Positions 1-64,000 of a stretch of 64,000 nucleotides of DNA are shown piece by piece. The stretch's first letter is position 1. Each line of letters starts with the position of its first letter. The DNA lies in the NCBI RefSeq assembly GCF_004364865.1, contig NZ_SOAU01000001.1, positions 4,000,001-4,064,000 on the forward strand. The letters are read 5' to 3'. The notes below the pieces were generated by a model. It was given only the letters and a program-made list of their open reading frames with translations, was not told the origin of the DNA and did not search any database. Source of the DNA: Ilumatobacter fluminis. Lineage in GTDB: Bacteria > Actinomycetota > Acidimicrobiia > Acidimicrobiales > Ilumatobacteraceae. Both the position numbers and the translations under genes were made by a program.

Positions 1-1289
1 ATCTCCCCACGGTAGACCGTCGCCGCGATGCTGCCCAGGACGGCGGTGCCGAGTGCGATACCCAACTCGTTCGCCGTCTCCGACACCGACGCACCGGCAC
101 CGGCCCGCTCGGGCGGCAGCGCCGACATCACACCGTCGACCGCGACGGCCATCGCAGCGCTGAGTCCGGCGTTGAGGACCAGGATCGACCCGACGATCTG
201 GGCAGTCGACGAGTCGGCGCCCACGATCGACAGCAGGAAGAAGCCGACGGCACCCGCGGTCAGCCCGAGCGAGATCACCCGGAACGTGCCGATCCGGCGA
301 GCAGCAGCGGGCGCCGAGAGGGTGACGAGGATCGTGGCGGCGACCGACGGCAGCAGGCTCAGGCCGGCACGGAACGCCGACATCCCGGTGACGAGTTGCA
401 GGTGCTGGGCGACGAAGTACATCGATCCCGAGAACCCGAAGCAAGCCACGAGGTTGCCGCTGATCGCCATCGTGAAGCGCGGGATCCGGAACAGGCCGAC
501 GTCGATCATCGGGTCGTCGAGTCGCTGCTGACGGCGGACGAAGCGGTAGCCGCCGACGAGGCCGACAGCGAGCGTGATCCAGGCGACCGTGGACGTGCCG
601 TGTTCGGCGAACGACTTCATCGCGTACACGACCGAGAACATCGCGACCATCGACAGGACGGCACTCGGAATGTCGAACGGCTGCGGATCCGGGTCGCGCG
701 ACTCGGGGAGGAGCCGGGGACCGACGACGAGCAGCAGCGCGGTGACGGGAACACCCACGAGGAACACCGAGCCCCACCAGTAGTGATCGAGGAGGAAGCC
801 GCCGACGATGGGTCCGATCGCCGCGCCGACGGAGAAGGCGACGGCCCAGATCGCAATCGCCATCTGCCGTTCCTGGTCGTCGGTGAACACGTTGCGGATG
901 AGGGCCAGGGTGGACGGCATCAGGGTGGCGCCCGCGACACCGAGCAGTGCGCGAGCAGCGATCAACGCCTCGGCGCTGGGGGCGAACGCGGCCAGGACCG
1001 AGGCGACGCTGAACGCGGCGGCACCGATGAGGAGAAGGCGACGTCGACCGATGCGATCGCCGACGATGCCCATCGTGACCAGGAGCCCGGCGAGGACGAA
1101 CGAGTAGACGTCGATGATCCAGAGCAGCTGCGAGCTCGACGGGGCCAGCGCCGTCGACAGTTCGGGGATCGCGAAGCCGAGGATCGTCGCGTCCATCGAG
1201 ATGATCAGCACCGGCAGGGTGAGCGCGGCAAGCGCCAACCACCGATTCTGATCACGCTCCACCGCCGATTCCACGACCACCTCTCGCAT
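1..1289 (-). CDS. MFS drug exporter, DHA2-like (3' end outside window)
   Basis: Reading the minus strand from an ATG at 1289 gives an open frame to the window edge (about 429 codons), so the C-terminus is missing. The protein starts MREVVVESAVERDQNRWLAL and runs into many hydrophobic helices. It contains the loop GDRIGRRRLLLIGA typical of motif A, and near its visible end GASVSETANELGIALGTAVL, typical of 14-helix DHA2 exporters (SmvA/QacA-like). It would be a proton-driven inner-membrane efflux pump; the substrate cannot be told. A TATAGT box at 1302-1297 lies 7 nt before the ATG, so the mRNA is probably leaderless. A TetR-type palindrome overlaps this box, but no regulator gene is visible on this side. 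Confidence 0.85.
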   Translation of the reverse strand, partial: MREVVVESAVERDQNRWLALAALTLPVLIISMDATILGFAIPELSTALAPSSSQLLWIIDVYSFVLAGLLVTMGIVGDRIGRRRLLLIGAAAFSVASVLAAFAPSAEALIAARALLGVAGATLMPSTLALIRNVFTDDQERQMAIAIWAVAFSVGAAIGPIVGGFLLDHYWWGSVFLVGVPVTALLLVVGPRLLPESRDPDPQPFDIPSAVLSMVAMFSVVYAMKSFAEHGTSTVAWITLAVGLVGGYRFVRRQQRLDDPMIDVGLFRIPRFTMAISGNLVACFGFSGSMYFVAQHLQLVTGMSAFRAGLSLLPSVAATILVTLSAPAAARRIGTFRVISLGLTAGAVGFFLLSIVGADSSTAQIVGSILVLNAGLSAAMAVAVDGVMSALPPERAGAGASVSETANELGIALGTAVLGSIAATVYRGE

Positions 1290-1298
1290 GATCGAAAC

Positions 1299-1318
1299 TA
1301 TACCGGCCAGACGGTTTA
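1299..1318. promoter_or_regulatory. TetR-type operator overlapping the -10 box of the MFS gene
   Basis: TATACCG-N6-CGGTTTA is an inverted repeat with 6 of 7 positions matching in the arms. It overlaps the minus-strand -10 box TATAGT (1302-1297), so a bound repressor would block initiation of the MFS exporter gene. The regulator would be a TetR-family protein by analogy with similar exporters; none is encoded in the visible flank, so it may lie beyond position 1. Confidence 0.5.
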
Positions 1319-1337
1319 CCAACACCGGCTACCGTCG

Positions 1338-1514
1338 CGGGTCAGGTGCCAGAGGTGACGACTCGCCCCCGGGGCGAGGCGTGACCGGCGGTCACCTGAC
1401 TCCGGGGTCCCGTGGTCTGGCCAAGCGACTCGTTCCCTGTTCGCGCACCTGCCCCGGGTCAGGTGACCGCCGGTAACGGCTCGTTCCTCGCCGTCACCTC
1501 TGGCACCTGACCCG
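1338..1514. repeat. Intergenic inverted-repeat element, copy A
   Basis: A 177-bp unit bounded by a perfect 23-bp terminal inverted repeat (1338-1360 and 1492-1514; left end CGGGTCAGGTGCCAGAGGTG...). Inside is a second nested pair, around ACCGGCGGTCACCTGACTCC and CGGGTCAGGTGACCGCCGGT, so the whole unit can fold on itself. Related copies lie at 3228-3449, 10377-10556 (inverted) and 33039-33254. This copy fills the gap between the MFS gene (minus) and the acyl-CoA ligase (plus). No open reading frame in it looks real. Confidence 0.85.
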
Positions 1515-1550
1515 TTGGGTTGGCGTCGGGGTCTGCTAGACAACCGCGGC

Positions 1551-3215
1551 ATGGGGATGACGTTCGATGAGGCGGTCGATGCCGTCTGCGCGCCGGGCAC
1601 GATGTTCGAGATCACCGACGGGGAGGTGCACGGTCGGCCGACCACGTTGTTCGTCCACACCCCGCCGAACATCCGCGGATTGTTCGCCATGGCCGCTGGC
1701 CGCACCGACGACTTCATCGTGTTCGAGGACGAACGCTGGACGATGCCCGACGTGCTCGACCACGCCGGCCGCATCGGCCACGCGCTGGTGCACGACCTCG
1801 GCGTCGCGAAGGGCGACCGGGTCGGGATCGCGATGCGCAACTACCCCGAGTGGATCACCGCCTTCACGGCGATCACGTCCATCGGCGCGATCGCCGTCCC
1901 CCTCAACGCCTGGTGGGTGACCGACGAGATCGTGTACGCCGTCAACGACTCGGGGTGCAGTGTGATCCTCTGCGACGAGGAACGGCTCGGTCGCATCGAG
2001 GCGGCGGCCCCGGGCGAGATCGCGGCCCGGCTCGTCACCGTTCGCTGCGGCGAGCGCGATGGCGCCATCCGCCTCGAAGACATCCTGGTCGAGGGCGCCA
2101 CGATGCCCGACGTCGACATCGACCCCGACGACGACGTCACGATCTTGTACACGTCGGGCACGACCGGCTTCCCGAAGGGCGCCGTGTCGACGCACCGAGC
2201 GTTGCTGAGCGCATTGATGTCGTTCGCTGCCCGCGCCGCGGTCAGCGCCGCACGCGAGCCGGCACCGCCCGAGAGCGACGTGCCGGCGCAGAGCGCCATG
2301 ATGCTGTGCGTCCCGCTGTTCCACGTCACGGGTCTCGTCCCGGTCATGCTCGGATCATTCGTCAGCGGCGCCAAGCTCGTGATGACCTACAAGTGGGACC
2401 CCGAGCGGGCGCTCGAACTGATCGAACAGGAACGGGTGACGAACTTCGTCGGTGTGCCGACGATGAGCTGGGACCTGCTGGAGGCGCCATCGTTCGCCGA
2501 GCGCGACACGTCGAGCCTCGTCTCGGTCGGCGGTGGCGGCGCACCGATGCCCGCCGAACTGGTGCGGCGCATCGAGGACAACTTCCCGAACGGTCGCCCC
2601 GGGCTGGGCTACGGCATGACGGAGACCAACGCGTACGGGCCGCAGATCACCGGCGACGACTTCTTGCAACGCCCGACCTCGACCGGTCGACCCGTGCCGA
2701 CGATGGAGGTGCGCGTCACCGATCCCGAGGGGAACCCGCTGCCGCCGAACGAGAAGGGCGAGATCTGGTTCCGCGGCCCGAACCTGATCCGCGGCTACTG
2801 GAACCGTCCGGACGCGACCGCCGACACGATCGTCGACGGGTGGCTACGTTCGGGCGACATCGGGCACCTCGACGAGGAGGGCTGGGTGTACGTCAGCGAC
2901 CGCGCCAAGGACATGGTGTTGCGCGGCGGGGAGAACATCTACTCGGCACACGTCGAAGCGGCGATCTACGAGCACCCTGCGGTGTACGAGGCAGCGGTGT
3001 ACGGCGTGCCGCACGAGCGACTCGGTGAAGAGGTCGCGTGCCATGTGATGGTGAAGCCGGGCGAATCGCTCGAGGCCTCCGAGCTGCAGCAGTTCCTCGC
3101 CGAGCGGCTGGCCAAGTTCGAGATCCCGACCGTGGTCACCGTCGTCGACGAACAACTCCCCCGCAACGCCAGCGGCAAGATCCTGAAGCGCCAACTCCGC
3201 GACTCCCTCACCTGA
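1551..3215 (+). CDS. Acyl-CoA ligase (class I adenylate-forming), copy 1
   Basis: A 554-residue AMP-binding enzyme expected to activate a carboxylic acid (fatty acid or similar) to the acyl-AMP and then the acyl-CoA. The phosphate-binding loop TILYTSGTTGFPKGA is at about 197-211. Later come GYGMTETNAYGP, the GWLRSGDIGHLDEEGW hinge region and the C-terminal catalytic lysine motif PRNASGKILKR. The ATG at 1551 is chosen over an in-frame TTG at 1515 because TAGACA at 1537-1542 stands 8 nt before it (leaderless pattern) and because 1515 abuts repeat copy A. The chain-length preference cannot be read. It is flanked on both sides by the intergenic element, and a fatty-acid or aromatic-acid role is equally possible. 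Confidence 0.9.
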   Translation: MGMTFDEAVDAVCAPGTMFEITDGEVHGRPTTLFVHTPPNIRGLFAMAAGRTDDFIVFEDERWTMPDVLDHAGRIGHALVHDLGVAKGDRVGIAMRNYPEWITAFTAITSIGAIAVPLNAWWVTDEIVYAVNDSGCSVILCDEERLGRIEAAAPGEIAARLVTVRCGERDGAIRLEDILVEGATMPDVDIDPDDDVTILYTSGTTGFPKGAVSTHRALLSALMSFAARAAVSAAREPAPPESDVPAQSAMMLCVPLFHVTGLVPVMLGSFVSGAKLVMTYKWDPERALELIEQERVTNFVGVPTMSWDLLEAPSFAERDTSSLVSVGGGGAPMPAELVRRIEDNFPNGRPGLGYGMTETNAYGPQITGDDFLQRPTSTGRPVPTMEVRVTDPEGNPLPPNEKGEIWFRGPNLIRGYWNRPDATADTIVDGWLRSGDIGHLDEEGWVYVSDRAKDMVLRGGENIYSAHVEAAIYEHPAVYEAAVYGVPHERLGEEVACHVMVKPGESLEASELQQFLAERLAKFEIPTVVTVVDEQLPRNASGKILKRQLRDSLT

Positions 3216-3227
3216 CCCGGGTCCACG

Positions 3228-3449
3228 CGGGTCAGGTGCCAGAGGTGACGGGTGAGGCGCAGCCGAACCCGTTACCGGCGGTCACCTGACTCCGGGGTCC
3301 TGTTGGTCGGCCCGACGACTCGTTCCCTCGGGTTCGCGCGCCGACCCCGGGTCAGGTGATCGACGGTAACGGCTCGTTCCTCGCCGTCACCTCTGACACC
3401 TGACCCGACGCACCCTCGTTCCTCGCCGTCACCTCTGACACCTGACCCG
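3228..3449. repeat. Intergenic inverted-repeat element, copy B, with duplicated right end
   Basis: Same architecture as copy A: left terminal repeat at 3228-3250 and matching right end at 3385-3407. The right end, with about 12 bp of preceding sequence, is then repeated at 3427-3449, a 42-bp tandem shift. It occupies nearly all of the roughly 290-bp gap between the first acyl-CoA ligase and the following SDR, both on the plus strand. Apart from the SDR -10 box at 3496-3501 nothing else is visible in this gap. Confidence 0.83.
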
Positions 3450-3509
3450 GAGTGCGCTCGTCCGACCCGCTTGTTGGTCGCGACGGTCGGGACACTACGG
3501 TCCGGCGGC

Positions 3510-4343
3510 ATGGAACTCGAGAACAGGGTCGTGGTCATCACCGGTGGCGGTTCGGGTATCGGCGAGGCCCTCGCCAAGGCGGCGAACGCGGCCGGTGCTC
3601 GCCACGTGGTCGTCGCCGACCTGCACGGCGCCGAAGCCGAACGGGTCGCTGCCGAGATCGGCGGCACCGGCGTCGAGATCGACGTGCGCGACGAGGCGGC
3701 GATCAAGCAGCTCGTCGACGACACCGAGTCGGCGCAGGGCCCGATCGACCTGTTCGTCTCCAACGCCGGCTACGTCACCACCGCCGGCCTCGAGGACTCC
3801 AACGAGGCGATCCAGAACATGTGGGAAGTGCACTGCATGGCCCACATCTACGCCGCCCGCGCCGTGCTGCCCTCGATGATCGCCCGCGGTGAGGGCTACC
3901 TGCTCAACACGGCGTCTGCCGCCGGACTGCTCACCCAGATCGGATCGCTCGCCTACTCGGTCACCAAGGCCGCCGCGGTCTCGATCGGCGAGTGGATCTC
4001 GGTGAGCCACCATCACCAGGGCATCCGGGTGTCAGTGCTGTGCCCGCAGGCCGTCGCCACCAACATCATCTCGAACAGCCCCGACTACGACGGCTCCGAC
4101 CCCGACCTCGGCGGCAGCGTCGCGAGCGGCGACGGCGTGCTCACCTCCGACGAGGTGGCGCAGAAGTGCCTGGAGGCGATCCGCGACGAGAAGTTCCTCG
4201 TGCTTCCGCACGACGAGGTCGCCACCTACGTCGAGCGCAAGGCGACCGACCGCGACCGCTGGCTCGCCGGCATGCGCCGCTTCCAGACCGCGCTCTACCC
4301 CGACGGCGTGCTGCCGGGCGACGCCATCGCTCCCAAGGTCTGA
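3510..4343 (+). CDS. Short-chain dehydrogenase/reductase (SDR)
   Basis: A 277-residue NAD(P)-dependent oxidoreductase of the classical SDR fold. The cofactor motif TGGGSGIG lies at 11-18, the NAG-type motif is present as SNAGY, and the catalytic YSVTK gives Tyr149 and Lys153. The ATG at 3510 is preferred to an upstream in-frame start at 3471 because the protein then begins immediately before the first beta strand (MELENRVVVITGG) and TACGGT at 3496-3501 lies 8 nt upstream. Substrate unknown. Its position directly after an acyl-CoA ligase suggests lipid or alcohol oxidation, but this is only context. Confidence 0.88.
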   Translation: MELENRVVVITGGGSGIGEALAKAANAAGARHVVVADLHGAEAERVAAEIGGTGVEIDVRDEAAIKQLVDDTESAQGPIDLFVSNAGYVTTAGLEDSNEAIQNMWEVHCMAHIYAARAVLPSMIARGEGYLLNTASAAGLLTQIGSLAYSVTKAAAVSIGEWISVSHHHQGIRVSVLCPQAVATNIISNSPDYDGSDPDLGGSVASGDGVLTSDEVAQKCLEAIRDEKFLVLPHDEVATYVERKATDRDRWLAGMRRFQTALYPDGVLPGDAIAPKV

Positions 4344-4417
4344 GACCACGATCACGTCACCTGAACAGTCGGTGAACGGCACGACCCGGCGGCTCGCCGG
4401 CTCGTAGCCTCGGCGCC

Positions 4418-5659
4418 GTGTCGAGCGGCGAACTGCAACGACGGCTCGGCCTGTCCGACGCCGTGGTGATCGGCGCCGGCTCGATGATCGGCGCCGGTGT
4501 GTTCGCCGCGTGGGCCCCCGCCGCGCGATCGGCCGGCACCGGCCTGCTGCTGGGTCTGGCGATCGCCGCCGTCGTCGCGTTCTGCAACGCCGCCTCCTCG
4601 GCGCAACTCGCCGCGATCCACCCCGAGTCGGGTGGCACCTACGTGTACGGACGCCGACAGCTCGGTGAGACGTGGGGCCACCTCGCCGGGTGGGGGTTCG
4701 TCGTCGGGAAGACCGCGTCGTGCGCTGCCATGGCGCTCACCGTCGGCGCCTACCTCTGGCCGGAGTACGAGCGCTGGGTCGCCGTCGCAGCGGTCGTGGC
4801 CATCACCGCCGTGAACATCGGCGGGTTGTCGCGAACGGTTGCGGTGACGAGGGTGCTGCTCGTCGTGTCGCTGCTCGCACTGACGGCTGTCGTCGTGTCG
4901 GGCTGGACGAGTCCGTCGGCGTCGCTCGGCCGCATCACACCGATCGACGGTGATCTCCACGGCATCATCCAGTCGGCCGGATTCATGTTCTTCGCGTTCG
5001 CCGGCTACGCCCGCATCGCGACGTTGGGTGAGGAGGTTCGCGAACCCGAGGTCACGATTCCGAAGGCGATCCCTCGGGCGTTGGGCGCGGTGCTCGTCGT
5101 GTACGCCGTGGTCGGTGTGACCGCCCTCGCCGTCGTCGACGCCGACCTCCTCGCGCTCACCGACGCACCGCTCCGCCTGGTCGCCGAGGCGGGCGGTCTC
5201 CCGGTGGGCGGCATCGTCCGCATCGGCGCCGGCATCGCTGCCCTCGGCGTGCTGCTCAACCTGATTCCGGGCGTGTCGCGGACCTCACTGGCGATGGCCC
5301 GCAACCGCGAGCTTCCACATTGGTTCGCTCACGTCGACGCCCGACGCTCGCTGCCGATCCGGGCCGAGCTGACCGTCGCAGCGATCGTGATCGGTCTCGT
5401 GGTGCTGCTCGAGATCCGGAGTGCGATCGCCGTGTCCGGCGTCGCCGTCCTGACGTACTACGCGATCACCAACGCGGCAGCGCTCACGCTGACCGAGGCG
5501 CAGCGCCGATGGCCGAAGCCGATCGCCCTCGTCGGCCTCGTCGGCTGCATCGTCCTGATCGCCGCACTCCCGTGGCGTGCCGTCGTGACAGGTGTCGCCG
5601 TCCTCGCCGCCGGCGCGACCGTTCGGCTGGTGACCGCCCGACGGACGTCGTCGGGGTGA
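4418..5659 (+). CDS. APC-superfamily amino-acid permease
   Basis: A 413-residue membrane protein beginning MSSGELQRRLGLSDAVVIGA and continuing GSMIGAGVFAAWAPAARSAG, the helix-1 signature of the amino acid-polyamine-organocation family. About eleven or twelve hydrophobic stretches follow. It should import an amino acid or amine by cation symport or exchange; the substrate is not evident. The GTG at 4418 is supported by TAGCCT at 4405-4410, seven bases upstream, again suggesting a leaderless mRNA. It stands alone between the SDR and the thioesterase, all on the plus strand, without obvious operon overlap. Confidence 0.87.
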   Translation: MSSGELQRRLGLSDAVVIGAGSMIGAGVFAAWAPAARSAGTGLLLGLAIAAVVAFCNAASSAQLAAIHPESGGTYVYGRRQLGETWGHLAGWGFVVGKTASCAAMALTVGAYLWPEYERWVAVAAVVAITAVNIGGLSRTVAVTRVLLVVSLLALTAVVVSGWTSPSASLGRITPIDGDLHGIIQSAGFMFFAFAGYARIATLGEEVREPEVTIPKAIPRALGAVLVVYAVVGVTALAVVDADLLALTDAPLRLVAEAGGLPVGGIVRIGAGIAALGVLLNLIPGVSRTSLAMARNRELPHWFAHVDARRSLPIRAELTVAAIVIGLVVLLEIRSAIAVSGVAVLTYYAITNAAALTLTEAQRRWPKPIALVGLVGCIVLIAALPWRAVVTGVAVLAAGATVRLVTARRTSSG

Positions 5660-5707
5660 CCGATCTCCGCCGTCGACGGGGGGTTCGACGATGAGTACGG
5701 TTCGGCC

Positions 5708-6109
5708 ATGGAGCCGACCGAGTTCGTCCGAACCGCCATGCCGCTGTGTGCCTCCCTCGGCATCGAGGCGACCGTGCTCACGGCCGAACGCGTCGTGTTG
5801 ACGCTCGGCTGGCGCCCTGAGCTGTGTACGAGCAACGGTCTGCTGCACGGCGGGGCCGTCATGGCGTTGGCCGACGCCGCCGGCGGTGCGTGCGCGTTCA
5901 CCAACCTGCCCGAGGGCGCTGTCGGCACGTCGACGATCGAGTCGAAGACGAATTTCCTCGGTGCGATCAGGGAGGGTCAGACGCTGACGGCGACGTCGAG
6001 TCCGCTGCACGTCGGCCGGACGACGATCGTGGTCGAAACCGAGCTCCGCACCGACGAGGGCAAGCTCGTCGGCAAGACCACCCAGACGCAGACGGTGCTG
6101 ACGTCGTGA
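5708..6109 (+). CDS. PaaI-type hotdog-fold thioesterase
   Basis: A 133-residue single hotdog domain. The segment NGLLHGGAVMALADAAGGAC matches the PaaI/YbgC-like helix-loop where HGG and the following acidic residue shape the active site, and the later STIESKTNFLGAIREG strand is also typical of the family. It would hydrolyse acyl-CoA thioesters in the cytoplasm, fitting the acyl-CoA ligases nearby. TACGGT at 5696-5701 is 6 nt before the ATG, so the start is well placed and the message probably leaderless. The exact acyl group is unknown. Confidence 0.87.
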   Translation: MEPTEFVRTAMPLCASLGIEATVLTAERVVLTLGWRPELCTSNGLLHGGAVMALADAAGGACAFTNLPEGAVGTSTIESKTNFLGAIREGQTLTATSSPLHVGRTTIVVETELRTDEGKLVGKTTQTQTVLTS

Positions 6110-6135
6110 CGCCCGGCCGGTGCCACAATGCACCG

Positions 6136-6651
6136 GTGCGATTGGTGGCATTCCTGCGAGGCATCAACGTCGGCAACCGGCGGCCGAAGAAGGACGAGCT
6201 GATCGCTGCCGTCGCCGGCCCCGAGTTCGCCGACGTGTCCACGTATCAGGCGAGCGGCAACCTGCTGTTCACGAGCGAGCTCGAACCGGCGGAGGCCGAA
6301 CCGGTGCTCGAGCAGCGGTTGGAGGCGTCGCTCGGCTACGAGGTGACGTGCTTCGTGCGGTCGGTCGACGAACTCCGCACGCTGCTGGCCGGCATTCCCG
6401 AACCGGGACCCGGGGCCAAGCACGAGATCATCTTCTACAAATCCGACCCCGGCGACGAGGCGCGAGCAGCGCTGGCAGCGACCGCCGGGCCGAACGACAC
6501 CCTCAGCCCGATGGGACGCCAGACCCTGTGGACGCACGTGGGCGGCATGTCGGAGTCGCCGCTGGCGGCACTGACCCCGAGACCCGGCGCGCCCGTCACC
6601 ACGGTCCGCACCGCCGCGACGATCGACCGCATCGTCGACAAATTCACGTGA
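6136..6651 (+). CDS. DUF1697 family protein
   Basis: A 171-residue cytoplasmic protein beginning MRLVAFLRGINVGNRRPKKD, the hallmark opening of the DUF1697 family, followed by TYQASGNLLFTSE and the terminal TVRTAATIDRIVDKF. The family has no settled function. The GTG at 6136 is chosen because the family always begins at this strand; the frame extends upstream to 5824 only as an overlap with the thioesterase gene. CACAAT at 6124-6129 lies 6 nt upstream and may serve as the -10 box. A strong hairpin follows the stop codon. Confidence 0.85.
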   Translation: MRLVAFLRGINVGNRRPKKDELIAAVAGPEFADVSTYQASGNLLFTSELEPAEAEPVLEQRLEASLGYEVTCFVRSVDELRTLLAGIPEPGPGAKHEIIFYKSDPGDEARAALAATAGPNDTLSPMGRQTLWTHVGGMSESPLAALTPRPGAPVTTVRTAATIDRIVDKFT

Positions 6652-6661
6652 CACAACGACG

Positions 6662-6685
6662 AATGGGGTCGGGTACGACCCCATT
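6662..6685. terminator. Bidirectional hairpin terminator between DUF1697 and ilvA
   Basis: A perfect 10-bp stem (AATGGGGTCG paired with CGACCCCATT) with the four-base loop GGTA sits between the two convergent stop codons. It lacks a long T tract, as is common in actinobacteria, but its position and symmetry suit termination from both sides. Confidence 0.7.
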
Positions 6686-6687
6686 GT

Positions 6688-7914
6688 TCAGGTCGTCTCG
6701 GAGCGGACGACTCGGTAGCCCTTGGCTTCGATGGCGTCGACGACGCGATCGGCATGGCGGGCGTCGCGCGTCTCGAGCATCACGTCGATGTTCGTCGCCC
6801 GCGCCGAGATCGGGTCGAACAGCCGACGGTGCTCGATCTCGACGACGTTGGCTCCCGCCGATGCGATCGCCGCCACCAACGGAGCGAGTTGGCCGGGCGT
6901 GTCGCTGACCGCGATCCGCAGGCTCGTGATACGACCCGAGTGAGCCATCTCTCGGAGCAGCACCGAGGCGAGCACCCGGGTGTCGATGTTGCCGCCGGTG
7001 AGCACGAGCGCGACTCGCTTGTCGCGCCACCGGTCGGGGTATTCGAGCAGGGCGGCCAGACCCGCGGCCCCGGCGCCCTCGGCCACGGTCTTCTCGATCT
7101 CGAGGAACAGCGAGATCGAACGCTCGATGGTCGTCTCGGGAACGGCGATCACGTCGTCGACCAGTTCGCGGACGATCGGGACGGTCAGTGAACCGGGTTG
7201 CTTGACGGCGATGCCGTCGGCGATCGTGTCGGCCTTCGACGGGGCGAGCTCGTCGCCGGCGAGTGCGGCGAGCATGCCCGGGTAGGTCTCGGACTGGATG
7301 CCGACGATCTCGACGTTCGGACGATGCGCCTTGACCCATGTGGCGATGCCGGCGATCAGTCCCCCGCCGCCGACCGGGACCATGATCGTGTCGAGGTCGT
7401 CGATCGAGTCGAGGAGTTCGATGCCGACGGTGCCCTGGCCGGCGATCACCGCCGGATCGTTGTACGGATGCACCCAGGTGAGCCCGCGTTCGTCGGCGAG
7501 CCGATCGGCGGTCTCGGACGCCTCCGCGAACGTGGCACCGGCCTGGACGACCTCGGCTCCCAGGGCTTCGGTGTTGGCGACCTTCGCGAACGGCGCCGAC
7601 GCCGGCATGACGATCGTCGCCGGGATGCCGAGTCGACCGGCGTGGTAGGCGACGCCTTGGGCATGGTTACCTGCGCTGAGGGCGATCACACCGCAGGCGC
7701 GTTCGTCGTCGGTGAGGGTGCGGAGCTTGTTCGCCGCGCCGCGGTCCTTGAACGAGGCGGTGAACTGCAGGTTCTCGAACTTGACGACGACGTCGGCGCC
7801 GGTGACGGCGGACAGGGTGCGGGAGTCGGCGATCGGCGTGCGCTCGATGTCACCGGCGATCCGGTCGGCGGCTGCTGCCACGTCGTCGGCCGAGACCGCC
7901 AGTTCCTCGCTCAC
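6688..7914 (-). CDS. ilvA: Threonine ammonia-lyase with C-terminal ACT domain
   Basis: A 408-residue PLP enzyme that deaminates threonine to 2-oxobutanoate, the entry to isoleucine synthesis or threonine catabolism. The PLP lysine is in FTASFKDRGA (Lys56), and the phosphate-binding glycine loop is VPVGGGGLIAG. Residues from about 330 to the end (ITSLRIAVSDTPGQLAPLVA...) form a single ACT domain. This single-ACT layout is shorter than the two-ACT E. coli IlvA and is typical of Gram-positive and actinobacterial forms, so ilvA versus tdcB naming is uncertain. GTG start at 7914. It diverges from lon across a 120-bp intergenic region. Confidence 0.9.
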   Translation of the reverse strand: MSEELAVSADDVAAAADRIAGDIERTPIADSRTLSAVTGADVVVKFENLQFTASFKDRGAANKLRTLTDDERACGVIALSAGNHAQGVAYHAGRLGIPATIVMPASAPFAKVANTEALGAEVVQAGATFAEASETADRLADERGLTWVHPYNDPAVIAGQGTVGIELLDSIDDLDTIMVPVGGGGLIAGIATWVKAHRPNVEIVGIQSETYPGMLAALAGDELAPSKADTIADGIAVKQPGSLTVPIVRELVDDVIAVPETTIERSISLFLEIEKTVAEGAGAAGLAALLEYPDRWRDKRVALVLTGGNIDTRVLASVLLREMAHSGRITSLRIAVSDTPGQLAPLVAAIASAGANVVEIEHRRLFDPISARATNIDVMLETRDARHADRVVDAIEAKGYRVVRSETT

Positions 7915-8034
7915 ACCGCGAACCTATCCCCTGTGGACGGTGCCGGCCCGGGTGCCGCCGGTCACGTCGAAACATCGACATTCTTCGATAGTTGACAGGT
8001 AGCGACTCAGGATTTCTTCCCGTACCGTGACAAC

Positions 8035-10365
8035 ATGTCCGAAACGTCGACGACCACCCGTCTCCCCGTCGCCATCCTCCCCACCGTCGTGCTCCCGGGC
8101 GCGACCCTCACCCTCCAGCTGTCCGACCCCCGACTCCGGCAGGCCGTCGAGGCCGCTCGCACCGACACCAACGGCCGGATCGCGTTCGTCACCGACCCGG
8201 CCGACACCCTCGGTGTCGTCGCCACCGTGCCCGACGTCGGCAAGCTCCCCGGCGGCGAACCGGTCGCCATCGTCCAGATCGACACCCGCGCCTATGTGGG
8301 CCTCGCCCGCACCGACGAGGCGGGCGGCGACGCCCGCCTCACCGCTGCCGTCGACCCGATCATCGACCCGACCCCCACCGAGCGCGTGACCGCCGCCGCC
8401 CGCGAACTGCGCGCCGTGCTCGAACTGATCGCACCGCTGCGCCGCTCGCGCCGCCTCCCCGAGATCCTCGGCAGCACCCGCGCCCCCGGGGCCCTCGCCG
8501 ATGCCGTCGCCACCTGGGCCGAGTTCGCCGACGACGACCGTCGCCGAGTGCTGCACGCCGTCGACCTGGCCGACCGTGTCGACGCGATCAGCTCGTGGGC
8601 TCGCAACCATCTCGCGGAGTTGCAGGTCGCCGAGACGATCCGCAACGACGTCAGCGAGGGCATGGACAAGCAGCAGCGCGAGTATCTGCTCCGCCAACAG
8701 CTCAACGCGATCCGCAAGGAACTCGGCGAGGGCGACGACGACGTCGTCGGCGACTTCCGTGATCGCCTCGAACAGCTCGACGCACCCGTCGCCACGAAGA
8801 ACACGATCGCCAAGGAGCTCGACCGGTTCGAGCGGATGAGCTCACAGTCGCCCGAGCACTCCTGGATCCGCACCTGGCTCGACCGGGTGTTCGACATGCC
8901 GTGGGGCGAGCGCAGCGACGACTCACTCGAACTCGACACCGCACGCGCCCAGCTCGACGCCGACCACTACGGCCTCGACGAGGTGAAAGACCGCATCGTC
9001 GAGTTCCTCGCCACCCGCAAGCTCCGCCGCGACCGCGGCATCGACGAGCGAGACGGCGAGCGCGCCACGCGAGGTTCGGGCGCCATCATCACCCTCGTCG
9101 GACCGCCAGGGGTCGGCAAGACCAGTCTCGGCGAGTCGGTCGCCCGGGCGATGGGACGCGAGTTCGTCCGCGTCGCGCTCGGCGGCATCCGCGACGAGGC
9201 CGAGATCCGCGGTCACCGCCGTACCTACGTGGGGTCGCAGCCCGGCCGGATCGTCCGTGCCCTGCAGGAGGCCGGCACCATGAACCCGGTGATCCTGCTC
9301 GACGAGGTCGACAAACTCACCGCAGGCGGCTGGTCGGGCGACCCGACCGCCGCCCTGCTCGAAGTGCTCGACCCCGCCCAGAACCACACCTTCCGCGACC
9401 ACTACCTCGAGGTCGACCTCGACCTGTCGGAGGTCGTGTTCATCGCGACCGCCAACGTCGCCGACACGATCCCTGCGCCGCTGCTCGACCGGATGGATCT
9501 GGTGCGTCTCGACGGGTACACCGAGGACGAGAAGCGCTTCATCGCCAACCGTTACCTCCTCCCCCGCCAGGTCGAGCAGGCAGGGTTGCGCAGCGACGAG
9601 ATCGACGTCGGCGACGACGTGATCTCGGCCGTGATCCGTGGCTACACCCGCGAGGCGGGCGTGCGGACGCTCGAACGTGAGCTCGGTCGGCTCGTCCGCA
9701 AGGTGACCTCGAAGGTCGCGACGGGCACCGAGACCCCGGTGATCATCGACCCCGACGAGGTGTCGGCGTGGCTCGGCCGTCCGAAGGTGACCGACGACGT
9801 GCCCGAGCGCACGAACGTGCCGGGCGTCGCCACCGGGCTCGCCGTCACCGGCGTGGGTGGCGACGTGCTCTTCATCGAGACGACGGCCTTCCCGACCGGC
9901 CCCGATGCCGAGCCGGGCCTCACCCTCACCGGGCAGCTCGGCGACGTGATGAAGGAGTCGGCGCAGATCGCCCTCAACTATGTGCGGTCACACGCCGACG
10001 AGTTGGGTCTCGACGACGAGGCACTCCGACGCCGCTTCCACGTGCACGTGCCGGCGGGGGCGGTGCCGAAGGACGGGCCCTCGGCCGGCATCACGATGAC
10101 GACGGCACTCGTGTCGCTCATGACGGGCCGCCACGTCAAGCCGACGGTCGGCATGACGGGTGAGATCACCTTGCAGGGCCAGGTGCTGCCGATCGGCGGC
10201 GTCAAGCAGAAGGTGCTGGCCGCCCATCGGATGGGCCTGACCGAGGTCGTGCTGCCGAAGCGCAACGGCCCCGATCTCGACGACGTCCCCGAACGGGTGC
10301 GTGACGAGATGACGTTCCACCTCGCCGACACCTACGACGACGTGGCCAAGGTCGCCTTCGCCTGA
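8035..10365 (+). CDS. lon: ATP-dependent protease Lon
   Basis: A 776-residue Lon protease that degrades misfolded and regulatory proteins. The N-terminal substrate-binding domain begins LPVAILPTVVLPGATLTL. The AAA+ module carries Walker A GPPGVGKTS at about 357 and Walker B ILLDEVDKL. The protease domain has the catalytic dyad Ser683 (DGPSAGITM) and Lys726 (GGVKQKVL), 43 residues apart as in the E. coli enzyme. Length is normal for bacterial LonA. TACCGT at 8023-8028, 6 nt before the ATG, suggests a leaderless mRNA. No clear HspR (HAIR) box was seen in the 120-bp divergent promoter region. Repeat copy C begins just after the stop. Confidence 0.96.
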   Translation: MSETSTTTRLPVAILPTVVLPGATLTLQLSDPRLRQAVEAARTDTNGRIAFVTDPADTLGVVATVPDVGKLPGGEPVAIVQIDTRAYVGLARTDEAGGDARLTAAVDPIIDPTPTERVTAAARELRAVLELIAPLRRSRRLPEILGSTRAPGALADAVATWAEFADDDRRRVLHAVDLADRVDAISSWARNHLAELQVAETIRNDVSEGMDKQQREYLLRQQLNAIRKELGEGDDDVVGDFRDRLEQLDAPVATKNTIAKELDRFERMSSQSPEHSWIRTWLDRVFDMPWGERSDDSLELDTARAQLDADHYGLDEVKDRIVEFLATRKLRRDRGIDERDGERATRGSGAIITLVGPPGVGKTSLGESVARAMGREFVRVALGGIRDEAEIRGHRRTYVGSQPGRIVRALQEAGTMNPVILLDEVDKLTAGGWSGDPTAALLEVLDPAQNHTFRDHYLEVDLDLSEVVFIATANVADTIPAPLLDRMDLVRLDGYTEDEKRFIANRYLLPRQVEQAGLRSDEIDVGDDVISAVIRGYTREAGVRTLERELGRLVRKVTSKVATGTETPVIIDPDEVSAWLGRPKVTDDVPERTNVPGVATGLAVTGVGGDVLFIETTAFPTGPDAEPGLTLTGQLGDVMKESAQIALNYVRSHADELGLDDEALRRRFHVHVPAGAVPKDGPSAGITMTTALVSLMTGRHVKPTVGMTGEITLQGQVLPIGGVKQKVLAAHRMGLTEVVLPKRNGPDLDDVPERVRDEMTFHLADTYDDVAKVAFA

Positions 10366-10376
10366 CGCCGGGTCTC

Positions 10377-10556
10377 CGGGTCGGGTGTCAAAGGTGACGG
10401 CGAGGAACGAGCCGTTACCGGCGATCACCTGACCCGGGACGGGTGCGCGAACCGGAGGGAACGAGCCGCCGGGTCAGACCACAGAACCCCGGAGTCAGGT
10501 GACCGCCGGTCACGGATTCGGCTGCGCCTCACCCGTCACCTCTGGCACCTGACCCG
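10377..10556. repeat. Intergenic inverted-repeat element, copy C (inverted orientation)
   Basis: A 180-bp copy of the intergenic element in the opposite orientation to A, B and D: its reverse complement aligns with them from end to end. The end at 10534-10556 keeps the standard 23-bp repeat, and the end at 10377-10399 has three differences from it. It fills the gap between the convergent lon and acyl-CoA ligase genes, where it could also act as a transcription terminator by forming a long hairpin. Confidence 0.83.
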
Positions 10557-10566
10557 CGAGGGCCGG

Positions 10567-12180
10567 TCAGACGGGGTCGTGGGTGCCGGCTCGGTAGTCG
10601 TCGCGGAGTTTGAACTTCTGGATCTTGCCGGATCCGGTGAGCGGGAACTCGGTGACCTCGAACCACTGCGCCGGGGTCTTGTGCGGTGCCAGGTGCTCGC
10701 GCATGTAGGCGAACAGCGCCGACTTGTCGACGGTCTTGCCCGGCGCCGGTCGGATGAACGCGCCGACGGTCTCGCCCCACTTCTCGTCGGGCAGGCCCAC
10801 CACGGCGACCTCGCCGACGTCGGGGTGGGCGAAGAGCAACTCCTCCAGCTCTCGTGGGTAGATGTTCTCGCCGCCGCGGATGATCATGTCCTTCAGGCGA
10901 CCCTCGACCGTGCAGTAGCCGCGCTCGTCCATCGCACACAGGTCGCCGGTGTGGAGCCAACCCTCCTCGTCGATGGCTTCGGCCGTGGCGTCGGGACGTT
11001 CGAAGTAGCCGTGCATCACGTGGTACCCACGGGTGCAGTACTCGCCGATCGTGCCGATCGGCACCGTCTCTCCCGACTCCGGGTCGATGATCTTGACCTC
11101 GACGTTCGGCATCGGGTTGCCGATGGTGTTCGCCTTGTCGTCGATGCTGTCGCTCGGATTCGTCATCGAGGCGACCGGCGAGCATTCGGTCTGGCCGAAC
11201 ACGATCGTGAACGGCGCACCCAGGCTCTCCTCGAGCCGACGCACCAGCGGTGCGGGCACCGTCGATCCGCCGGAGCAGATCGCCTCGACCTTCGACAGAT
11301 CGCTCGACTCGAACGACGGATGCTCGATCATGGCGATCAACATGGTCGGCACGCCCATCATCGCCGTGCCGCCGTACTGATCGAGCAGTTCGAGCACGAG
11401 CCCGGGTTCGAACGCCTCGACGAGCACGTGGGTCGACCCCTTCGACACCGCGCCGAGCACACCGAGCACACACCCGCCGGTGTGGAAGCACGGCATCGGG
11501 TTGACGTACACCGAGTCGCCGTAGGTGACACCCATGCGCGACGACGTGTGAGCAGCGTTGTTGACGAGACCTCGGTGATGCAGCAGCGCCCCTTTCGGGA
11601 AACCGGTGGTGCCCGACGTGTACTGGATCATCACCGGGTCGGTCGGGGCGACGTCGGGCAGGGCCACATCGGCGTCGCCGGTGGCGATGAAGTCGTCCCA
11701 GTCGCTGAGCGGGATGATCTCGCGCAACTCGGGGCAGTTGGCCTGCACCGACTCGACGGTGGCGCGCATCGGGTTCCCGCGAAACTCGTCGAGCACGAAC
11801 ACCCCCGACGCACGCGACTGGGTGAGGACGAACTCGACCTCGCTCGCCCGGAACGCCGGGTTGACGGTGACGAGCACGAGCCCGGCCATCGCAGCACCGA
11901 ACTCGAGCATCAGCCACTCGGGCACGTTCGGCGCCCAGACCGCGACCCGTTCGCCGGGCTCGAACCGCTGTGCCAGTGCTCGGGCGGTCCGTTCGGCGTC
12001 GGTCACCAGCTCGGCATAGGTCCAGCTCCGGCGACGGTCGGGCTCGGGCGTGCCGGCGACCAGGGCGGTGCGGTCGGGTAGGTCGGCGGCGGTCTCGCGC
12101 AGCAACGCGCCGATCGTGATGTCGCGCACTGCCGGCTCGGTCGGTCCGTGCGCGTGCGAGACGGTCAATGGTTCGGTCAT
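10567..12180 (-). CDS. Acyl-CoA ligase (AMP-binding), copy 2
   Basis: A 537-residue adenylate-forming enzyme with MIQYTSGTTGFPKGALLHH as phosphate-binding loop, FGQTECSPVASM as the A5 region, GWLHTGDLCAMDERGY at the hinge and LTGSGKIQKFKLRDDY at the C-terminal lysine. It resembles medium/long-chain fatty-acyl-CoA synthetases of the FadD/AtoE-neighbour type, but the substrate is not determined. The ATG at 12180 is selected because AAGGGGGA precedes it by 6 nt; an in-frame upstream start at 12222 would lose this ribosome-binding site. It is a rare case here of a clear Shine-Dalgarno. It lies convergent to lon, separated by repeat copy C. Confidence 0.9.
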   Translation of the reverse strand: MTEPLTVSHAHGPTEPAVRDITIGALLRETAADLPDRTALVAGTPEPDRRRSWTYAELVTDAERTARALAQRFEPGERVAVWAPNVPEWLMLEFGAAMAGLVLVTVNPAFRASEVEFVLTQSRASGVFVLDEFRGNPMRATVESVQANCPELREIIPLSDWDDFIATGDADVALPDVAPTDPVMIQYTSGTTGFPKGALLHHRGLVNNAAHTSSRMGVTYGDSVYVNPMPCFHTGGCVLGVLGAVSKGSTHVLVEAFEPGLVLELLDQYGGTAMMGVPTMLIAMIEHPSFESSDLSKVEAICSGGSTVPAPLVRRLEESLGAPFTIVFGQTECSPVASMTNPSDSIDDKANTIGNPMPNVEVKIIDPESGETVPIGTIGEYCTRGYHVMHGYFERPDATAEAIDEEGWLHTGDLCAMDERGYCTVEGRLKDMIIRGGENIYPRELEELLFAHPDVGEVAVVGLPDEKWGETVGAFIRPAPGKTVDKSALFAYMREHLAPHKTPAQWFEVTEFPLTGSGKIQKFKLRDDYRAGTHDPV

Positions 12181-12252
12181 CGGGTCCCCCTTCGTCCCTC
12201 GGATGAAGGGGCAGTCTCGCATGCGACCCGTGGGCGCAGCCGAGCGGAGCGG

Positions 12253-12609
12253 TCAGAGTTCGAGGTTGGCGAGCAGTTGATCGACCATGGCGGCCGACAC
12301 CGGTTTGGTGAGGAACGCGTCGACCTCGTCGGCCTCGGGCGAAAGCGCGAACTCGTCTCCTGTCGCGTAGCCGGTGAGCAGCACGAAGGGCACGGTGAGG
12401 CCCTCCCCGAGGTGGCGGCGGAGCTCGATGCCCGACATCGTCGGCATCTCCTGGTCGCTGATGATCAGATCGACATCACCGGGTCGGTACGTGTCGGCCG
12501 CCGTGGTTCCGTCGTCGGCCTCGACGACCTCGTGGCCGTGAGCGGCGAGCAGGTGGCGCAGCAAGACGCGCGACACCATGTCGTCGTCGACGATCAGGAT
12601 GCGCGCCAT
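12253..12609 (-). CDS. Stand-alone CheY-like response regulator receiver
   Basis: A 118-residue receiver domain with no output domain. The acidic pocket is ILIVDDD near the N-terminus, the phospho-acceptor is Asp52 (LIISDQEMP), the Thr switch is LLTGYA and the conserved Lys is in FLTKPVS. It is the last gene of the minus-strand operon that starts at 18471, 3 nt after the STAS gene. It probably reports a histidine-kinase signal to the phosphatase or to another partner of the module; no cognate kinase is encoded here. Confidence 0.88.
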   Translation of the reverse strand: MARILIVDDDMVSRVLLRHLLAAHGHEVVEADDGTTAADTYRPGDVDLIISDQEMPTMSGIELRRHLGEGLTVPFVLLTGYATGDEFALSPEADEVDAFLTKPVSAAMVDQLLANLEL

Positions 12610-12612
12610 GGT

Positions 12613-12930
12613 TCAGGACGCTTCGTGGATGCGGAACACGGCGTCGAACTTCGTCAGCTCGAACACGCGGAACGCGTCGTCGGAGCGGGGACGCACGAGT
12701 TCGACATCGCCGCCTTCGGTCCGAGCCGCCTTCATCGCGTGGACGAGGGCAGCGAGGCCGGCCGAATCGACGAAGTCGACGGCGGCGAGGTCGATCAGGA
12801 TCTGATGGACGCCGCCGGCGAAGACACCGTCGAGCGCGTCGCGCAACGACGGTGCGCTGAGGGCGTCGAGTCGGCCCTCGAGGGCGAGGGTGGTCGATCG
12901 GGTGACCTGGTCGGTGGTGGTGATCTTCAT
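12613..12930 (-). CDS. STAS-domain anti-sigma-factor antagonist, copy 1
   Basis: A 105-residue single STAS domain. The segment VDFVDSAGLAAL places the phosphorylatable serine at Ser56, as in SpoIIAA/RsbV. In the family, the unphosphorylated form binds and titrates an RsbW-like kinase and the phosphorylated form lets it go. The ATG at 12930 overlaps the stop of the HATPase gene by 4 nt, so the two partners are translationally coupled. GGCCTCCTGGC-side purines on the coding strand (GGAGG) precede the start. A longer frame upstream is only an overlap with the kinase gene. Confidence 0.9.
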   Translation of the reverse strand: MKITTTDQVTRSTTLALEGRLDALSAPSLRDALDGVFAGGVHQILIDLAAVDFVDSAGLAALVHAMKAARTEGGDVELVRPRSDDAFRVFELTKFDAVFRIHEAS

Positions 12931-13349
12931 GGTTGGCCTCCTGGCAGGGGGAACTCGAGCGTGGTCGTGTTGACGCCGTCGACACGTTCGTGATCGAAGC
13001 GGCGGGTGAGCTGGCGCACGATCATGAGCCCGTAGCCGTGCACTTGGGGTTCGTCGGCGGCCGGAGCGGCCTGCTCGTCGGGACGGTACTCCTTGGCGCG
13101 GTCGGTGATCACGACCTGCACCGCCCCGTCGACGGTCGTGCCGGCGAGCGTGATGTGATCGTCGGGTCCGGCTTCGCCGTCGTAGCCGTGGGTCACGATG
13201 TTGACGGCGAGTTCTTGCACGGCCAGTTCGCACTTCATCGCGAACGACTCGAGCGCGTCCGCAGCGACGGCGTCACCGGCGACCTCACGGAGCCATGGTC
13301 CGATGTCTCGGATGCTCAGCAGGTCGGCGTGGACCGTCAGTTCGTGCAC
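12927..13349 (-). CDS. RsbW/SpoIIAB-like serine kinase (HATPase, anti-sigma type)
   Basis: A 140-residue GHKL ATPase of the anti-sigma kinase type. The N box reads CELAVQELAVNIVTHGY and the G2 box is HGYGLMIVRQL. The usual DxGxxF G1 motif appears as TDRAKEYRP, so the glycine is replaced; this could weaken ATP binding or be tolerated. The GTG at 13349 overlaps the phosphatase stop by 13 nt and has GGGAGAAA 7 nt upstream. Its partners (two STAS proteins and a PP2C phosphatase) are in the same operon, but no sigma factor is, so its final target is unknown. Confidence 0.87.
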   Translation of the reverse strand: MHELTVHADLLSIRDIGPWLREVAGDAVAADALESFAMKCELAVQELAVNIVTHGYDGEAGPDDHITLAGTTVDGAVQVVITDRAKEYRPDEQAAPAADEPQVHGYGLMIVRQLTRRFDHERVDGVNTTTLEFPLPGGQP

Positions 13350-14809
13350 GACGATTTCTCCCGGCGGATGACGACGGCGGTGCGGTCGTCGCTGGCGGCG
13401 GTGTCCCCGGCGTGGCGTTCGACGGCGGCGAACAACGAGTCGACGACGACACAGGCAGGATCGCCGGCGAGGCCGGCGATGTGATCGGCGATCCATTCGT
13501 CGCCGAGCTGCGCCCGTTCGGCATTCTCCTGCTCGACGAGTCCGTCGGTCCCCATGACGACGACGTCACCGGGGACGAAGGGCAGCTCGACGGTGTCGGC
13601 GATCATGTCCTCCATCACGCCGAGCGGCGGAGCGGTCGGCGGGAGGTTGGCGAACCCGTCGGCGTTGCCGACCAGGACGGGTGAATGCCCGGCGTTCGCC
13701 AACCGGATCGTGTCGCCGTCGCGCCGGTAGACCCCGATCACCATCGTGATGAACACACCGGCTTCGCTCAGGTAGTCGGTGAGGTGGCGCGCCAGTTGGC
13801 GGAACAGTTCGTGCGGATCGGGGATGTTCGATTCGAGCGCGAGCCGTGTGGTGGTGCGCACGACCATCGTCATGACGAGTGCCGCTCCGAGCCCCTTGCC
13901 CGACACGTCGCCCACGGCGACCACGACGTGATCACCGGTCGGGATCCACAGGTAGAAGTCGCCACCGGCGAGACGCGCCGGGTCGCATCGTCCTGCGACG
14001 TCGAGCCCGTCGATGTCGGGGCTCTCACGCGGCAGCAGCATCTGGGCGAGCTTCGCCGCCGTCTCGGCATCACGCTCGATGAGGGCGCCACGAACGGCGT
14101 CGCTCTTCATCCGCTCGAGTGCGATGAGCCCGCCGGCGAAGAACGAGATCGCGTCGATCAACTTCAGGTCGGCGGTGGTGAACCGTCGATCGGGCCCGGA
14201 CGCGAGCAGCAACGTGCCGTCGGCACGGTCGGGGAACGGGCGGATGGCGACGTCGCCGACGCCGTCGACCCGTCGCATGGCGGTCCGGGTCGAGTCGCCG
14301 CTCCAGGGCAGCATGCGTGCCGCGACTGCGTCGTCTCCGACGTAGGCCGTCTCCTCGCCACCGACGAGCGCCGCGCACGAGGCACCCGTGAGGCGTAGCG
14401 CGTCGGCGACGGCGATCCGGCGCCGTTCGGCACCGGTGGCACGCGACAGCGAGCTGCGGGCGAGGTCGTAGATGGCGAGCAGCTGGTCGCCGCTCTCGAG
14501 GAGTGCACCGGCGACCTGGCCGACTTCTTCGTTCCGCGCGGCCAGCTCGCCGAGCAGATCGGCCTCGGCCTCCACTCGCTCGGTGTTGCGTCGATCGGTG
14601 CCGACCTCCCAGTGCCAATCGTGCAGCAGACCGCCGAACGGGGCCGACACGAGACGGTCCTCGTCGCAACGGCCGTCGATCACGACCACCTCGTCGCCGT
14701 AGCGGAGGCGACAGCCGTCGGCACCGTCGTTGATCCAGGTTCGGGCGAGACGCCGGAGGTGCCCCTCGACGGGGTGCAGCAGACTGGGGAGCCGCTCGAG
14801 CGTCATCAT
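13337..14809 (-). CDS. SpoIIE/RsbU-like PP2C phosphatase with GAF-like sensor region
   Basis: A 490-residue protein. Roughly residues 110-250 look like a GAF sensor domain, and residues from about 270 form a PP2C/SpoIIE phosphatase. Metal-binding acidic residues are seen in AGGDFYLW, VAVGDVSGKGLGAAL, VVMGTDGLVEQENAER and the terminal DDRTAVVIRR. The enzyme should dephosphorylate a phospho-STAS protein and so free it to capture the RsbW-like kinase. No membrane segment is evident, so it senses a cytoplasmic signal. It overlaps the STAS gene upstream by 4 nt and the kinase gene downstream by 13 nt. Confidence 0.9.
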   Translation of the reverse strand: MMTLERLPSLLHPVEGHLRRLARTWINDGADGCRLRYGDEVVVIDGRCDEDRLVSAPFGGLLHDWHWEVGTDRRNTERVEAEADLLGELAARNEEVGQVAGALLESGDQLLAIYDLARSSLSRATGAERRRIAVADALRLTGASCAALVGGEETAYVGDDAVAARMLPWSGDSTRTAMRRVDGVGDVAIRPFPDRADGTLLLASGPDRRFTTADLKLIDAISFFAGGLIALERMKSDAVRGALIERDAETAAKLAQMLLPRESPDIDGLDVAGRCDPARLAGGDFYLWIPTGDHVVVAVGDVSGKGLGAALVMTMVVRTTTRLALESNIPDPHELFRQLARHLTDYLSEAGVFITMVIGVYRRDGDTIRLANAGHSPVLVGNADGFANLPPTAPPLGVMEDMIADTVELPFVPGDVVVMGTDGLVEQENAERAQLGDEWIADHIAGLAGDPACVVVDSLFAAVERHAGDTAASDDRTAVVIRREKSSCTN

Positions 14810-15108
14810 GTGATCGTGAAGGCGAGGTCGAGCCCGGTGAGCTCGAGGATGATCTGCACGGGGTCGCTCGGGTTGCGGAGCACCAGCTCGCCGCCACGTT
14901 CGCGGACGTGCTTCATCGATCGCACGAGTTCGGCGAGCGCCGACGAGTCGATGAAGTTGACCGCTTCCAGGTCGACGACGATCGAGGCGCTGTCGACGTC
15001 GACGACCGGGTCGGCCGCAGCGCGGTAGGCCTCGACCTCGTGGGCGTCGAAGCGGCCCGACAGGCTCAGGACGGTTTCGGTGTCGGCGAGCGCGACGGAG
15101 ACGTTCAT
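14806..15108 (-). CDS. STAS-domain anti-sigma-factor antagonist, copy 2
   Basis: A 100-residue STAS protein with the phosphorylation motif VNFIDSSALAEL (Ser55, with a second serine next to it). It is distinct in sequence from the copy at 12613, so the module has two antagonists which may answer to different signals or act on different targets. The ATG at 15108 overlaps the glycosyltransferase stop by 4 nt, tying the regulatory part of the operon directly to the polysaccharide part. The upstream extension of the frame is an overlap with that glycosyltransferase. Confidence 0.9.
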   Translation of the reverse strand: MNVSVALADTETVLSLSGRFDAHEVEAYRAAADPVVDVDSASIVVDLEAVNFIDSSALAELVRSMKHVRERGGELVLRNPSDPVQIILELTGLDLAFTIT

Positions 15109-15956
15109 GCGGGGTCCTTCTCGGCTTCGGGTGCCGCGCTGCGCGGCGTGGAGTACTTGCCTTGGATCGACCAGGTGCGGATGCGCACGAGGTCCTTGAG
15201 GAACTGGATGGCGACCTTGCCGGGGTCGACGGTCGATCCCGGAGCGTCGTACCAGGCGACCGGCACCTCGGAGATCTTCATGCCGCGCTTGCGGGCCAGG
15301 AACAGGATCTCGAGATCGAACGAGAACCCGTCGATGCGCTGGACGCCGAACAGTTCGTCGGCGGCGTCTCTCGTGAACAGCTTGAAGCCGCACTGGGTGT
15401 CGCTGATCGGGATCCGGAATCCGACACGGACGATGCCGTTCAGGCCTGCGCTCATCACCTTGCGGAGCAACGACTTGTTGGCGACGTCGGCGCCGTCGGC
15501 GGCACGCGACCCGACGACGACGTCGGCACCGCCCTCGGTGATCTCGGCGAGCAGCTGCGAGAACTGTTCGATCGGCGTCGACTGGTCGGCGTCGGCGAAG
15601 AGGACGTAGTCGCCCTTCGCAGCGAGCATGCCGCGTCGGACGGCCCCACCCTTGCCGGTGTTCTCGCTCTCGATCAGGCGGAGGTTCGGCAGCCCGAGCT
15701 CGCGGACGAGCTTGCGGGTGTCGTCGGACGAGCCGTCGTCGGAGACGATCAGTTCCCAGGGCCGGTCGAGCTTGCTGATCTCGACGGCGATCGCCCCGAT
15801 CGTGGGGAGGATGCGCCACTCCTCGTTGTAGGCGGGGATGACGATGCTGATCTCGGGCGGGCCGTCGATCGGCTGTTCGGCCCACCGTCGGTACAGGTCG
15901 AGTCCGGGGGTGCCCGCCTCGGTCGTGGGCAGTGCGTCGTCGGTGCTCGAGTTCAT
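15105..15956 (-). CDS. Family 2 glycosyltransferase, dolichyl/polyprenyl-phosphate glucose synthase type
   Basis: A 283-residue GT-A enzyme. It begins its catalytic domain with ISIVIPAYNEEWRILPT, has VSDDGSSDDT for nucleotide binding and the metal-binding FADADQSTP, then CGFKLFTRDA and EVPVAWYDAPGSTVD. This is the ALG5/DPM1-like pattern, expected to transfer a sugar from UDP- or GDP-sugar to a polyprenyl phosphate at the membrane. No C-terminal membrane helices are evident. It sits in the middle of a polysaccharide trio with 4-nt overlaps to the flippase and STAS genes. Confidence 0.88.
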   Translation of the reverse strand: MNSSTDDALPTTEAGTPGLDLYRRWAEQPIDGPPEISIVIPAYNEEWRILPTIGAIAVEISKLDRPWELIVSDDGSSDDTRKLVRELGLPNLRLIESENTGKGGAVRRGMLAAKGDYVLFADADQSTPIEQFSQLLAEITEGGADVVVGSRAADGADVANKSLLRKVMSAGLNGIVRVGFRIPISDTQCGFKLFTRDAADELFGVQRIDGFSFDLEILFLARKRGMKISEVPVAWYDAPGSTVDPGKVAIQFLKDLVRIRTWSIQGKYSTPRSAAPEAEKDPA

Positions 15957-17263
15957 GTCAGCGCCTCCTCGGTCTCAGGTGCTTTTCCCATCGTCGCATC
16001 TCCGGGGCGGGGCGTGTGCGAGCGGACTCGGGCGACGGTCGAGATCGCCACGGCGGCGAGCAGGGTGCCCATCGCGATGAGCTGGACGTCGACGACGGTG
16101 CGCATCGAGTCGTGGAAGAGGAGCAGCAGCGTGGTCTGGAAGACGGCGCCCATGAGGAGCAGGTTGCTCTCTCGATGATGGCCGGCCGACAGCTGGAAGG
16201 TGACGAGCAGGTTGGCGACGGCGAACATCGATGTGGCGATCGCGTAGCCGACGAGCAGCGAGTCGACGCCGGCGTACTCGTCGCCGAACACCCCGCTCAG
16301 GAAGATGTCGCCGAACAGCCAGGCGAGCAGCACCATGAAGCCGCACGCCGCGCTGACGACGGCGACGCCGCCGATCAGGAGTCCGGTCGACTCCTCGTCC
16401 GACTCACTCCGCTGGGCAACGGCCGGGAACAGCGTCGTGACGGCCGACCAGGAGAGGAAGAAGACAGCGCGTCCGATCAGTGCGATGGCGGCGTAGACGC
16501 CGGCGGTGTCACCGTCGAAGGTGCTCTTGACGATCATCACGTCGCCGTTGTTGATCACGATCTGGCCGAGCAGCAGGACGAGGACGGGCGTGACGTAGGT
16601 GCGCAGGTCGCCGAACTCGGCGACGGTGAGCTTCGGTTCTCCGTGGATCGGTTGCATCCACCGCACCAACGCCCAGGTGGCGATGAACGACAAGGTGAGA
16701 CCGAGCGTGGCGCCGTTGACTCCGAAGCCGAGGGCGACGAGAGCGAGCCCGGCGCTGACCCGGACGATCATCTCGACGACGAAGGTGGAGGCGAGTCGGG
16801 CGAAATCGAGTCGGCCCTGCATCACGCCCCGGCCGACGGCCTGCACGAGGTAGGCGGGCATGCCGACGGCGAGGATGACGAACGGCCAGGCCGATTCGGT
16901 GTTGAACACGTCGGCCCACCAGACGGCCGGGGCGGCGAGCACGACGGCGAGAGCGATGCCGGCCCAGGTGGCCCAGCGGGCCAGCCACGCCGCCATCGCG
17001 TCGGCTCGGTCGTCGGTGCCGCGGGCTTGGTGGATGCCGGCGTAGCGGGCGGCGACGAGCTGGAGGGCGATCGCGATCGCAGTGACCAGCAACATGAGGG
17101 TCACCATCAGGTTGGCGTCGGCGAACTCGGCCGGCTCGAGCCAGCGGCCGAGCAGCAGGTTGAGCAGGTAGTTGCCGCCGTTGGCAGCCATCATGCCGAT
17201 CGCGAGCAGGGTGCCGCCCTGGAGCAGGGCCTTGCCGCCGGTGCGCTCGGCGACGTCGTTCAT
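15953..17263 (-). CDS. Polysaccharide/lipid-linked sugar flippase (MOP superfamily)
   Basis: A 436-residue integral membrane protein with about twelve hydrophobic helices. Its opening GGTLLAIGMMAANGGNYLLN and following NLLLGRWLEPAEFADANLMV match Wzx/PST-type exporters, in which the LGRWLxPxEFG motif recurs. It would move lipid-linked glycan units across the cytoplasmic membrane. Overlaps of 4 nt with the GT4 gene upstream and the GT2 gene downstream show it is part of the same transcript. MurJ is less likely because the family motifs of MurJ are absent and length is shorter. Confidence 0.87.
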   Translation of the reverse strand: MNDVAERTGGKALLQGGTLLAIGMMAANGGNYLLNLLLGRWLEPAEFADANLMVTLMLLVTAIAIALQLVAARYAGIHQARGTDDRADAMAAWLARWATWAGIALAVVLAAPAVWWADVFNTESAWPFVILAVGMPAYLVQAVGRGVMQGRLDFARLASTFVVEMIVRVSAGLALVALGFGVNGATLGLTLSFIATWALVRWMQPIHGEPKLTVAEFGDLRTYVTPVLVLLLGQIVINNGDVMIVKSTFDGDTAGVYAAIALIGRAVFFLSWSAVTTLFPAVAQRSESDEESTGLLIGGVAVVSAACGFMVLLAWLFGDIFLSGVFGDEYAGVDSLLVGYAIATSMFAVANLLVTFQLSAGHHRESNLLLMGAVFQTTLLLLFHDSMRTVVDVQLIAMGTLLAAVAISTVARVRSHTPRPGDATMGKAPETEEALT

Positions 17264-18471
17264 CGGTTGGCCTCGACGAGCGGCTCGAGGTGGCTCAGGT
17301 GCCAGTCCATGACTTCGGAGAACGGGATGCCGGCTGCAGCCGCGAAGTTCCGTCGTCCCATTTCCTCACGGCGCGCCGGGTCGTCGATGACGGCCGCGAT
17401 CGCGTCGGCGAGGCTCTCGGCGTCGGCAGGGTCGAAGTACTGGCCGATGAAGCCTTCCTCCTCGATCACCTCGGCGAAGTCGCCGATGTTGGGGAGCACG
17501 GCGGCGCGCCCGTAGCTCCCGGCCTGGTGGAGCACCCCGGAGCTGCCGGTCGTCGAGGTGTACGGGAAGACGGTGGCAGCGGCGCTCGAGAACAGGACGG
17601 GGACGTCGTCTTCTTCGACGTAGCCGGTGAACACGACGCCGGGCAGATCGGCGCAGGTCTCGGCGACGCCGGCGAGGTAGCCCTTGCTGTTCGGGCTGTC
17701 GGTGCCGGCGATGACGACCTCGACGTCGTCGTAGCCACCGCGCTCCAGCAACAGGCGATAGGCCTCGATCAGCACGTCGACGGTCTTGTAGGTGCCCCAC
17801 TTGCCGAACGCCAGCAGCTTGCGGGGCCCGTCGGGCACGCCGAAGTCGGGTTCGTCGATGACCTCGAACGCGCCGTGGGGGACGAGCAGCACATTGTCGG
17901 CGCCGTACGAGTCGCGCAGCATCTCGACGTACCGGGGGATGGTGAGCGCGACGTAGTCGGCACGCAGGATGACCTTGGTGAGCATGCGACCGGCGAACGA
18001 CATCGCCTTCGCGACGAGCTTGTTCGAGGCGAAACCGGCGTCCTCCATGTCGACGTTCTCGACGAGGTTGTGGAGCACGACGCCGGTCGGGACACCCATC
18101 ATCGAGACGACGGCGGGGGCGAGGAGGCCGAGCCCGCCGGCGATGCGGCTGTCGCCGAACGTGGCGAACTGGAGGTTGAACAGCACGGCGTCGGGCTTGC
18201 TGCGACGGACCGCTCGGGCGATCCGCCACACGTTGCGGATCGAGTTGAACTCCCAGCACACCTCGACGTCGACGTCATCGACCGGGGTGGGGGCGCCCTC
18301 GGGGGTGTCGTCCGCGTACAACACGACGGTGTCGACCTCACGCTTGGGCGCCAGGTTCGTCACCATGTGCCACCCGAACTCGTTCAGGCTGTTCTTGCCA
18401 GGAGGGAACGCCGATACGACGCCGACACGCATCCCGGTCGAAGCCTGATCGATTCCCGCACTCTCAGTCAT
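17260..18471 (-). CDS. Family 4-like glycosyltransferase
   Basis: A 403-residue GT-B glycosyltransferase and the first gene of the eight-gene operon. MRVGVVSAFPPGKNSLNEF opens the N-terminal Rossmann half (residue 14 onward), and the C-terminal half carries GKWGTYKTVDVLIEAYRLL, FTGYVEEDDVPVLFSSA and the donor-binding TSTTGSSGVLHQAGSYG. The sugar and acceptor are unknown. TAGCGT at 18484-18479 lies 7 nt before the ATG, indicating a leaderless transcript, with a TTGATC direct repeat of 11-bp period just upstream. Confidence 0.87.
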   Translation of the reverse strand: MTESAGIDQASTGMRVGVVSAFPPGKNSLNEFGWHMVTNLAPKREVDTVVLYADDTPEGAPTPVDDVDVEVCWEFNSIRNVWRIARAVRRSKPDAVLFNLQFATFGDSRIAGGLGLLAPAVVSMMGVPTGVVLHNLVENVDMEDAGFASNKLVAKAMSFAGRMLTKVILRADYVALTIPRYVEMLRDSYGADNVLLVPHGAFEVIDEPDFGVPDGPRKLLAFGKWGTYKTVDVLIEAYRLLLERGGYDDVEVVIAGTDSPNSKGYLAGVAETCADLPGVVFTGYVEEDDVPVLFSSAAATVFPYTSTTGSSGVLHQAGSYGRAAVLPNIGDFAEVIEEEGFIGQYFDPADAESLADAIAAVIDDPARREEMGRRNFAAAAGIPFSEVMDWHLSHLEPLVEANR

Positions 18472-18478
18472 GCGGGGA

Positions 18479-18506
18479 ACGCTAAGACTCCAAGATCAAC
18501 CCCCGA
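18479..18506 (-). promoter_or_regulatory. Promoter of the polysaccharide/partner-switching operon
   Basis: On the minus strand TAGCGT (18484-18479) is a -10 box 7 nt from the first ATG. Upstream are two direct TTGATC hexamers spaced 11 bp apart (TTGATCGGGGGTTGATC), one helical turn, which could be a regulator site. No clear -35 hexamer at 17 bp was found. Confidence 0.45.
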
Positions 18507-18580
18507 TCAAGGCGGCCTGAAGTTTCGCGCGCCTCCGCCACCTGTGGTGGCGCGTCGCGAGTGTGCGCCGTGCTGCGTGT

Positions 18581-18799
18581 TCAGGCGGACGACAGCTCGC
18601 TCGACGACTTGAGCACCCGGTCGCCGTCGTCCTGCTCGATGAGGTAGGCCGGGTTGTCCTCGCTCGCGTCCCGGGTGATCTCGCTGCCGTCGATCGTGCG
18701 GGTCACCTTGTCGGTGAAACGCTCGACCACCTTCCCGGTCCCGGTGCCGCTGCCCCAGTTCCATTCGACCTGGTCTCCGATGTGGATGTCGTAGCTCAT
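18581..18799 (-). CDS. DUF2945 (Hva1/Tudor-like) small protein
   Basis: A 72-residue protein beginning MSYDIHIGDQVEWNWGSGTG and continuing with AYLIEQDDGDRVLKSSSELS, the DUF2945/Hva1-TUDOR pattern. The fold is a small beta barrel; function is not established, although members are often near stress genes. The ATG at 18799 is chosen because an upstream in-frame extension to 18883 overlaps the divergent DUF427 gene. It is the first of a set of small stress-type genes in this part of the window. Confidence 0.8.
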   Translation of the reverse strand: MSYDIHIGDQVEWNWGSGTGTGKVVERFTDKVTRTIDGSEITRDASEDNPAYLIEQDDGDRVLKSSSELSSA

Positions 18800-18857
18800 G
18801 CCCGACAGTGCCCGGTGTCGCGACCGATCACGCCTGGCGAGTGGGTACCGTCGAAAC

Positions 18858-19379
18858 ATGGGACTCTTCGGTTGGACCAACACGGGCGACGAACGTCCAC
18901 CCTTCGCCCTCGAGCCCGGGCCGGGACAGGAATCGGTGTGGGACTACCCACGCCCACCCCGGATCGATCCCGACGGGCGCCGCGTCGTGGTCGGCGACCC
19001 GGCCGACCCCCTGGCCGACACGACGGCGGCGGTCCGCATCCTCGAAACGGCGAGCCCGCCGACGTTCTACATCCCGCCCGACGACGTCCGCACCGAACGA
19101 CTCGTCCGGGCCGAGGGCCGTTCGTTCTGCGAGTGGAAGGGCGAGGCGCAGTACTGGCGGCTCGCCGACACGCCGGGCGACCCGATCGGCTGGACGTACC
19201 CGACCCCGTTGCCCGAGTTCCTCACGATCGCCGGCTGGTTCGCGTTTTATCCCGGTCGCATCGAGTGCCGGGTCGCCGACGAGGTCGTCCGTCCTCAGGC
19301 GGGTGGGTTCTACGGCGGCTGGGTGACCGACGAGATCGTCGGTCCGCACAAGGGCGAACCGGGCACTGGCGGCTGGTGA
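18858..19379 (+). CDS. DUF427 domain protein
   Basis: A 173-residue protein with the DUF427 core: FYIPPDDVRTERLVRAEGRS, FCEWKGEAQYWRL and FYPGRIECRVADEVVRPQAG. The fold is a small beta-barrel-like domain of unknown function, common in actinobacteria. The ATG at 18858 lies 9 nt after GGGTAC (18843-18848), the same spacing as four SigF-like promoters nearby, but no GTTT box stands 15-16 bp upstream; TACCGT at 18846-18851 can serve an ordinary sigma factor instead. Confidence 0.82.
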   Translation: MGLFGWTNTGDERPPFALEPGPGQESVWDYPRPPRIDPDGRRVVVGDPADPLADTTAAVRILETASPPTFYIPPDDVRTERLVRAEGRSFCEWKGEAQYWRLADTPGDPIGWTYPTPLPEFLTIAGWFAFYPGRIECRVADEVVRPQAGGFYGGWVTDEIVGPHKGEPGTGGW

Positions 19380-19385
19380 CGCCGA

Positions 19386-20255
19386 TCAGCTGCCGGGCAG
19401 CGGCACCCACGGCTCGCTGTCGTCCGGCACGAGCGGGAAGTCCTGCCGCTCCCAACGGGCCTTCGCGTCCTCGATGACCTCACGGTCGGAGTGGACGAAG
19501 TTCCACCAGATGTGACGGTGCCCGACGGGTTCGCCTCCGAGCACCATGGCGGTTCCGGTGCCCGACACGACCGGCCGACTCCCCGGTTCGATCACGGCGA
19601 GTTGGACCACGTCGAGGCGGTGGCCGTCGACGAACACGTCGCCCGCCATCGCGATCACGGCGCGTTCGGCGTGATCGGGTTCGACGCGCACCGAGCCGCC
19701 ACGCAGGTCGAGTTCGGCGAGCACGAGCGGAGACGACCCGGCGATGGGCGCTGCGAGCCCGAACCCGGTCCCCACGGCCAGCCGCACCGAGACGCCGTCA
19801 CCCGACTCGGACGGGATCTCGTCGGCGGGGCTGTGTTCGAACCGGGCATCGGCGTTCTCGCTCTCGGCCGGCAGCGCCACCCACGTCTGGAGACCGAACA
19901 TCTCGGCGTCGACCGGACGGTCGTCGGGGTGGCTGCGCTCGGTGTGGGTGACACCGCCACCGGCCGTCATCCAGTTGACCGCACGCGGATCGATGGTCTG
20001 CACGGCGCCGGTCGAGTCTCGGTGGACCGCCCGGCCGGCGAGCAGGTAGGTCACGGTCGACAGGCCGATGTGGGGGTGGGCGTCGACGTCCATGCCCTGG
20101 CCGGGGCCCATCGTCTCCGGTCCCATGACGTCGGCGAAGACGAACGGACCCACCATCCGCCGGCGTCGCCACGGCAGGAGGCGTCGGACGGTTCCGCTGC
20201 CGACCGGACGCTCCCGGGGGTCGATCAGCATCTCGATCGCAGTCGCGTCGCTCAT
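19386..20255 (-). CDS. Pirin family protein
   Basis: A 289-residue bicupin. The N-terminal cupin contains DVDAHPHIGLSTVTYLLAG, with the histidine metal ligands, then NWMTAGGGVTHTERSHPD and WVALPAES, typical of pirins. Pirins of this kind have been reported as quercetinase-like dioxygenases or regulators; which applies here is unknown. The ATG at 20255 is preferred over an upstream start at 20360 because the added residues are low-complexity and overlap the promoter of the divergent small gene. CAGACT lies 7 nt upstream as a probable -10 box. Confidence 0.9.
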   Translation of the reverse strand: MSDATAIEMLIDPRERPVGSGTVRRLLPWRRRRMVGPFVFADVMGPETMGPGQGMDVDAHPHIGLSTVTYLLAGRAVHRDSTGAVQTIDPRAVNWMTAGGGVTHTERSHPDDRPVDAEMFGLQTWVALPAESENADARFEHSPADEIPSESGDGVSVRLAVGTGFGLAAPIAGSSPLVLAELDLRGGSVRVEPDHAERAVIAMAGDVFVDGHRLDVVQLAVIEPGSRPVVSGTGTAMVLGGEPVGHRHIWWNFVHSDREVIEDAKARWERQDFPLVPDDSEPWVPLPGS

Positions 20256-20310
20256 CGCTCCAGTCTGCCCGACCGTGCCCGGCCGCGCGCCCGGCGGCGG
20301 AGGCGCCACG

Positions 20311-20336
20311 GTTTCCGGGGTCGGAGCGTCGGGTAC
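20311..20336 (+). promoter_or_regulatory. SigF/SigB-type promoter of the Rho-N-like gene
   Basis: GTTT (20311-20314), 16 bp, then GGGTAC (20331-20336), followed by 9 nt and the ATG at 20346. This matches the actinobacterial SigF pattern GTTT-N15-17-GGGTA. The transcript would start at or within about 2 nt of the ATG and so be leaderless. Confidence 0.65.
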
Positions 20337-20345
20337 CGCACTCGC

Positions 20346-20594
20346 ATGGCGAAGAACCACGGTTCCAGCATCAAGGACGACGAGCAGTACGAAGCTCTGC
20401 GCGACGAGGGCATGTCGAAGTCGAAAGCAGCGGCGATCGCGAACTCCGACGGCGCGTCGAAGCGCGGTGGTGAGTCGTCGCCGTACGAGGAATGGTCGAA
20501 GGACGAGCTGTACGAGCGGGCACAGGAGCTCGACATCGACGGACGGTCCGACATGACCAAGGACGAGCTGATCGAGGCGCTGCGCTCGAACTGA
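20346..20594 (+). CDS. Small Rho-N/SAP-like protein (probable stress protein)
   Basis: An 82-residue charged protein, MAKNHGSSIKDDEQYEALRD at the start. The C-terminal half, EEWSKDELYERAQELDIDGR then MTKDELIEALRS, is the Rho N-terminal (SAP-like) helix-extension-helix, a putative nucleic-acid-binding module. The N-terminal half (EGMSKSKAAAIANS) resembles DUF7218-type short sequences. No catalytic residues are evident. It is expressed from a SigF-like promoter and is followed by another such gene. Confidence 0.8.
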   Translation: MAKNHGSSIKDDEQYEALRDEGMSKSKAAAIANSDGASKRGGESSPYEEWSKDELYERAQELDIDGRSDMTKDELIEALRSN

Positions 20595-20601
20595 CGAGCG
20601 A

Positions 20602-20627
20602 GTTTCCGCTCGCTCGAGCTCGGGTAC
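20602..20627 (+). promoter_or_regulatory. SigF/SigB-type promoter of the acidic small-protein gene
   Basis: GTTT (20602-20605), 16 bp, GGGTAC (20622-20627), 9 nt, then the ATG at 20637. Geometry is identical to that at 20311. It lies only a few bases after the upstream gene stop. Confidence 0.65.
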
Positions 20628-20636
20628 GCCGTGCTC

Positions 20637-20978
20637 ATGAGCGACTCACACGCCGAACAGCTCGACCCCTCCAAGCTCGGCGAGGAGGTCGGCGACGACG
20701 AGCGCGCCGCCGACGACTTCCCGCCCGACCAGCCGCTTGGTGTCGACGACCCGTCCATCCTGTCCGACGGCTCGATCGCCGAGGACGACTACGAAACGCG
20801 AGACGACCGCCACGTCCGAAGCGACGAGGTCGGGTCCGACGTCGCCGAACCCCCGGCGCTGATCGATCCGGGCCTCGACCCGGACGTGATCGACGACGAG
20901 CAACAGCTGGTCGCCGACACCGGCGATCGCGATACCTCGCCCGAAGCCGCTGCCGTCCACGTCGACGGCGCCCGTTGA
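20637..20978 (+). CDS. Acidic hypothetical protein (DUF5709-like)
   Basis: A 113-residue, strongly acidic, probably disordered protein. MSDSHAEQLDPSKLGEEVGD and the proline/aspartate-rich DDFPPDQPLGVDDPS resemble DUF5709-like actinobacterial proteins, but this match is by eye and uncertain. No membrane segment. The ATG at 20637 is placed by the SigF-like promoter spacing, in preference to a GTG two codons earlier. The baeRF gene follows 49 nt downstream and may be co-transcribed. Confidence 0.72.
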   Translation: MSDSHAEQLDPSKLGEEVGDDERAADDFPPDQPLGVDDPSILSDGSIAEDDYETRDDRHVRSDEVGSDVAEPPALIDPGLDPDVIDDEQQLVADTGDRDTSPEAAAVHVDGAR

Positions 20979-21027
20979 CAGCGCCGGCGAGACCGAACAG
21001 CCTGATTCCGACGACGAAGGAGCCCCG

Positions 21028-22065
21028 ATGACGACCATCGATCCAGCCGCCCGCCTCACCAGCACGTTCTCCACCGACGACCTCCGCGAGTTCGTCGACG
21101 GTGAGGGTCCGTTCGCAACCGTTCTGCTGCCCGCCCCGAGCGGTCAGTTCGGCAGCGACCACCGGTTCGAGGTGATGTGGAAACACGCCCGCCGACAGCT
21201 CGACGCCGACTGGCCGTCCGACCGGCTCGACTCGTTCGAGTCGGCCGTCGCCGACCTGCATCACAGCGATGCGCCGGCGTTCGTCGTGGCCCAGCGCGCC
21301 GACGGCACCGTGTTCGTCGAGCCGCTCAGCGGTGAGCTGAAGGCCGACAACGCCGTCGTCGAGATCGCCGACCACCCGCGCCTGCTCGAGGTCATCGACG
21401 ACCGTCAGCGGACGTTGCCCCACATCATCGTCGACACCGACCGAGCCGGCGCAACCGTCAGCGGCTTCGACGCCGGCGAGCCGACGGGCACGGAGGACGT
21501 CGAGGGCGACACCGAGCACATCAATCGCGTGCGCGGCGGTGGCTGGTCGCATCGCCGCTACCAGCAGCGGGCCGAGAACACCTGGGAACGCAACGCCGGC
21601 GACGTGGCCGACGTCGTGACCCGGATGGCTCGAGATCTCGACCCCGTCCTCATCGCCGTCACCGGCGAGGTGCGAGCAAAGCAGTTCCTGCACGAAGCGC
21701 TCGACAACGAGTTCGGCGACCGGCTCGTCGACATCGAGGCCGGCGACGTCGACGGCATCTCGTCCGAGGTCGTCGATCAGCTCGCAGACCGCCGAGCTCG
21801 CTTCCAGGTTGCCATCCTCGAACGCTTCCGTGACGAGGGCGGCATCACCGATCCTGGCGAGGTCGAGGCCGCGCTCCGCGAGGGACGGGTCGAGACGCTG
21901 TTGGTGTCCGGCCCGACATCGTCGATGGACGACGACGCACGCCGGAGTCGCCTCGATGCCATCGGCGCCGCGATCACCGCAGCCCTGACGACGTCGGCGA
22001 CCGTCGTGGTCGTGCCACAGACGCCCGAGATGACGGGCGGCCTCGCCGCCCTGGCTCGCTGGTGA
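21028..22065 (+). CDS. baeRF (bacterial eRF1-like) family protein, Rv2629-like
   Basis: A 345-residue protein whose central part GGGWSHRRYQQRAENTWERNAGDVADVV recalls the Rv2629/baeRF family, shown here in pieces: GGWSHRRYQQR then ENTWERNA. Families in this group are related to archaeal and eukaryotic release factor eRF1 and Vms1-like peptidyl-tRNA hydrolases; in mycobacteria a homologue is in the dormancy/stress response. The glycine-rich part may correspond to the GGQ-like catalytic loop, but no canonical GGQ is seen. GAAGGAG precedes the ATG by 5 nt. A strong hairpin terminator follows. Confidence 0.75.
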   Translation: MTTIDPAARLTSTFSTDDLREFVDGEGPFATVLLPAPSGQFGSDHRFEVMWKHARRQLDADWPSDRLDSFESAVADLHHSDAPAFVVAQRADGTVFVEPLSGELKADNAVVEIADHPRLLEVIDDRQRTLPHIIVDTDRAGATVSGFDAGEPTGTEDVEGDTEHINRVRGGGWSHRRYQQRAENTWERNAGDVADVVTRMARDLDPVLIAVTGEVRAKQFLHEALDNEFGDRLVDIEAGDVDGISSEVVDQLADRRARFQVAILERFRDEGGITDPGEVEAALREGRVETLLVSGPTSSMDDDARRSRLDAIGAAITAALTTSATVVVVPQTPEMTGGLAALARW

Positions 22066-22080
22066 CGCCCTGACGCGAGC

Positions 22081-22114
22081 GAGGGCCGGACCGGGTGTTC
22101 CCGGTCCGGCCCTC
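22081..22114. terminator. Hairpin terminator between baeRF and GDPD genes
   Basis: A perfect 15-bp stem, GAGGGCCGGACCGGG paired with its complement across the loop TGTT, lies between the convergent stop codons at 22065 and 22149. It is probably used from both directions. Confidence 0.78.
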
Positions 22115-22148
22115 GGCGCGTCGTGGAGCCGACGTCAGTGGACGGCGG

Positions 22149-24839
22149 TCATCCGGCGCATCGCACGCCGTCGAGGGTGACGTCACCCGGAATCGTGGGC
22201 AGAGCGTCGCCGCGATGTCCGATGAACCCGAAGGTGACCGAATCGCCGGCCGCGATCACCCGGTTCCAGTGAGCGGGGGTCACGGTCACGTCGGACCCCG
22301 TCTGGTCCATCACCGCCGACCAGTTGGCCCGCACCTGCTCGTCACCGAGGAACGTCCAGCCCAGCTCCCAGCCGTCCCAGGCGATGTCGCCCGTGTTGAC
22401 GAACTCGACGTTGGCGATGAACGCACCGTGCCAGGTCGCCGTGACGTCGTAGTCGAGCCGGCACGCAGCCGTCGGCTCGACCGGGATCACGACCTCGACC
22501 ATGTTGTCGGTCGACGTCGACGCCGCCGTGGCGACGCCGTCGGCGTCGGTGGCAGCAGCAGCAGCGACCGTCACGGTGACGGCACCGGACGGCGCCGGCG
22601 CGTCGACGGCGGCCACGGTCGCCCGGTAGCGGAGGCCCGGCGTCAACTCGGTGATGGTGGTCGTCGTGGCGACCGGAGTCTCCACGACGACGTCGTCGGC
22701 CGAGAACCCGACGACGGGCTCGGCGAACACGACGTCGAACGCCACCGGCCAGGCTGCCGACGGGTCGGCCTGCGCTGCGGCCTGCTCGACCCGGACCGCG
22801 ATCGGGGTCGGCTCGACCGGCTCGGGGGCCACAACCGTGACATCGATCGGCGAACCGTTCCGGAAGCCGATGTGGGCGGCAGGGCGATCGGTGATGACGC
22901 CGTCGACCGAGATCTCGGCCAACGCCTTCCAGGTCGCCGCGTCGTTGACGGTGTAGGGCATCACGGCCACCCCGATGTCGTGCATCTGGGTCACGAATTC
23001 GGGGTTGCCGAGGAGCCAGCCGGCCGACATGTTCCACGACGACAGCTCGAGGTCGCGTGCCAGCGCGACGGGGTCACCGCTCGGCGTGCTCAGGTAGGCG
23101 CGCGGGATCTCGGGGGCGGCATCGCGAGCCCAGGCGATGTAGGTCGCGTTGAAGCTCTGGATCAGGACCTGTTCTTCCATCCCGCGCTCGCGGATCTGGG
23201 CGACCGCCTCGGCCATCTCGTCGGGACCGCTGATGTTCTTGACCTCCCAGACGACGATCGAACCGCGACCGTTCGCGAGATCGAGCACGTCCTCGAAGAA
23301 CGGCACCGCCTGACCGGCGTATGCCGGAGAGAACCACGAGCCGGCGTCGATCGAACGTAGGTACTCGTCGGTCACACCGGTGGTCGACCCGGTGCCGTCG
23401 GTCGTCCGGTCGAGGGTGCCGTCGTGCATCACGACGTTGCTGCCCTCGGCCGTGGTGTAGGTGTCGATCTCGAACATCTCCGCACCCGTGCGGATCGCCG
23501 ACTCGAACGCGGCGAGCGAGTTCTCGGGGGTGACCGACGAGTTGCCGCGGTGCGCGATCGTCACCGGTCCCTCACCCGGCTCCCGGATGAACGAGATCGG
23601 CTCGTACGGCAACTCGGACACGACGAGATCGTCGATGCTGATGCGGGCACCGTCGGCGATGAAGCCGAGGCCTCCGTCGCCGGAACGAGCGATCGCGTTC
23701 GTCTCGAGCACGAGCTGGTCGTCGAAGTACCACTCGCCGCGCGAGCCACGGACGATGATCCGGACGTCGACGTCGGTGCCGACGCCGGCATTCGTCGGCG
23801 CAGCGGCACGATCGGTGACATTCCAGCCGTTGGAGGCGGTGCGGATCGCGAACTCGATGCCGTTGGTCGCCGTGGATGTCGACCGCATGACGGCGTGTGA
23901 CCACGGCACGGACCCGTCGGCCGCGGCGTCGGTCATGATGCCGGCCCACCGCGACGAGTTGTTCACCGATTCGAAGCGCATCGTGGCCGACACCTCGAAG
24001 TCGTCGAGGTGCGGGCCGAAGGTGATGCGACCGATCGACGTCGGCGCGTCGAGATGGAGCCGACCGTCGTGCACCGACCAGTCGCCCGAGACCGGCGTGA
24101 ATCCCTCGGGCAACGAGTCGCCGTCGAACGACTCCTCGAGTCGGAACAGCTCGGGTTCGGGCTCGGTCGGGAGCGGTTCGAGCTCGGTCACCACGATGTC
24201 GTCGTACGCGACCGTGCCGCCGGTCATCGCGAAGCCGAGCACGCCTGCGTCGCTGCGCGTCATGACGTCGGTCGTCAGGACGAGTTCGTCGTTCAGGAAC
24301 CACTCACCCGAGTCACCGTGGACGTCGATACGAACCGAGACATCGTTGCCGACTCCCGGGGCGGGTGCGGTCGATGCGTTGGTGACGTTCCATCCGTTCG
24401 AGGCAGTCCGCTCGGCGAACTCGACGCTCGTGCCGTCGGCTCGGACGACCGCCTGCCACCACGGGGCCGACCCGGTCGGGGCGATGTCGGTGACCACGCC
24501 GGCCCATCGGTTCGCGATGTTGACGGCGTCGAATCGCATGTCGAACTCGATGCGGAAGTCATCGAGTGTCGGGTCGCCGAATGTCAGGATGGCGGGGGCG
24601 TAGCTGTCGCTCATGTGGCCGATCAGCTCGCCGTCTTCGACCGACCAGTCACCGGTTGCGGCCAAGAAACCGTCGGGAAGCGTTCCGTCGGCCGTCGAGT
24701 CGAAGTCTTCGGCGAACACGACGTCACCAGGGGCGGCGGACGACGAGCCGGCGCCGACGAGCGTCGCCGACGCCAGTGCGGCGCCGGCGAGTGACAGGGC
24801 GACGGCACGATGCCGTCGCCCGAGGGATGCGGGTTTCAT
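22149..24839 (-). CDS. Secreted glycerophosphodiester phosphodiesterase with LamG-like and CBM2 domains
   Basis: An 896-residue exported protein. A signal peptide (AVALSLAGAALASATLVGAG, cleavage near SSAAPGD) is followed by two homologous beta-sandwich domains at about 35-215 and 225-410 (VVFAEDFDSTADGTLPDGF; ESFDGDSLPEGFTPVSGDW). A GDPD domain at about 426-665 has TIAHRGNSSVTPENSL, EIDTYTTAEG and MHDGTLDRTTDG. After a linker comes a C-terminal carbohydrate-binding CBM2-like domain (about 792-896; CRLDYDVTATWHGAF, WDGWELGWTF). It should cleave glycerophosphodiesters or teichoic-acid-like polymers outside the cell while attached to polysaccharide. GAGGAG precedes the ATG. The frame runs open upstream, but that part lies antisense to DUF2254. 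Confidence 0.87.
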   Translation of the reverse strand: MKPASLGRRHRAVALSLAGAALASATLVGAGSSSAAPGDVVFAEDFDSTADGTLPDGFLAATGDWSVEDGELIGHMSDSYAPAILTFGDPTLDDFRIEFDMRFDAVNIANRWAGVVTDIAPTGSAPWWQAVVRADGTSVEFAERTASNGWNVTNASTAPAPGVGNDVSVRIDVHGDSGEWFLNDELVLTTDVMTRSDAGVLGFAMTGGTVAYDDIVVTELEPLPTEPEPELFRLEESFDGDSLPEGFTPVSGDWSVHDGRLHLDAPTSIGRITFGPHLDDFEVSATMRFESVNNSSRWAGIMTDAAADGSVPWSHAVMRSTSTATNGIEFAIRTASNGWNVTDRAAAPTNAGVGTDVDVRIIVRGSRGEWYFDDQLVLETNAIARSGDGGLGFIADGARISIDDLVVSELPYEPISFIREPGEGPVTIAHRGNSSVTPENSLAAFESAIRTGAEMFEIDTYTTAEGSNVVMHDGTLDRTTDGTGSTTGVTDEYLRSIDAGSWFSPAYAGQAVPFFEDVLDLANGRGSIVVWEVKNISGPDEMAEAVAQIRERGMEEQVLIQSFNATYIAWARDAAPEIPRAYLSTPSGDPVALARDLELSSWNMSAGWLLGNPEFVTQMHDIGVAVMPYTVNDAATWKALAEISVDGVITDRPAAHIGFRNGSPIDVTVVAPEPVEPTPIAVRVEQAAAQADPSAAWPVAFDVVFAEPVVGFSADDVVVETPVATTTTITELTPGLRYRATVAAVDAPAPSGAVTVTVAAAAATDADGVATAASTSTDNMVEVVIPVEPTAACRLDYDVTATWHGAFIANVEFVNTGDIAWDGWELGWTFLGDEQVRANWSAVMDQTGSDVTVTPAHWNRVIAAGDSVTFGFIGHRGDALPTIPGDVTLDGVRCAG

Positions 24840-24961
24840 GGGGGTGGAGGTCTCCTCTGTGGGGCGGACGAGCGGAACGTAGGAGTCGGTTCCGACGTGC
24901 GAGTGGCCGTGGGGTGTGACCGAGGTGAAGTCGCGGCGAAGTCCTCGGTCGGCCCGACCTG

Positions 24962-24986
24962 GTTGGACGTGGGTGACACCGGGTAC
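24962..24986 (+). promoter_or_regulatory. SigF/SigB-type promoter of the DUF2254 gene
   Basis: GTTG (24962-24965, one mismatch to GTTT), 15 bp, GGGTAC (24981-24986), 9 nt, then ATG at 24996. Same spacing as the other three sites. Confidence 0.55.
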
Positions 24987-24995
24987 TCCGTTCGC

Positions 24996-26360
24996 ATGAC
25001 GTCGTGGCTCCGCGATCACATCGGCATCGTCCGGCTGCGCCAGCTGGTCGAGGACGCCCGGCACCGTCTGGCGTTGGTCCCGCTGACCTTCCTGTTCGCC
25101 GGCGTCGTCCTGAGCCAGGTGACCCTCGTCATCGATCGTCAGCTCGACGGAGAATCGCTGCCGAACTTCTTCGAGACCACCGTCGACAGCGCTCGGGCGA
25201 TCCTCGGCGCGATCGCCGGTGGTCTGATCACCGCCGTCACTTTGTTGGTGTCGATGGTGCTCGTTGCCGTCCAGCTGGCGAGCGGCCAGCTGTCGCCGCG
25301 AACACTGCGGAACTGGTTGGGCGACCGAATCCTCCAGCGGGCGGTCGGCGTCGTCCTCGGAACGACGGTCTTCTGCTTGCTCGGCCTTCGTTCGGCGCGG
25401 CAGCTCGGTGACGATCTGAGCATCGTGCCGAGTACGACCGTGCTCGTCGGCGTCGTCCTGGCGATCGTGTCGCTCGTCTACGTCGTTCGGGCGATCGATC
25501 AGGTCACGACGAACCTGCAGATCGGCACGATCGCTCAGCGCTTGACCGACGACACGATCTCGACGATTCGCGCCAACGGCGCGACTCGGGGCGCCGCGCC
25601 TCGACGAGCCCCGCTCGCTCACGACCGGCGCGACGATCCCGACGACATCCCCGGCGACGCGATCCCGGTCGAAGCCGACACCGCTGGCTGGGTCCAGCAG
25701 ATCGACACCGCCCAGATCGTCGAGGTCAGTCCCGAGGGCACCACCGTGTGGGTCGTCGTCACGCACGGCGGCTACGCCATGAGCCGGAGTCCGCTCGCCT
25801 GGGTCAGCGGATTGCCCGACCGAAACAGCGACCGAAACAACGACCGAAACGACGATCGCGATCGCGACGAGATCGTCGACGACATCCGGAACTGCTTCGC
25901 CCTCGGCCCGTCGCGCACGATGCAGCAAGACGTCGGATTCGGCATGGCACAGCTGACCGACATCGCCGTGCGCGCACTCTCACCCGGCGTCAACGACCCG
26001 CAGACGGCACGCGACCTCACGATGCACCTCGGTGAGATCCTGCGCGAGGTCTGGACACACGAGCGAGCGACGGAGACGATCGACGAGGACGGTCGCATCG
26101 TCCATCGCACGGTCGCCACCCACGAGCAGCTGCTCCGAGCGGCGCTCGACCCGATCCGCCATCACGGACGACACGACCCCGACGTCATGCGCACGCTCGC
26201 AGGGATGCTCACCTCGCTCCGCTCCGAGATCGAACGTCTCGATCTGCCCGGTCCGGTCGAGCCGATCGACGAATGGCTGGCCGAGATGGACGAGATCGTC
26301 GACGAGACCGGATGGTCGACCCGAGCCCGCCACGAGCTGTCGACGACGCTGGCCGTCTGA
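24996..26360 (+). CDS. DUF2254 predicted membrane protein
   Basis: A 454-residue protein with four hydrophobic segments in the first 170 residues (LVPLTFLFAGVVLSQVTLVI; AILGAIAGGLITAVTLLVSM; AVGVVLGTTVFCLLGL; TTVLVGVVLAIVSLVYVV) and a long soluble C-terminal part containing TMQQDVGFGMAQLTDIAVRA and LSPGVNDPQTA, conserved in DUF2254. Function unknown. A short tandem repeat at about 25818-25868 encodes the hydrophilic run DRNSDRNNDRNDDRDRD, unusual for the family and probably an exposed loop. The SigF-like promoter fixes the ATG at 24996. Confidence 0.87.
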   Translation: MTSWLRDHIGIVRLRQLVEDARHRLALVPLTFLFAGVVLSQVTLVIDRQLDGESLPNFFETTVDSARAILGAIAGGLITAVTLLVSMVLVAVQLASGQLSPRTLRNWLGDRILQRAVGVVLGTTVFCLLGLRSARQLGDDLSIVPSTTVLVGVVLAIVSLVYVVRAIDQVTTNLQIGTIAQRLTDDTISTIRANGATRGAAPRRAPLAHDRRDDPDDIPGDAIPVEADTAGWVQQIDTAQIVEVSPEGTTVWVVVTHGGYAMSRSPLAWVSGLPDRNSDRNNDRNDDRDRDEIVDDIRNCFALGPSRTMQQDVGFGMAQLTDIAVRALSPGVNDPQTARDLTMHLGEILREVWTHERATETIDEDGRIVHRTVATHEQLLRAALDPIRHHGRHDPDVMRTLAGMLTSLRSEIERLDLPGPVEPIDEWLAEMDEIVDETGWSTRARHELSTTLAV

Positions 26361-26374
26361 CGCTGCCCGCGTGA

Positions 26375-26596
26375 TCAGCGACGCTTGCGGCGTGCGTCGA
26401 CGGCGTCACCGATCGACGGCGACCCGGCTGCACCACGAGCAGCGCGGCGCTTCGCTCGGGCGGAGCGCTCGACGACCTCGCTGATCACCAGCACCACGGC
26501 GGCGGCGATCACGCCCCACAACCAGCCGGCGACGACGCCGAGCACGACGCCCACCACGACGATGGCGGCCAGCCAGATGAGGTTGCGCTTCGACAT
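26375..26596 (-). CDS. Small membrane protein
   Basis: A 73-residue protein with one long hydrophobic segment (LIWLAAIVVVGVVLGVVAG then WGVIAAAVVLVISEVVE), probably two short helices, and a basic C-terminal tail (ARAKRRAARGAAGS). No family recognised. TACGAT lies about 7 nt before the ATG on the minus strand, and the promoter of the divergent CobW gene overlaps it. The long frame extending to 27496 is an antisense shadow of the CobW gene and is not used. Confidence 0.65.
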   Translation of the reverse strand: MSKRNLIWLAAIVVVGVVLGVVAGWLWGVIAAAVVLVISEVVERSARAKRRAARGAAGSPSIGDAVDARRKRR

Positions 26597-26626
26597 GCGA
26601 CCCGATCGTACATAGGGTCGTCGCGC

Positions 26627-27478
26627 ATGACGCCGCTTCACGTGATCGGTGGCTACCTCGGGAGCGGCAAGACCACCCTCGTCAATCGGCTGCTCGCGTC
26701 GGCTGACGGTCGGCGTGTCGCGGTGTTGGTGAACGACTTCGGCGACATCGACGTCGACGGCGCGTTGATCACGTCGGCCGACGACGATGTGATCAGCCTC
26801 GCGAACGGGTGCGTGTGCTGCAGCCTGGCCGACGGCCTGGTCGAGGCGTTCGCCGTCGTGCGCGAGCGCGCCGACGACCTCGACCGGGTCGTCGTCGAGG
26901 CGAGCGGGGTGGCCGATCCCGCCTCGATCGTCCGGTTCGGCGTGGCCGCGGGGTTCGCGGTGGGGCGGGTCGTCGTGGTCGTCGACGCCGAGACCGTTCG
27001 CCGTCGCGCCACCGACCGATACGTCGGCGACACCGTGCTGCGCCAACTCGAGGCGGCCGACGTCTGTGTCGTCAACAAGGTCGACCTCGTCGACGCCGCC
27101 GAGATCGTCCGGCTCCACGACTGGCTCGCCGAGACGGCGCCGGACGCCGACGTGATCGAAACAGTGCGATGCGACCTCGGTTGGGCGGTGCTCGACGGCG
27201 ACGCGACCGAGCCTGGCGGGTCGGGCTTCGACCACCACGATGCTCACTCCACTCGCACGCTCGAGTACGACGCTCCGGTCGACCGGGCATGGCTGGTGGC
27301 CGAACTCGAGGGCTTGCCCGACACCGTGGTCAGGGTCAAAGGCGTCGTGGCGTTCACCGACGACCCGGACCGGGCGTGGTCGGTGCAACGGGTCGGGGGC
27401 GGCCTCGACCTCGAGCGGCTCGACATCCGACCACCCGAGCGGACCCGGATCGTCGTGATCGCCGCCGGACCGCAATGA
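26627..27478 (+). CDS. CobW/P47K-type G3E GTPase (metal chaperone)
   Basis: A 283-residue P-loop GTPase. The P loop is VIGGYLGSGKTTLVNRLL, the metal-binding CXCC motif is ANGCVCCSLAD, then VVVEASGVADPAS and the base-recognition CVVNKVDLVD. Members insert zinc, cobalt or nickel into client enzymes. The C-terminal CobW_C domain is short and partly divergent, but the key motifs are complete. TAGGGT at 26613-26618 lies 8 nt before the ATG. No metal-enzyme gene is next to it, so the client is unknown; a Zur box was not seen. Confidence 0.9.
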   Translation: MTPLHVIGGYLGSGKTTLVNRLLASADGRRVAVLVNDFGDIDVDGALITSADDDVISLANGCVCCSLADGLVEAFAVVRERADDLDRVVVEASGVADPASIVRFGVAAGFAVGRVVVVVDAETVRRRATDRYVGDTVLRQLEAADVCVVNKVDLVDAAEIVRLHDWLAETAPDADVIETVRCDLGWAVLDGDATEPGGSGFDHHDAHSTRTLEYDAPVDRAWLVAELEGLPDTVVRVKGVVAFTDDPDRAWSVQRVGGGLDLERLDIRPPERTRIVVIAAGPQ

Positions 27479-27515
27479 CGCCGCGCTGACACCCACGACG
27501 CCGCCCTGGGCCGGC

Positions 27516-28025
27516 TCAGCCGTCGAACTCGGGCGTGGTCAGCGTCTCGCTCGTGGAACCCGCGCTGGTCGCACCTGCGTAGCCCTGCTGGCGCCAGGCC
27601 TCGTAGACCACCACCGCCACGGCGTTGGCCAGGTTGAGGCTCCGGTTGCCGGGTCGCATCGGCAGCGCCAAGCGCGTCGCCGGGTCGAACGCGTCCTGCT
27701 GATCGTCGGTGAGTCCGGCCCGCTCGGCGCCGAACACGAACACGTCGCCGGGTCGGAACGCCACCTCGTCGAACCGGCTCGTCGCCTTCGACGAGAAGGT
27801 GAACCGACGCGACCCCGTTGCGTCCCGGCACGAGACGACGTCGTCGTGGACGGCCACGGTGGCGAGATCGTGGTAGTCGAGACCGGCCCGCTTGAGCGAG
27901 GAGTCGTCCATCGAGAAGCCGAGGGGGTGCACGAGGTGGAGCCGGGCGCCCGTGTTCGCACACAGGCGGATGATGTTGCCCGTGTTGGTGGCGATCTCGG
28001 GGGCGACGAGGACGACGTCGAACAC
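27516..28025 (-). CDS. trmL: tRNA (cytidine(34)-2'-O)-methyltransferase
   Basis: A 169-residue SpoU-family (SPOUT) methyltransferase. MFDVVLVAPEIATNTGNIIR is the classic TrmL opening, followed by LHLVHPLGFSMDD, then FVFGAERAGLTDD for motif 2 and LPMRPGNRSLNLANAVAVVV for motif 3, with the trefoil knot. It would 2'-O-methylate the wobble position of leucine tRNAs. GTG start at 28025 with TAGCCT (28038-28033) 7 nt upstream. Length is normal for TrmL. Confidence 0.92.
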   Translation of the reverse strand: MFDVVLVAPEIATNTGNIIRLCANTGARLHLVHPLGFSMDDSSLKRAGLDYHDLATVAVHDDVVSCRDATGSRRFTFSSKATSRFDEVAFRPGDVFVFGAERAGLTDDQQDAFDPATRLALPMRPGNRSLNLANAVAVVVYEAWRQQGYAGATSAGSTSETLTTPEFDG

Positions 28026-28111
28026 GCCGCCGAGGCTATGCCGTCCGCGGAGACCCGATGGTCGGCGGCTTGCTACGTTCGCTCCGTCCGAGGACGACGA
28101 GGGGGATGCCG

Positions 28112-29749
28112 ATGACGACCACGACCGACACCGACGCGACCGCGTTCACACCCGACCCGGCCGATGTCGCCGCGATGACGACGTCACGCCCCGCCGGGCA
28201 CGGAGCCGTGCGGGCGTACGACTGGATCGCCCACCACCGCGACAACCGAGCCGGCAAGGAGGCGGTGCGCGACCTCGGGACCGGCCGCAGCTTCACCTAC
28301 GGCGAACTCGACGCCCGAGTCGACGCCATGGCGTCGTACTTCGCATCGCTCGGCGTCGGGCGTGGCGACCGGGTCGCCGTGCTCGCCCACAACGGCGTCG
28401 AGTACTTCGACGTGCAGTTCGCCTGTGCTCGCACCGGTGCCATCTGTGTCCTGCTCAACTGGCGACTGACCGTGAACGAGCTCGAGTACATCCTGAACGA
28501 CAGCTCACCGAAGCTGTTGGTGCACGACACCGAGTTCGTCGCCTCGGCAGGCGAACTCCAACGACGCTGCGGCATCGCGACCACCCTCGAGATCGCGGGC
28601 GGCACGCCCGAGAGCCCGTACGAACAGGCGCTCGCCGCAGCGGCCGGTGGGCCGATCGATCGGGCCACGCTCACCCACGACGACGTCCTGACCATCATGT
28701 ACACCTCGGGCACGACCGGCCTGCCGAAGGGGGCGATGATCACCCACGGCATGAACTTCTGGAACTGTGTCAATCTCGGCATCCCCGCCGGGGTCGGGCT
28801 CGACACCGTGCATCTCAACGTGCTGCCGCTGTTCCACACCGGCGGACTCAACTGCTACAGCAACCCGGTCCTGCACGCCGGCGGCACCGTGGTGCTCGTC
28901 CGCCAGTTCGATCCCGGTGAGGCGCTGGCGTTGATCGGCGATCCCGACCAGGGCATCACCCACTTCTTCGCCGTTCCGGCGCCGTACCAGTTCATGATGC
29001 AGCACCCCGACTTCGCCACGACCGACCTGTCCCGTCTGCGGATCGCCGGTGTCGGCGGGGCACCGTGTGCGCTCACGATCATGGAGACGTGGATGGATCG
29101 TGGCGTGCTGTTGTCGCAAGGGTTCGGCATGACGGAAACGAGCCCGGCCGCCATCTTCCTCGACCCGGGTGACGCGCTCCGAAAGATCGGCTCGACCGGC
29201 AAGGCGCTGATGCACACCGAGTTCCGCATCGTGAACGACGACGGCGGCGACTGCGGACCCGACGAGGTCGGCGAGCTCTGGGTCGCCGGGCCCCACATCA
29301 CACCCGGCTACTGGAACAAGCCCGAGGCGACCGAGAGCGCGTTCGAGGGCCGATGGCTCAAGACGGGCGATGCCGCCCGGATGGACGACGAGGGGTTCGT
29401 GTTCATCGTCGACCGGTGGAAGGACATGTACATCTCCGGCGGGGAGAACGTGTACCCGGCCGAGGTCGAGAACGTGCTCTACCAGATCGCCGGCGTGGCC
29501 GAGGCGGCCGTGATCGGCGTGCCGAACGATCGGTGGGGCGAGGTCGGCCTGGCGGTGCTGGCGCTGCAGCCGGGTGCCGAGGTCGACCGTCAACAGGTGC
29601 AGGAGCACTGCGCCGAGCGGCTCGCCAAGTTCAAGGTGCCCGCCGACATCGCCATCGTCGAGGCACTCCCCCGCAACGCCACGGGCAAGGTGCTCAAGCG
29701 CGAGCTCCGCACCCAGTTCGTGAGCGACGACGCGCCGAAGATCAGCTGA
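28112..29749 (+). CDS. Acyl-CoA ligase (AMP-binding), copy 3
   Basis: A 545-residue adenylate-forming enzyme with TIMYTSGTTGLPKGAMITH as phosphate-binding loop, QGFGMTETSPAAIFL, GRWLKTGDAARMDDEGF and PRNATGKVLKRELR at the catalytic lysine. About 20 residues longer at the N-terminus than copies 1 and 4. The ATG at 28112 is chosen because GAGGGGG precedes it by 6 nt; the ATG two codons earlier (28106) falls within that sequence. Substrate unknown. Its end overlaps by 8 nt the convergent membrane-protein gene. Confidence 0.9.
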   Translation: MTTTTDTDATAFTPDPADVAAMTTSRPAGHGAVRAYDWIAHHRDNRAGKEAVRDLGTGRSFTYGELDARVDAMASYFASLGVGRGDRVAVLAHNGVEYFDVQFACARTGAICVLLNWRLTVNELEYILNDSSPKLLVHDTEFVASAGELQRRCGIATTLEIAGGTPESPYEQALAAAAGGPIDRATLTHDDVLTIMYTSGTTGLPKGAMITHGMNFWNCVNLGIPAGVGLDTVHLNVLPLFHTGGLNCYSNPVLHAGGTVVLVRQFDPGEALALIGDPDQGITHFFAVPAPYQFMMQHPDFATTDLSRLRIAGVGGAPCALTIMETWMDRGVLLSQGFGMTETSPAAIFLDPGDALRKIGSTGKALMHTEFRIVNDDGGDCGPDEVGELWVAGPHITPGYWNKPEATESAFEGRWLKTGDAARMDDEGFVFIVDRWKDMYISGGENVYPAEVENVLYQIAGVAEAAVIGVPNDRWGEVGLAVLALQPGAEVDRQQVQEHCAERLAKFKVPADIAIVEALPRNATGKVLKRELRTQFVSDDAPKIS

Positions 29750-31565
29750 CCGTCACCACCAGCCGCGGACCTCGCTCGAGCAACGCCCTCAGTTCGGCGA
29801 GCTGTCGTCGGACCGTGTCCGGATCCTCGAAGCGATCGACCGGGACCGCGTCGACATCACCGTTCGTCACCGCCGGCACGAGCACCGCCAGGTCGTTCTG
29901 CTCGAGCACGGTGACCAGTTGGCCGAGGAGCTCCGTCAGGCGCGCCCGCTCGGCGGCCGTGAGCGGGTCGTACACCACGAGCGCGCCGTCGACGTCACCG
30001 GTCGGGTCGGTCGGCGCGAGCGAGACGACGGTCACCGTCGCCGAAACGGCGTCGCCGGCGCGATCGGGGAGCAGGAACTCGTGCCCGGTCCCTGGCACCA
30101 CCCCGACCCCTCGCCGGTCGAGCGCCTCGACCAGGCCGCCGAACAGGTCGACGCCCTGGAAGTCGTCGGGGGCCGAGACCTCGAGCGCGACCGTCGGGTT
30201 GCTGCGTCCGTCGGCCCAACGCTCGATGTCGGTGACGACGGACTCGACGGCGTCGACATCGCCGTCGGCAGCCTGGTCGACCCACGGACCGTCGGCGGCG
30301 ACCCAGGCGACGAGTGGCAACGAGAGCAGCGACACCGCGAGCATCCACGCCGGCGGGGCCGACACCAGGCGAGCGGCTACCTCCGCCGCGACGATCGACC
30401 AGCCGATGGTAGCGAGGACCGGGAGGACGCCGAGCAGGTAGGCGTGCAACGGACCCCGGATGCCGGCGATGCCGACGAACGCGCCGAGCGAGACCGCGAG
30501 TTGGATCAGGGCCAGCCGTCGGAGCGACGCCGAGGCGCCGTACCGGGCGACCAACGCGACAAGGACGAGCACGGCCCCCGGCAACCACCCGACCGACTGG
30601 CCGGACACGACGAAACCGAAGAACTGCTCGTAGCCGGGATCGACCACGAACTCCGGCGAGGTGGACCGCAGGATCAGCCGCAGCGCATCCACCGCGCCGA
30701 CACGTTCGAGGTCGTCGGAGAACGCCGACTCGACGAGACGCCAGGCGTTCCCTGGCCAGTCGGTCACCGTGTCGAACACGATCGGCGCCACCGCGAGCCC
30801 GGCCACCACCAGGGCCGCGACCGGCACGCCGCCGTCGTCGGGGCGGTGCCGGAACCATCCGACGCCGGCGATCACCATCGCCACCGCGACGGGCAGCGCC
30901 ACGCCGACGTGTGTCTGTGCCGCCAGCGCACCGCATCCGATCACGACGGCCAGCGCGGCACCGTCTCCCGTCCAGGCGACCGCCGCGGCGACGACGGCCA
31001 CCAGCATCGGCGCGATCGCCATCGCCGGGTTCCACGCCTCGTGGATCACGAGCGTGCCGTTCACGATCAGGACGGCGGTCGCGACGGTGAAGACGGCCGT
31101 CACCGCCGCGCTCCGCCGCGCCGCGACCCACCCGCCGAGTCCGAGGACCGCGGCGTTGACCGTCGCCGCAGCCACCGCCAGTGCCGTGCCGTCGCCGCCG
31201 AGCACCCGGAAGGGCACCGCCTGCAGGTAGAACGACCACGGTCCGGGATGGCTCCAGCCGAACCTCGAGTAGGCGCCGACCACGGGGATCGACGAGCTGA
31301 ACACGTCGCGGGTCCGCATCGCGAGGAGTGCCCGGTCGCCGAGCAGGGTCGACTCGACCGAGAGGGCTCCGACGACGCCGACGAGCACGACGACGAGCCC
31401 GGTGACCGCACCGATCGCGGTCGCCACGCCACCGGGCACCGATCCCCACCGGTCGCCACCGTCGACCGCGACGTCCCACCCCACCGACGACCGGTCCGAG
31501 GTCGACGGATCGGCCGGTTCCGGGTCGGACGACGCCGTCCCGTCAGCCGGACGCGTGCTGCTCAC
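29742..31565 (-). CDS. Polytopic membrane protein, probable glycosyltransferase-like
   Basis: A 607-residue protein with roughly ten to twelve hydrophobic helices and a soluble C-terminal domain. The first external loop holds GAYSRFGWSHPGPWSFYLQA, a pattern seen in polyprenyl-phosphate-dependent C-type (GT-C) membrane glycosyltransferases, but the family is not certain. The GTG at 31565 is chosen because CAGACT (31577-31572) lies 6 nt upstream; the frame upstream would run through a 29-bp palindrome. It overlaps by 8 nt the convergent acyl-CoA ligase. It may transfer sugar or mycolic-type groups outside the membrane; this is inference only. Confidence 0.68.
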   Translation of the reverse strand: MSSTRPADGTASSDPEPADPSTSDRSSVGWDVAVDGGDRWGSVPGGVATAIGAVTGLVVVLVGVVGALSVESTLLGDRALLAMRTRDVFSSSIPVVGAYSRFGWSHPGPWSFYLQAVPFRVLGGDGTALAVAAATVNAAVLGLGGWVAARRSAAVTAVFTVATAVLIVNGTLVIHEAWNPAMAIAPMLVAVVAAAVAWTGDGAALAVVIGCGALAAQTHVGVALPVAVAMVIAGVGWFRHRPDDGGVPVAALVVAGLAVAPIVFDTVTDWPGNAWRLVESAFSDDLERVGAVDALRLILRSTSPEFVVDPGYEQFFGFVVSGQSVGWLPGAVLVLVALVARYGASASLRRLALIQLAVSLGAFVGIAGIRGPLHAYLLGVLPVLATIGWSIVAAEVAARLVSAPPAWMLAVSLLSLPLVAWVAADGPWVDQAADGDVDAVESVVTDIERWADGRSNPTVALEVSAPDDFQGVDLFGGLVEALDRRGVGVVPGTGHEFLLPDRAGDAVSATVTVVSLAPTDPTGDVDGALVVYDPLTAAERARLTELLGQLVTVLEQNDLAVLVPAVTNGDVDAVPVDRFEDPDTVRRQLAELRALLERGPRLVVTVS

Positions 31566-31603
31566 CCCACCAGTCTGCTCCACCGACCTCGAGCAATGCG
31601 TGC

Positions 31604-31632
31604 ACAGTGTGCGCACCCGGTGCGCACACTGT
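31604..31632. repeat. Perfect 29-bp palindrome
   Basis: Two 13-bp arms, ACAGTGTGCGCAC and GTGCGCACACTGT, separated by CCG. It lies immediately after the flavin monooxygenase stop (31633) and about 40 nt before the start of the next gene on the same strand. It may be a terminator for the monooxygenase or an operator for the membrane-protein gene. No T tract follows. Confidence 0.85.
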
Positions 31633-32964
31633 TCATGCGTTCGTGGGTTGGGTGGCGCGGGTGCGGCCGGCGTCGATCTCCTTCATGAGATCCTTGACGT
31701 AGGTGGCGAAGTCGACCTGCATGCGGTGACGGGGACTGTCGTAGAAGTGCCCCAGGTGTTCGCGCTCGTCGGCGTCGATCACCTCGGTCATCTCCGACTC
31801 GGGCGGGAACGCGTAGGTACCCTCGATCGCCTCGACCACGAGCTTGCTCTGCTGCTCCGCGAAGTTGACGAGGGTCGGCAGCGGCTGGGCGAGGCCGAGG
31901 AAGAACAGGTTCTCCCAGCCCGGCTTCACCATCCGCTTGTACAGCGGGAACCGGTTGTCGTCCGGGCGCAACTCGGCCTGCTGGAGGAACGGGAACGTGA
32001 CGTTGTAGCCGGTCGCCCAGACGATCGCGTCGAAGTGTTCGCGCGACCCGTCGGCGAACACGACGCCGTCGCCGTCGAGACGCTCCATCGCTCCCTTGGG
32101 CACGATGTCGCCACAACCGACGCGGGTCAGGAACTCGCCCGACACGGACGGGTGGGCGTCGAGCGGCTCGTGATCGGGCTTGGGCAGCCCGTAGTTCTCC
32201 ATCTTGCCGATCGTCTTCTTGATCTTGGAACGGGCCAGCTTGCGGCCGACCTTGGCCGGCATCCACGACGGCAGCACGTTCTTGTCGGCCGGCTTGCCGT
32301 CGAAGTACTTCGGCAGCACCCACACCCCGTGCCGCATCGAGACGACGAGACGCTCGGCGATCGGGCGCTGCGACAGCTCCGACGAGATGTCCATCGCCGA
32401 GTTGCCGGCGCCCACGACCAGGACATGCTTGCCCCGGAAGTCGTACGGCTCGAACGGATCGCGGTAGTGGTGCGAGTGCACCTGGTACCCGTCGAACGTG
32501 CCCGGGTAGTCGGGGATGCGGGCGTCCCAGTGGTGGCCGTTCGCGACGACGAGGTTGTCGTACTCGCGGGTCTCGCCGGTGGAGAGCGACACCGACCAGC
32601 GGCCGTCGTCGAGGCGTTCGCAGTTGGTGACCGCCGTCTCGAAGGTGATGGTGTCACGCAGACCGAACTCGTCGACGTAGGACCGGAAGTAGTCGAGGAT
32701 CTGGGAGTGGTGCGGGAAGTCGGGCCACTCACGCGGCACCGGGTGGTCTTCGAAGGCGAGCCGCCACTTGGAGGTGTCGATGTGCAGGCTCTGGTAGCAC
32801 GACGACATGCCGTTCGGGTTGCCGTAGTACCAGTTGCCACCGATGTCGTCGGACATCTCGAAGCAGTCGTACGGCAACCCGTGGTCGCTGAGCCGCTTGG
32901 CCATCGTGAACCCGGAGCACCCGGCCCCGATGATGCACGTCGTCGGACGATCCCCATTCCCCAT
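31633..32964 (-). CDS. Flavin-containing monooxygenase
   Basis: A 443-residue FAD/NADPH enzyme. The FAD-binding CIIGAGCSGFTMAKRL (from residue 10) and EMSDDIGGNWYYGNPN fit FMO/Baeyer-Villiger-type enzymes; YPGTFDGYQVHSHHYRDP is the FxGxxxHxxxY fingerprint, and the NADPH-binding Rossmann is HVLVVGAGNSAMDIS. IVWATGYNVTFPF is the usual ATG-containing stretch. It would oxygenate a nucleophilic heteroatom or a ketone; the substrate is unknown. The gene is divergent from an SDR with repeat copy D between them, and both may act on the same alcohol/ketone. Confidence 0.9.
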   Translation of the reverse strand: MGNGDRPTTCIIGAGCSGFTMAKRLSDHGLPYDCFEMSDDIGGNWYYGNPNGMSSCYQSLHIDTSKWRLAFEDHPVPREWPDFPHHSQILDYFRSYVDEFGLRDTITFETAVTNCERLDDGRWSVSLSTGETREYDNLVVANGHHWDARIPDYPGTFDGYQVHSHHYRDPFEPYDFRGKHVLVVGAGNSAMDISSELSQRPIAERLVVSMRHGVWVLPKYFDGKPADKNVLPSWMPAKVGRKLARSKIKKTIGKMENYGLPKPDHEPLDAHPSVSGEFLTRVGCGDIVPKGAMERLDGDGVVFADGSREHFDAIVWATGYNVTFPFLQQAELRPDDNRFPLYKRMVKPGWENLFFLGLAQPLPTLVNFAEQQSKLVVEAIEGTYAFPPESEMTEVIDADEREHLGHFYDSPRHRMQVDFATYVKDLMKEIDAGRTRATQPTNA

Positions 32965-33010
32965 GCCGGCCGACCGTACTCACCGCCGAGCCCCACCATC
33001 GGGTCGGGTC

Positions 33011-33049
33011 ACCGGGTCAGGTCACCGGGTCAGGTCACCGGGTCAGGTG
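33011..33049. repeat. Three tandem 13-bp repeats leading into element copy D
   Basis: ACCGGGTCAGGTC occurs twice (33011-33023, 33024-33036) and then as ACCGGGTCAGGTG (33037-33049), where the third copy forms the beginning of the terminal repeat of element D. It looks like a tandem amplification of the outer end. Confidence 0.8.
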
Positions 33050-33254
33050 CCAGAGGTGACGGGTGAGGCGCAGCCGAACCCGTGACCGGCGGTCACCTGA
33101 CTCCGGGGTCCTGTGGTCTGGTCCGACGACTCGTTCCCGGGGGTTCGCGCACCGACCCCGGGTCAGGTGATCGCCGGTAACGGCTCGTTCCTCGCCGTCA
33201 CCTCTGACACCTGACCCGAAGCACAACGAGTCGTCACCTCTGACACCTGACCCG
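33039..33254. repeat. Intergenic inverted-repeat element, copy D, with duplicated right end
   Basis: Left end at 33039-33061 and right end at 33196-33218 are the same terminal repeats as in A and B; the right end recurs at 33232-33254 after a 13-bp spacer, as also happens in copy B. The element and the preceding tandem repeats fill most of the 340-bp gap between the divergent flavin monooxygenase and SDR genes. The only other visible signal in the gap is the SDR -10 box TAGGTT at 33292-33297. Confidence 0.84.
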
Positions 33255-33304
33255 ATTGACCTCCGACACCCGGCTCGTCGGGAAGCTCGTTTAGGTTCCA
33301 CGGG

Positions 33305-34060
33305 ATGATCGATCTGTCGGGACAGGTGGCCGTGATCACGGGTGGGAACGGGGGGATCGGGCTCGGTTTCGCGGAGGGTGTCGCCGCCGCCGGCGCCTCG
33401 GTGGCGATCTGGGCGCGCAACGCCGACAAGTCGGCCGACGCCTGCGAACGGCTCCGCGCGCTCGGTGCCGAAGCGGTCGCGATCACGTGCGACGTCGGCG
33501 ACGAGGCATCGGTCGCGGCCGCCACGGCGGCGACCGTCGATCAGCTGGGGCGGATCGACATCTGCGTCGCCAACGCCGGCACCTCCGGCGGTGCGGCGTT
33601 CACCGACCTGACACTCGAGGAGTGGCGGCGCGTCATGTCGATCAACCTCGACGGTGCCTTCCTCACGATGCGCGACTGCGCCCGCCGGATGATCGAGCAG
33701 GGCAACGGCGGGGCGATGGTGGCGATCTCGTCGACGTCGGCGGTCCATGGCGCGCCGATGACCGCCCACTACGGCGCGTCGAAGACGGCCCTCCTCGGTC
33801 TCGTCCGGGCGACGGCGGTCGGTCTCGCCCGGCACGGCATCCGCGTCAACGCCGTCCTGCCGGGCTGGACCCGTACCGAGATGGCCGAGGGCGGCTACCA
33901 GAACGACACGTTCCGTGACGTCACGACCAAGCGCACGCCGGTGCGACGCTGGGCGACCGGTGACGACTACCGCGAGCTCGCCGCCTATCTGTGCGATCGC
34001 ACCCAGATCTGGCACACGGGCGACCAGGTCGTGGCCGACGGCGGTTACACGATCTTCTGA
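33305..34060 (+). CDS. Short-chain dehydrogenase/reductase (SDR), FabG-like
   Basis: A 251-residue SDR starting MIDLSGQVAVITGGNGGIGL (cofactor motif TGGNGGIG at 12-19), with ICVANAGTSGG, the catalytic YGASK (Tyr156, Lys160) and the closing WHTGDQVVADGGYTIF typical of FabG-like enzymes. It probably reduces or oxidises a hydroxy/keto group on a small molecule or acyl chain. TAGGTT at 33292-33297 lies 7 nt before the ATG. The adjacent flavin monooxygenase and amidohydrolase hint at catabolism of a xenobiotic or lipid, but no pathway can be assigned. Confidence 0.9.
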   Translation: MIDLSGQVAVITGGNGGIGLGFAEGVAAAGASVAIWARNADKSADACERLRALGAEAVAITCDVGDEASVAAATAATVDQLGRIDICVANAGTSGGAAFTDLTLEEWRRVMSINLDGAFLTMRDCARRMIEQGNGGAMVAISSTSAVHGAPMTAHYGASKTALLGLVRATAVGLARHGIRVNAVLPGWTRTEMAEGGYQNDTFRDVTTKRTPVRRWATGDDYRELAAYLCDRTQIWHTGDQVVADGGYTIF

Positions 34061-34075
34061 CCGGCCTGGCCGGCG

Positions 34076-35824
34076 TCAGGCGGCTGCCGACGGCAGGACG
34101 GTGCCGTAGCGCCGGGCCTCGCCGAGGTCGTCGGCAGGCGTTCCGCCCGACCATGCGACGTTGCCGTTGACCATCACGGCTCGCACCGTGTCGTCGTTGC
34201 GACGGACCAGTCGCCGCAGATCGCCGAAGCCGGGCATCTCGGCCTCGTGGATCTCCTCGATCGAGTCGTCGAGACGTTCGGGGTCGATCACGACGAGGTC
34301 GGCTCGGGCGCCCACGTGCAACCGCCCGGCGTCGATGCGATGGAAGTCGGCGATGTCGGCGGTCAGCTTGTGCACCGCCTGCTCGATCGGCATGAACGGA
34401 CGGCCGGCGAGCTCGGCGTCACGGACCCGCTTCAGCATGCGGAGCGGGAAGTTGTAGAACGCCATGTTCCGCAGGTGGGCGCCGGCGTCGGAGAAGCCGA
34501 TCATCGCCGCCGGGTGCGCCATGATCTGCTCGACGACCTCCGGGTTGCCGTTGGCCACGACGCTGTACCAGCGCAGGTCGTTGCCGTACTCGACCTGCAG
34601 ATCGAGGAAGGTGTCGAGCGGGTCCTGACCTCGTTCCTCGGCGATCTCGGCGAAGGTCCGGCCGGCGAGGCCCGGGTCGGGGCACGACACCACACGCGCC
34701 TCGTGCAGCCGCCGGTGGTAGGCGCGTGGGGCGATCTTGTTGCTCCACTGCTTGCGGAACATCTCGCGGTACACGGGGGCCGCCATGAGCTGTGAACGGG
34801 CGTCGGCGTCTTCCAGATGGAGCGCCTGCGTGCCGGCGCCGAACTCCTCGAACACCGGGTTCTCGATCCCGTCGGTGTAGAGGTCGAACGGTGTGGGCAA
34901 CGCCTGGAACCGGACGTGGGCGCCGAGCCGGTCGTTGTACAGGTTGGTCGCCGCGCCGACGGCCTTCCACACGCCCTTGGCGACCGGCGAGTCCATCAGG
35001 GTGAGCAACGACGTGCGCAGCGGTCGGCCCTGACGTGATCGGCCGAGGTCGAGCAGGGGTGCGATCGACCAACGGCTCTGCAAGTCGGGGATCGCCTGGA
35101 ACACGGCGTCGCGCCGTCGGCAGACCTCGGCCAGGGCCCGGTATTCGGCGAACTTGGCGAACACCGACGGGGTCGGTCGGCTGCGGTAGCGATCGCCGCC
35201 CATCTTGTCCCAGGGCAGCAGGTTGACCGACAGCCCGAGCAGTCCGGCGTCGATCGACTCGTCGAGGAGGCGACACATCTCACCCATCTCGGTCTCGGTC
35301 GGCTTCACGTCGGCGTCGAGCGACCGGCCGAGTCCCATGACGTGGCTGCGGGCGGTCGAGTGGCCGAGCATCCCGACGACGTTGGGGCCGAGCGGCAACG
35401 ACCGCAGGTGATCGACGTATTCCCCCGGGGTCGTCCAGTCGACGACCTGCTCGAGCAGTGGCAGGACCGTGTCGCGCGGGATCCCCTCGACCCGGCAGAA
35501 CGTGTCGGCCAGATCTTCGGGGTCGCCGACGACGAGCGACAGACCGCACGATCCGATCAGCGTGGTGGTGACGCCGTGGCGCAGCGACTCCGACAGCTGT
35601 GGGTGCAGCTCGAGCTCGGCGTCGTAGTGGGTGTGGATGTCGATGAAGCCCGGTGTGACCCAGCAGCCTTCGGCGTCGACGACCTCGACGTCGGCTTCGG
35701 CGTCGGCACCGGCACCCGGGCCGATCTCGACGATCGTGCCGTCGTCGCCGACGACGACGTCGGCGCGCACCGGTGCGCTCCCCGTCCCGTCGTAGACGGT
35801 GCCGTTGCGAATGATGGTCGTCAT
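34076..35824 (-). CDS. N-acyl-D-amino-acid deacylase-like amidohydrolase
   Basis: A 582-residue member of the amidohydrolase superfamily. The small beta domain begins MTTIIRNGTVYDGTGSAPVR; the metal-binding strand is GFIDIHTHYDAELELHPQLS, and GSCGLS carries the cysteine ligand typical of D-aminoacylases. Later GMLGHSTARSHVMG and AMIGFSDAGAHLRNMAF hold further metal/substrate ligands. GGAGGGATCGAG precedes the ATG at 35824. Longer than the classic 480-residue D-aminoacylase, as in many actinobacterial homologues. The open extension upstream to 37174 is antisense to the fourth acyl-CoA ligase and is not real. Confidence 0.88.
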   Translation of the reverse strand: MTTIIRNGTVYDGTGSAPVRADVVVGDDGTIVEIGPGAGADAEADVEVVDAEGCWVTPGFIDIHTHYDAELELHPQLSESLRHGVTTTLIGSCGLSLVVGDPEDLADTFCRVEGIPRDTVLPLLEQVVDWTTPGEYVDHLRSLPLGPNVVGMLGHSTARSHVMGLGRSLDADVKPTETEMGEMCRLLDESIDAGLLGLSVNLLPWDKMGGDRYRSRPTPSVFAKFAEYRALAEVCRRRDAVFQAIPDLQSRWSIAPLLDLGRSRQGRPLRTSLLTLMDSPVAKGVWKAVGAATNLYNDRLGAHVRFQALPTPFDLYTDGIENPVFEEFGAGTQALHLEDADARSQLMAAPVYREMFRKQWSNKIAPRAYHRRLHEARVVSCPDPGLAGRTFAEIAEERGQDPLDTFLDLQVEYGNDLRWYSVVANGNPEVVEQIMAHPAAMIGFSDAGAHLRNMAFYNFPLRMLKRVRDAELAGRPFMPIEQAVHKLTADIADFHRIDAGRLHVGARADLVVIDPERLDDSIEEIHEAEMPGFGDLRRLVRRNDDTVRAVMVNGNVAWSGGTPADDLGEARRYGTVLPSAAA

Positions 35825-35953
35825 CTCGATCCCTCCGTGGATGCCGGGGCCATCATCCCGTTCCGCACGCGCGTGATGCGAGTCGGGCGCGACGGCCGGG
35901 TCGTCTAGTGTCACGGCTTCACCACAGCAGCACTTCGGGGATGGGGGTTTCCA

Positions 35954-37513
<1,560 letters not shown>

Positions 37514-37522
37514 CGCCGGTCG

Positions 37523-37608
37523 ATGGTCGGTTGATGTCAGACATCATCCGACCATCCACGACCGTTGCGCACCGTGCACCCGTCGGTTGATGTCTGACAT
37601 CAACCGAC
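37523..37608. repeat. Pair of near-identical palindromes
   Basis: The first (37523-37555) has 16-bp arms around a central A, with one mismatch (ATGGTCGGTTGATGTC / GACATCATCCGACCAT). The second (37582-37608) is a perfect 13-bp inverted repeat, GTCGGTTGATGTC-T-GACATCAACCGAC. The two share the same core and lie 56 bp apart, in the 101-bp gap between the convergent acyl-CoA ligase and PNPOx-like genes. They could be twin bidirectional terminators or a paired operator. Confidence 0.85.
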
Positions 37609-37614
37609 CATCCG

Positions 37615-38046
37615 TCAGCCGGCGCCGTAGTCGACGGTGAGCCAGCGTTCGGGGGTGATCCTGGCGATCACCGTGCCCTCCCAGGACGGGTTGGCGGCTG
37701 CGTACTGGGCGCCGGCCTCGTCGCCGAGGTAGCGCTTGGCGACCGCTTCGATGTCGTACGCGTCGACGTCGTCGTACGCCTCGATCGAGACGGGCCCTTC
37801 GACCGACACGTAGCGGTACGGCGGCCGTTCGTCCTGCACGGTCATCGTGGCCCGGCCGGCACGGCGGAGGAGCGTGGTCTTGGCCGAGTCGGCCGCCATC
37901 GAGATCAGCACGTCGCCGTCGGCGTAGGCGTACCAGATCGGCACGGCGAGCGGCCCCTTGCCGTCACGCTCGATCGCCAGCACACCCACGTGCAGATCGG
38001 CGAGGAAGGCCTCGCGTTGTTCGGTCCCCATCTCGAAGTCGGCCAT
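37615..38046 (-). CDS. Pyridoxamine 5'-phosphate oxidase-like (split-barrel flavin/F420) protein
   Basis: A 143-residue split-barrel protein: EQREAFLADLHVGVLAI, GKGPLAVPIWYAYADGDV, TTLLRRAGRATMTVQDE and YVSVEGPVSIEA are the usual PNPOx-like strands. Members bind FMN or F420, so it may reduce quinones or other compounds; F420 use is common in this phylum. The ATG at 38046 has CAGACT about 8 nt upstream. A longer frame to 38565 is antisense to the patatin gene. Confidence 0.83.
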   Translation of the reverse strand: MADFEMGTEQREAFLADLHVGVLAIERDGKGPLAVPIWYAYADGDVLISMAADSAKTTLLRRAGRATMTVQDERPPYRYVSVEGPVSIEAYDDVDAYDIEAVAKRYLGDEAGAQYAAANPSWEGTVIARITPERWLTVDYGAG

Positions 38047-38082
38047 CCGGCGAGTCTGACACGGTTGGTGCATCATGGTGGC

Positions 38083-38940
38083 GTGTTGGAGAACCTGCCT
38101 CGACCGATCGGGTACGTGCTGGGCGGAGGCGGCAGCCTCGGCGCCATGCAGGTCGGCATGCTGCAGGCGCTCGCCGAGCACGACGCCCGGCCCGACCTCG
38201 TCGTCGGCACGTCGGTGGGGTCGCTCAACGGTGCCGTGCTCGCGCTCGACCCGGCCGGGGCGGCGACCCGCCTCTCCCACCTCTGGACGCGAGTGCGCAA
38301 GGAGCAGATCTTCCCGGGCGGGTGGTTCAGCCAGGTCCGGAACCTGCAACGGTCGAAGACCTACCTCTACGGCAACACGGCGCTCGCCGGGCTGATCGAG
38401 GACTTCCTCGGCCCGATCCGATCGTTCGACGACCTGGCACTGCCGTTCGGCGCGGTGTCGACCGACGTGTCGACGGCCCTGCCGGTCACCATCCGGGAGG
38501 GTGATCTCGAACCGGCCCTGTTGGCGAGCGCCGCGATCCCCGGCATCTTCCCGCTGGTCGAGCACGGCGGTCGTCGGCTATACGACGGCGGCGTCGTGGC
38601 GAACGTCCCCATGACGCAGGCGGTGCAGATGGGTGCCAAGTCGCTCGTCGTGCTCGACTGCACGTTCCCGGGCCAGCTGTCGGAGTCGCTCGACACGATG
38701 ACCGACATCTTGCTGGTCACGGCGATCGTGCGAATGCGGTCGCAGGCGGCGATGGAGGCGCCGATCATCGCCTCGGAGGTGCCGGTCGTCTACCTGCCCG
38801 GGCCCGCCGCGCAGCTGATCTCGCCGCTCGACTTCGAGCACACTGCCGAGTTGATGGAGCAGTCGTACGCCTCAGCCCGCCGCTTCCTGCAGCAGGTCGA
38901 GGTCGACGGCCCCGGCCTGTACGGCTCGCCCGGCAGCTGA
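38083..38940 (+). CDS. Patatin-like phospholipase
   Basis: A 285-residue lipid acyl hydrolase. The oxyanion glycine box is YVLGGGGSLGAMQVGMLQAL, the nucleophile serine is in VGTSVGSLNG (Ser44) and the catalytic aspartate is in YDGGVVANVP (Asp168); together they form the Ser-Asp dyad. It probably deacylates membrane phospholipids or storage lipid in the cytoplasm, supplying fatty acids to the acyl-CoA ligases nearby. Start is the GTG at 38083, with CATCAT at 38071-38076 just upstream. It diverges from the PNPOx-like gene. Confidence 0.9.
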   Translation: MLENLPRPIGYVLGGGGSLGAMQVGMLQALAEHDARPDLVVGTSVGSLNGAVLALDPAGAATRLSHLWTRVRKEQIFPGGWFSQVRNLQRSKTYLYGNTALAGLIEDFLGPIRSFDDLALPFGAVSTDVSTALPVTIREGDLEPALLASAAIPGIFPLVEHGGRRLYDGGVVANVPMTQAVQMGAKSLVVLDCTFPGQLSESLDTMTDILLVTAIVRMRSQAAMEAPIIASEVPVVYLPGPAAQLISPLDFEHTAELMEQSYASARRFLQQVEVDGPGLYGSPGS

Positions 38941-38972
38941 ACCGGGACGGCGCACGTCCTACGCTGCGGGGC

Positions 38973-39638
38973 GTGACTCCTCCGGCGATCGATCTGTACG
39001 AAGCGATGAGCACCTTGCGGGCGGTGAGGAAGTTGAAGCCCGACCCGATCCCGAGCGAGGTGCTCGAACGAGTCCTGCAGGCGGCGTGCTGGGCACCGAC
39101 CGGCGGCAACCAGCAGCCGTGGAAGGTGATCGTGGTGACCGACCCGGCGAGGAAGGCCGGGTTGCAGGAGATCTACCGACCCGAGTGGCAGCGATACGTG
39201 GCCGGCTTCATGAAGCGGCTCGAGGGCCAGCCCGACGAGGTCGTCGATCCATGGCGCCGCGTCGCTGCGGCGGGCGATCACCTCGCCGACCACCTGCACG
39301 AGGCGCCGGCGATCCTGGTGTTCTGTGCGAACCCGGCGGCGATGGCGATCACCGATGCGAAGCTCGACCGGGTGAGCATCGTCGGCGGCGGTTCGGTGTA
39401 TCCGGCCGTGCAGAACGCGATGTTGGCCTGCGTCGCCGAAGGGCTCGGGTGTACCCTCACGACCCTCCACTGCCTGCGGGAGGACGAGGTGAAAGCGCTC
39501 CTCGACATCCCCGACTCGTGGGGCACCGCTGCGCTCGTGCCGATCGGGTACCCGGTCGGCCGGGGACACGGCCCGATCACCCGCAAGGGTCCCGGCGACA
39601 TGGCCGCCAGCGACACCTTCGACCAACCCTGGCACTGA
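38973..39638 (+). CDS. Nitroreductase family flavoprotein
   Basis: A 221-residue nitroreductase-fold FMN enzyme: MSTLRAVRKLKPDPIPSEVL, then CWAPTGGNQQPWKVIVV and the closing LLDIPDSWGTAALVPIGYPV. It should use NAD(P)H to reduce nitroaromatics or quinones, or may be a dehalogenase-like enzyme; substrate unknown. GTG start at 38973 with TACGCT (38960-38965) 7 nt upstream. The next plus-strand gene is far away; the structured element at 39680 lies between it and the adaptor-protein gene. Confidence 0.9.
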   Translation: MTPPAIDLYEAMSTLRAVRKLKPDPIPSEVLERVLQAACWAPTGGNQQPWKVIVVTDPARKAGLQEIYRPEWQRYVAGFMKRLEGQPDEVVDPWRRVAAAGDHLADHLHEAPAILVFCANPAAMAITDAKLDRVSIVGGGSVYPAVQNAMLACVAEGLGCTLTTLHCLREDEVKALLDIPDSWGTAALVPIGYPVGRGHGPITRKGPGDMAASDTFDQPWH

Positions 39639-39679
39639 CCGGTCGCCGCACCCCGGGCCCCATGCCCGATTCTTCTCTC

Positions 39680-39788
39680 ATCAGGCGGGATCGGTTTTCG
39701 TCCTGGCAAGGCAGACGAACCCCGAGCAGCCTCCGGGCTGCGAGCGGGTGATGTCAACGCAGCCAGGGCGGAAACCGGACCGCCTGAT
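39680..39788. other. Branched, self-complementary structured element
   Basis: A 109-bp segment whose ends pair (ATCAGGCGG 39680-39688 with CCGCCTGAT 39780-39788), followed by inner helices CGGTTT (39692-39697) with AAACCG (39772-39777), and CCTGGC (39702-39707) with GCCAGG (39762-39767). At the top GCAGCC-TCCG-GGCTGC (39726-39741) is a perfect tetraloop hairpin. It lies between convergent genes and touches the stop codon of the minus-strand adaptor gene. It may be a terminator, a structured RNA or a mobile miniature element. No riboswitch class was recognised. Confidence 0.72.
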
Positions 39789-40843
39789 CAGAGGACGATG
39801 ATCTGGTCGCCCGGGGCGAGGCCGGACTCGACGACGGTTCGGGTGCCGACCGACGCTCCGGTCGAGACGACGCGGCGGTCGAGCGAGCCGTCGTCGTCCA
39901 CGACGTCGACGACGTAAGTGCCGTCGTCCAACCGCAGCAGACCGCTGCTCGGAATGGTGACGACGTCGGCGGCGATCGTGACGTCCCACGACACGTCGAC
40001 GTCGAGTGTGTCCCGTTCGGGCAGCTCGATCGTCGCGTCGACGGCGGCGGTCACCGACCACGTGTCGGCGCCCTCGTCGATCGACTCGACGATCGCGGTG
40101 GTGTCGCCGCCGTCGGGCAACGACACCGCAACCGCAGTGCCGACGTCGAGATGAACGGCATCCGCAGGTGCGGCGTCGAACGTGACGACACGCTCGTCGG
40201 TCCCGACCGACAGGAGGACGCCGTCGGCGGCGTCACCCACCGCGACCGACGTCGAGGCGATGCGGGTGTTGCCCGCCGCGAACACGACCGTGCCGAGCTC
40301 GACGTCGCCGGTCGGTTCGACACCGATCGACTCCTGCCAGGCCTCGACCATCTGCGAGGTCGCCCACGTGTACTCCTCGTCGACGGTGACGTCGAAGTCG
40401 TCGAACCCGAGCGCTACCAGCGCGGTCTCGAGCTGTTCGACGTCGGTGCCTTCGTCGCCGATCGTCAGCGAGCGCCAGGCGGGGAGCTCGCCGTCGAGCC
40501 AGACGACGGCGGTGTCGTCGACTCTGGCGATGACGTCGCCCGGGGAGGGCAGGTCCCCGGGCGACGCGATCTGGAGCACGGTGCCCGAGACGGGCGACGA
40601 CACGTCGACCGCCGCCTGGTACACCAGTGAGCCTTCGGCGTCGTACGACTCGTCGAGCGTGCGGACCGATGCCTCCGAGATTGACGGAGCTTCCTCGTCG
40701 ACGGCGACCTCGGCGTCGTCGTCGCGGGCTGACTCCCTCCAGCGGAGGAAACCGACGACGCCGGCGACGACGACGACCGCTGCGAGGATGAGTCCGAGCG
40801 AGCGGCCGATCCAGCGGGTGATGCTTCGATGCTGCATGGTCAC
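39788..40843 (-). CDS. Efflux adaptor (HlyD/MacA-like) with peptidoglycan-binding-like insert
   Basis: A 351-residue single-pass protein: one N-terminal membrane anchor (IGRSLGLILAAVVVVAGVVG), then a barrel-sandwich half (AAVDVSSPVSGTVLQIASPG), a PG_binding_1-like segment (GTDVEQLETALVALGFDDF) and a beta-barrel end (VESGLAPGDQIIVL). As the last gene of the MacAB-like operon it should connect the ABC exporter to the cell exterior. Peptidoglycan-binding modules inside the adaptor could tether the pump to the wall. It overlaps the permease gene by 4 nt. Confidence 0.83.
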   Translation of the reverse strand: MTMQHRSITRWIGRSLGLILAAVVVVAGVVGFLRWRESARDDDAEVAVDEEAPSISEASVRTLDESYDAEGSLVYQAAVDVSSPVSGTVLQIASPGDLPSPGDVIARVDDTAVVWLDGELPAWRSLTIGDEGTDVEQLETALVALGFDDFDVTVDEEYTWATSQMVEAWQESIGVEPTGDVELGTVVFAAGNTRIASTSVAVGDAADGVLLSVGTDERVVTFDAAPADAVHLDVGTAVAVSLPDGGDTTAIVESIDEGADTWSVTAAVDATIELPERDTLDVDVSWDVTIAADVVTIPSSGLLRLDDGTYVVDVVDDDGSLDRRVVSTGASVGTRTVVESGLAPGDQIIVL

Positions 40844-42060
40844 GACCTCAGTGCTTCGGTGGGGGCGAGGCGGGCGGCCCGCATCGCCGGGTACAGACCG
40901 GCCAGTGCGCCGATGGCGACGGCGGCGGCGAAGCCACCGATCAGCGCAATCGGGGGGATCACGACCTCCCAGCCTTCGATGTCGGCGTAGAGCGCGGTCA
41001 CCGCGGCGCCGAGCCCGACGCCGGCGGCCCCGCCGAGGCTCGACAGGAGGAGCGCCTCGACCAGGAACTGGCGGCGGATGTGGGCACGGGTGGCGCCGAG
41101 CGCTCGGCGCAGGCCGATCTCGTTCCGGCGCTCGATCACGGCGATCACCATGACGTTGGCGATACCGATGCCCCCGACGAGCAGGGCGACGGCGCCCAGT
41201 CCGAGGAACAGCGAGGTGAACGCGCTGTCGGCGGCCTCCTGCGCCTCGAGCGCATCGGTCGGGCGGGAAATCGACACCTCGTCGGGGCTCTGCGGATCGG
41301 CGGTGGCGGCGGCGACCGCACGCACGTCGTCGACCGACTCGGGGTCGGTGCGCACGTAGATCACGCTCGGATTCAACTCGGACTCGAACACGTCGGCGGC
41401 GACGTCACGGCCGATGAACACCGACCGGTCGAGGTTCTCCGACATGGGGAACTCGTCGAGGATGCCGATCACGGTGAACCACTCGTCGCCGATCGTGATC
41501 ATCGCACCGTCGTCGACGTCATCGATCGCGAGCCGCTCGGCGGCCACCGACCCGAGCACGACCGTCGGGACGGTCGACGTCGTGTCGTCGAGCCAGCGGC
41601 CGACGGCCACCTCGGCCCGGAGGGTGTCGAGCAGGTCGGTGTCGGCGGCCACGGCGCTGAGACCCTTGGTCTCGTTGTCGCTCATGACGTCGTTGCGCAG
41701 CGGCAACTCGTCGAGCGTCACCACGTCGGCGACGACCTCGACGGGACCGATGACACCGAGCTTGGCGGCGGCGTCGTCGGGCAGGCTGGCATCGCCGGCA
41801 CCGAGTCCGGTGGTGGCCTCGACCGTGAGCAGGTTGGTGCCCAGTTCCTCGATCTGGTTGCTGAGGTCGGCGCGGCTCGATTCGGACAGGCCGAGAACGG
41901 CGACCATCGCCGCGATGCCGATCGTGATACCGACGGCGGACAGGACGGTGCGGACCTTGCGATGGGTGAGGCCGTCGGTGGCGACGCCGATCACGTCGGC
42001 GGGCCGGAACCGGCTCGGCGGCACCGATGCACGCTTCGGGTGTTCGATCGTGGCGGTCAC
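40840..42060 (-). CDS. ABC transporter permease, MacB/FtsX type
   Basis: A 406-residue protein: an N-terminal helix, a long extracytoplasmic MacB-like domain (about residues 55-275), then three C-terminal helices ([40 protein letters not shown] and [20 protein letters not shown]) before [16 protein letters not shown]. This is the mechanotransmission-type exporter layout, in which substrates are pushed out without crossing the membrane domain. It overlaps the ATPase gene by 4 nt. Confidence 0.9.
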
Positions 42061-42764
42061 GATGCCCCCACCGGTTCGAGATCGGCATCGTCGAGTTCGG
42101 AGAGGTGGCCGTCGCGCATCTCCACACGGCGCGGGAGCGATCGTGCGATCTCGCGGTCGTGGGTGATCACGACGATGGTGCGGCCCTCGTCGTGAAGGCT
42201 GTGGAGCAACTCCATCACCGCTGCGCTCGAACGGCTGTCGAGGTTGCCGGTCGGCTCGTCGGCGAGGACGATCGTCGGATCCTGCACGAGCGAGCGTGCG
42301 ACGGCGACGCGCTGACGCTCGCCGCCCGACAACTCGTTCGGCACGTGGTGCAGTCGGTGGGCGAGCCCCACGCGAGCCAGTGACTCGGCCGCACGCTGGC
42401 GCCGCATCCGACGGGGAACACCGCTGTACAGGAGGCCGTTGGCGACGTTGTCGAGCGCGCTGGCCCCCGGGAGGAGGAAGAACTGCTGGAAGACGAAGCC
42501 GATCTCGTGAGACCGGACCGCGCTGAGCTTCCGGTCGGACAACCGGGCGGTCTCGATGCCCCCGATCCGCACCGACCCCGAGGTGGGCCGATCCAGGGTG
42601 CCCATCACGTGGAGCATGGTCGACTTACCCGACCCCGACGGACCGACGATGGCGAGCATGTCGCCATGCGGAACGGCGAGCGACACGTGGTCGAGCGCCA
42701 CGACCGGCGGGGTGCCCGCGTACGACTTCACGACGTCGACCAGTTCGAGTGCGTGTGCGCTCAT
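42057..42764 (-). CDS. ABC transporter ATPase, MacB/LolD type
   Basis: A 235-residue ATPase with Walker [10 protein letters not shown], the LolD-like [20 protein letters not shown], signature [12 protein letters not shown], Walker [12 protein letters not shown]-like [11 protein letters not shown] and a switch His in THDREI. It pairs with the adjacent FtsX-type permease. The product probably exports an antibiotic, peptide or lipid; the target is not evident. It overlaps both neighbours by 4 nt. Confidence 0.93.
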
Positions 42765-44428
42765 GCAGGCACCACCAGATCGTCGCCCTCGTTCAGGTCG
42801 GCCGTGCTCGACACGACCTCGACGAGGCCGTCGTCGAAGGTGCCGATCTCGACGCCGATCAGTTCGGTCGACCCGTCGGCGAGTTGCCGCTCGACGGCGT
42901 AGCCGCCTTCGCGGAGTGCGATCAGTGCCCGTGTCGGCACGACCGTTGCTCCGTCGATCCGGGACGACTCGGTGACGATCAGGACCGATCCACTCACGAA
43001 CTCGTCCGGCTCGCTGACCACCTCGAACTCGACGGCGATCGTGGGGCCGGCGTCGGCGCCGCCCGGTGTCGCGATGTCGGCGATGCTGATCACGGCAGCG
43101 TCGAACGTCGACTCGTCGAGTTGCTCGACCGTGACCAGGTCGCCGACGGCGAACTCGTCGATCGAGCCGACGGCGATATCGGCGGTGACGGTGAGTGTCG
43201 GGGTTGCGAGGGCGAGGACGATCTCGCTGTCGTCGAGTTCGTCGCCGACCTCGAGATACTGCTCGCTGACGGAGTAGGCGGCGTCGCCGATGCCGTCAAG
43301 CACGACGTAGTCGGCGGGATCGATCGATCCGGTGGCGGGCAGGCCGGCGTCGGTCTGCCATGCCTGGATCGCGGCCGTGGTGCCCTCGTCGACCTCGCCG
43401 TCGACCACCAGGGTGCCGGTGGTGTCGTAGCCCATGAACGCAAGAACGGCTTCCAGTTCTTCGAGATCGTCGTCGTTCAGTGCGGCCAGCACCGTCTCGG
43501 TCTCGGGAGAAACCTCGACGACCGCGATCACCTCGCTGCCGTCGACGGTCATCAGGACCGATCCGTGTTCGATGCGGGTACCGACCTCGGCGAGCGAATC
43601 GATGATGCCGGCGTCGTCGTCGGCGTCGGGCCGCCCGGCCACCACGTCGACGCGCACGGCGGGCGCTTCGAGTTGGACGATGGTTTCGCCGCTGGTCGAC
43701 GCTCCGACGGCCGGCACCGACACGACGTCGGACGGTCCGGGGAGCACGACGAGGTCGCTCGCCGCGACGACGCCGGTTTCCTCTCGGCCGACGTCTTCCT
43801 GCCAGGCCTCGACCATCGTCTCGGTGTCGCTGTCGAACTCGGTGTCGATGACGACGTCGTCGTCGAGGTCGTAGCCGAGCCGGACGAGGTTGGCTTCGAG
43901 TTGGCGAACGTCCTCACCCTCGTCTCCCTCGGCGAGGTCGCGCCACATCGGGATGTCGCCGTAGAACGCGACGACCGGGAGATCGTCGACCCAGGCGACG
44001 ACGTCGCCCCGTTCGATCGTGTCGCCGACCTCGGGCACACCGGTGATGGTGCCGCCGGCGGATTCGGCACCGGCCTGGTCGGTCGATGTGCTCGACGAGG
44101 CGAAGGCGGCATCGATCGTCTCGCCGGCGGCGAGTTCGCCGTCCCACTCGACTTCTTCGACCAGGTCGGTCACCTGGACCGATGCGGTCGTGAGGGCGGT
44201 GGGCTCGGCGACGACGACCTCGCCGTCGCTCTCACCGTTCAGGAGCGGTTCGGCGACGAGCACGCCGCCGGCACCGACCGCCAGGCCGGCCACGAGCCAC
44301 GGCCAGCGGCGTTTCGGACGGGCCTCGACGACGAGTGGAGCTGTGCCTTGGCCACCGTCACCGTTGCGGCGCTCGTGGAGCGAGCGTTCGAGCTCGTCGG
44401 CCGTCGTGATGTCGAAATCGGTCGTCAT
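42761..44428 (-). CDS. Large efflux adaptor with two peptidoglycan-binding-like modules
   Basis: A 555-residue protein. A short cytoplasmic part is followed by one membrane helix ([20 protein letters not shown]) and an external part with barrel-sandwich strands and two PG_binding_1-like segments ([18 protein letters not shown] and [15 protein letters not shown]). It is the first of two adaptor-like proteins in the ABC operon; having two, one at each end, is unusual. The outward modules could link the pump to peptidoglycan or to a further porin-like partner. It overlaps the ATPase start by 4 nt. Confidence 0.78.
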
Positions 44429-44431
44429 CGG

Positions 44432-45172
44432 TCAGCCCTCCTCGGCGGCTTGACCACCGCCGGCTCCGCCGAAGCCGCCGAGTGCATCGTCGAGGATGGG
44501 CATGCATTCGTCGAGCGCCGCGATCACCTCGGGGTCGTCGGGGTCGAGTTCGAGCTGGGTGGCGATCTGCGACGTCCGATCGCCGAACTCGCCCTGCCCG
44601 CGTCCCTGGCCGGGCTCGGGGGCTTCACCGTCGGCGGGCGGCTCGGGGGCTTCACCGTCTGCGCCGGGCCGTCCGCCGGGCGCCTGGAACGTCAGGTCGG
44701 GAATGTCCTCGAAGCCTTCGGCACGGATGCACTCCGTGAGTTCGAGGAAGGCGTCGGCGATGGCCGAGTCGTCACGGGCACCGCCCGCTCCGCCGCCGAA
44801 GGCCACGCCTTCGAGGATCTCGCCGCAGACCTCCATCGCCTCACGGAAACCGTCCTGGCCGGGTCCGGCCTCGGCGAAGGCGTCACGCAGGTTGATGTTG
44901 CCGTCGGCGTCGACGCCGATGTCGGGCACGTCGAGCCCTTCACCTCGCAGACATTCGGAGAACTCGAGGGCCGCCTCGTCGATGTCGATGTCGGCGGTGC
45001 CGCCGGTGTCGGAGCCGTCGGTGACGGTCTGGTCGGTGTCGTCGACGAGGGACGCGATCTCGTCGCTGCCCGTGTCGGCCGCCTCGCTCGACCCGCCACA
45101 GGCGGATGTGAGACCGACGAGCCCGATGGTCGCCGCACCTGCGGCCCAGTTCCGGAGTGGTGAACGCTGCAT
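44432..45172 (-). CDS. Secreted/lipoprotein-like hypothetical protein
   Basis: A 246-residue protein with a signal peptide ending AATIGLVGLTSACGGSSEAA, where LTSAC is a weak lipobox; a lipoprotein is likely but not certain. The rest is acidic and Gly-rich with repeated cysteine-containing segments (FSECLRGEGLDVPD; LTECIRAEGFEDIPD), a pattern recurring in actinobacterial exporter operons. The ATG at 45172 is chosen because it opens the signal peptide; a longer upstream frame overlaps the sensor kinase. It ends only 3 nt before the adaptor start, so it belongs to the exporter operon. Confidence 0.78.
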   Translation of the reverse strand: MQRSPLRNWAAGAATIGLVGLTSACGGSSEAADTGSDEIASLVDDTDQTVTDGSDTGGTADIDIDEAALEFSECLRGEGLDVPDIGVDADGNINLRDAFAEAGPGQDGFREAMEVCGEILEGVAFGGGAGGARDDSAIADAFLELTECIRAEGFEDIPDLTFQAPGGRPGADGEAPEPPADGEAPEPGQGRGQGEFGDRTSQIATQLELDPDDPEVIAALDECMPILDDALGGFGGAGGGQAAEEG

Positions 45173-45227
45173 GCGGCCACGTTCGGGGTCGTGGGTGAGA
45201 GCACTGTTAGACCGACCGTAAGGGACA

Positions 45228-45238
45228 GTCAGAACTGG
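45228..45238. promoter_or_regulatory. Candidate response-regulator site upstream of the exporter operon
   Basis: GTCAGAACTGG on the plus strand (CCAGTTCTGAC on the coding strand). The same 11 bp occurs upstream of the response regulator gene, in both cases 56 nt before the start codon. Between this site and ATG 45172 is a possible -10, TCTAAC, on the coding strand. Confidence 0.5.
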
Positions 45239-45284
45239 CGGGTCGGCACGGTCGGGCCGGCACTGTTGGATCGGGTTGGGCGGG

Positions 45285-46649
45285 TCAGGACACCCGGTCG
45301 GCGGCGACGGTGAAGCCGACCACGACGCCCGGTCCGTCCTGGCGTCTCGCCGCGTCGGCGGTACCGCCGTGGTCGGTGGCGACCTGGGCGACGATCGACA
45401 GGCCCAGCCCGGAGCCCCGCATCCCACGCGCCTCGTCGGACCGGTGGAACCGTTCGAAGACCTGTTCGAGTTCGTCGGTGCCGATCCCCATCCCGCTGTC
45501 GAGCACCTCGACGCGGTCACCGACCAGCCGGATCTCGATCGGCGTGGCGTCGGGCGAGAACTTCAGGGCGTTGTCGACGAGGTTCCACACCGCTCGGTCG
45601 ATGCGGCCGGGTTGGCACCGCCATCGCACCGGTTCGGGAGCCGTCACCTCGACTGTCCGCCCGGTCCGAGCCGTCGCCCGGTCGGCGACCGCCTCGACCA
45701 CGGCAACGGCGTCGACGACGGCCTCGGACTCGGCTCGGCGATGGTCGCTCGCGAGCTCGACCAACTCGTCGGTGAGGTCGGATAACTCGTCGACCTCGGC
45801 GACGATCAACCCGAGGGCGCGGCGACGGTGGTCGGGCGTCAGCCGGTCGGAGGCGGCGAGTTCGGCGTTGGTCCGCAACACCGTCAGTGGCGTGCGGAGT
45901 TCGTGGCTGGCGTCGGCGACCAGCCGCCGCTGCCGATCGCTCGACGCGGCGAGCGCGTCGAGCATCGAGGTGAAGCTCGAACGCAACCGTTCCACCTCGG
46001 CGATCGTCGGCCCGTCGGGCAGTGTTGCCGAACGGCGGTCGATCTCACCTCGCTCGGCGACGCCATCGGCCGTCTCCGCGAGGCGCACGATCGGCCGGGC
46101 GATGCGGCGTGACCACCACCACCCGATGCCGAACGCGATCGCCGTCGCGACCACCCCGGCGGCGAGCAACCACCGCCTGATCGACGCGACCGTGGTGTCG
46201 GCCTCGTCGAGGTTCCGACCGATCTGGACCTCGGCGCCCCACTCGGTCGTGGTCGTGATCACCCGGTACCGGTCGCCGTCGACGGTCACGGTTCGGAGTT
46301 CGCCGTCGGTCGAATCGGCGGGCGGGTCGGGCAGCTGGACGCCGTCGGTCGGGGTCAGCAGCTCACCATCGTCCGACACGATCCTGATCGCGATGTCGTC
46401 GGTCACCCGGGACGTGAAGGCCCGGATCACGCCTTCGTCACCCTCCGGGATCTCGGTCGGTCGTTCGTCGTCGGGAGGCGGCAACGGCCGGTCGGTGCTG
46501 GCGACCAGGAAGTCGTCGACTGCCCCGTACTGCTCGGCCCGGACGACGCGGTCGGTGAGGAGACCGCCGATCAGCATCGCCACGGCGACCGTGGCGCCGA
46601 TGGCGACCGCAACGACCCGGGAGAGCGGCGCCGTGCGACGGCCCATCAC
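45285..46649 (-). CDS. Sensor histidine kinase
   Basis: A 454-residue kinase with two N-terminal membrane segments (VVAVAIGATVAVAMLIGGLL and the second before WWWSRRIARPIVRLAETADG), an external sensor loop between them, a HAMP domain, the H box DASHELRTPLTVLR (His249) and an HATPase part with ENFSPDATP-like DNALKFSPDATPIEI and GSGLGLSIV. It overlaps the response-regulator gene by 4 nt and is the likely sensor for the exporter operon. The signal is unknown. Confidence 0.92.
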   Translation of the reverse strand: MMGRRTAPLSRVVAVAIGATVAVAMLIGGLLTDRVVRAEQYGAVDDFLVASTDRPLPPPDDERPTEIPEGDEGVIRAFTSRVTDDIAIRIVSDDGELLTPTDGVQLPDPPADSTDGELRTVTVDGDRYRVITTTTEWGAEVQIGRNLDEADTTVASIRRWLLAAGVVATAIAFGIGWWWSRRIARPIVRLAETADGVAERGEIDRRSATLPDGPTIAEVERLRSSFTSMLDALAASSDRQRRLVADASHELRTPLTVLRTNAELAASDRLTPDHRRRALGLIVAEVDELSDLTDELVELASDHRRAESEAVVDAVAVVEAVADRATARTGRTVEVTAPEPVRWRCQPGRIDRAVWNLVDNALKFSPDATPIEIRLVGDRVEVLDSGMGIGTDELEQVFERFHRSDEARGMRGSGLGLSIVAQVATDHGGTADAARRQDGPGVVVGFTVAADRVS

Positions 46650-47335
46650 GGCTCCTGCCGCATGACGAACCCGACCCCTCGCACGGTCTGGATCAGGCGA
46701 GCTTCTCCCCCGGCCTCGAGTTTGGATCGGAGGTAGCTGACGTAGACGTCGAGCGACCGTGAGCCGGTGTCGAAGTCGTACCCCCAGATGCGTTCGTAGA
46801 TCTCGCTCCGGGTCAGGACCTTGCCCCGCTGCTCGGTGAGGAAGGCGAGCAGATCGAACTCGGTCTTCGTCAGATCGACCGATCGACCGCCGACCGTGGC
46901 GCGTCGGGCGACCGTGTCGACGACGAGGGCGCCGACGCGGACGGTTCCGCCCTCGATCGGCGCCGAACGGCGCAGCAACGCACGGACGCGGGCGAACAGT
47001 TCGTCGAGCGCGAACGGTTTCACCACGTAGTCGTCGGCGCCCGCGTCGAGTCCGTCGACGCGGTCGTTCGTGGCGCCACGTGCGGTGAGGAGGAGGACGG
47101 GGGTCCGGTCACCGCCGTGGCGAAGGGTCCGACAGACGCTCAACCCGTCGACGTTCGGGAGGCCGATGTCGAGCACGACGAGGTCGAACGCCGTGGACGA
47201 GAGCGCGTCGAGGGCGGCGGCGCCGTCGCGGGCGGTCGTGATGCGGTAGCCCTCGTAGCCGAGCGCAGTGTCGAGCGAGTCTCGGAGTGCGGCGTCGTCG
47301 TCGACGACGAGGAGGTGGGCCGCCGCATCGGTCAT
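46646..47335 (-). CDS. OmpR-family response regulator
   Basis: A 229-residue regulator: the receiver has LVVDDDAALRDSLD and phospho-acceptor Asp56 (VVLDIGLPNVDG), with KPF switch in DDYVVKPFALDEL; the C-terminal winged helix has VDLTKTEFDLLAFL and SRSLDVYVSYLRSKLE. With the overlapping kinase it forms a two-component pair. An 11-bp motif 56 nt before its start is identical to one before the exporter operon, suggesting autoregulation and control of the exporter. Confidence 0.92.
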   Translation of the reverse strand: MTDAAAHLLVVDDDAALRDSLDTALGYEGYRITTARDGAAALDALSSTAFDLVVLDIGLPNVDGLSVCRTLRHGGDRTPVLLLTARGATNDRVDGLDAGADDYVVKPFALDELFARVRALLRRSAPIEGGTVRVGALVVDTVARRATVGGRSVDLTKTEFDLLAFLTEQRGKVLTRSEIYERIWGYDFDTGSRSLDVYVSYLRSKLEAGGEARLIQTVRGVGFVMRQEP

Positions 47336-47390
47336 CCGGCCAGTGTGCGGGCCAGGGCTTCCCGTCGTCGGTGGCCGAGCGGATTCTTAC

Positions 47391-47401
47391 CCAGTTCTGA
47401 C
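47391..47401. promoter_or_regulatory. Candidate response-regulator site upstream of the regulator gene
   Basis: CCAGTTCTGAC (plus strand), identical to the inverse of the site at 45228-45238, in opposite orientation relative to its gene and exactly 56 nt upstream of the regulator start. The core CAGTTCTG is close to palindromic, so orientation may not matter. Confidence 0.5.
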
Positions 47402-47445
47402 CCGGCGGCGCCGCAGGGCTGACGGGCGGTGGTGGGGCGAAAACG

Positions 47446-47478
47446 GCGATGAGCCGGGCTGTTCGCCCGGCTCATCGC
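47446..47478 (-). terminator. Terminator of tRNA-Ser(GCU)
   Basis: A perfect 14-bp stem, GCGATGAGCCGGGC with its complement across the loop TGTTC, starting 6 nt after the tRNA end on the minus strand. It also separates the tRNA from the two-component operon. Confidence 0.8.
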
Positions 47479-47483
47479 TCCCG

Positions 47484-47571
47484 CGGAGAGGGTGGGATTT
47501 GAACCCACGGACCCCGAAAAGAGGTCAAGTCCTTAGCAGGGACTCCCATTCGGCCGCTCTGGCACCTCTCC
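47484..47571 (-). tRNA. tRNA-Ser, anticodon GCU
   Basis: On the minus strand the acceptor stem GGAGAGG pairs with CCTCTCC, followed by the discriminator G; CCA is not encoded. The anticodon stem-loop GTCC-CTGCTAA-GGAC gives anticodon GCT. A long variable arm (ACCTCTTTTCGGGGT) shows a class II tRNA, and the T loop is GGTTCAAATCC. About 88 nt. Confidence 0.93.
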
Positions 47572-47639
47572 AGGACGGTGGGAGTCTACGGGAAGGTGGG
47601 GCGGATCGAAATTCGACCGCACGATCCGTCCGTCTCCGG

Positions 47640-47918
47640 TCAGGCGGCGGGCGGCTCCGACTCGGTCGACTCGGCGGCGTCGGCGGCGATGACATCGCCG
47701 GCGGCCGGTGCGGCCCACGTGCCGGCGGGCGCCGGATCGATCAGCCACCACAGCAGCAGGTAGGCGACGAGCGACCAGCCGCCGAACACCAGCAGGGCGA
47801 CGAAGACGACACGGACGAGGGTCGTGTCGAGGTCGAAGTATCGGGCGAGACCGGAGCAGACGCCGGCGATCTTCTGATCGCTGGTGTCTCGGTACAGGGG
47901 GTTGTCTCGGCGGGGCAT
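47640..47918 (-). CDS. PspC-domain protein
   Basis: A 92-residue PspC-like protein: LYRDTSDQKIAGVCSGLARY, FDLDTTLVRVVFVALLVFGG and AYLLLWWLIDPAP, with one or two membrane segments. PspC members sense membrane stress. AAAGGAG 6 nt before the ATG at 47918 fixes the start; the longer upstream reading is overlap with the tRNA gene region. It lies between two divergent serine tRNA genes. Confidence 0.88.
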   Translation of the reverse strand: MPRRDNPLYRDTSDQKIAGVCSGLARYFDLDTTLVRVVFVALLVFGGWSLVAYLLLWWLIDPAPAGTWAAPAAGDVIAADAAESTESEPPAA

Positions 47919-48049
47919 GGCCGCTCCTTTCGTGCAGGGGATTCGATCTGGTTCGATCGTCGCGCCGCGTGCCCTCGGGGTCCATGGGGCTAACCCGAAT
48001 GTCCGCGTTCGGGCTGGTCGGAGGCCGACCCTTCGATAGATTCGACGAC

Positions 48050-48137
48050 GGAACGGTGGCAGAGTGGACGATTGCACCCGCCTTGAAAGCGGACGAGCCG
48101 CAAGGCTCCGAGGGTTCGAATCCCTCCCGTTCCGCCA
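48050..48137 (+). tRNA. tRNA-Ser, anticodon UGA
   Basis: Acceptor stem GGAACGG (48050-48056) pairs with CCGTTCC (48127-48133), with discriminator G and an encoded CCA (48135-48137). The anticodon arm CCGCCTTGAAAGCGG gives TGA, a long variable arm follows, and the T loop is GGTTCGAATCC. It is the opposite-strand companion of tRNA-Ser(GCU), with the PspC gene between. Confidence 0.95.
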
Positions 48138-48298
48138 GGCTCAGGCCTCTGTCGGCGCTGATCGACACGGACCTCGTCGGGTCTCGTCGGCCGTCGAGTG
48201 GCGGTGATCAAAACGCAGGGGCGCGCCGCCGCCCGGCCGAGGGCCGGGGTCGATCGGTCGGTTCTCGATTCGATGGACTCGGGGTCGGGCGGCGCGCG

Positions 48299-49603
48299 TC
48301 ACGCTGCGGGTTGTCGCTCCCGCACCCGTTCCGGTGCCGGTTCCTGTTCGTCGACCGTTCGCCGTCGGCGCCGCTGTGGCGGCACATCCGGTTCGCTGAC
48401 CGTGAACACCTGGCCGTCGGGTTGCCGGACCGTGAGCGTTCGATCGTCGGTGAGTTCGAGTGTCCAGCCGCCTTCGTGGACAACGTGGTGATGTCGTGAG
48501 CAGAGCGGGATCAGGTTGTCGAGATCGGTACTCCCACCGTGTTCCCAGGGGACGATGTGATGCATCTCGCACCGATCGAATGCCACGTCGCAGTCTCCGA
48601 ACCCACAGGTGCGATACATCGCCCGCAGTGCTCGCCGTTGGGCCCGGTTCGCGTGACGCACCGTCCGCCCAGCCGCGAGTGGGACCCGATCGGCGTCGAC
48701 CAGGATCGGGGTGACCTGCCCGTTGCAGATCATCCGCGACACCGCAGCCGGTGGGACCGCGTTGCCGTCACCGGTTTCGCACACGGTGTCGTCGGAGATC
48801 TCGCCGGTCACCAACGCCGTGGCGTCGGCAATCACGGTCACATCGCCGGTGCCGGGATGCAGGTGCTGGTTCCCCGACGCGACCAGCTCACCGAGCGCTT
48901 CGGCTGCCAGCCGGTTCCGATCGACGCTGCGGTCGACACACTCCGGATCACCAGCAGCCGCACCTTCCTTGATCAGCGTCGACACGTGTCGGTCGACGGG
49001 ACCGAACACCTTCGACGCCAACTCCGGGTGGAACGCGAATCGTCCTTCGACTAGCTCGGTGGCGGTATTCGTCTTGCGGGACAGAAACGTGCTCTTGCGC
49101 TGCCTCGTCGCACGCTCGATCCCGTTGTCACGCTCGATCACCCGAGCCAGATCACGCACCGACCGACCGAACTCCTCCGGCGACAGACGCATCGCATCAT
49201 CCAACAAATCGGCTTCACGGTCGAGGAGCTGATTCTTGACGTCATCGTCGAGCTTCGCCGTCGCGTTCGCGAGGGCGTCGACGTGCTCGGCGCCGATCTC
49301 ACCGGCACCCAACGCGTCTTCGAACGACGGCGCCTCATCCAACGTCTTCGACCGACGCTCCTTCCGCTTCCCCTCCGCCGACGACACACCACCGGTCTGC
49401 GCGTGCACATCGGCAGCCGGTGCTGCGCCTTGTTGTTCGTGCAACTCGATCATCCGGCGGGTCACACCCGCTTCGACCTGATCGATGAACCCCCGCAGGC
49501 GACGAGTCGCACCCAACACCGTCGCGCAACCAGTCGGGTCGGCCGCAGCGACATCGACCGCGAAGATCGCCGCCAACTCGGCTGCGGGGTCGGGAGAACT
49601 CAT
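48299..49603 (-). CDS. DUF222/HNH endonuclease-domain protein (13E12-like)
   Basis: A protein of about 434 residues from the ATG at 49603; two ATG codons shortly upstream (49612, 49615) could also start it. An N-terminal DUF222 region (RRLRGFIDQVEAGVTRRMIE) is followed by the HNH motif, with CEMHHIVPWEHGGSTDLDN and LIPLCSRHHHVVHEGG. These proteins are numerous in actinobacteria, related to the mycobacterial 13E12 repeat family, and are thought to be nuclease-like, though a biological role is not settled. A long basic tail (PPQRRRRRTVDEQEP) follows. The open frame running upstream to 51868 is antisense to the MFS gene. Confidence 0.85.
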   Translation of the reverse strand: MSSPDPAAELAAIFAVDVAAADPTGCATVLGATRRLRGFIDQVEAGVTRRMIELHEQQGAAPAADVHAQTGGVSSAEGKRKERRSKTLDEAPSFEDALGAGEIGAEHVDALANATAKLDDDVKNQLLDREADLLDDAMRLSPEEFGRSVRDLARVIERDNGIERATRQRKSTFLSRKTNTATELVEGRFAFHPELASKVFGPVDRHVSTLIKEGAAAGDPECVDRSVDRNRLAAEALGELVASGNQHLHPGTGDVTVIADATALVTGEISDDTVCETGDGNAVPPAAVSRMICNGQVTPILVDADRVPLAAGRTVRHANRAQRRALRAMYRTCGFGDCDVAFDRCEMHHIVPWEHGGSTDLDNLIPLCSRHHHVVHEGGWTLELTDDRTLTVRQPDGQVFTVSEPDVPPQRRRRRTVDEQEPAPERVRERQPAA

Positions 49604-49825
49604 ACACCCCATCATGACGAAGGGGTGTGACAGGGTTTCCCGATTCCAGGCCTTCCCGGCGAAGAAATCCCAGAAAGTCCTCGAGCGAAGCGGGGCGAAC
49701 GGGCGACCTCGGTCGAGGCCGCAGTCGATGGAGCTAGATCGGTGCACGTCCGGCCGGGGAGAACGTTCGATGACGCACGTGCGCTGTCGTAGTCTCTCCG
49801 GCGGCGGGAGGACGGAGGAACGGTG
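49604..49825. other. Intergenic region between HNH gene and MFS gene
   Basis: About 220 bp with no credible gene. It should hold the promoters of the divergent HNH and MFS genes; CGTAGTCT just upstream of the MFS gene is a possible -10 (TAGTCT). No palindrome or repeat was noticed. Confidence 0.5.
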
Positions 49826-51424
49826 ATGGGTAAATGGGGACCGCTGATCGTGTTGTCGTTGGCGCAGTTCTTGATGGTGATCGACCAGGCGGTGATGAAC
49901 GTCTCGATCAGCCAGCTGGTCGATGACTTCGACACCACCGTCACCACGATCCAGGGCGTCATCACCTTCTACGCCCTCACGATGGCGATGCTGATGATCA
50001 CCGGCGGCAAGATCGGCGACATCCTCGGTCGGCGCCGGGCGTTCGCCATCGGCCACATCATCTACGCCTCCGGTTCTGCCCTGACCGCTGCGTCGTGGAG
50101 CGTCGGCTCGCTGCTCGTCGGCTGGTCGATCCTCGAAGGTGTCGGCGCTGCACTGGTGCTGCCGGCACTCGTCGCGCTCGTCGCCTCCAACTACACCGAC
50201 ACCAAGGATCGTGTCGCGGCGTTCGGCGTCATCGGCGGTGTGGCCGGTGCCGGCATCGCGGTCGGCCCGATCATTGGCGGCTACTTCACCGCCGAGCTGT
50301 CGTGGCGTTGGGTCTTCGTCGGCGAGGTCATCATCGCCATCGTCATCGTGTCGATGATCGGCCTGATCAGCGACGCTCCGGTCGCCAAGAAGCCCAAGCT
50401 CGACATCCTCGGTGCGATCCTCACGGCGCTCGGCCTCGGCATGATCGTCGTCGCCGCGCTGCAGTCGAGCGACTGGGGCTGGATCCGGCCGAAGAACTCG
50501 CCCGTCACCCCGTTCGGGTTCTCGATCACCCCGTTCCTCCTCGTCGGTGGCCTCATCGTCCTGTGGGCGTTCGCCCGCTGGCAGGAGCACCGAGAACGCA
50601 GCGGCAACGACCCGCTCGTCAAGCTCGAACTGCTCGAGATCCTCCCGCTCCGTTCCGGACTCGGCTCGTTCCTGGCCCAGAGCGTGATCCTGCTCGGCAT
50701 CTTCTTCACCCTGCCGCTCTACTTCCAGATCGTGCTCGGCTTCGACGCTCTCGAGACCGGTATCCGCATGCTGCCGATCTCGATCGCGATGCTGATCACC
50801 TCGATGAGCGGCCCGGCACTCGCCAAGCGTTTCCCACCGCGCCGCATCGTGCAGGCCGGGTTCGTCACGCTCGTTTTGGCGGCGTTCCTGCTGCTCGGCC
50901 GCATCAACCCCGAACTCGACGACGTCGGTGTGTCGGTCGCGCTCGTGGTACTCGGCATCGGGATGGGGCTGATCGCCTCGCAGCTCGGCAACGTGATCCA
51001 GTCGTCGGTCGAGGTCGCCGACCGCGGTGAGGCCGGCGGGCTCCAGTACACGGCGCAGCAGCTCGGTTCGGCCCTCGGCACCGCCCTCATCGGCGCGATC
51101 GTCATCGGGGCGCTCGTCGTGGCCTTCGTCGACAACATCGAGAGCAACGAGGCGGTGCCCGCCGAGATCACCGACGCGGTCGAAATCTCGGTCAACGAGC
51201 AGGCCAGCTTCGTGGCATCGGAGCTCGTCGAGACGGGTCTCCGGGACGCCGGTGTCGACGCAGCGACCACCGACGAGATCGTGGCCGGCTACGAACAGGC
51301 GCAGCTCGACGCCCTCAAGGTCGGTCTGCTCGTCGCCGCGATGATCGCACTCGGCGCCCTCTTCATGACCCGCAACCTGCCCGCAGAGCGGCTGCGGGAC
51401 GAACCGGCACCGACGACGACCTGA
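49826..51424 (+). CDS. MFS exporter, DHA2 (14-helix) family
   Basis: A 532-residue membrane protein with about 14 helices. MVIDQAVMNVSISQLVDDFD and GGKIGDILGRRRAFAIG are typical of DHA2 exporters, with a long hydrophilic stretch after helix 13 and a final helix VGLLVAAMIALGALFMTRNL. It would expel drugs or metabolites with proton exchange; the substrate is unknown. GGAGGAA 5 nt before the ATG supports the start. Similar in general type to the exporter at the left end of the window, but its sequence differs. Confidence 0.9.
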   Translation: MGKWGPLIVLSLAQFLMVIDQAVMNVSISQLVDDFDTTVTTIQGVITFYALTMAMLMITGGKIGDILGRRRAFAIGHIIYASGSALTAASWSVGSLLVGWSILEGVGAALVLPALVALVASNYTDTKDRVAAFGVIGGVAGAGIAVGPIIGGYFTAELSWRWVFVGEVIIAIVIVSMIGLISDAPVAKKPKLDILGAILTALGLGMIVVAALQSSDWGWIRPKNSPVTPFGFSITPFLLVGGLIVLWAFARWQEHRERSGNDPLVKLELLEILPLRSGLGSFLAQSVILLGIFFTLPLYFQIVLGFDALETGIRMLPISIAMLITSMSGPALAKRFPPRRIVQAGFVTLVLAAFLLLGRINPELDDVGVSVALVVLGIGMGLIASQLGNVIQSSVEVADRGEAGGLQYTAQQLGSALGTALIGAIVIGALVVAFVDNIESNEAVPAEITDAVEISVNEQASFVASELVETGLRDAGVDAATTDEIVAGYEQAQLDALKVGLLVAAMIALGALFMTRNLPAERLRDEPAPTTT

Positions 51425-51470
51425 CGGCCGAACCGGCCGCCGGCACACCACGCCGGCACACCTCGCCGGG

Positions 51471-52490
51471 TCAGAGGACGATGACGGTGGTGCCGACGTC
51501 GGCGAACTGGTACATGAACTGGGCGTCGAGCAGCGCCTGGCGGGTGCATCCGCCGGACAACTTCTGACCGAGTTCGTCCTCGGTCTGCAACGCCTCGCCC
51601 GTGTCGTTCCACGACGGGATCGCGTGGAAGCCGATGTGGCCCCGTTCGGTCTGGGTGTACCGCACCATGTAGGGCAGATCGGCCTGCAGGTCCCACCCGA
51701 GCGCCATCTCCGACTTCGAGTACACGGTGTGGATGCCCGGCACCTCGTTGCGGAACTGGCTGCCCGACACGAGGTAGCTACGCACGATGCGCTCCTCGTC
51801 GTCGATCGCCCACACCCGCTGACCGGCACGGTCGTAGACCACCCGCTTGCCCGACGCCACCGAAGCACCGTCGGGCAATGGTGGTGCGTCGTCGCCGGCC
51901 GACGCCACCGACGACAGCGGCATGCCGATCAGGTCGACCGCCCCCTCGGGCGGTGCCGGCGTGCGCACGATGAACGAATCGGCGCCCGGCCAGATGCCGA
52001 GCTCGGTCGCCGTGTTCTTCCCGATGATGCCGTCGACGTACAGACCGACCTCGGCCTGGAACGACCGCGTCGCAGCCTGTGTGACCGAGTCGAACGTGCC
52101 GGTCACCTCCGAATCCATCACGCCGGCGGCTCGCAACGCCCGCTGTGCGCACTCGACGTCGGTGCCGGTGTCGCCGACCGCCACCTCGGGCACCTCGAGC
52201 ATGCACGCGGCCGGCTCGATCTGCTCGGCGGCCACCGTGGTCGGTGGGGCCGTCTCGACCGGGAGCGGCGCCGCGGTCGGAGTCGGGGCCGCCTCCGAGG
52301 AGCCGCCCCGAACCTGCTGCACGGCGACGATGCCGAGCACCAGGACGGCGATCAGCCCGGCAGCGACGGTGAGCCGTCGACGCCGATACACATCGGCCGC
52401 CACCGGCTGGGGCGCGCGCGTCATTTTGTGGCGGCGACGAGGCCGCTCGCCCGTCGGTTCCGGGCCGCGAGGGGGTGCCGTCAGGTTCAT
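51471..52490 (-). CDS. L,D-transpeptidase (YkuD) with peptidoglycan-binding domain
   Basis: A 339-residue cell-wall enzyme: a cytoplasmic tail, one membrane anchor (LTVAAGLIAVLVLGIVAVQQ), a proline/threonine linker, a PG_binding_1-like domain (TDVECAQRALRAAGVMDSEV) and the YkuD domain, with His289 (IGFHAIP) and the catalytic cysteine Cys315 in LSGGCTRQAL. The usual SHGC is SGGC here. It should cross-link peptidoglycan via L,D bonds on the outer side of the membrane. It is convergent with the MFS gene. Confidence 0.9.
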   Translation of the reverse strand: MNLTAPPRGPEPTGERPRRRHKMTRAPQPVAADVYRRRRLTVAAGLIAVLVLGIVAVQQVRGGSSEAAPTPTAAPLPVETAPPTTVAAEQIEPAACMLEVPEVAVGDTGTDVECAQRALRAAGVMDSEVTGTFDSVTQAATRSFQAEVGLYVDGIIGKNTATELGIWPGADSFIVRTPAPPEGAVDLIGMPLSSVASAGDDAPPLPDGASVASGKRVVYDRAGQRVWAIDDEERIVRSYLVSGSQFRNEVPGIHTVYSKSEMALGWDLQADLPYMVRYTQTERGHIGFHAIPSWNDTGEALQTEDELGQKLSGGCTRQALLDAQFMYQFADVGTTVIVL

Positions 52491-52548
52491 TGCTGTCGGG
52501 TCATGGTAGTCCGGATCGACCGGACCGGCTCCCGGGCGGCCGGCAGCG

Positions 52549-52773
52549 TCAGCCGATGTCGGGCCGCGCCTCGGGTGGCGCGTCGTTCGCCACCGCCTGG
52601 TCGGCCAACGCAGCCTCCTCGTCGTCGACGACCTGCTGATGCTGCGGGTCGTCGGACGGGTCCGGCAGATCGTCGCGACGACGCTGTTCCTCCATCACCT
52701 CGTCGACAGTTGGCGGGTTCGGCACCGCAGCATCCTCGACGGGAATCGCGCCCTGCTCACTCCAGTCGCTCAT
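52549..52773 (-). CDS. Acidic hypothetical protein
   Basis: A 74-residue, acidic, probably disordered protein (MSDWSEQGAIPVEDAAVPNP ... HQQVVDDEEAALADQA). It overlaps the preceding DJ-1/PfpI gene by 4 nt and so is its operon partner. No family recognised. Confidence 0.7.
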   Translation of the reverse strand: MSDWSEQGAIPVEDAAVPNPPTVDEVMEEQRRRDDLPDPSDDPQHQQVVDDEEAALADQAVANDAPPEARPDIG

Positions 52774-53336
52774 GACGTGCGCACCTTGGCGAACACGTCG
52801 ACCATCGCCGACTCGAACGCCGGCAGGTCGTCGGGGTTGCGGCTGGACACGATCGTGTTCGGTCCGTCTTCGGACACCACGACCTCCTGGTCGACCCAGG
52901 TACCGCCTGCGTTCTCAATGTCGGTGCGGAGGCTCGGCCAGCTCGTGAGCGTTCGCCCGGCGACGACCTTCGCCTCGACGAGCGTCCACGGTCCGTGGCA
53001 GATGACGGCGATCGGTTTGCCCTGGTCGACGAACGATCGGATGAACGAGATCGCGTCTGCGTCGGTTCGGAGCTGATCGGGGTTGGCGACGCCGCCCGGC
53101 AGGACGAGTGCGTCGAAGTCGCCGGCGCTCGCGTTCTTGACGGCGGTGGTCGCTTCGAACACGTCCGCCTTGTCGAGGTGATCGAAGCCCTGCACGTCTC
53201 CCTTCTCCGGGGCGAGATGCACGGGTTCGCCACCGGCGTCCTGCACGGCCTTCCAGGGTGAGGTGAGTTCGATCTGCTCGACACCTTCGTTGGCGGTCAG
53301 AAAGGCGACGCGGCGCCCGTCGAGTGAACGTTCCAT
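52770..53336 (-). CDS. DJ-1/PfpI family protein
   Basis: A 188-residue class I glutamine amidotransferase-like protein: RRVAFLTANEGVEQIELTSP, LVLPGGVANPDQLRTD and the nucleophile elbow IAVICHGPWTLV, with catalytic Cys113. Members are stress proteins, deglycase or protease-like. GGAGGACC 5 nt before the ATG at 53336 fixes the start; an upstream in-frame extension overlaps the promoter region. A weak SigF-like site, GATT-N16-GGGTAG (53405-53380), lies upstream with a leader of about 40 nt. Confidence 0.88.
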   Translation of the reverse strand: MERSLDGRRVAFLTANEGVEQIELTSPWKAVQDAGGEPVHLAPEKGDVQGFDHLDKADVFEATTAVKNASAGDFDALVLPGGVANPDQLRTDADAISFIRSFVDQGKPIAVICHGPWTLVEAKVVAGRTLTSWPSLRTDIENAGGTWVDQEVVVSEDGPNTIVSSRNPDDLPAFESAMVDVFAKVRTS

Positions 53337-53379
53337 GGGTAGGTCCTCCAGTGAGGTCGAGGGGTGGACACCGCGGTGA

Positions 53380-53405
53380 CTACCCGCGCCGCGACCGACC
53401 CAATC
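53380..53405 (-). promoter_or_regulatory. Weak SigF-like promoter of the DJ-1 gene
   Basis: On the minus strand GATT (53405-53402), 16 bp, then GGGTAG (53385-53380). Unlike the four other sites, it leaves an untranslated leader of about 40 nt and differs from GTTT at one position and from GGGTAC at the last. It faces the strong site at 53442. Confidence 0.35.
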
Positions 53406-53441
53406 CACTCCCCGGATCGACGTGGCCGATCGACGTCGTCG

Positions 53442-53466
53442 GTTTGACGCGCACGCGCACGGGTAC
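53442..53466 (+). promoter_or_regulatory. SigF/SigB-type promoter of the 56-residue protein gene
   Basis: GTTT (53442-53445), 15 bp, GGGTAC (53461-53466), 9 nt, then ATG at 53476. Geometry matches the sites at 20311, 20602 and 24962. Confidence 0.65.
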
Positions 53467-53475
53467 TCGCCACTC

Positions 53476-53646
53476 ATGCAGCAGCAGATGCAGCCCCAGG
53501 AGCCGATCATCCGGTTCGACGACAACGAGGTCGACGTGGCAGCCCAGCTTGTCCCGCAGCTCGGCTACGAAGAAGCCGAGCGCATCTTCGAGATGTCGGT
53601 TCGCACGAACCGCCCCCTCGAGCGGATCATCGCCGAAGCCGCCTGA
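53476..53646 (+). CDS. Small protein, 56 residues
   Basis: MQQQMQPQEPIIRFDDNEVD and the C-terminal YEEAERIFEMSVRTNRPLER suggest a small helical protein of unknown function. It follows a SigF-type promoter with a leaderless start and ends with a weak hairpin. The frame extends upstream to 53422, but that part includes the promoter and is discounted. Confidence 0.72.
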   Translation: MQQQMQPQEPIIRFDDNEVDVAAQLVPQLGYEEAERIFEMSVRTNRPLERIIAEAA

Positions 53647-53651
53647 ACCCG

Positions 53652-53669
53652 GATGGGGTCGGGCCCATC
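53652..53669. terminator. Weak hairpin between convergent genes
   Basis: GATGGG-GTCGGG-CCCATC, a 6-bp stem, lies between the small gene at 53476 and the SDR gene at 53681. A modest terminator candidate. Confidence 0.35.
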
Positions 53670-53680
53670 TGTCACATCCG

Positions 53681-54559
53681 TCAGGTGCTGATGTCGATCC
53701 CGAAGCGCCGACCGAACTCGACGATGTACTCGTCGAGCGTCTCGATCCGACCCATCGCCACCCACTCCTCGTCGGTCATCGCAGCCCGACCGCTGGTGAT
53801 CCCGACTCCGCCCCAACTCACCGGGTAGCGCAGCTTCGGCTCGTCGGTGTGGATCGCGTGGTGGATCACCTCGGCGACCTCGGTCGCGTCGGAGGCATGC
53901 AGGTAGCCGGCGGCGTACATCTGCAGCATGCGGGCGTACTGCTCTTCATACGCGCCGGTCTCGTTCGGCGCGTCGGTGTTCTTGCCGAAGATCGACGACT
54001 TCGTGACGCCGGGCTCGATGATCGCGACCCGCACCCCGAACGGTGCGACCTCGATCGCCAACTGCTCACTCAGTCCTTCGAGCGCCCACTTCGCCGCCAC
54101 GTACGGTCCTTGCGCGATGGCGCCGATGCGCCCGGCGACCGACGTCACGTTCACGATCGTCCCGTTCCCCCGCTCGCGCATCTGGGGCAAGACGGCCTGC
54201 GTGCACCGGATCGCCCCCATCACGTCGATGTTGACGACATCGAGCAGCCGCTCACTTGACATCTCCTCGACCGCTGCGTTGCCACCGACACCCGCATTGT
54301 TGACGAGGTGGTCGACGTGGCCCGCCCGCTGCAGCACCTCGGCGAAGCCATCACGCACCGACCGGTCGTCGGCGATGTCGAGCTCGACCAGCTCGACACC
54401 GACGCCACGTTCCTCTGCGGCGTCGAGCAACTTCCCCGCCCGCGCACTCGAACGGACGGTGCCGTACACGACGTGACCCTGCTCGGCGAGGTGGAGGGCG
54501 GTCGCCCGCCCGATCCCCGAGTTGGCACCGGTGACGACGGAAACAGGAGCAGCGGTCAT
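53681..54559 (-). CDS. Short-chain dehydrogenase/reductase (SDR)
   Basis: A 292-residue SDR: VSVVTGANSGIGRATALHLA, LVNNAGVGGN, the catalytic YVAAK (Tyr153, Lys157) and IEPGVTKSSIFG after the active site. Slightly longer than FabG types and of the classical extended C-terminus kind, so it may act on a lipid or steroid-like substrate. It is convergent with the small gene and lies 28 nt downstream of pheA on the same strand, possibly in the same transcript. Confidence 0.88.
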   Translation of the reverse strand: MTAAPVSVVTGANSGIGRATALHLAEQGHVVYGTVRSSARAGKLLDAAEERGVGVELVELDIADDRSVRDGFAEVLQRAGHVDHLVNNAGVGGNAAVEEMSSERLLDVVNIDVMGAIRCTQAVLPQMRERGNGTIVNVTSVAGRIGAIAQGPYVAAKWALEGLSEQLAIEVAPFGVRVAIIEPGVTKSSIFGKNTDAPNETGAYEEQYARMLQMYAAGYLHASDATEVAEVIHHAIHTDEPKLRYPVSWGGVGITSGRAAMTDEEWVAMGRIETLDEYIVEFGRRFGIDIST

Positions 54560-54587
54560 CCCGCCATCGTGTCAGACCCGACGGGGG

Positions 54588-55547
54588 TCAGCCGATGTCG
54601 TGGCGGATGCCCTCGAGCCAGGCATCGGCTCGCTGCCAGCGTTCGCCGCTCTCGGCGACCGCCGCCTCCACGTCGGCGTCGGCGCGGGGCCAGGACCCGA
54701 AGAACTTGACCGCACCCTGCTTCGCGTGCAGCGACCGCATCGCGTCGGCCAACAGGCCGTCGGCGACGTGACCCTCGGCGATCACGATGAAGCAGTAGTC
54801 ACCGAGCCCACCGTCCTTCGTCGGACGCGAGATCAGGTTCGACAGGTTGATGCGGCGGGCGGCGAACTCCTGCAGGATCGAGATCAGGCTGCCCGGCTCA
54901 TCGGCACGCTGGTACACGACGAGGCCGGTGCGATCGTGTCCGGTCGGTGCCGGCACGCCCTGCTTGGCGACCACGACGAAGCGGGTCTGGTTGCCCTCGT
55001 GGTCCTCGATGTTCTCGGCGAGCACCTCGAGCCCGTACCGATCGGCTGCCACCCGCGGGGCGATCGCCGCCCGGTTCGGCGTCGGCTCGTCGGCGATCAT
55101 CTTGGCGGCGCCCGCCGTCGAGACGGCCGACACGATCTCGGCCTCGCCGAGATGCTCCCGCAGGAACCGGTGGCACTGCGCGGTCGCCACCGGGATCGAC
55201 AAGATCTCGGTCACGTCGGCCAACTGCACGCCGGGCTGCGCCGCCAGACACATGTGGATGTCGAGCACGACCTCACGCTGGATCACCAGGTCGTGATCGA
55301 ACGCAAGGGCGTCGATCGTGAAGTTGACCATGCCCTCGATCGAGTTCTCGATCGGCACGAAGCCGAAGTCGACCTCGCCGGCCGAGACGGCGTCGAGCAC
55401 GTCGGGAACCGTCCGGAGCGCCACCTGCTCGCCGGTGCACAGGTCGGCCTGGGTGCGGAGCGCCTGCTCGGTGAACGTGCCGAACGGCCCGAAGAACGCG
55501 ACCTTCGGGGAGGTCGACGTTGACGAGGGCTCGGCTGCGGCGTTCAC
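54588..55547 (-). CDS. pheA: Prephenate dehydratase
   Basis: A 319-residue enzyme turning prephenate into phenylpyruvate in phenylalanine synthesis. KVAFFGPFGTFTEQAL opens the PDT domain, which includes VPIENSIEGMVNFTID and NQTRFVVVAK; the C-terminal ACT domain has ADEPGSLISILQEFAARRIN then LSNLISRPTKDG, the phenylalanine-sensing ESRP-like motif. It is a stand-alone dehydratase without chorismate mutase, as usual in actinobacteria. Three operator-like repeats lie upstream at 55626-55740. Confidence 0.94.
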   Translation of the reverse strand: MNAAAEPSSTSTSPKVAFFGPFGTFTEQALRTQADLCTGEQVALRTVPDVLDAVSAGEVDFGFVPIENSIEGMVNFTIDALAFDHDLVIQREVVLDIHMCLAAQPGVQLADVTEILSIPVATAQCHRFLREHLGEAEIVSAVSTAGAAKMIADEPTPNRAAIAPRVAADRYGLEVLAENIEDHEGNQTRFVVVAKQGVPAPTGHDRTGLVVYQRADEPGSLISILQEFAARRINLSNLISRPTKDGGLGDYCFIVIAEGHVADGLLADAMRSLHAKQGAVKFFGSWPRADADVEAAVAESGERWQRADAWLEGIRHDIG

Positions 55548-55625
55548 GGCACGCCAGGCTAGGCGTCACCCGCCCGTTCTCCGGCCCCGGTTGCCCTCAC
55601 CGACCGACCCCACCCCGGACGCACA

Positions 55626-55740
55626 GGCGATTGAATCCACCAGGAGTCCACCGGTGGACCCCAAGGCGATTAAATCCACTACGAGTCCGGACCGAACCGA
55701 CACCCCCGGACGCACAGGCGATTGAATCCACTAGGAGTCC
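55626..55740. repeat. Three 24-bp repeats upstream of pheA
   Basis: GGCGATTGAATCCACCAGGAGTCC at 55626-55649, a variant at 55665-55688 and a near-exact copy at 55717-55740, starting 39 and 52 bp apart. Each holds the 9-bp palindromic core GATTNAATC. They lie 79-193 nt before the pheA start and look like repeated operators. The irregular short spacers (15 and 28 bp) and lack of cas genes argue against a CRISPR array. Confidence 0.75.
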
Positions 55741-55773
55741 GCCGGGGAGCGGCGGGGCGTGGGCGTTGGTCGG

Positions 55774-56499
55774 TCAGCTCAGGCCGAGGTACGTGTCGAT
55801 GGCGCTGAGGAAGTCGGCACCTTCGCGACCGCCCGACCAGCGGGCGGCGACGTTGCCGTCCTCGTCGATCAGGGTGACGAACGGGAAGCCGCTCACGCCA
55901 TACGCATCAGCGGCGATGAAGGTGCCCGACTCCGTGTCGACACCATCGGCGATGACCGGCCACTGCCAGTCCTTCTCCTCGAGCCACTCGCCGGGCGGGA
56001 AGTTGCTGCCGTCGGTACGGGGCGCCGTGCTGACACCGACGATGTTCAGATCCGCCGGGAACGCGCCCTCGTAGCGCAACTCGTTCAACACCGGGATCTC
56101 GTCGTTGCAGTGCGGGCACCAGTGCGCCACGAACACGACCATCGTGGGGCCCTCTTCGGCTGCGTCGATCCGAACCGGGTTGCCCTCGAAGTCGAGTCCG
56201 ACCACGACCGGGGCCGGCTGCCCCACGGCGGGGTCGTCCTCGATCACATCGGTCTCGAGGTACGGCAGCGGATCGCCGATGACCTCGACCGGACCGACCG
56301 CGCCCTCGTACTCCTCGGGGAGGTCGGCGGGGATCGTCGCGTCGGGCGAACCCGGCACCGTGTCGTCGGGGTCGAACGGCGCCACGGTCTGATCGGGGTC
56401 GGCGACCGGCTCGTCCTCACCGCCGCAGGCGGTCAAGAGCAAGGCGGTGGCCACACCGGCCACCACGAGCGATCGGCGGACGAAGGGGGAACGGTTCAC
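55774..56499 (-). CDS. TlpA/thioredoxin-like lipoprotein
   Basis: A 241-residue protein with a signal sequence ending TALLLTACGGEDEP (lipobox LTAC), a disordered acidic linker, and a redoxin domain with the active site AHWCPHCNDE and the cis-proline region VSGFPFVTLID. It is anchored outside the membrane and could act as a disulfide reductant or oxidant. The GTG at 56499 overlaps the DsbB gene by 4 nt (GTGA), so the two are translationally coupled. Confidence 0.88.
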   Translation of the reverse strand: MNRSPFVRRSLVVAGVATALLLTACGGEDEPVADPDQTVAPFDPDDTVPGSPDATIPADLPEEYEGAVGPVEVIGDPLPYLETDVIEDDPAVGQPAPVVVGLDFEGNPVRIDAAEEGPTMVVFVAHWCPHCNDEIPVLNELRYEGAFPADLNIVGVSTAPRTDGSNFPPGEWLEEKDWQWPVIADGVDTESGTFIAADAYGVSGFPFVTLIDEDGNVAARWSGGREGADFLSAIDTYLGLS

Positions 56500-57050
56500 G
56501 AAGGGTCCTCCAGGGAGTCGGCGCCCGACGGAGCGGGCACCAGGTTGATGACGGCGATGGCGACGAAGCCGCACAGCGCCATGAACGCGAGCGTCACGAA
56601 GCCGAACTCCGTGAACCAGACCTCGGAGCAGGCCGGGCCGAAGAGCGAGCAAGAATCGGAGTCGGGCAACACGCCCTGCTCGATGAGGAAGTGATAGAGC
56701 GACACGCCGGCGCCGATCACGGCGAGCGGCACGACGGACCAGCGCGCCTGACGGTCACGACGGATCAGCGCAACGATGGCGATCAACGCCAACGGATACA
56801 TGAAGATCCGCTGGAACCAGCACAACCGGCACGGAACGAAGTCGGCGATCTCCGAGAAGTAGAGGCTGCCGAGTGTGGCGACACCGGCGATGGCCAGCGT
56901 CATCTCGTTGCGGCGGCGATCGGCCCAGCCGACGATCGGTTGGGCGAAGGCGAGCCGATCACCGAGGAGCACCGCGACGACCAGCGCAACCGCGCCGAGG
57001 CCGGCGACCAACGCCAGCACCGCCGTCACGAGTTCAATCGTCTCGAGCAC
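56496..57050 (-). CDS. DsbB/BdbC-like disulfide oxidase
   Basis: A 184-residue protein with four membrane helices. The first active-site pair is in FVPCRLCWFQRIFMYPLALI, and the second pair of cysteines lies in DSCSLFGPACSEVW between helices 3 and 4, as in DsbB/BdbC. It oxidises the thioredoxin-like partner downstream, with a quinone as electron acceptor. The GTG at 57050 is chosen over one at 57071 since CATACT (57062-57057) is 6 nt before it. Actinobacteria more often use VKOR for this role. Confidence 0.82.
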   Translation of the reverse strand: MLETIELVTAVLALVAGLGAVALVVAVLLGDRLAFAQPIVGWADRRRNEMTLAIAGVATLGSLYFSEIADFVPCRLCWFQRIFMYPLALIAIVALIRRDRQARWSVVPLAVIGAGVSLYHFLIEQGVLPDSDSCSLFGPACSEVWFTEFGFVTLAFMALCGFVAIAVINLVPAPSGADSLEDPS

Positions 57051-57196
57051 CCCACCAGTATGGGTGACCACGCTCCGCGAACGGCAGAGACCTTCGGCCT
57101 ACCGCTGAACCCCTGCTGAAAGGCGGACGAGGCCGGTCGGGGCGGGTGCGGGCGACGTCACCGCAGGGCCTGCGCTGAGTGAGTAGGGTTCGCCGC

Positions 57197-57835
57197 ATGC
57201 AGGAGTTCTCCTCGATCAGCGTGTCGACCTACGACCCCGACGCCCTCGTCGGCCAACTGAACGACAAGGCCGCCGATGGCTGGGATGTCGTCAGCATCGT
57301 CCCCACCGGCTCCACGATCACCGCGTACCTGGCGCGTGAGGCGACCGGGGAGTCGACCGACAGCGGCACCGCCGGCGCTGTCGCTGCCCCCGAGCCCGCC
57401 ACCGAGCCGGCACCCGAACCCGCCCCGGCCGAGGCGCCGGCGGGTGAACCGGGTCTGCCCGAAGCGGGTGCCGTCGCTGCGGCGGCCGCCGCAGCTCAGC
57501 CCGAACCCGCCGCCGAGCCCGCTCCCGCCGACGAACCGGCCGGCGAGCCCGGTCTGCCCGAGATGGGCGCCGTCGGCGCTGCCGCCGCTGCCACGGCCGA
57601 ACCGGCACCGGAACCCGCCGCCGAACCGGCACCCGAACCGGCCCCTGCTGCGCAGCCGGCGGCCGAGCCCGCCGCACAGGCTGCCGCCCAGCCGGCCGCC
57701 GCCTCGAACGCGGCCCCCGCCGGTTGGTACGCCGACCCGTCGGGCCGCTTCGAACTGCGGTACTGGGACGGTGGCACCTGGACCGAGCACGTCTCGCGCG
57801 CCGGCCAGCAGTACACCGACCCGCCCGTCGCCTGA
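57197..57835 (+). CDS. DUF2510 protein with Ala/Pro/Glu-rich repeats
   Basis: A 212-residue protein. The N-terminal 50 residues (SSISVSTYDPDALVGQLNDK then AADGWDVVSIV) look like a DUF4177-like ferredoxin-type unit; the middle is a low-complexity Ala/Pro/Glu region with two repeats containing EPGLPEAGAV and EPGLPEMGAV; the C-terminal GWYADPSGRFELRYWDGGTW is the DUF2510 tryptophan-rich module. No membrane helix is visible. Function unknown. TAGGGT (57184-57189) precedes the ATG by 7 nt. It is followed by a long hairpin. Confidence 0.8.
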   Translation: MQEFSSISVSTYDPDALVGQLNDKAADGWDVVSIVPTGSTITAYLAREATGESTDSGTAGAVAAPEPATEPAPEPAPAEAPAGEPGLPEAGAVAAAAAAAQPEPAAEPAPADEPAGEPGLPEMGAVGAAAAATAEPAPEPAAEPAPEPAPAAQPAAEPAAQAAAQPAAASNAAPAGWYADPSGRFELRYWDGGTWTEHVSRAGQQYTDPPVA

Positions 57836-57841
57836 TCGTTC

Positions 57842-57895
57842 GAAGGGGGTCGGAGTCATCTCGTCGGTCGCAACGAGATGAGTCCGGCCCCCTTC
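57842..57895 (+). terminator. Long hairpin terminator after the DUF2510 gene
   Basis: Two 23-nt arms (57842-57864 and 57873-57895; left arm begins GAAGGGGGTCGGA) pair with two mismatches over an 8-nt loop. It starts 6 nt after the stop codon. Confidence 0.78.
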
Positions 57896-57965
57896 GTCGC
57901 GTTCGGGCATCGGTGACACTGGTCCCTGGGGGCCGGGCCGGGCGCTCGGTACCCTTCCGGGACAT

Positions 57966-59522
57966 ATGCGTGCGACATCGATCGGCCATGCCGGGATCCT
58001 GATCGAGACCGAGGCCGGCTCGATCGTCTGCGACCCGTGGTTCGTCCCGGCCTTCTTCGGCTCGTGGTTCGTGTTCCCCCGGAACGACCAACTCTCCGAC
58101 GATCTTCGTGAGCGCATCGAGAACGCCGACTACCTCTACATCACGCACCTCCACGCCGATCACCACGACGAGCCGTTCCTGCGCGAGCACTTCCGTCGCG
58201 ACATCCCGATCCTGCTCCCCGGCTACCCGACGCGGGAACAGCAGCGCACCCTCGCCAAACTCGGCTTCACCAACTTCATCCGGACCGAGGACAAGGTCGA
58301 GATGGAGCTCGCGCCAGGGTTGACGATCGCCATCCACACCGAGGTCTCGATCACCGACGGCCCCGGCGGCGACTCCGCGATGGTCGTCTCCGACGGCAAG
58401 ACGCGCATCGTCAACCAGAACGACTGCCGCACCACCGACCTGGCGGCACTCGGCGCCCACGGCCCGGTCGACCTGCACTGGATCCAGTACTCGGGCGCCA
58501 TCTGGTACCCGATGGTCTACGAGTACCCCGACGACATGATGCGCACCCTCGTCGACAACAAGGTCGAGAGCCAGTTCACGCGGGCGATGCGCTACGTCGA
58601 CACGCTGAACCCGCGGTACGTCGTGCCGAGCGCCGGCCCGCCCGCGTTCCTCGACGACGATCTGTGGCACCTCAACGTGATCGAGGGCGACGAGTTGTCG
58701 ATCTTCCCCGATCAGCGCTCGTTCATGAAGCGCCTCGCCGACGGCGGACACCACGGCATCCTGGCGATCCCGGGCACCGAGATCGAGATCACCCCCGACG
58801 ACGTGACGGTCACGCATCCGATGCCCGACGACGACGTCGAACGGATCTTCTCCGAGAAGGAGCAGTACCTCCGGCAGTACCAGGCCGACTGGAAACCGTG
58901 GCTCGACGACCTCAAGGCGAGCTGGAATCCGCCGTCGACCGACCTGATCGCCACCCTGAAGGCGTGGTGGGAACCGCTGCTCCGCATGGCGCCCACCTTG
59001 CGCGGCGCCGTGGGGGCGAACTGTCTGATCCGCACCGGCGACCTCGAGATCCTGATCGATTTCCCGAACGGCGAGGTCCGCCCGTTCGACGGCGAGGAGT
59101 ACGAGTTCCGGTTCACGATCCCCCGCGCCCTCGTCGAGACGGTGGCGGCGCAGAAGGCGGTCGACTGGTCGAACTCGCTGCTGCTGTCGGCACGGTTCTC
59201 GGCCTGGCGCGCCGGCGACTTCAACGAATACCTCTACAACTTCTTCAAGTCGCTGTCGGTCGAGCGGATGCGCCGCACCGAGGCCGAGGCGATCCGCAAG
59301 CTGAACCCGCCGACCGAGACCGAACCGGAGATCGAGCTCGGCGACTACGTGGTGCAGCGTCGCTGCCCGCATCGCAACGCCGACCTGGCGGTGTTCGGCG
59401 AGATCGAGTCGAGCGACGACGGCGACGTGCTCGTGTGCACGCTGCACGGCTGGAAGTTCGACTGCGACACCGGCCGTTGCCTCACCAGCACCGACCACCC
59501 GCTCCGCATCCGGCGCCGCTGA
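57966..59522 (+). CDS. MBL-fold hydrolase with C-terminal Rieske domain
   Basis: A 518-residue protein. The N-terminal metallo-beta-lactamase-type half has IGHAGILIETEAGSIVCDPW and the metal ligands THLHADHHDEPF. The C-terminal half ends in a Rieske [2Fe-2S] motif: VVQRRCPHRNADLAVFGE, then VCTLHGWKFDCDTG (CPH...CTLH). In CMP-Neu5Ac hydroxylase both modules occur, but with the Rieske domain first, so here the order is inverted. It may be an oxygenase or hydrolase of unknown substrate. TACCCT at 57950-57955 lies 10 nt before the ATG. The Rieske part is unusual for the MBL family. Confidence 0.82.
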   Translation: MRATSIGHAGILIETEAGSIVCDPWFVPAFFGSWFVFPRNDQLSDDLRERIENADYLYITHLHADHHDEPFLREHFRRDIPILLPGYPTREQQRTLAKLGFTNFIRTEDKVEMELAPGLTIAIHTEVSITDGPGGDSAMVVSDGKTRIVNQNDCRTTDLAALGAHGPVDLHWIQYSGAIWYPMVYEYPDDMMRTLVDNKVESQFTRAMRYVDTLNPRYVVPSAGPPAFLDDDLWHLNVIEGDELSIFPDQRSFMKRLADGGHHGILAIPGTEIEITPDDVTVTHPMPDDDVERIFSEKEQYLRQYQADWKPWLDDLKASWNPPSTDLIATLKAWWEPLLRMAPTLRGAVGANCLIRTGDLEILIDFPNGEVRPFDGEEYEFRFTIPRALVETVAAQKAVDWSNSLLLSARFSAWRAGDFNEYLYNFFKSLSVERMRRTEAEAIRKLNPPTETEPEIELGDYVVQRRCPHRNADLAVFGEIESSDDGDVLVCTLHGWKFDCDTGRCLTSTDHPLRIRRR

Positions 59523-59540
59523 TCGGCTCCGTCCTCGCCG

Positions 59541-62500
59541 TCACGGCACCGTCGTCGGTGTCGTCGACGACGTCGTGGGCACCGTCGTCGGTGTCGTCGA
59601 CGTCGTGCTCGGGGGCACGGTGGTCGTCGTGGTCGGCGGCACCGTGGTGGTGGTCGTCGTCGTGGTCGTCGTGGTCGTCGTCGGCGGCGGGCCGATGGTG
59701 AGGGTGATGGTGCCGGTGTCGGTGACACCGCGGTTGTCGGTGACGGTGTAGGTGAGCGTCCGGGTCGTGCCCTCGGCCCCTGGTGCGACGACCTCGAGAT
59801 CGAGGCCGGTCAGGGTGACGGTGAACGGCGCCGTCGGCTCGTTGCCGAGCACAGCCGTGAGCGGCCCACCCTCCGGGTCGGTCGCTGCCAGGCGAACCGT
59901 GCTGGTCGTGCCGGCGGGCACGGTGACCGACATGTCGTCGGCGACAGGCGGCGCGTTGACCGTGACGGCGATGGTCGCCGGCTGCGACGTGGCGCCGAGG
60001 GCGTCGACGATCGTGTACTGGAACGTCGCCCGGCCGTAGCCCGCCTTCGGGTCGATCCGAAGCTGACCGTTCCCGAGCCGCTCGATCGTGCCGGCGCCAC
60101 CGTTCGGGAAGGTGATCGTCGTCGGCACGTCGCCCAGTCCGATCGCGTCCCCGTCGGGGTCGACGTCGTTCGCGAGGGGCGCCAGCGTGGTCGGTCCCGT
60201 GACGACACCGGTGTCGTCGGCGACGGCGGTCGGTGCCAGGTTGATCAGGTCGATACCGATCGGCACCCGGGCCTGCAGACCACCGGGGTCGGCGACGACG
60301 GCGACCATGTCGAGACGTCCCGACTGGCCCGCCGGTTGGATACGGATCGCCCGCTGCTCGTCGATCAGGGCGACCCACGTCGGCGCCCCCTCGAGCGCGA
60401 CGATGCGGAGCGGCTCGGCGTCCGTGGCGAGCGAGCTCACGAGGATGGTCGCCGGTTCGATCCGGCCGATGTCGGCCTCGTACGCCGCCGCGACCGGGTC
60501 CTGGTTGACGTCGATCACGACGACGCCGGTGGCCTGGAGGCGACACGAGTTGCGCACCGTGTAGTTGAACGAGATGTTGCCGTTCTCCCCGGCGGGCGGC
60601 GTGTACACGCCCGATGCCGCGCCGAGCGGAGCGCCGACCTCGACGATCTCACCGTTCCGGGCGTACGCGTTCAGGTCGATCGCGATCGGCTGCTGGTAGC
60701 CGGTCCGGAACGACACGTTCGGGGCTTCGGGTGGCGCCACCGAACACGGCAGCACATTCACCCGCACCGTCGCCTCCGACGAGTCCTCGCCGTCGTCGAG
60801 CCGATACGTCATCGTCGCCGTGCCGTTGGCACCCGGCACGGCCGTGAACGACAGCGTCCCGGACCCCACCGTCGCCGTGCCGAGCGAGCCGTCGGGAGGC
60901 TGGACGAGTGAGTAGGTGAGCACGTCGTCGTCGGGATCGACATCGTTGAACGCGATGTCGATCGTGACCGTGCCACCGTTGACGACCTCGGCGCTGTCGT
61001 CGTTCGCGACCGGCGGCGTGTTCGGCGGTTCGACGACGTTCAGGGTCACTCGCGCCGACGCCGGCAGCCCGTCCGGGTCGACGATCGAGTACGTCGCGAC
61101 GAGGTCGCCGACGAAGTCCGGGGCGGGCGACATCGTCACGACGCCCACACCTCGTGTCGCCGTGCCTCGCCCGCTCACGACCTCGACCGCCGTGATGCGG
61201 AGCGCCGCGTCGTCCCCGTCGGGATCGTCGTCGTTCTCGAGCACGTCGATCGTGACCGGTACCCCGGGGCCGACGATGCTGCGGCGGTCGTCGAGCGCGG
61301 TCGGGCCGACCGGGTCGGGCTCGCGGACCATGATCGTCAAGGTGCCCTGCGCCTCGCCGCCGTCCGGATCGCCGACCCGATAGTTGATGACGACGGGTCC
61401 GGGCACGTTGCTCGCGGTGTAGGTGATGGTGCTGCCGTCGCGGACGGCCGTGCCGAGGAACGGCCGCGTCGACGACAGCACGGTCAGTCCCTCGTTGTCG
61501 CCGGTGTCGGGATCGATGTCGTTCTCGAGCACGTCCGTGCTGACCCGTTCGCCGAACACGGCGTCGATGGTGTCGGGGCGGGCGAGCGGCTTCTGGTTGG
61601 TGACCGGCGGCTCGATCACGCTGATGACGATCGTGGCCGTCGCTTGGAGACCCTGGGAGTTCTCGACGGTGTAGGTGCAGCTGAAGACGCCCGACCGTCC
61701 GAGCGGCGGCGTGTACGTCACCTTCGAACTCTCGGTCACCGTTGCCACGCCGACGCCGGCGCAGCCCGGTGTGCCACGCAGCACCGGCGGCTCACCGGAC
61801 GGGTCGCCGTCGTTGCGGAGCACGTCGAGTGTGACCGGCACGTCGACCTCGGTCGTCGCCGCGTCGTCCTGGGCGAACGGTGGTTCGGCCAGGAGCTCGG
61901 GCAGGACGCGCACGGTGACCTCGCCGTCGGCCGTGTGGCCGTTGCCGTCACTGATCGTGTAGCTGAAGCGGTCGAGCCGGACGTCCTCGTCGCCGGTGTC
62001 GCTCGGGGTGGTGTACCTCACCCGGTCGCCCTGTACCGCGACGGTGGCGCCGGTCTCGGACCGCACCTCGACGATCGTCAGCGGGTCGTTGTCCGGGTCG
62101 GAGTCGTTGGCCAACACGTCGATGAGCTGTGTCGTCCCCACCACCGCCGACGCTGCGTCGGCGTTGGCGATCGGGGGACGGTTCGGCTCGACCTCGGCGA
62201 TCACGGCGACGAGCACCGAGCCGACCACCTCGTGACCGTTGCCGTCGTCGACCCGATACGTGAACGGCACGAGCGACGCCGACCCGGCGTTCGCGGTGAT
62301 GAGCAGATCGGCGCCGGAGACGGCGACGTCGAGGCCGGGCGGCAACGGACCGGGCACGGTCAGCAGCAGCCGGTCGCCGTCGGGGTCTCGGTCGTTCGCC
62401 AAGACCGACAAGGTGAACTCGGTACCTCGTCGCACGCGGATCGCATCGGGCCGGGTGATCGGGGGACGGTTCTCGTCGGTCGGCTGGGCGATGTCGACCG

Positions 62501-64000
62501 AGACCGTCACCGGCTCCCCTTCGGCGCCGAGCGAGTCGATCGGCCGATAGGTGAACGACACGGTGCCGCTCGACCGGCCGTCCGGCACGAACTCGAGGCC
62601 CTGGAGGCCGCTCGGAGCCGGCACCTCCTGCACCGTGCCGCCGACCTCGGGCGGGGTGAACGACCCGATCCGGAGCGCGTCGCGTTCGGGGTCGACGTCG
62701 TTCAACAGCACATCGACGATCACCGACGCACCCGGGCCTGTCTCGGCGGTGTCGGGCGTGCCGATGGGTGCCTGGTTCGGGGCGTCGATGGGGAGGAGGT
62801 CGATGATCACCTCGGCCGAATCCTCGGTGCCGTTGCCGTCGGCGATCGTGTACTCGAACCGCTCGCTCCCGACGAAGCCGCTGTCGGGCCGATACGCAAC
62901 CGTGGTCGCGCTCACGATCTCGACGGTGCCGTTCGCCGCCTCCCCGACGCCCACCAGGGCGATCGCTTCACCGTCGGGGTCGTAGTCGTTCGCCGTGACC
63001 GGGATCTGGATCTGTGCGCCGGCTCGGGCCGTGACCGGGTCGTCGACGGCTCGGGGCGGGTCGTCGATCCCGTTGTCGTCGGGGGGCCGCTCGATCTCGT
63101 TGTCGCTGTCGGCGGCGCGGCCGCCGACCTCACTGCCGGTGCCCTCCTCGATGACCTCACCCGACTCACCGAGCAGCGGCGCATCGACACCGCTCTTCAC
63201 CATCGAGTTGATGCCCCACGGATTGATCGCCCAGACGCGGTCCCCGTCGGTTTCGTCGACCCACACCAGGTCGGTCGACGCCGTCACGGCGAGATCATCG
63301 GCGGCGATCGATTCGGCGACGGTGTCGTCGAGCACGGCCCCGGCCCGCCAGTCGATCCGGACGATCTCGGCGGGAGCCCGACGCACCAGCGCCGCCGCAT
63401 CGCCGGCGACCGCGAACTGATCGGCCCCGTCGGCGTCGAGGCCGGCGATGGTCCGCTCCACGTCGATGCCACCGGCGCCGATGCACCACAGATCGTCGTT
63501 CACGACGATCCATCCGCAGTCGGCTCGCGGGCCGGGGGTCTGGAGCACGACCTCGCTCGTGTCGGCGTCGGTCGGGAGTGCCGTCCAGTCGCCGTCGTCG
63601 AACCGGACCCGGCGACGGTCGGCGTCGAGCAGGAGGGGGCGGTTGCCGACCAGGGTGAAGCGCGCATCGGAGAGTCCCGAGGCGAGCACCTGCTCGCTGG
63701 CCGACGTGATGCGCGAGAACCGGCCCGCAGCGATGGTCCACACGGCGCCGTCGGCCGAGATCTGGGTCTGATCGCCGTCGCCGGCGGCGCCGACCTCGAA
63801 CGGCAGTGCCTCACCGTTCGGTGGCACGACGACGGCGTCGGCCGTGGCACGGTCGACGGCGACGAGCCCGGCCTGACCGACGTTGATCACCGAGGTCGGC
63901 TCGCCGACCAAACCGACCGGCTGCGGCGGGCCGAGCCGGAGATTGACGGCGTCGACCGAACGAACGGAACCGGCGTTGCGATCGACGAGTACGACGGCAC
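59541..64000 (-). CDS. Giant cadherin/Ig-repeat protein (5' end outside window)
   Basis: The minus-strand frame is open to the window edge, so the N-terminus is missing; at least 1,486 residues are visible. The visible N-terminal part has beta-propeller-like strands (about 250 residues), followed by about a dozen cadherin/VCBS-type modules, marked by LLNDVDPERDALRI, VLANDRDPDGDRLLL, VLANDSDPDNDPLTI, VLENDDDPDGDD and APLANDVDPDGDAI. The D-x-D motifs would bind calcium. The C-terminal end is a long Thr/Pro tail (TTTTTVPPTTTTTVPPSTT) with no LPXTG motif and no membrane helix. It is probably a secreted or envelope-bound adhesin. Confidence 0.83.
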   Translation of the reverse strand, partial: AVVLVDRNAGSVRSVDAVNLRLGPPQPVGLVGEPTSVINVGQAGLVAVDRATADAVVVPPNGEALPFEVGAAGDGDQTQISADGAVWTIAAGRFSRITSASEQVLASGLSDARFTLVGNRPLLLDADRRRVRFDDGDWTALPTDADTSEVVLQTPGPRADCGWIVVNDDLWCIGAGGIDVERTIAGLDADGADQFAVAGDAAALVRRAPAEIVRIDWRAGAVLDDTVAESIAADDLAVTASTDLVWVDETDGDRVWAINPWGINSMVKSGVDAPLLGESGEVIEEGTGSEVGGRAADSDNEIERPPDDNGIDDPPRAVDDPVTARAGAQIQIPVTANDYDPDGEAIALVGVGEAANGTVEIVSATTVAYRPDSGFVGSERFEYTIADGNGTEDSAEVIIDLLPIDAPNQAPIGTPDTAETGPGASVIVDVLLNDVDPERDALRIGSFTPPEVGGTVQEVPAPSGLQGLEFVPDGRSSGTVSFTYRPIDSLGAEGEPVTVSVDIAQPTDENRPPITRPDAIRVRRGTEFTLSVLANDRDPDGDRLLLTVPGPLPPGLDVAVSGADLLITANAGSASLVPFTYRVDDGNGHEVVGSVLVAVIAEVEPNRPPIANADAASAVVGTTQLIDVLANDSDPDNDPLTIVEVRSETGATVAVQGDRVRYTTPSDTGDEDVRLDRFSYTISDGNGHTADGEVTVRVLPELLAEPPFAQDDAATTEVDVPVTLDVLRNDGDPSGEPPVLRGTPGCAGVGVATVTESSKVTYTPPLGRSGVFSCTYTVENSQGLQATATIVISVIEPPVTNQKPLARPDTIDAVFGERVSTDVLENDIDPDTGDNEGLTVLSSTRPFLGTAVRDGSTITYTASNVPGPVVINYRVGDPDGGEAQGTLTIMVREPDPVGPTALDDRRSIVGPGVPVTIDVLENDDDPDGDDAALRITAVEVVSGRGTATRGVGVVTMSPAPDFVGDLVATYSIVDPDGLPASARVTLNVVEPPNTPPVANDDSAEVVNGGTVTIDIAFNDVDPDDDVLTYSLVQPPDGSLGTATVGSGTLSFTAVPGANGTATMTYRLDDGEDSSEATVRVNVLPCSVAPPEAPNVSFRTGYQQPIAIDLNAYARNGEIVEVGAPLGAASGVYTPPAGENGNISFNYTVRNSCRLQATGVVVIDVNQDPVAAAYEADIGRIEPATILVSSLATDAEPLRIVALEGAPTWVALIDEQRAIRIQPAGQSGRLDMVAVVADPGGLQARVPIGIDLINLAPTAVADDTGVVTGPTTLAPLANDVDPDGDAIGLGDVPTTITFPNGGAGTIERLGNGQLRIDPKAGYGRATFQYTIVDALGATSQPATIAVTVNAPPVADDMSVTVPAGTTSTVRLAATDPEGGPLTAVLGNEPTAPFTVTLTGLDLEVVAPGAEGTTRTLTYTVTDNRGVTDTGTITLTIGPPPTTTTTTTTTTTTTVPPTTTTTVPPSTTSTTPTTVPTTSSTTPTTVP

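Follow-up and report, generated by a model that had tools for sequence, protein, structure and literature searches.

A glycan-assembly operon with a linked partner switch in Ilumatobacter fluminis and relatives: a possible STAS output on the glycan machinery

Introduction

An operon of Ilumatobacter fluminis carries genes for polysaccharide assembly together with the phosphatase, kinase and STAS proteins of a partner switch and a receiver, with no sigma factor gene among them. What, then, does the switch control? The question was followed through the window, a stretch of 64,000 nucleotides, and through related genomes. The best explanation as a whole, which we regard as moderately probable, is a surface-polysaccharide system with its own phosphorylation switch, in which the STAS proteins exert their output on the glycan set.

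Organization of the Operon

The genes lie on the minus strand in the order GT4, flippase, GT2, STAS1, PP2C, RsbW-like kinase, STAS2 and receiver (Table 1). Successive overlaps measure 4, 4, 4, 4, 13 and 4 nt, and a gap of 3 nt separates STAS2 from the receiver; the initial annotation had described eight genes on one strand with overlaps of 4–13 nt and this final gap, and the coordinates agree exactly. Kinase, PP2C and receiver are separate genes in the window. Given the overlaps, the eight genes likely form a single transcript. A consensus scan found neither a sigma-70-like promoter nor an intrinsic terminator at either end of the operon. An acyl-CoA synthetase gene (10567–12222) begins on the same strand 30 nt past the receiver; it was rejected as a ninth member, as it is not the next gene at the relatives' loci.

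Table 1. Features of the operon in the window
Feature	Position	Strand	Evidence
GT4 glycosyltransferase, 403 aa	17260..18471	-	Pfam Glyco_trans_1_4, E 7e-19
Flippase (polysaccharide exporter family), 436 aa	15953..17263	-	Pfam Polysacc_synt_3, E 8e-11
GT2 glycosyltransferase, 283 aa	15105..15956	-	Pfam Glycos_transf_2, E 2e-29
STAS1, 100 aa	14806..15108	-	Pfam STAS
STAS1 Ser55 codon, expected phosphoacceptor	14944..14946	-	Sequence and conservation
PP2C/SpoIIE-type phosphatase, 490 aa	13337..14809	-	Pfam SpoIIE, E 4e-39
RsbW-like (GHKL) kinase, 140 aa, GTG start	12927..13349	-	Pfam HATPase_c_2, E 2e-15 (longer reading)
STAS2, 105 aa	12613..12930	-	Pfam STAS
STAS2 Ser56 codon, expected phosphoacceptor	12763..12765	-	Sequence and conservation
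Single-domain receiver, 118 aa	12253..12609	-	Pfam Response_reg, E 3e-18

Predicted Proteins and Conserved Residues

All enzyme activities named here are predictions from sequence. GT4, which has no PDB match by sequence, is 65% identical to the copy in genome G263 and 48%–51% identical to the copies on four Deinococcus plasmids; for the flippase, identity to the G263 copy is 56%. The best solved relative of GT2 is a dolichol monophosphate mannose synthase (5mlz, E 6e-18), and GT2 is probably a transferase of the polyprenyl-phosphate sugar type.

The regulatory proteins are of the RsbU/RsbV/RsbW type by sequence: the STAS serine, the SpoIIE phosphatase aspartates and the GHKL N-box are all present. 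The two STAS proteins match the Pfam family with E-values of 3e-17 and 4e-18. Conservation was read from alignments of up to 27 rows, which include those of G497, a genome excluded from the operon count. The expected phosphoacceptors are invariant, with Ser55 of STAS1 kept in 26/26 rows and Ser56 of STAS2 in 27/27. The metal-binding aspartates of PP2C (D284, D301, D422, D474 and D475) and D52, T79 and K102 of the receiver are likewise kept in 27/27 rows. The N-box residues E46 and N50 of the kinase are present in all 24 correctly read rows, and the kinase of L039, the 25th, also has both. In fold, the predicted phosphatase domain matches those of SiaA, RssB and Rv1364c. A GAF sensor was considered for the PP2C N terminus but is not seen in any of the 50 PDB matches listed, and residues 1–123 are mostly predicted with low confidence.

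Distribution and Gene Order

A related-locus search from the window PP2C alone returned no relatives, and a first PP2C search gave a single full-length relative among 296 genomes of the class. With a 21-row PP2C alignment as query, the relatives named here were found, and a two-row profile run across the order placed the window-type PP2C in 23 of 397 genomes of Acidimicrobiales. The G497 match (156 bits) was omitted from the operon count; only PP2C, receiver and STAS2 are present, on a 5.4-kb contig. As a phylum-wide draw of 396 genomes gave a PP2C above 200 bits in the window genome alone, the module is, on these profile scores, rare outside the order.

All eight genes occur on a single strand and in unchanged sequence at 18 of the 22 other loci in the order, including L115, whose kinase was recovered by a search with 25 kinases. 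Three of the remaining loci are interrupted by contig ends, and L108 has neither GT4 nor flippase. The same eight genes are found in Agreia bicolorata, in Actinokineospora sp. and in MAG-27, whereas on the four Deinococcus plasmids the set is permuted and partly fused. PP2C and kinase are fused at L039, L119, L122 and Deinococcus L284–L286, kinase and STAS2 share one frame at L123, and GT2 is fused to GT4 at 3/4 Deinococcus loci and at 4/5 loci of a second architecture described below. The receiver keeps its own frame at the loci read, even where PP2C and kinase are fused. The initial annotation had joined a complete partner-switching set to the glycan genes and proposed gene order in relatives as a check; the order conserved at 18/22 loci ties the two evolutionarily and indicates that their grouping is not a chance neighbourhood. 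The distribution of the surface-polysaccharide system appears patchy, and it has probably spread horizontally.

Is a Sigma Factor the Partner?

One alternative is that the kinase serves as a conventional anti-sigma factor for a sigma factor encoded at another place, the glycan genes being merely co-transcribed or part of the regulon. Indeed, the window genome encodes a SigB/F-like sigma factor, at 232.9 bits just below the family cut-off of 234.35, and has several further sigma matches. In addition, HsbR/HsbA of Pseudomonas aeruginosa, previously regarded as having no sigma factor as a direct target, is reported to bind RpoS in a two-hybrid assay (PMC6482189). However, the SigB/F-like sigma has a kinase-like frame directly upstream, a weak match at 26.6 bits (just below the cut-off of 27.4), and a STAS-PP2C pair nearby. 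No cognate sigma gene adjoins the operon kinase, as it would in a SigB/SigF locus, and a search of the window and of 27 operon loci, all outside Deinococcus, gave no SigB-type match. The initial annotation had noted the missing sigma factor and had weighed the prospect that relatives would reveal one as the clear partner, with the glycan genes as coincidental neighbours; these 27 loci give no such picture. At L174, one ECF-like fragment lies ∼6 kb away. As STAS proteins are also retained where the locus has no kinase, the anti-sigma alternative is considered unlikely.

Loci without Kinase or Phosphatase

In five genomes, the glycosyltransferases, flippase and two STAS proteins are kept and PP2C and kinase are missing at the locus (the second architecture). 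A search with the 25 kinases found no kinase at these loci; the lone match, at L250, falls on the STAS portion of L123, a fused query. The STAS phosphoserine is present in 61/61 proteins from PP2C-bearing clusters and in 0/10 from clusters without PP2C, although these counts are not independent events, the five genomes fall into a single clade of the GT4 tree, and 3 of the 10 serine-less proteins score under Pfam cut-offs.

The persistence of STAS where kinase and phosphatase are missing indicates that STAS, rather than the kinase, is likely the effector in contact with the glycan machinery. That the serine is lost at loci with no kinase suggests, in turn, that STAS is active when unphosphorylated; a STAS kept without a kinase could also have taken on a new role. 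The initial annotation had raised the glycan machinery as a possible target of the kinase, a suggestion that the five loci speak against. In its strongest form, with GT4, GT2 or the flippase phosphorylated directly, this would fit the shared operon and the failure to find a sigma partner nearby, but STAS proteins are known substrates of RsbW-type kinases, both STAS serines are invariant here, and the kinase can be missing while STAS remains. Direct phosphorylation is accordingly rated very improbable.

H-NOX and the Hybrid Kinase

Beyond what the initial annotation had described, a hybrid kinase with an Hpt domain, an H-NOX protein and a second kinase are linked to the operon in relatives, as are more genes of the set; in the window genome both groups lie elsewhere. 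Hybrid kinase, H-NOX and histidine kinase stand directly upstream of the operon in 15/22 genomes, and HisKA, HATPase, receiver and Hpt domains were recognized by Pfam in all 11 scanned of the 13 H-NOX-adjacent hybrid kinases. H-NOX occurs in 22/23 operon genomes versus 16/374 others (Fisher p 7e-25, uncorrected for relatedness, the co-occurrences not being independent events). Of the H-NOX signature motifs, YxSxR is present in 36/36 proteins and the proximal His pattern in 34/36; that of the window genome has both. The linkage is not universal: no H-NOX block stands beside GT4 at 4/22 loci (L112, L115, L116 and L121), and in G496, G580, G360 and G382 an unlinked H-NOX precedes a hybrid kinase, the order being a different one. 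No H-NOX match was found at the Agreia, Actinokineospora and Deinococcus loci; by Pfam, an HK-REC-Hpt hybrid kinase is linked in Agreia and Actinokineospora also.

In the window genome, the H-NOX block lies 2.25 Mb from the operon. A PAS-HisKA-HATPase-REC-Hpt protein precedes H-NOX, and the protein that follows, a kinase in relatives, has no Pfam match. In trees, both the H-NOX and the hybrid kinase group with their G595 counterparts and not within the clade linked to the operon; no operon was seen in G595. Because of this grouping and the missing Pfam match, an NO input is, as far as sequence tells, weakest in the window genome itself. These observations, and the distance, would suit a version of the proposed system in which the window receiver is fed by another hybrid kinase and the H-NOX block is separate. 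Against this version, the distant block retains the order of the contiguous clusters (membrane protein, X, Y, hybrid kinase, H-NOX). G364 and G496 are the two nearest relatives by GT4; the former has a separate block in the same order, and in the latter H-NOX is likewise apart from the operon. Furthermore, operon and H-NOX are jointly missing from 17 listed same-genus or same-family genomes. A separate H-NOX block is therefore considered rather unlikely, but carries some weight.

A REC-EAL protein adjoins the H-NOX block of the window genome, and a GGDEF gene lies upstream of one Deinococcus cluster. Both would fit an alternative in which STAS acts on a third party, for example a diguanylate cyclase, and controls the polymer through c-di-GMP; HsbA-HsbD (PMC6482189) and SiaC-SiaD (PMC8457831) are reported as outputs of related switches. 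The constant neighbours are nevertheless the glycan genes, and a third-party target seems improbable.

Proposed Mechanism

In the explanation that we prefer, action of STAS on the glycan set, the operon would be one half of a surface-polysaccharide system with a built-in post-translational switch. GT4 and GT2 would synthesize or charge a sugar unit linked to a lipid, which the flippase would turn outward. The other half, elsewhere in the genome, would comprise the large membrane protein (which may be a GT-C transferase), the Ig-like protein X and the GH5-like protein Y, and would finish or trim the polymer. The kinase would phosphorylate, and PP2C dephosphorylate, the conserved serine of both STAS proteins. 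The REC- and Hpt-containing hybrid kinase, in Acidimicrobiales often beside the gas sensor H-NOX, would pass phosphate to the operon receiver, which we infer to be the terminal acceptor of this HK-REC-Hpt phosphorelay; the receiver would then shift the balance of kinase and phosphatase. The output would be unphosphorylated STAS, acting on the glycosyltransferase/flippase set instead of a sigma factor. Putative elements of this scheme are the phosphotransfer to the receiver and what the receiver then does, the interaction between STAS and the glycan enzymes, the role of NO as signal, and whether the response is positive or negative. The coupling of glycan genes to a switch without an adjacent sigma factor, with a gas-sensor relay as frequent neighbour, suggests that the cell may regulate assembly of the polymer post-translationally, in an on-off manner.

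A broader proposal, put forward only tentatively, is a self-contained machine shared across phyla, in which the STAS pair gates the glycosyltransferase-flippase set directly and the sensor front end is swappable: the H-NOX phosphorelay would serve in Acidimicrobiales, whereas Agreia and Actinokineospora would use other hybrid kinases. Where kinase and phosphatase are missing from the locus, lineages would have kept STAS with the serine replaced.

Comparison with Known Systems

No paper listed in searches of the open-access literature was recognized as describing the cluster, most subscription papers lying outside that scope. With the RsbU/RsbV/RsbW switches of SigB and SigF, the operon shares the three protein families and their catalytic residues; it differs in having no linked sigma found, two STAS proteins and glycan genes in the operon.

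To our knowledge, the HptB-HsbR-HsbA pathway of Pseudomonas aeruginosa is not encoded with polysaccharide genes. The pathway connects hybrid kinases and Hpt with a receiver, a PP2C and kinase pair, STAS and a biofilm output, as proposed here, but HsbR is one chain, and FlgM, RpoS and the cyclase HsbD serve as outputs (PMC6482189). HmpU/HmpV/HmpW of Nostoc punctiforme, whose name refers to motility and polysaccharide, is another partner switch, with a downstream target given as unknown (PMC8256260). It is set beside the operon by description.

The comparison with the syp locus of Vibrio fischeri spans different phyla and covers regulatory parts. SypE is one kinase-receiver-phosphatase chain, whereas these are three proteins here; syp has one STAS protein and the operon two; hnoX-hahK forms its own operon; and syp has a transcriptional regulator, SypG, no such gene having been noticed here. 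The parallels are that a STAS protein with a regulatory serine, SypA, controls a same-locus polysaccharide below transcription, that the SypA kinase/phosphatase SypE is a response regulator, and that the NO sensor HnoX inhibits a kinase, HahK, feeding an Hpt phosphorelay with SypF (PMC12369376; PMC4517449). SypA is active when non-phosphorylatable, by a mechanism described there as unknown (PMC4517449). The targets of SypA and similar STAS outputs are an open question in biofilm biology. STAS proteins lie among glycan genes in Acidimicrobiales, two other actinobacteria and Deinococcus, in natural versions with and without a kinase at the locus, so that direct gating is testable using a few purified proteins. 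If the proposed mechanism is correct, the system would be an actinobacterial counterpart to the Vibrio circuit that leads from NO sensor to polysaccharide.

Organization of the Operon

The initial annotation described eight genes on the minus strand, encoding in order a GT4, a flippase, a GT2, STAS1, a PP2C (SpoIIE-type) phosphatase, an RsbW-like kinase, STAS2, and a receiver. This arrangement was recovered at the same positions, with successive overlaps of 4, 4, 4, 4, 13, and 4 nt among the first seven genes and 3 nt separating STAS2 from the receiver, and all eight assignments are backed by Pfam. Both STAS proteins score above the NCBIfam cut-off for TIGR00377 (anti-sigma factor antagonist), and NCBIfam matches of GT2 to polyprenyl-phosphate hexosyltransferases such as AglJ lie far under the family cut-offs. 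The solved structures closest to GT2 by sequence are dolichol monophosphate mannose synthase, then chondroitin synthase and undecaprenyl-phosphate transferases. The acyl-CoA synthetase gene that follows the receiver is not the next gene in the relatives' loci. Elsewhere in the window, a very long open frame contains, by eye, lectin-like repeated segments and a glycerophosphodiester phosphodiesterase-like part.

Coordinates of the operon and of individual features in the window and in other loci
Feature	Location	Coordinates	Strand	Remark
Eight-gene operon	window	12253-18471	-	
Acyl-CoA synthetase	window	10567-12222	-	starts 30 nt past receiver, same strand as operon
Very long open frame	window	22149-25928	-	
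Protein after H-NOX	L081	6674-7444	+	
REC-EAL protein	L081	7493-8674	-	
Phytochrome-type frame	L041 (G000:C1:2958000-2974000)	6801-10670	-	
Interval paired with phytochrome-type frame	G000:C1	2967840-2968516	+	
Kinase and STAS2 frame	L123	10693-11364	+	
Polysaccharide pyruvyl transferase	L171	17889-19112	+	
Partial membrane-protein homologue	L285	4158-4715	+	

Conservation of the Operon

The operon is real and is more than a local curiosity. A class search with the window PP2C alone (296 genomes) returned one full-length relative beyond the window, in Acidimicrobiales MAG-125 (G263), whose contig carries all eight genes in unchanged order, with PP2C and kinase in a single open frame. Identities to the window proteins are 65% (GT4), 56% (flippase), 59% (GT2), 50% (STAS1), 32% (PP2C), 35% (kinase), 54% (STAS2), and 39% (receiver). 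With a two-row PP2C profile, 23 of 397 genomes of the order, the window genome included, scored at least 196 bits. Reading of the neighborhoods revealed the complete set on one strand and in the same order at 18 of the 22 other loci, counting L115, whose kinase was matched with the set of 25 kinase queries; three of the incomplete loci (L106, L118, and L119) end at contig edges, and L108 is without GT4 and flippase. At L123 a single open frame holds kinase and STAS2, a possible kinase-STAS fusion. The N-box Glu and Asn of the kinase are kept in 24 of 24 rows that were read in frame. The distribution is patchy, since the PP2C profile has no match in any of the 17 genomes shown from the same genus or family. 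All eight genes are also present in Agreia bicolorata VKM Ac-1804, Actinokineospora sp. NBRC 105648, and Acidimicrobiales MAG-27, and in a phylum-wide draw of 396 genomes only the window's own genome exceeded 200 bits. A polysaccharide pyruvyl transferase is encoded near the Actinokineospora cluster.

GT4 matches with 48%–51% identity were found on four Deinococcus plasmids (390–460 kb), where GT2, STAS, PP2C, kinase, and STAS genes surround them. The flippase is matched in two of these clusters, with a frame of that size in the others; a response regulator occurs in three, and a homologue of a large membrane protein linked to the operon in relatives, a possible GT-C transferase, in all four. 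Homologues of two further partners, X (Ig-like) and Y (GH5-like), are present in L283 and, reached via the L283 sequences, in L284; L286 has a Y homologue, and neither gave a scoring match in L285. Comparison of frames with matches, with Pfam on L284, indicates GT2-GT4 fusion in three of four clusters and PP2C-kinase fusion also in three of four. A second, partial homologue of the membrane protein lies upstream of the Deinococcus actinosclerus cluster (L285).

Linked Input Genes

Directly upstream of GT4 and on the same strand, 13 of the 22 order loci carry a hybrid kinase, an H-NOX gas sensor, for which NO is the candidate signal, and a second histidine kinase. Two further genomes (L165 and L166) have this block next to GT4 on a different contig, and it is not found beside GT4 in four loci (L112, L115, L116, and L121); L107, L108, and L118 were left out of this call. 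HisKA, HATPase, receiver, and Hpt all exceeded the Pfam cut-off in each of the 11 hybrid kinases scanned of the 13. A REC-Hpt protein lies directly upstream of GT4 in L121 and in L115, where the contig starts inside it. At the Agreia and Actinokineospora loci, a HisKA-HATPase-REC-Hpt protein adjoins the operon (on the opposite strand in Agreia), and H-NOX has no match. An Hpt requires a receiver as phosphate acceptor, and because the last gene of the operon is a lone receiver with key residues intact, a phosphorelay is proposed in which the Hpt of the linked hybrid kinase would pass phosphate to the operon receiver.

H-NOX scored above the cut-off in 38 of 397 order genomes. With the H-NOX and PP2C surveys taken as one draw on the grounds of equal size and handles, it is present in 22 of 23 operon genomes versus 16 of 374 others (Fisher p = 7e-25, a value that ignores kinship). 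The sole operon genome without a match, G462, is 90% complete. Some of the 22 carry extra distant copies, and in four (G496, G580, G360, and G382) the H-NOX nearest in sequence to the operon-linked ones is distant from the operon and precedes a hybrid kinase. Of the 16 others, one (G387) shows the H-NOX block and GT4 at the edge of a contig, five (G299, G541, G406, G426, and G555) carry a second architecture, and the remaining 10, several of them read on 7–11 kb contigs, gave no match to the glycan genes.

The window genome has a single H-NOX, 2.25 Mb from the operon. It belongs to a same-strand block (L081) encoding a 1070-residue membrane-type protein, X (Invasin_D3 match in Pfam), Y (Cellulase/GH5 match), a STAS-like protein just below Pfam cut-offs, a PAS-HisKA-HATPase-REC-Hpt protein, H-NOX, and one more protein, for which Pfam gave no match and in which no kinase H-box is visible by eye; relatives such as L103 have a normal histidine kinase at this position. 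The label GT-C-like for the membrane protein comes solely from a relative in L103, 59% identical to it, whose matches to PMT_2 and PTPS_related are sub-threshold; the copy in the window genome matches neither. A REC-EAL gene is convergent with the block. In G402 every block gene except the STAS-like one adjoins GT4 and flippase on a single contig, and G305 has X, Y, hybrid kinase, H-NOX, and kinase next to the operon. The GT4 tree puts the window together with G496 (support 0.66), which has membrane protein, X, and Y beside the operon and H-NOX elsewhere, and with G364 (0.88), which has a separate block with the window genome's gene order. Counting against a close tie, H-NOX and hybrid kinase of the window genome cluster in the trees with their counterparts from G595, a genome in which no operon was seen. 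An NO input is well linked in the relatives, and for the window genome we only infer it.

STAS Proteins without a Linked RsbW-Type Kinase

The five loci of the second architecture contain GT2 with GT4, two STAS genes, flippase, hybrid kinase, H-NOX, and kinase. In four of them GT2 and GT4 are fused into a single frame, the fifth locus being cut at a contig edge, and X and Y lie beside four. Queries with 25 kinases and 6 phosphatases gave no match to an RsbW-type kinase or PP2C at these loci, and the five genomes are absent from the order-wide PP2C profile matches (397 genomes). Seven of the ten STAS proteins score above a Pfam STAS cut-off and three below. In all ten the serine position is occupied by another residue, whereas clusters bearing PP2C keep the serine (26/26 STAS1, 27/27 STAS2, and 8/8 Deinococcus proteins; Fisher p = 2e-12, ignoring kinship). 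A STAS protein with no role beyond kinase binding would be expected to be lost together with the kinase. Here the STAS proteins persist next to the glycan genes, which makes the glycan machinery their simplest candidate target.

The window and 27 loci outside Deinococcus (441 kb, 25 genomes) were searched with eight sigma proteins from the window genome. No SigB-type sigma matched in either, and the control locus was recovered; one ECF-like fragment lies in L174, ∼6 kb from the operon. The genome's SigB/F-like sigma probably has its own kinase, as suggested by a kinase-like frame immediately upstream of it (HATPase_c_2, 26.6 bits against a cut-off of 27.4) and a nearby divergent STAS-PP2C pair. 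Elsewhere in the genome (L041), a long phytochrome-type frame, identified by eye, has a PP2C match near its end and lies close to a STAS gene and an RsbW-like kinase on the other strand; together these may form a second switch that has no sigma gene.

The initial proposal of a partner switch aimed at the glycan machinery instead of a sigma factor fits the comparative evidence. Its suggestion that the kinase is the effector fares less well: judged from these sequences, the effector is likely STAS.

Comparison with Known Systems

In Vibrio fischeri, a serine-to-alanine change leaves SypA active and a phosphomimic is inactive; the authors state that they had no evidence for an anti-sigma antagonist role, and the mechanism is reported as unknown (PMC4517449). 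A further article describes control of SypA by SypE at a level below transcription, and inhibition by NO-binding HnoX of HahK, which works via SypF (PMC12369376). In Pseudomonas aeruginosa, hybrid kinases signal through HptB to HsbR, which combines receiver, PP2C, and kinase, and to HsbA; the outputs are RpoS, FlgM, and HsbD (PMC6482189). An Anabaena protein that fuses a STAS domain with a glycosyltransferase is cited in a review (PMC8256260). The syp and Hsb systems carry kinase, receiver, and phosphatase in a single chain, but the window system does not, and it is therefore not placed in either family. It may still work as they do.
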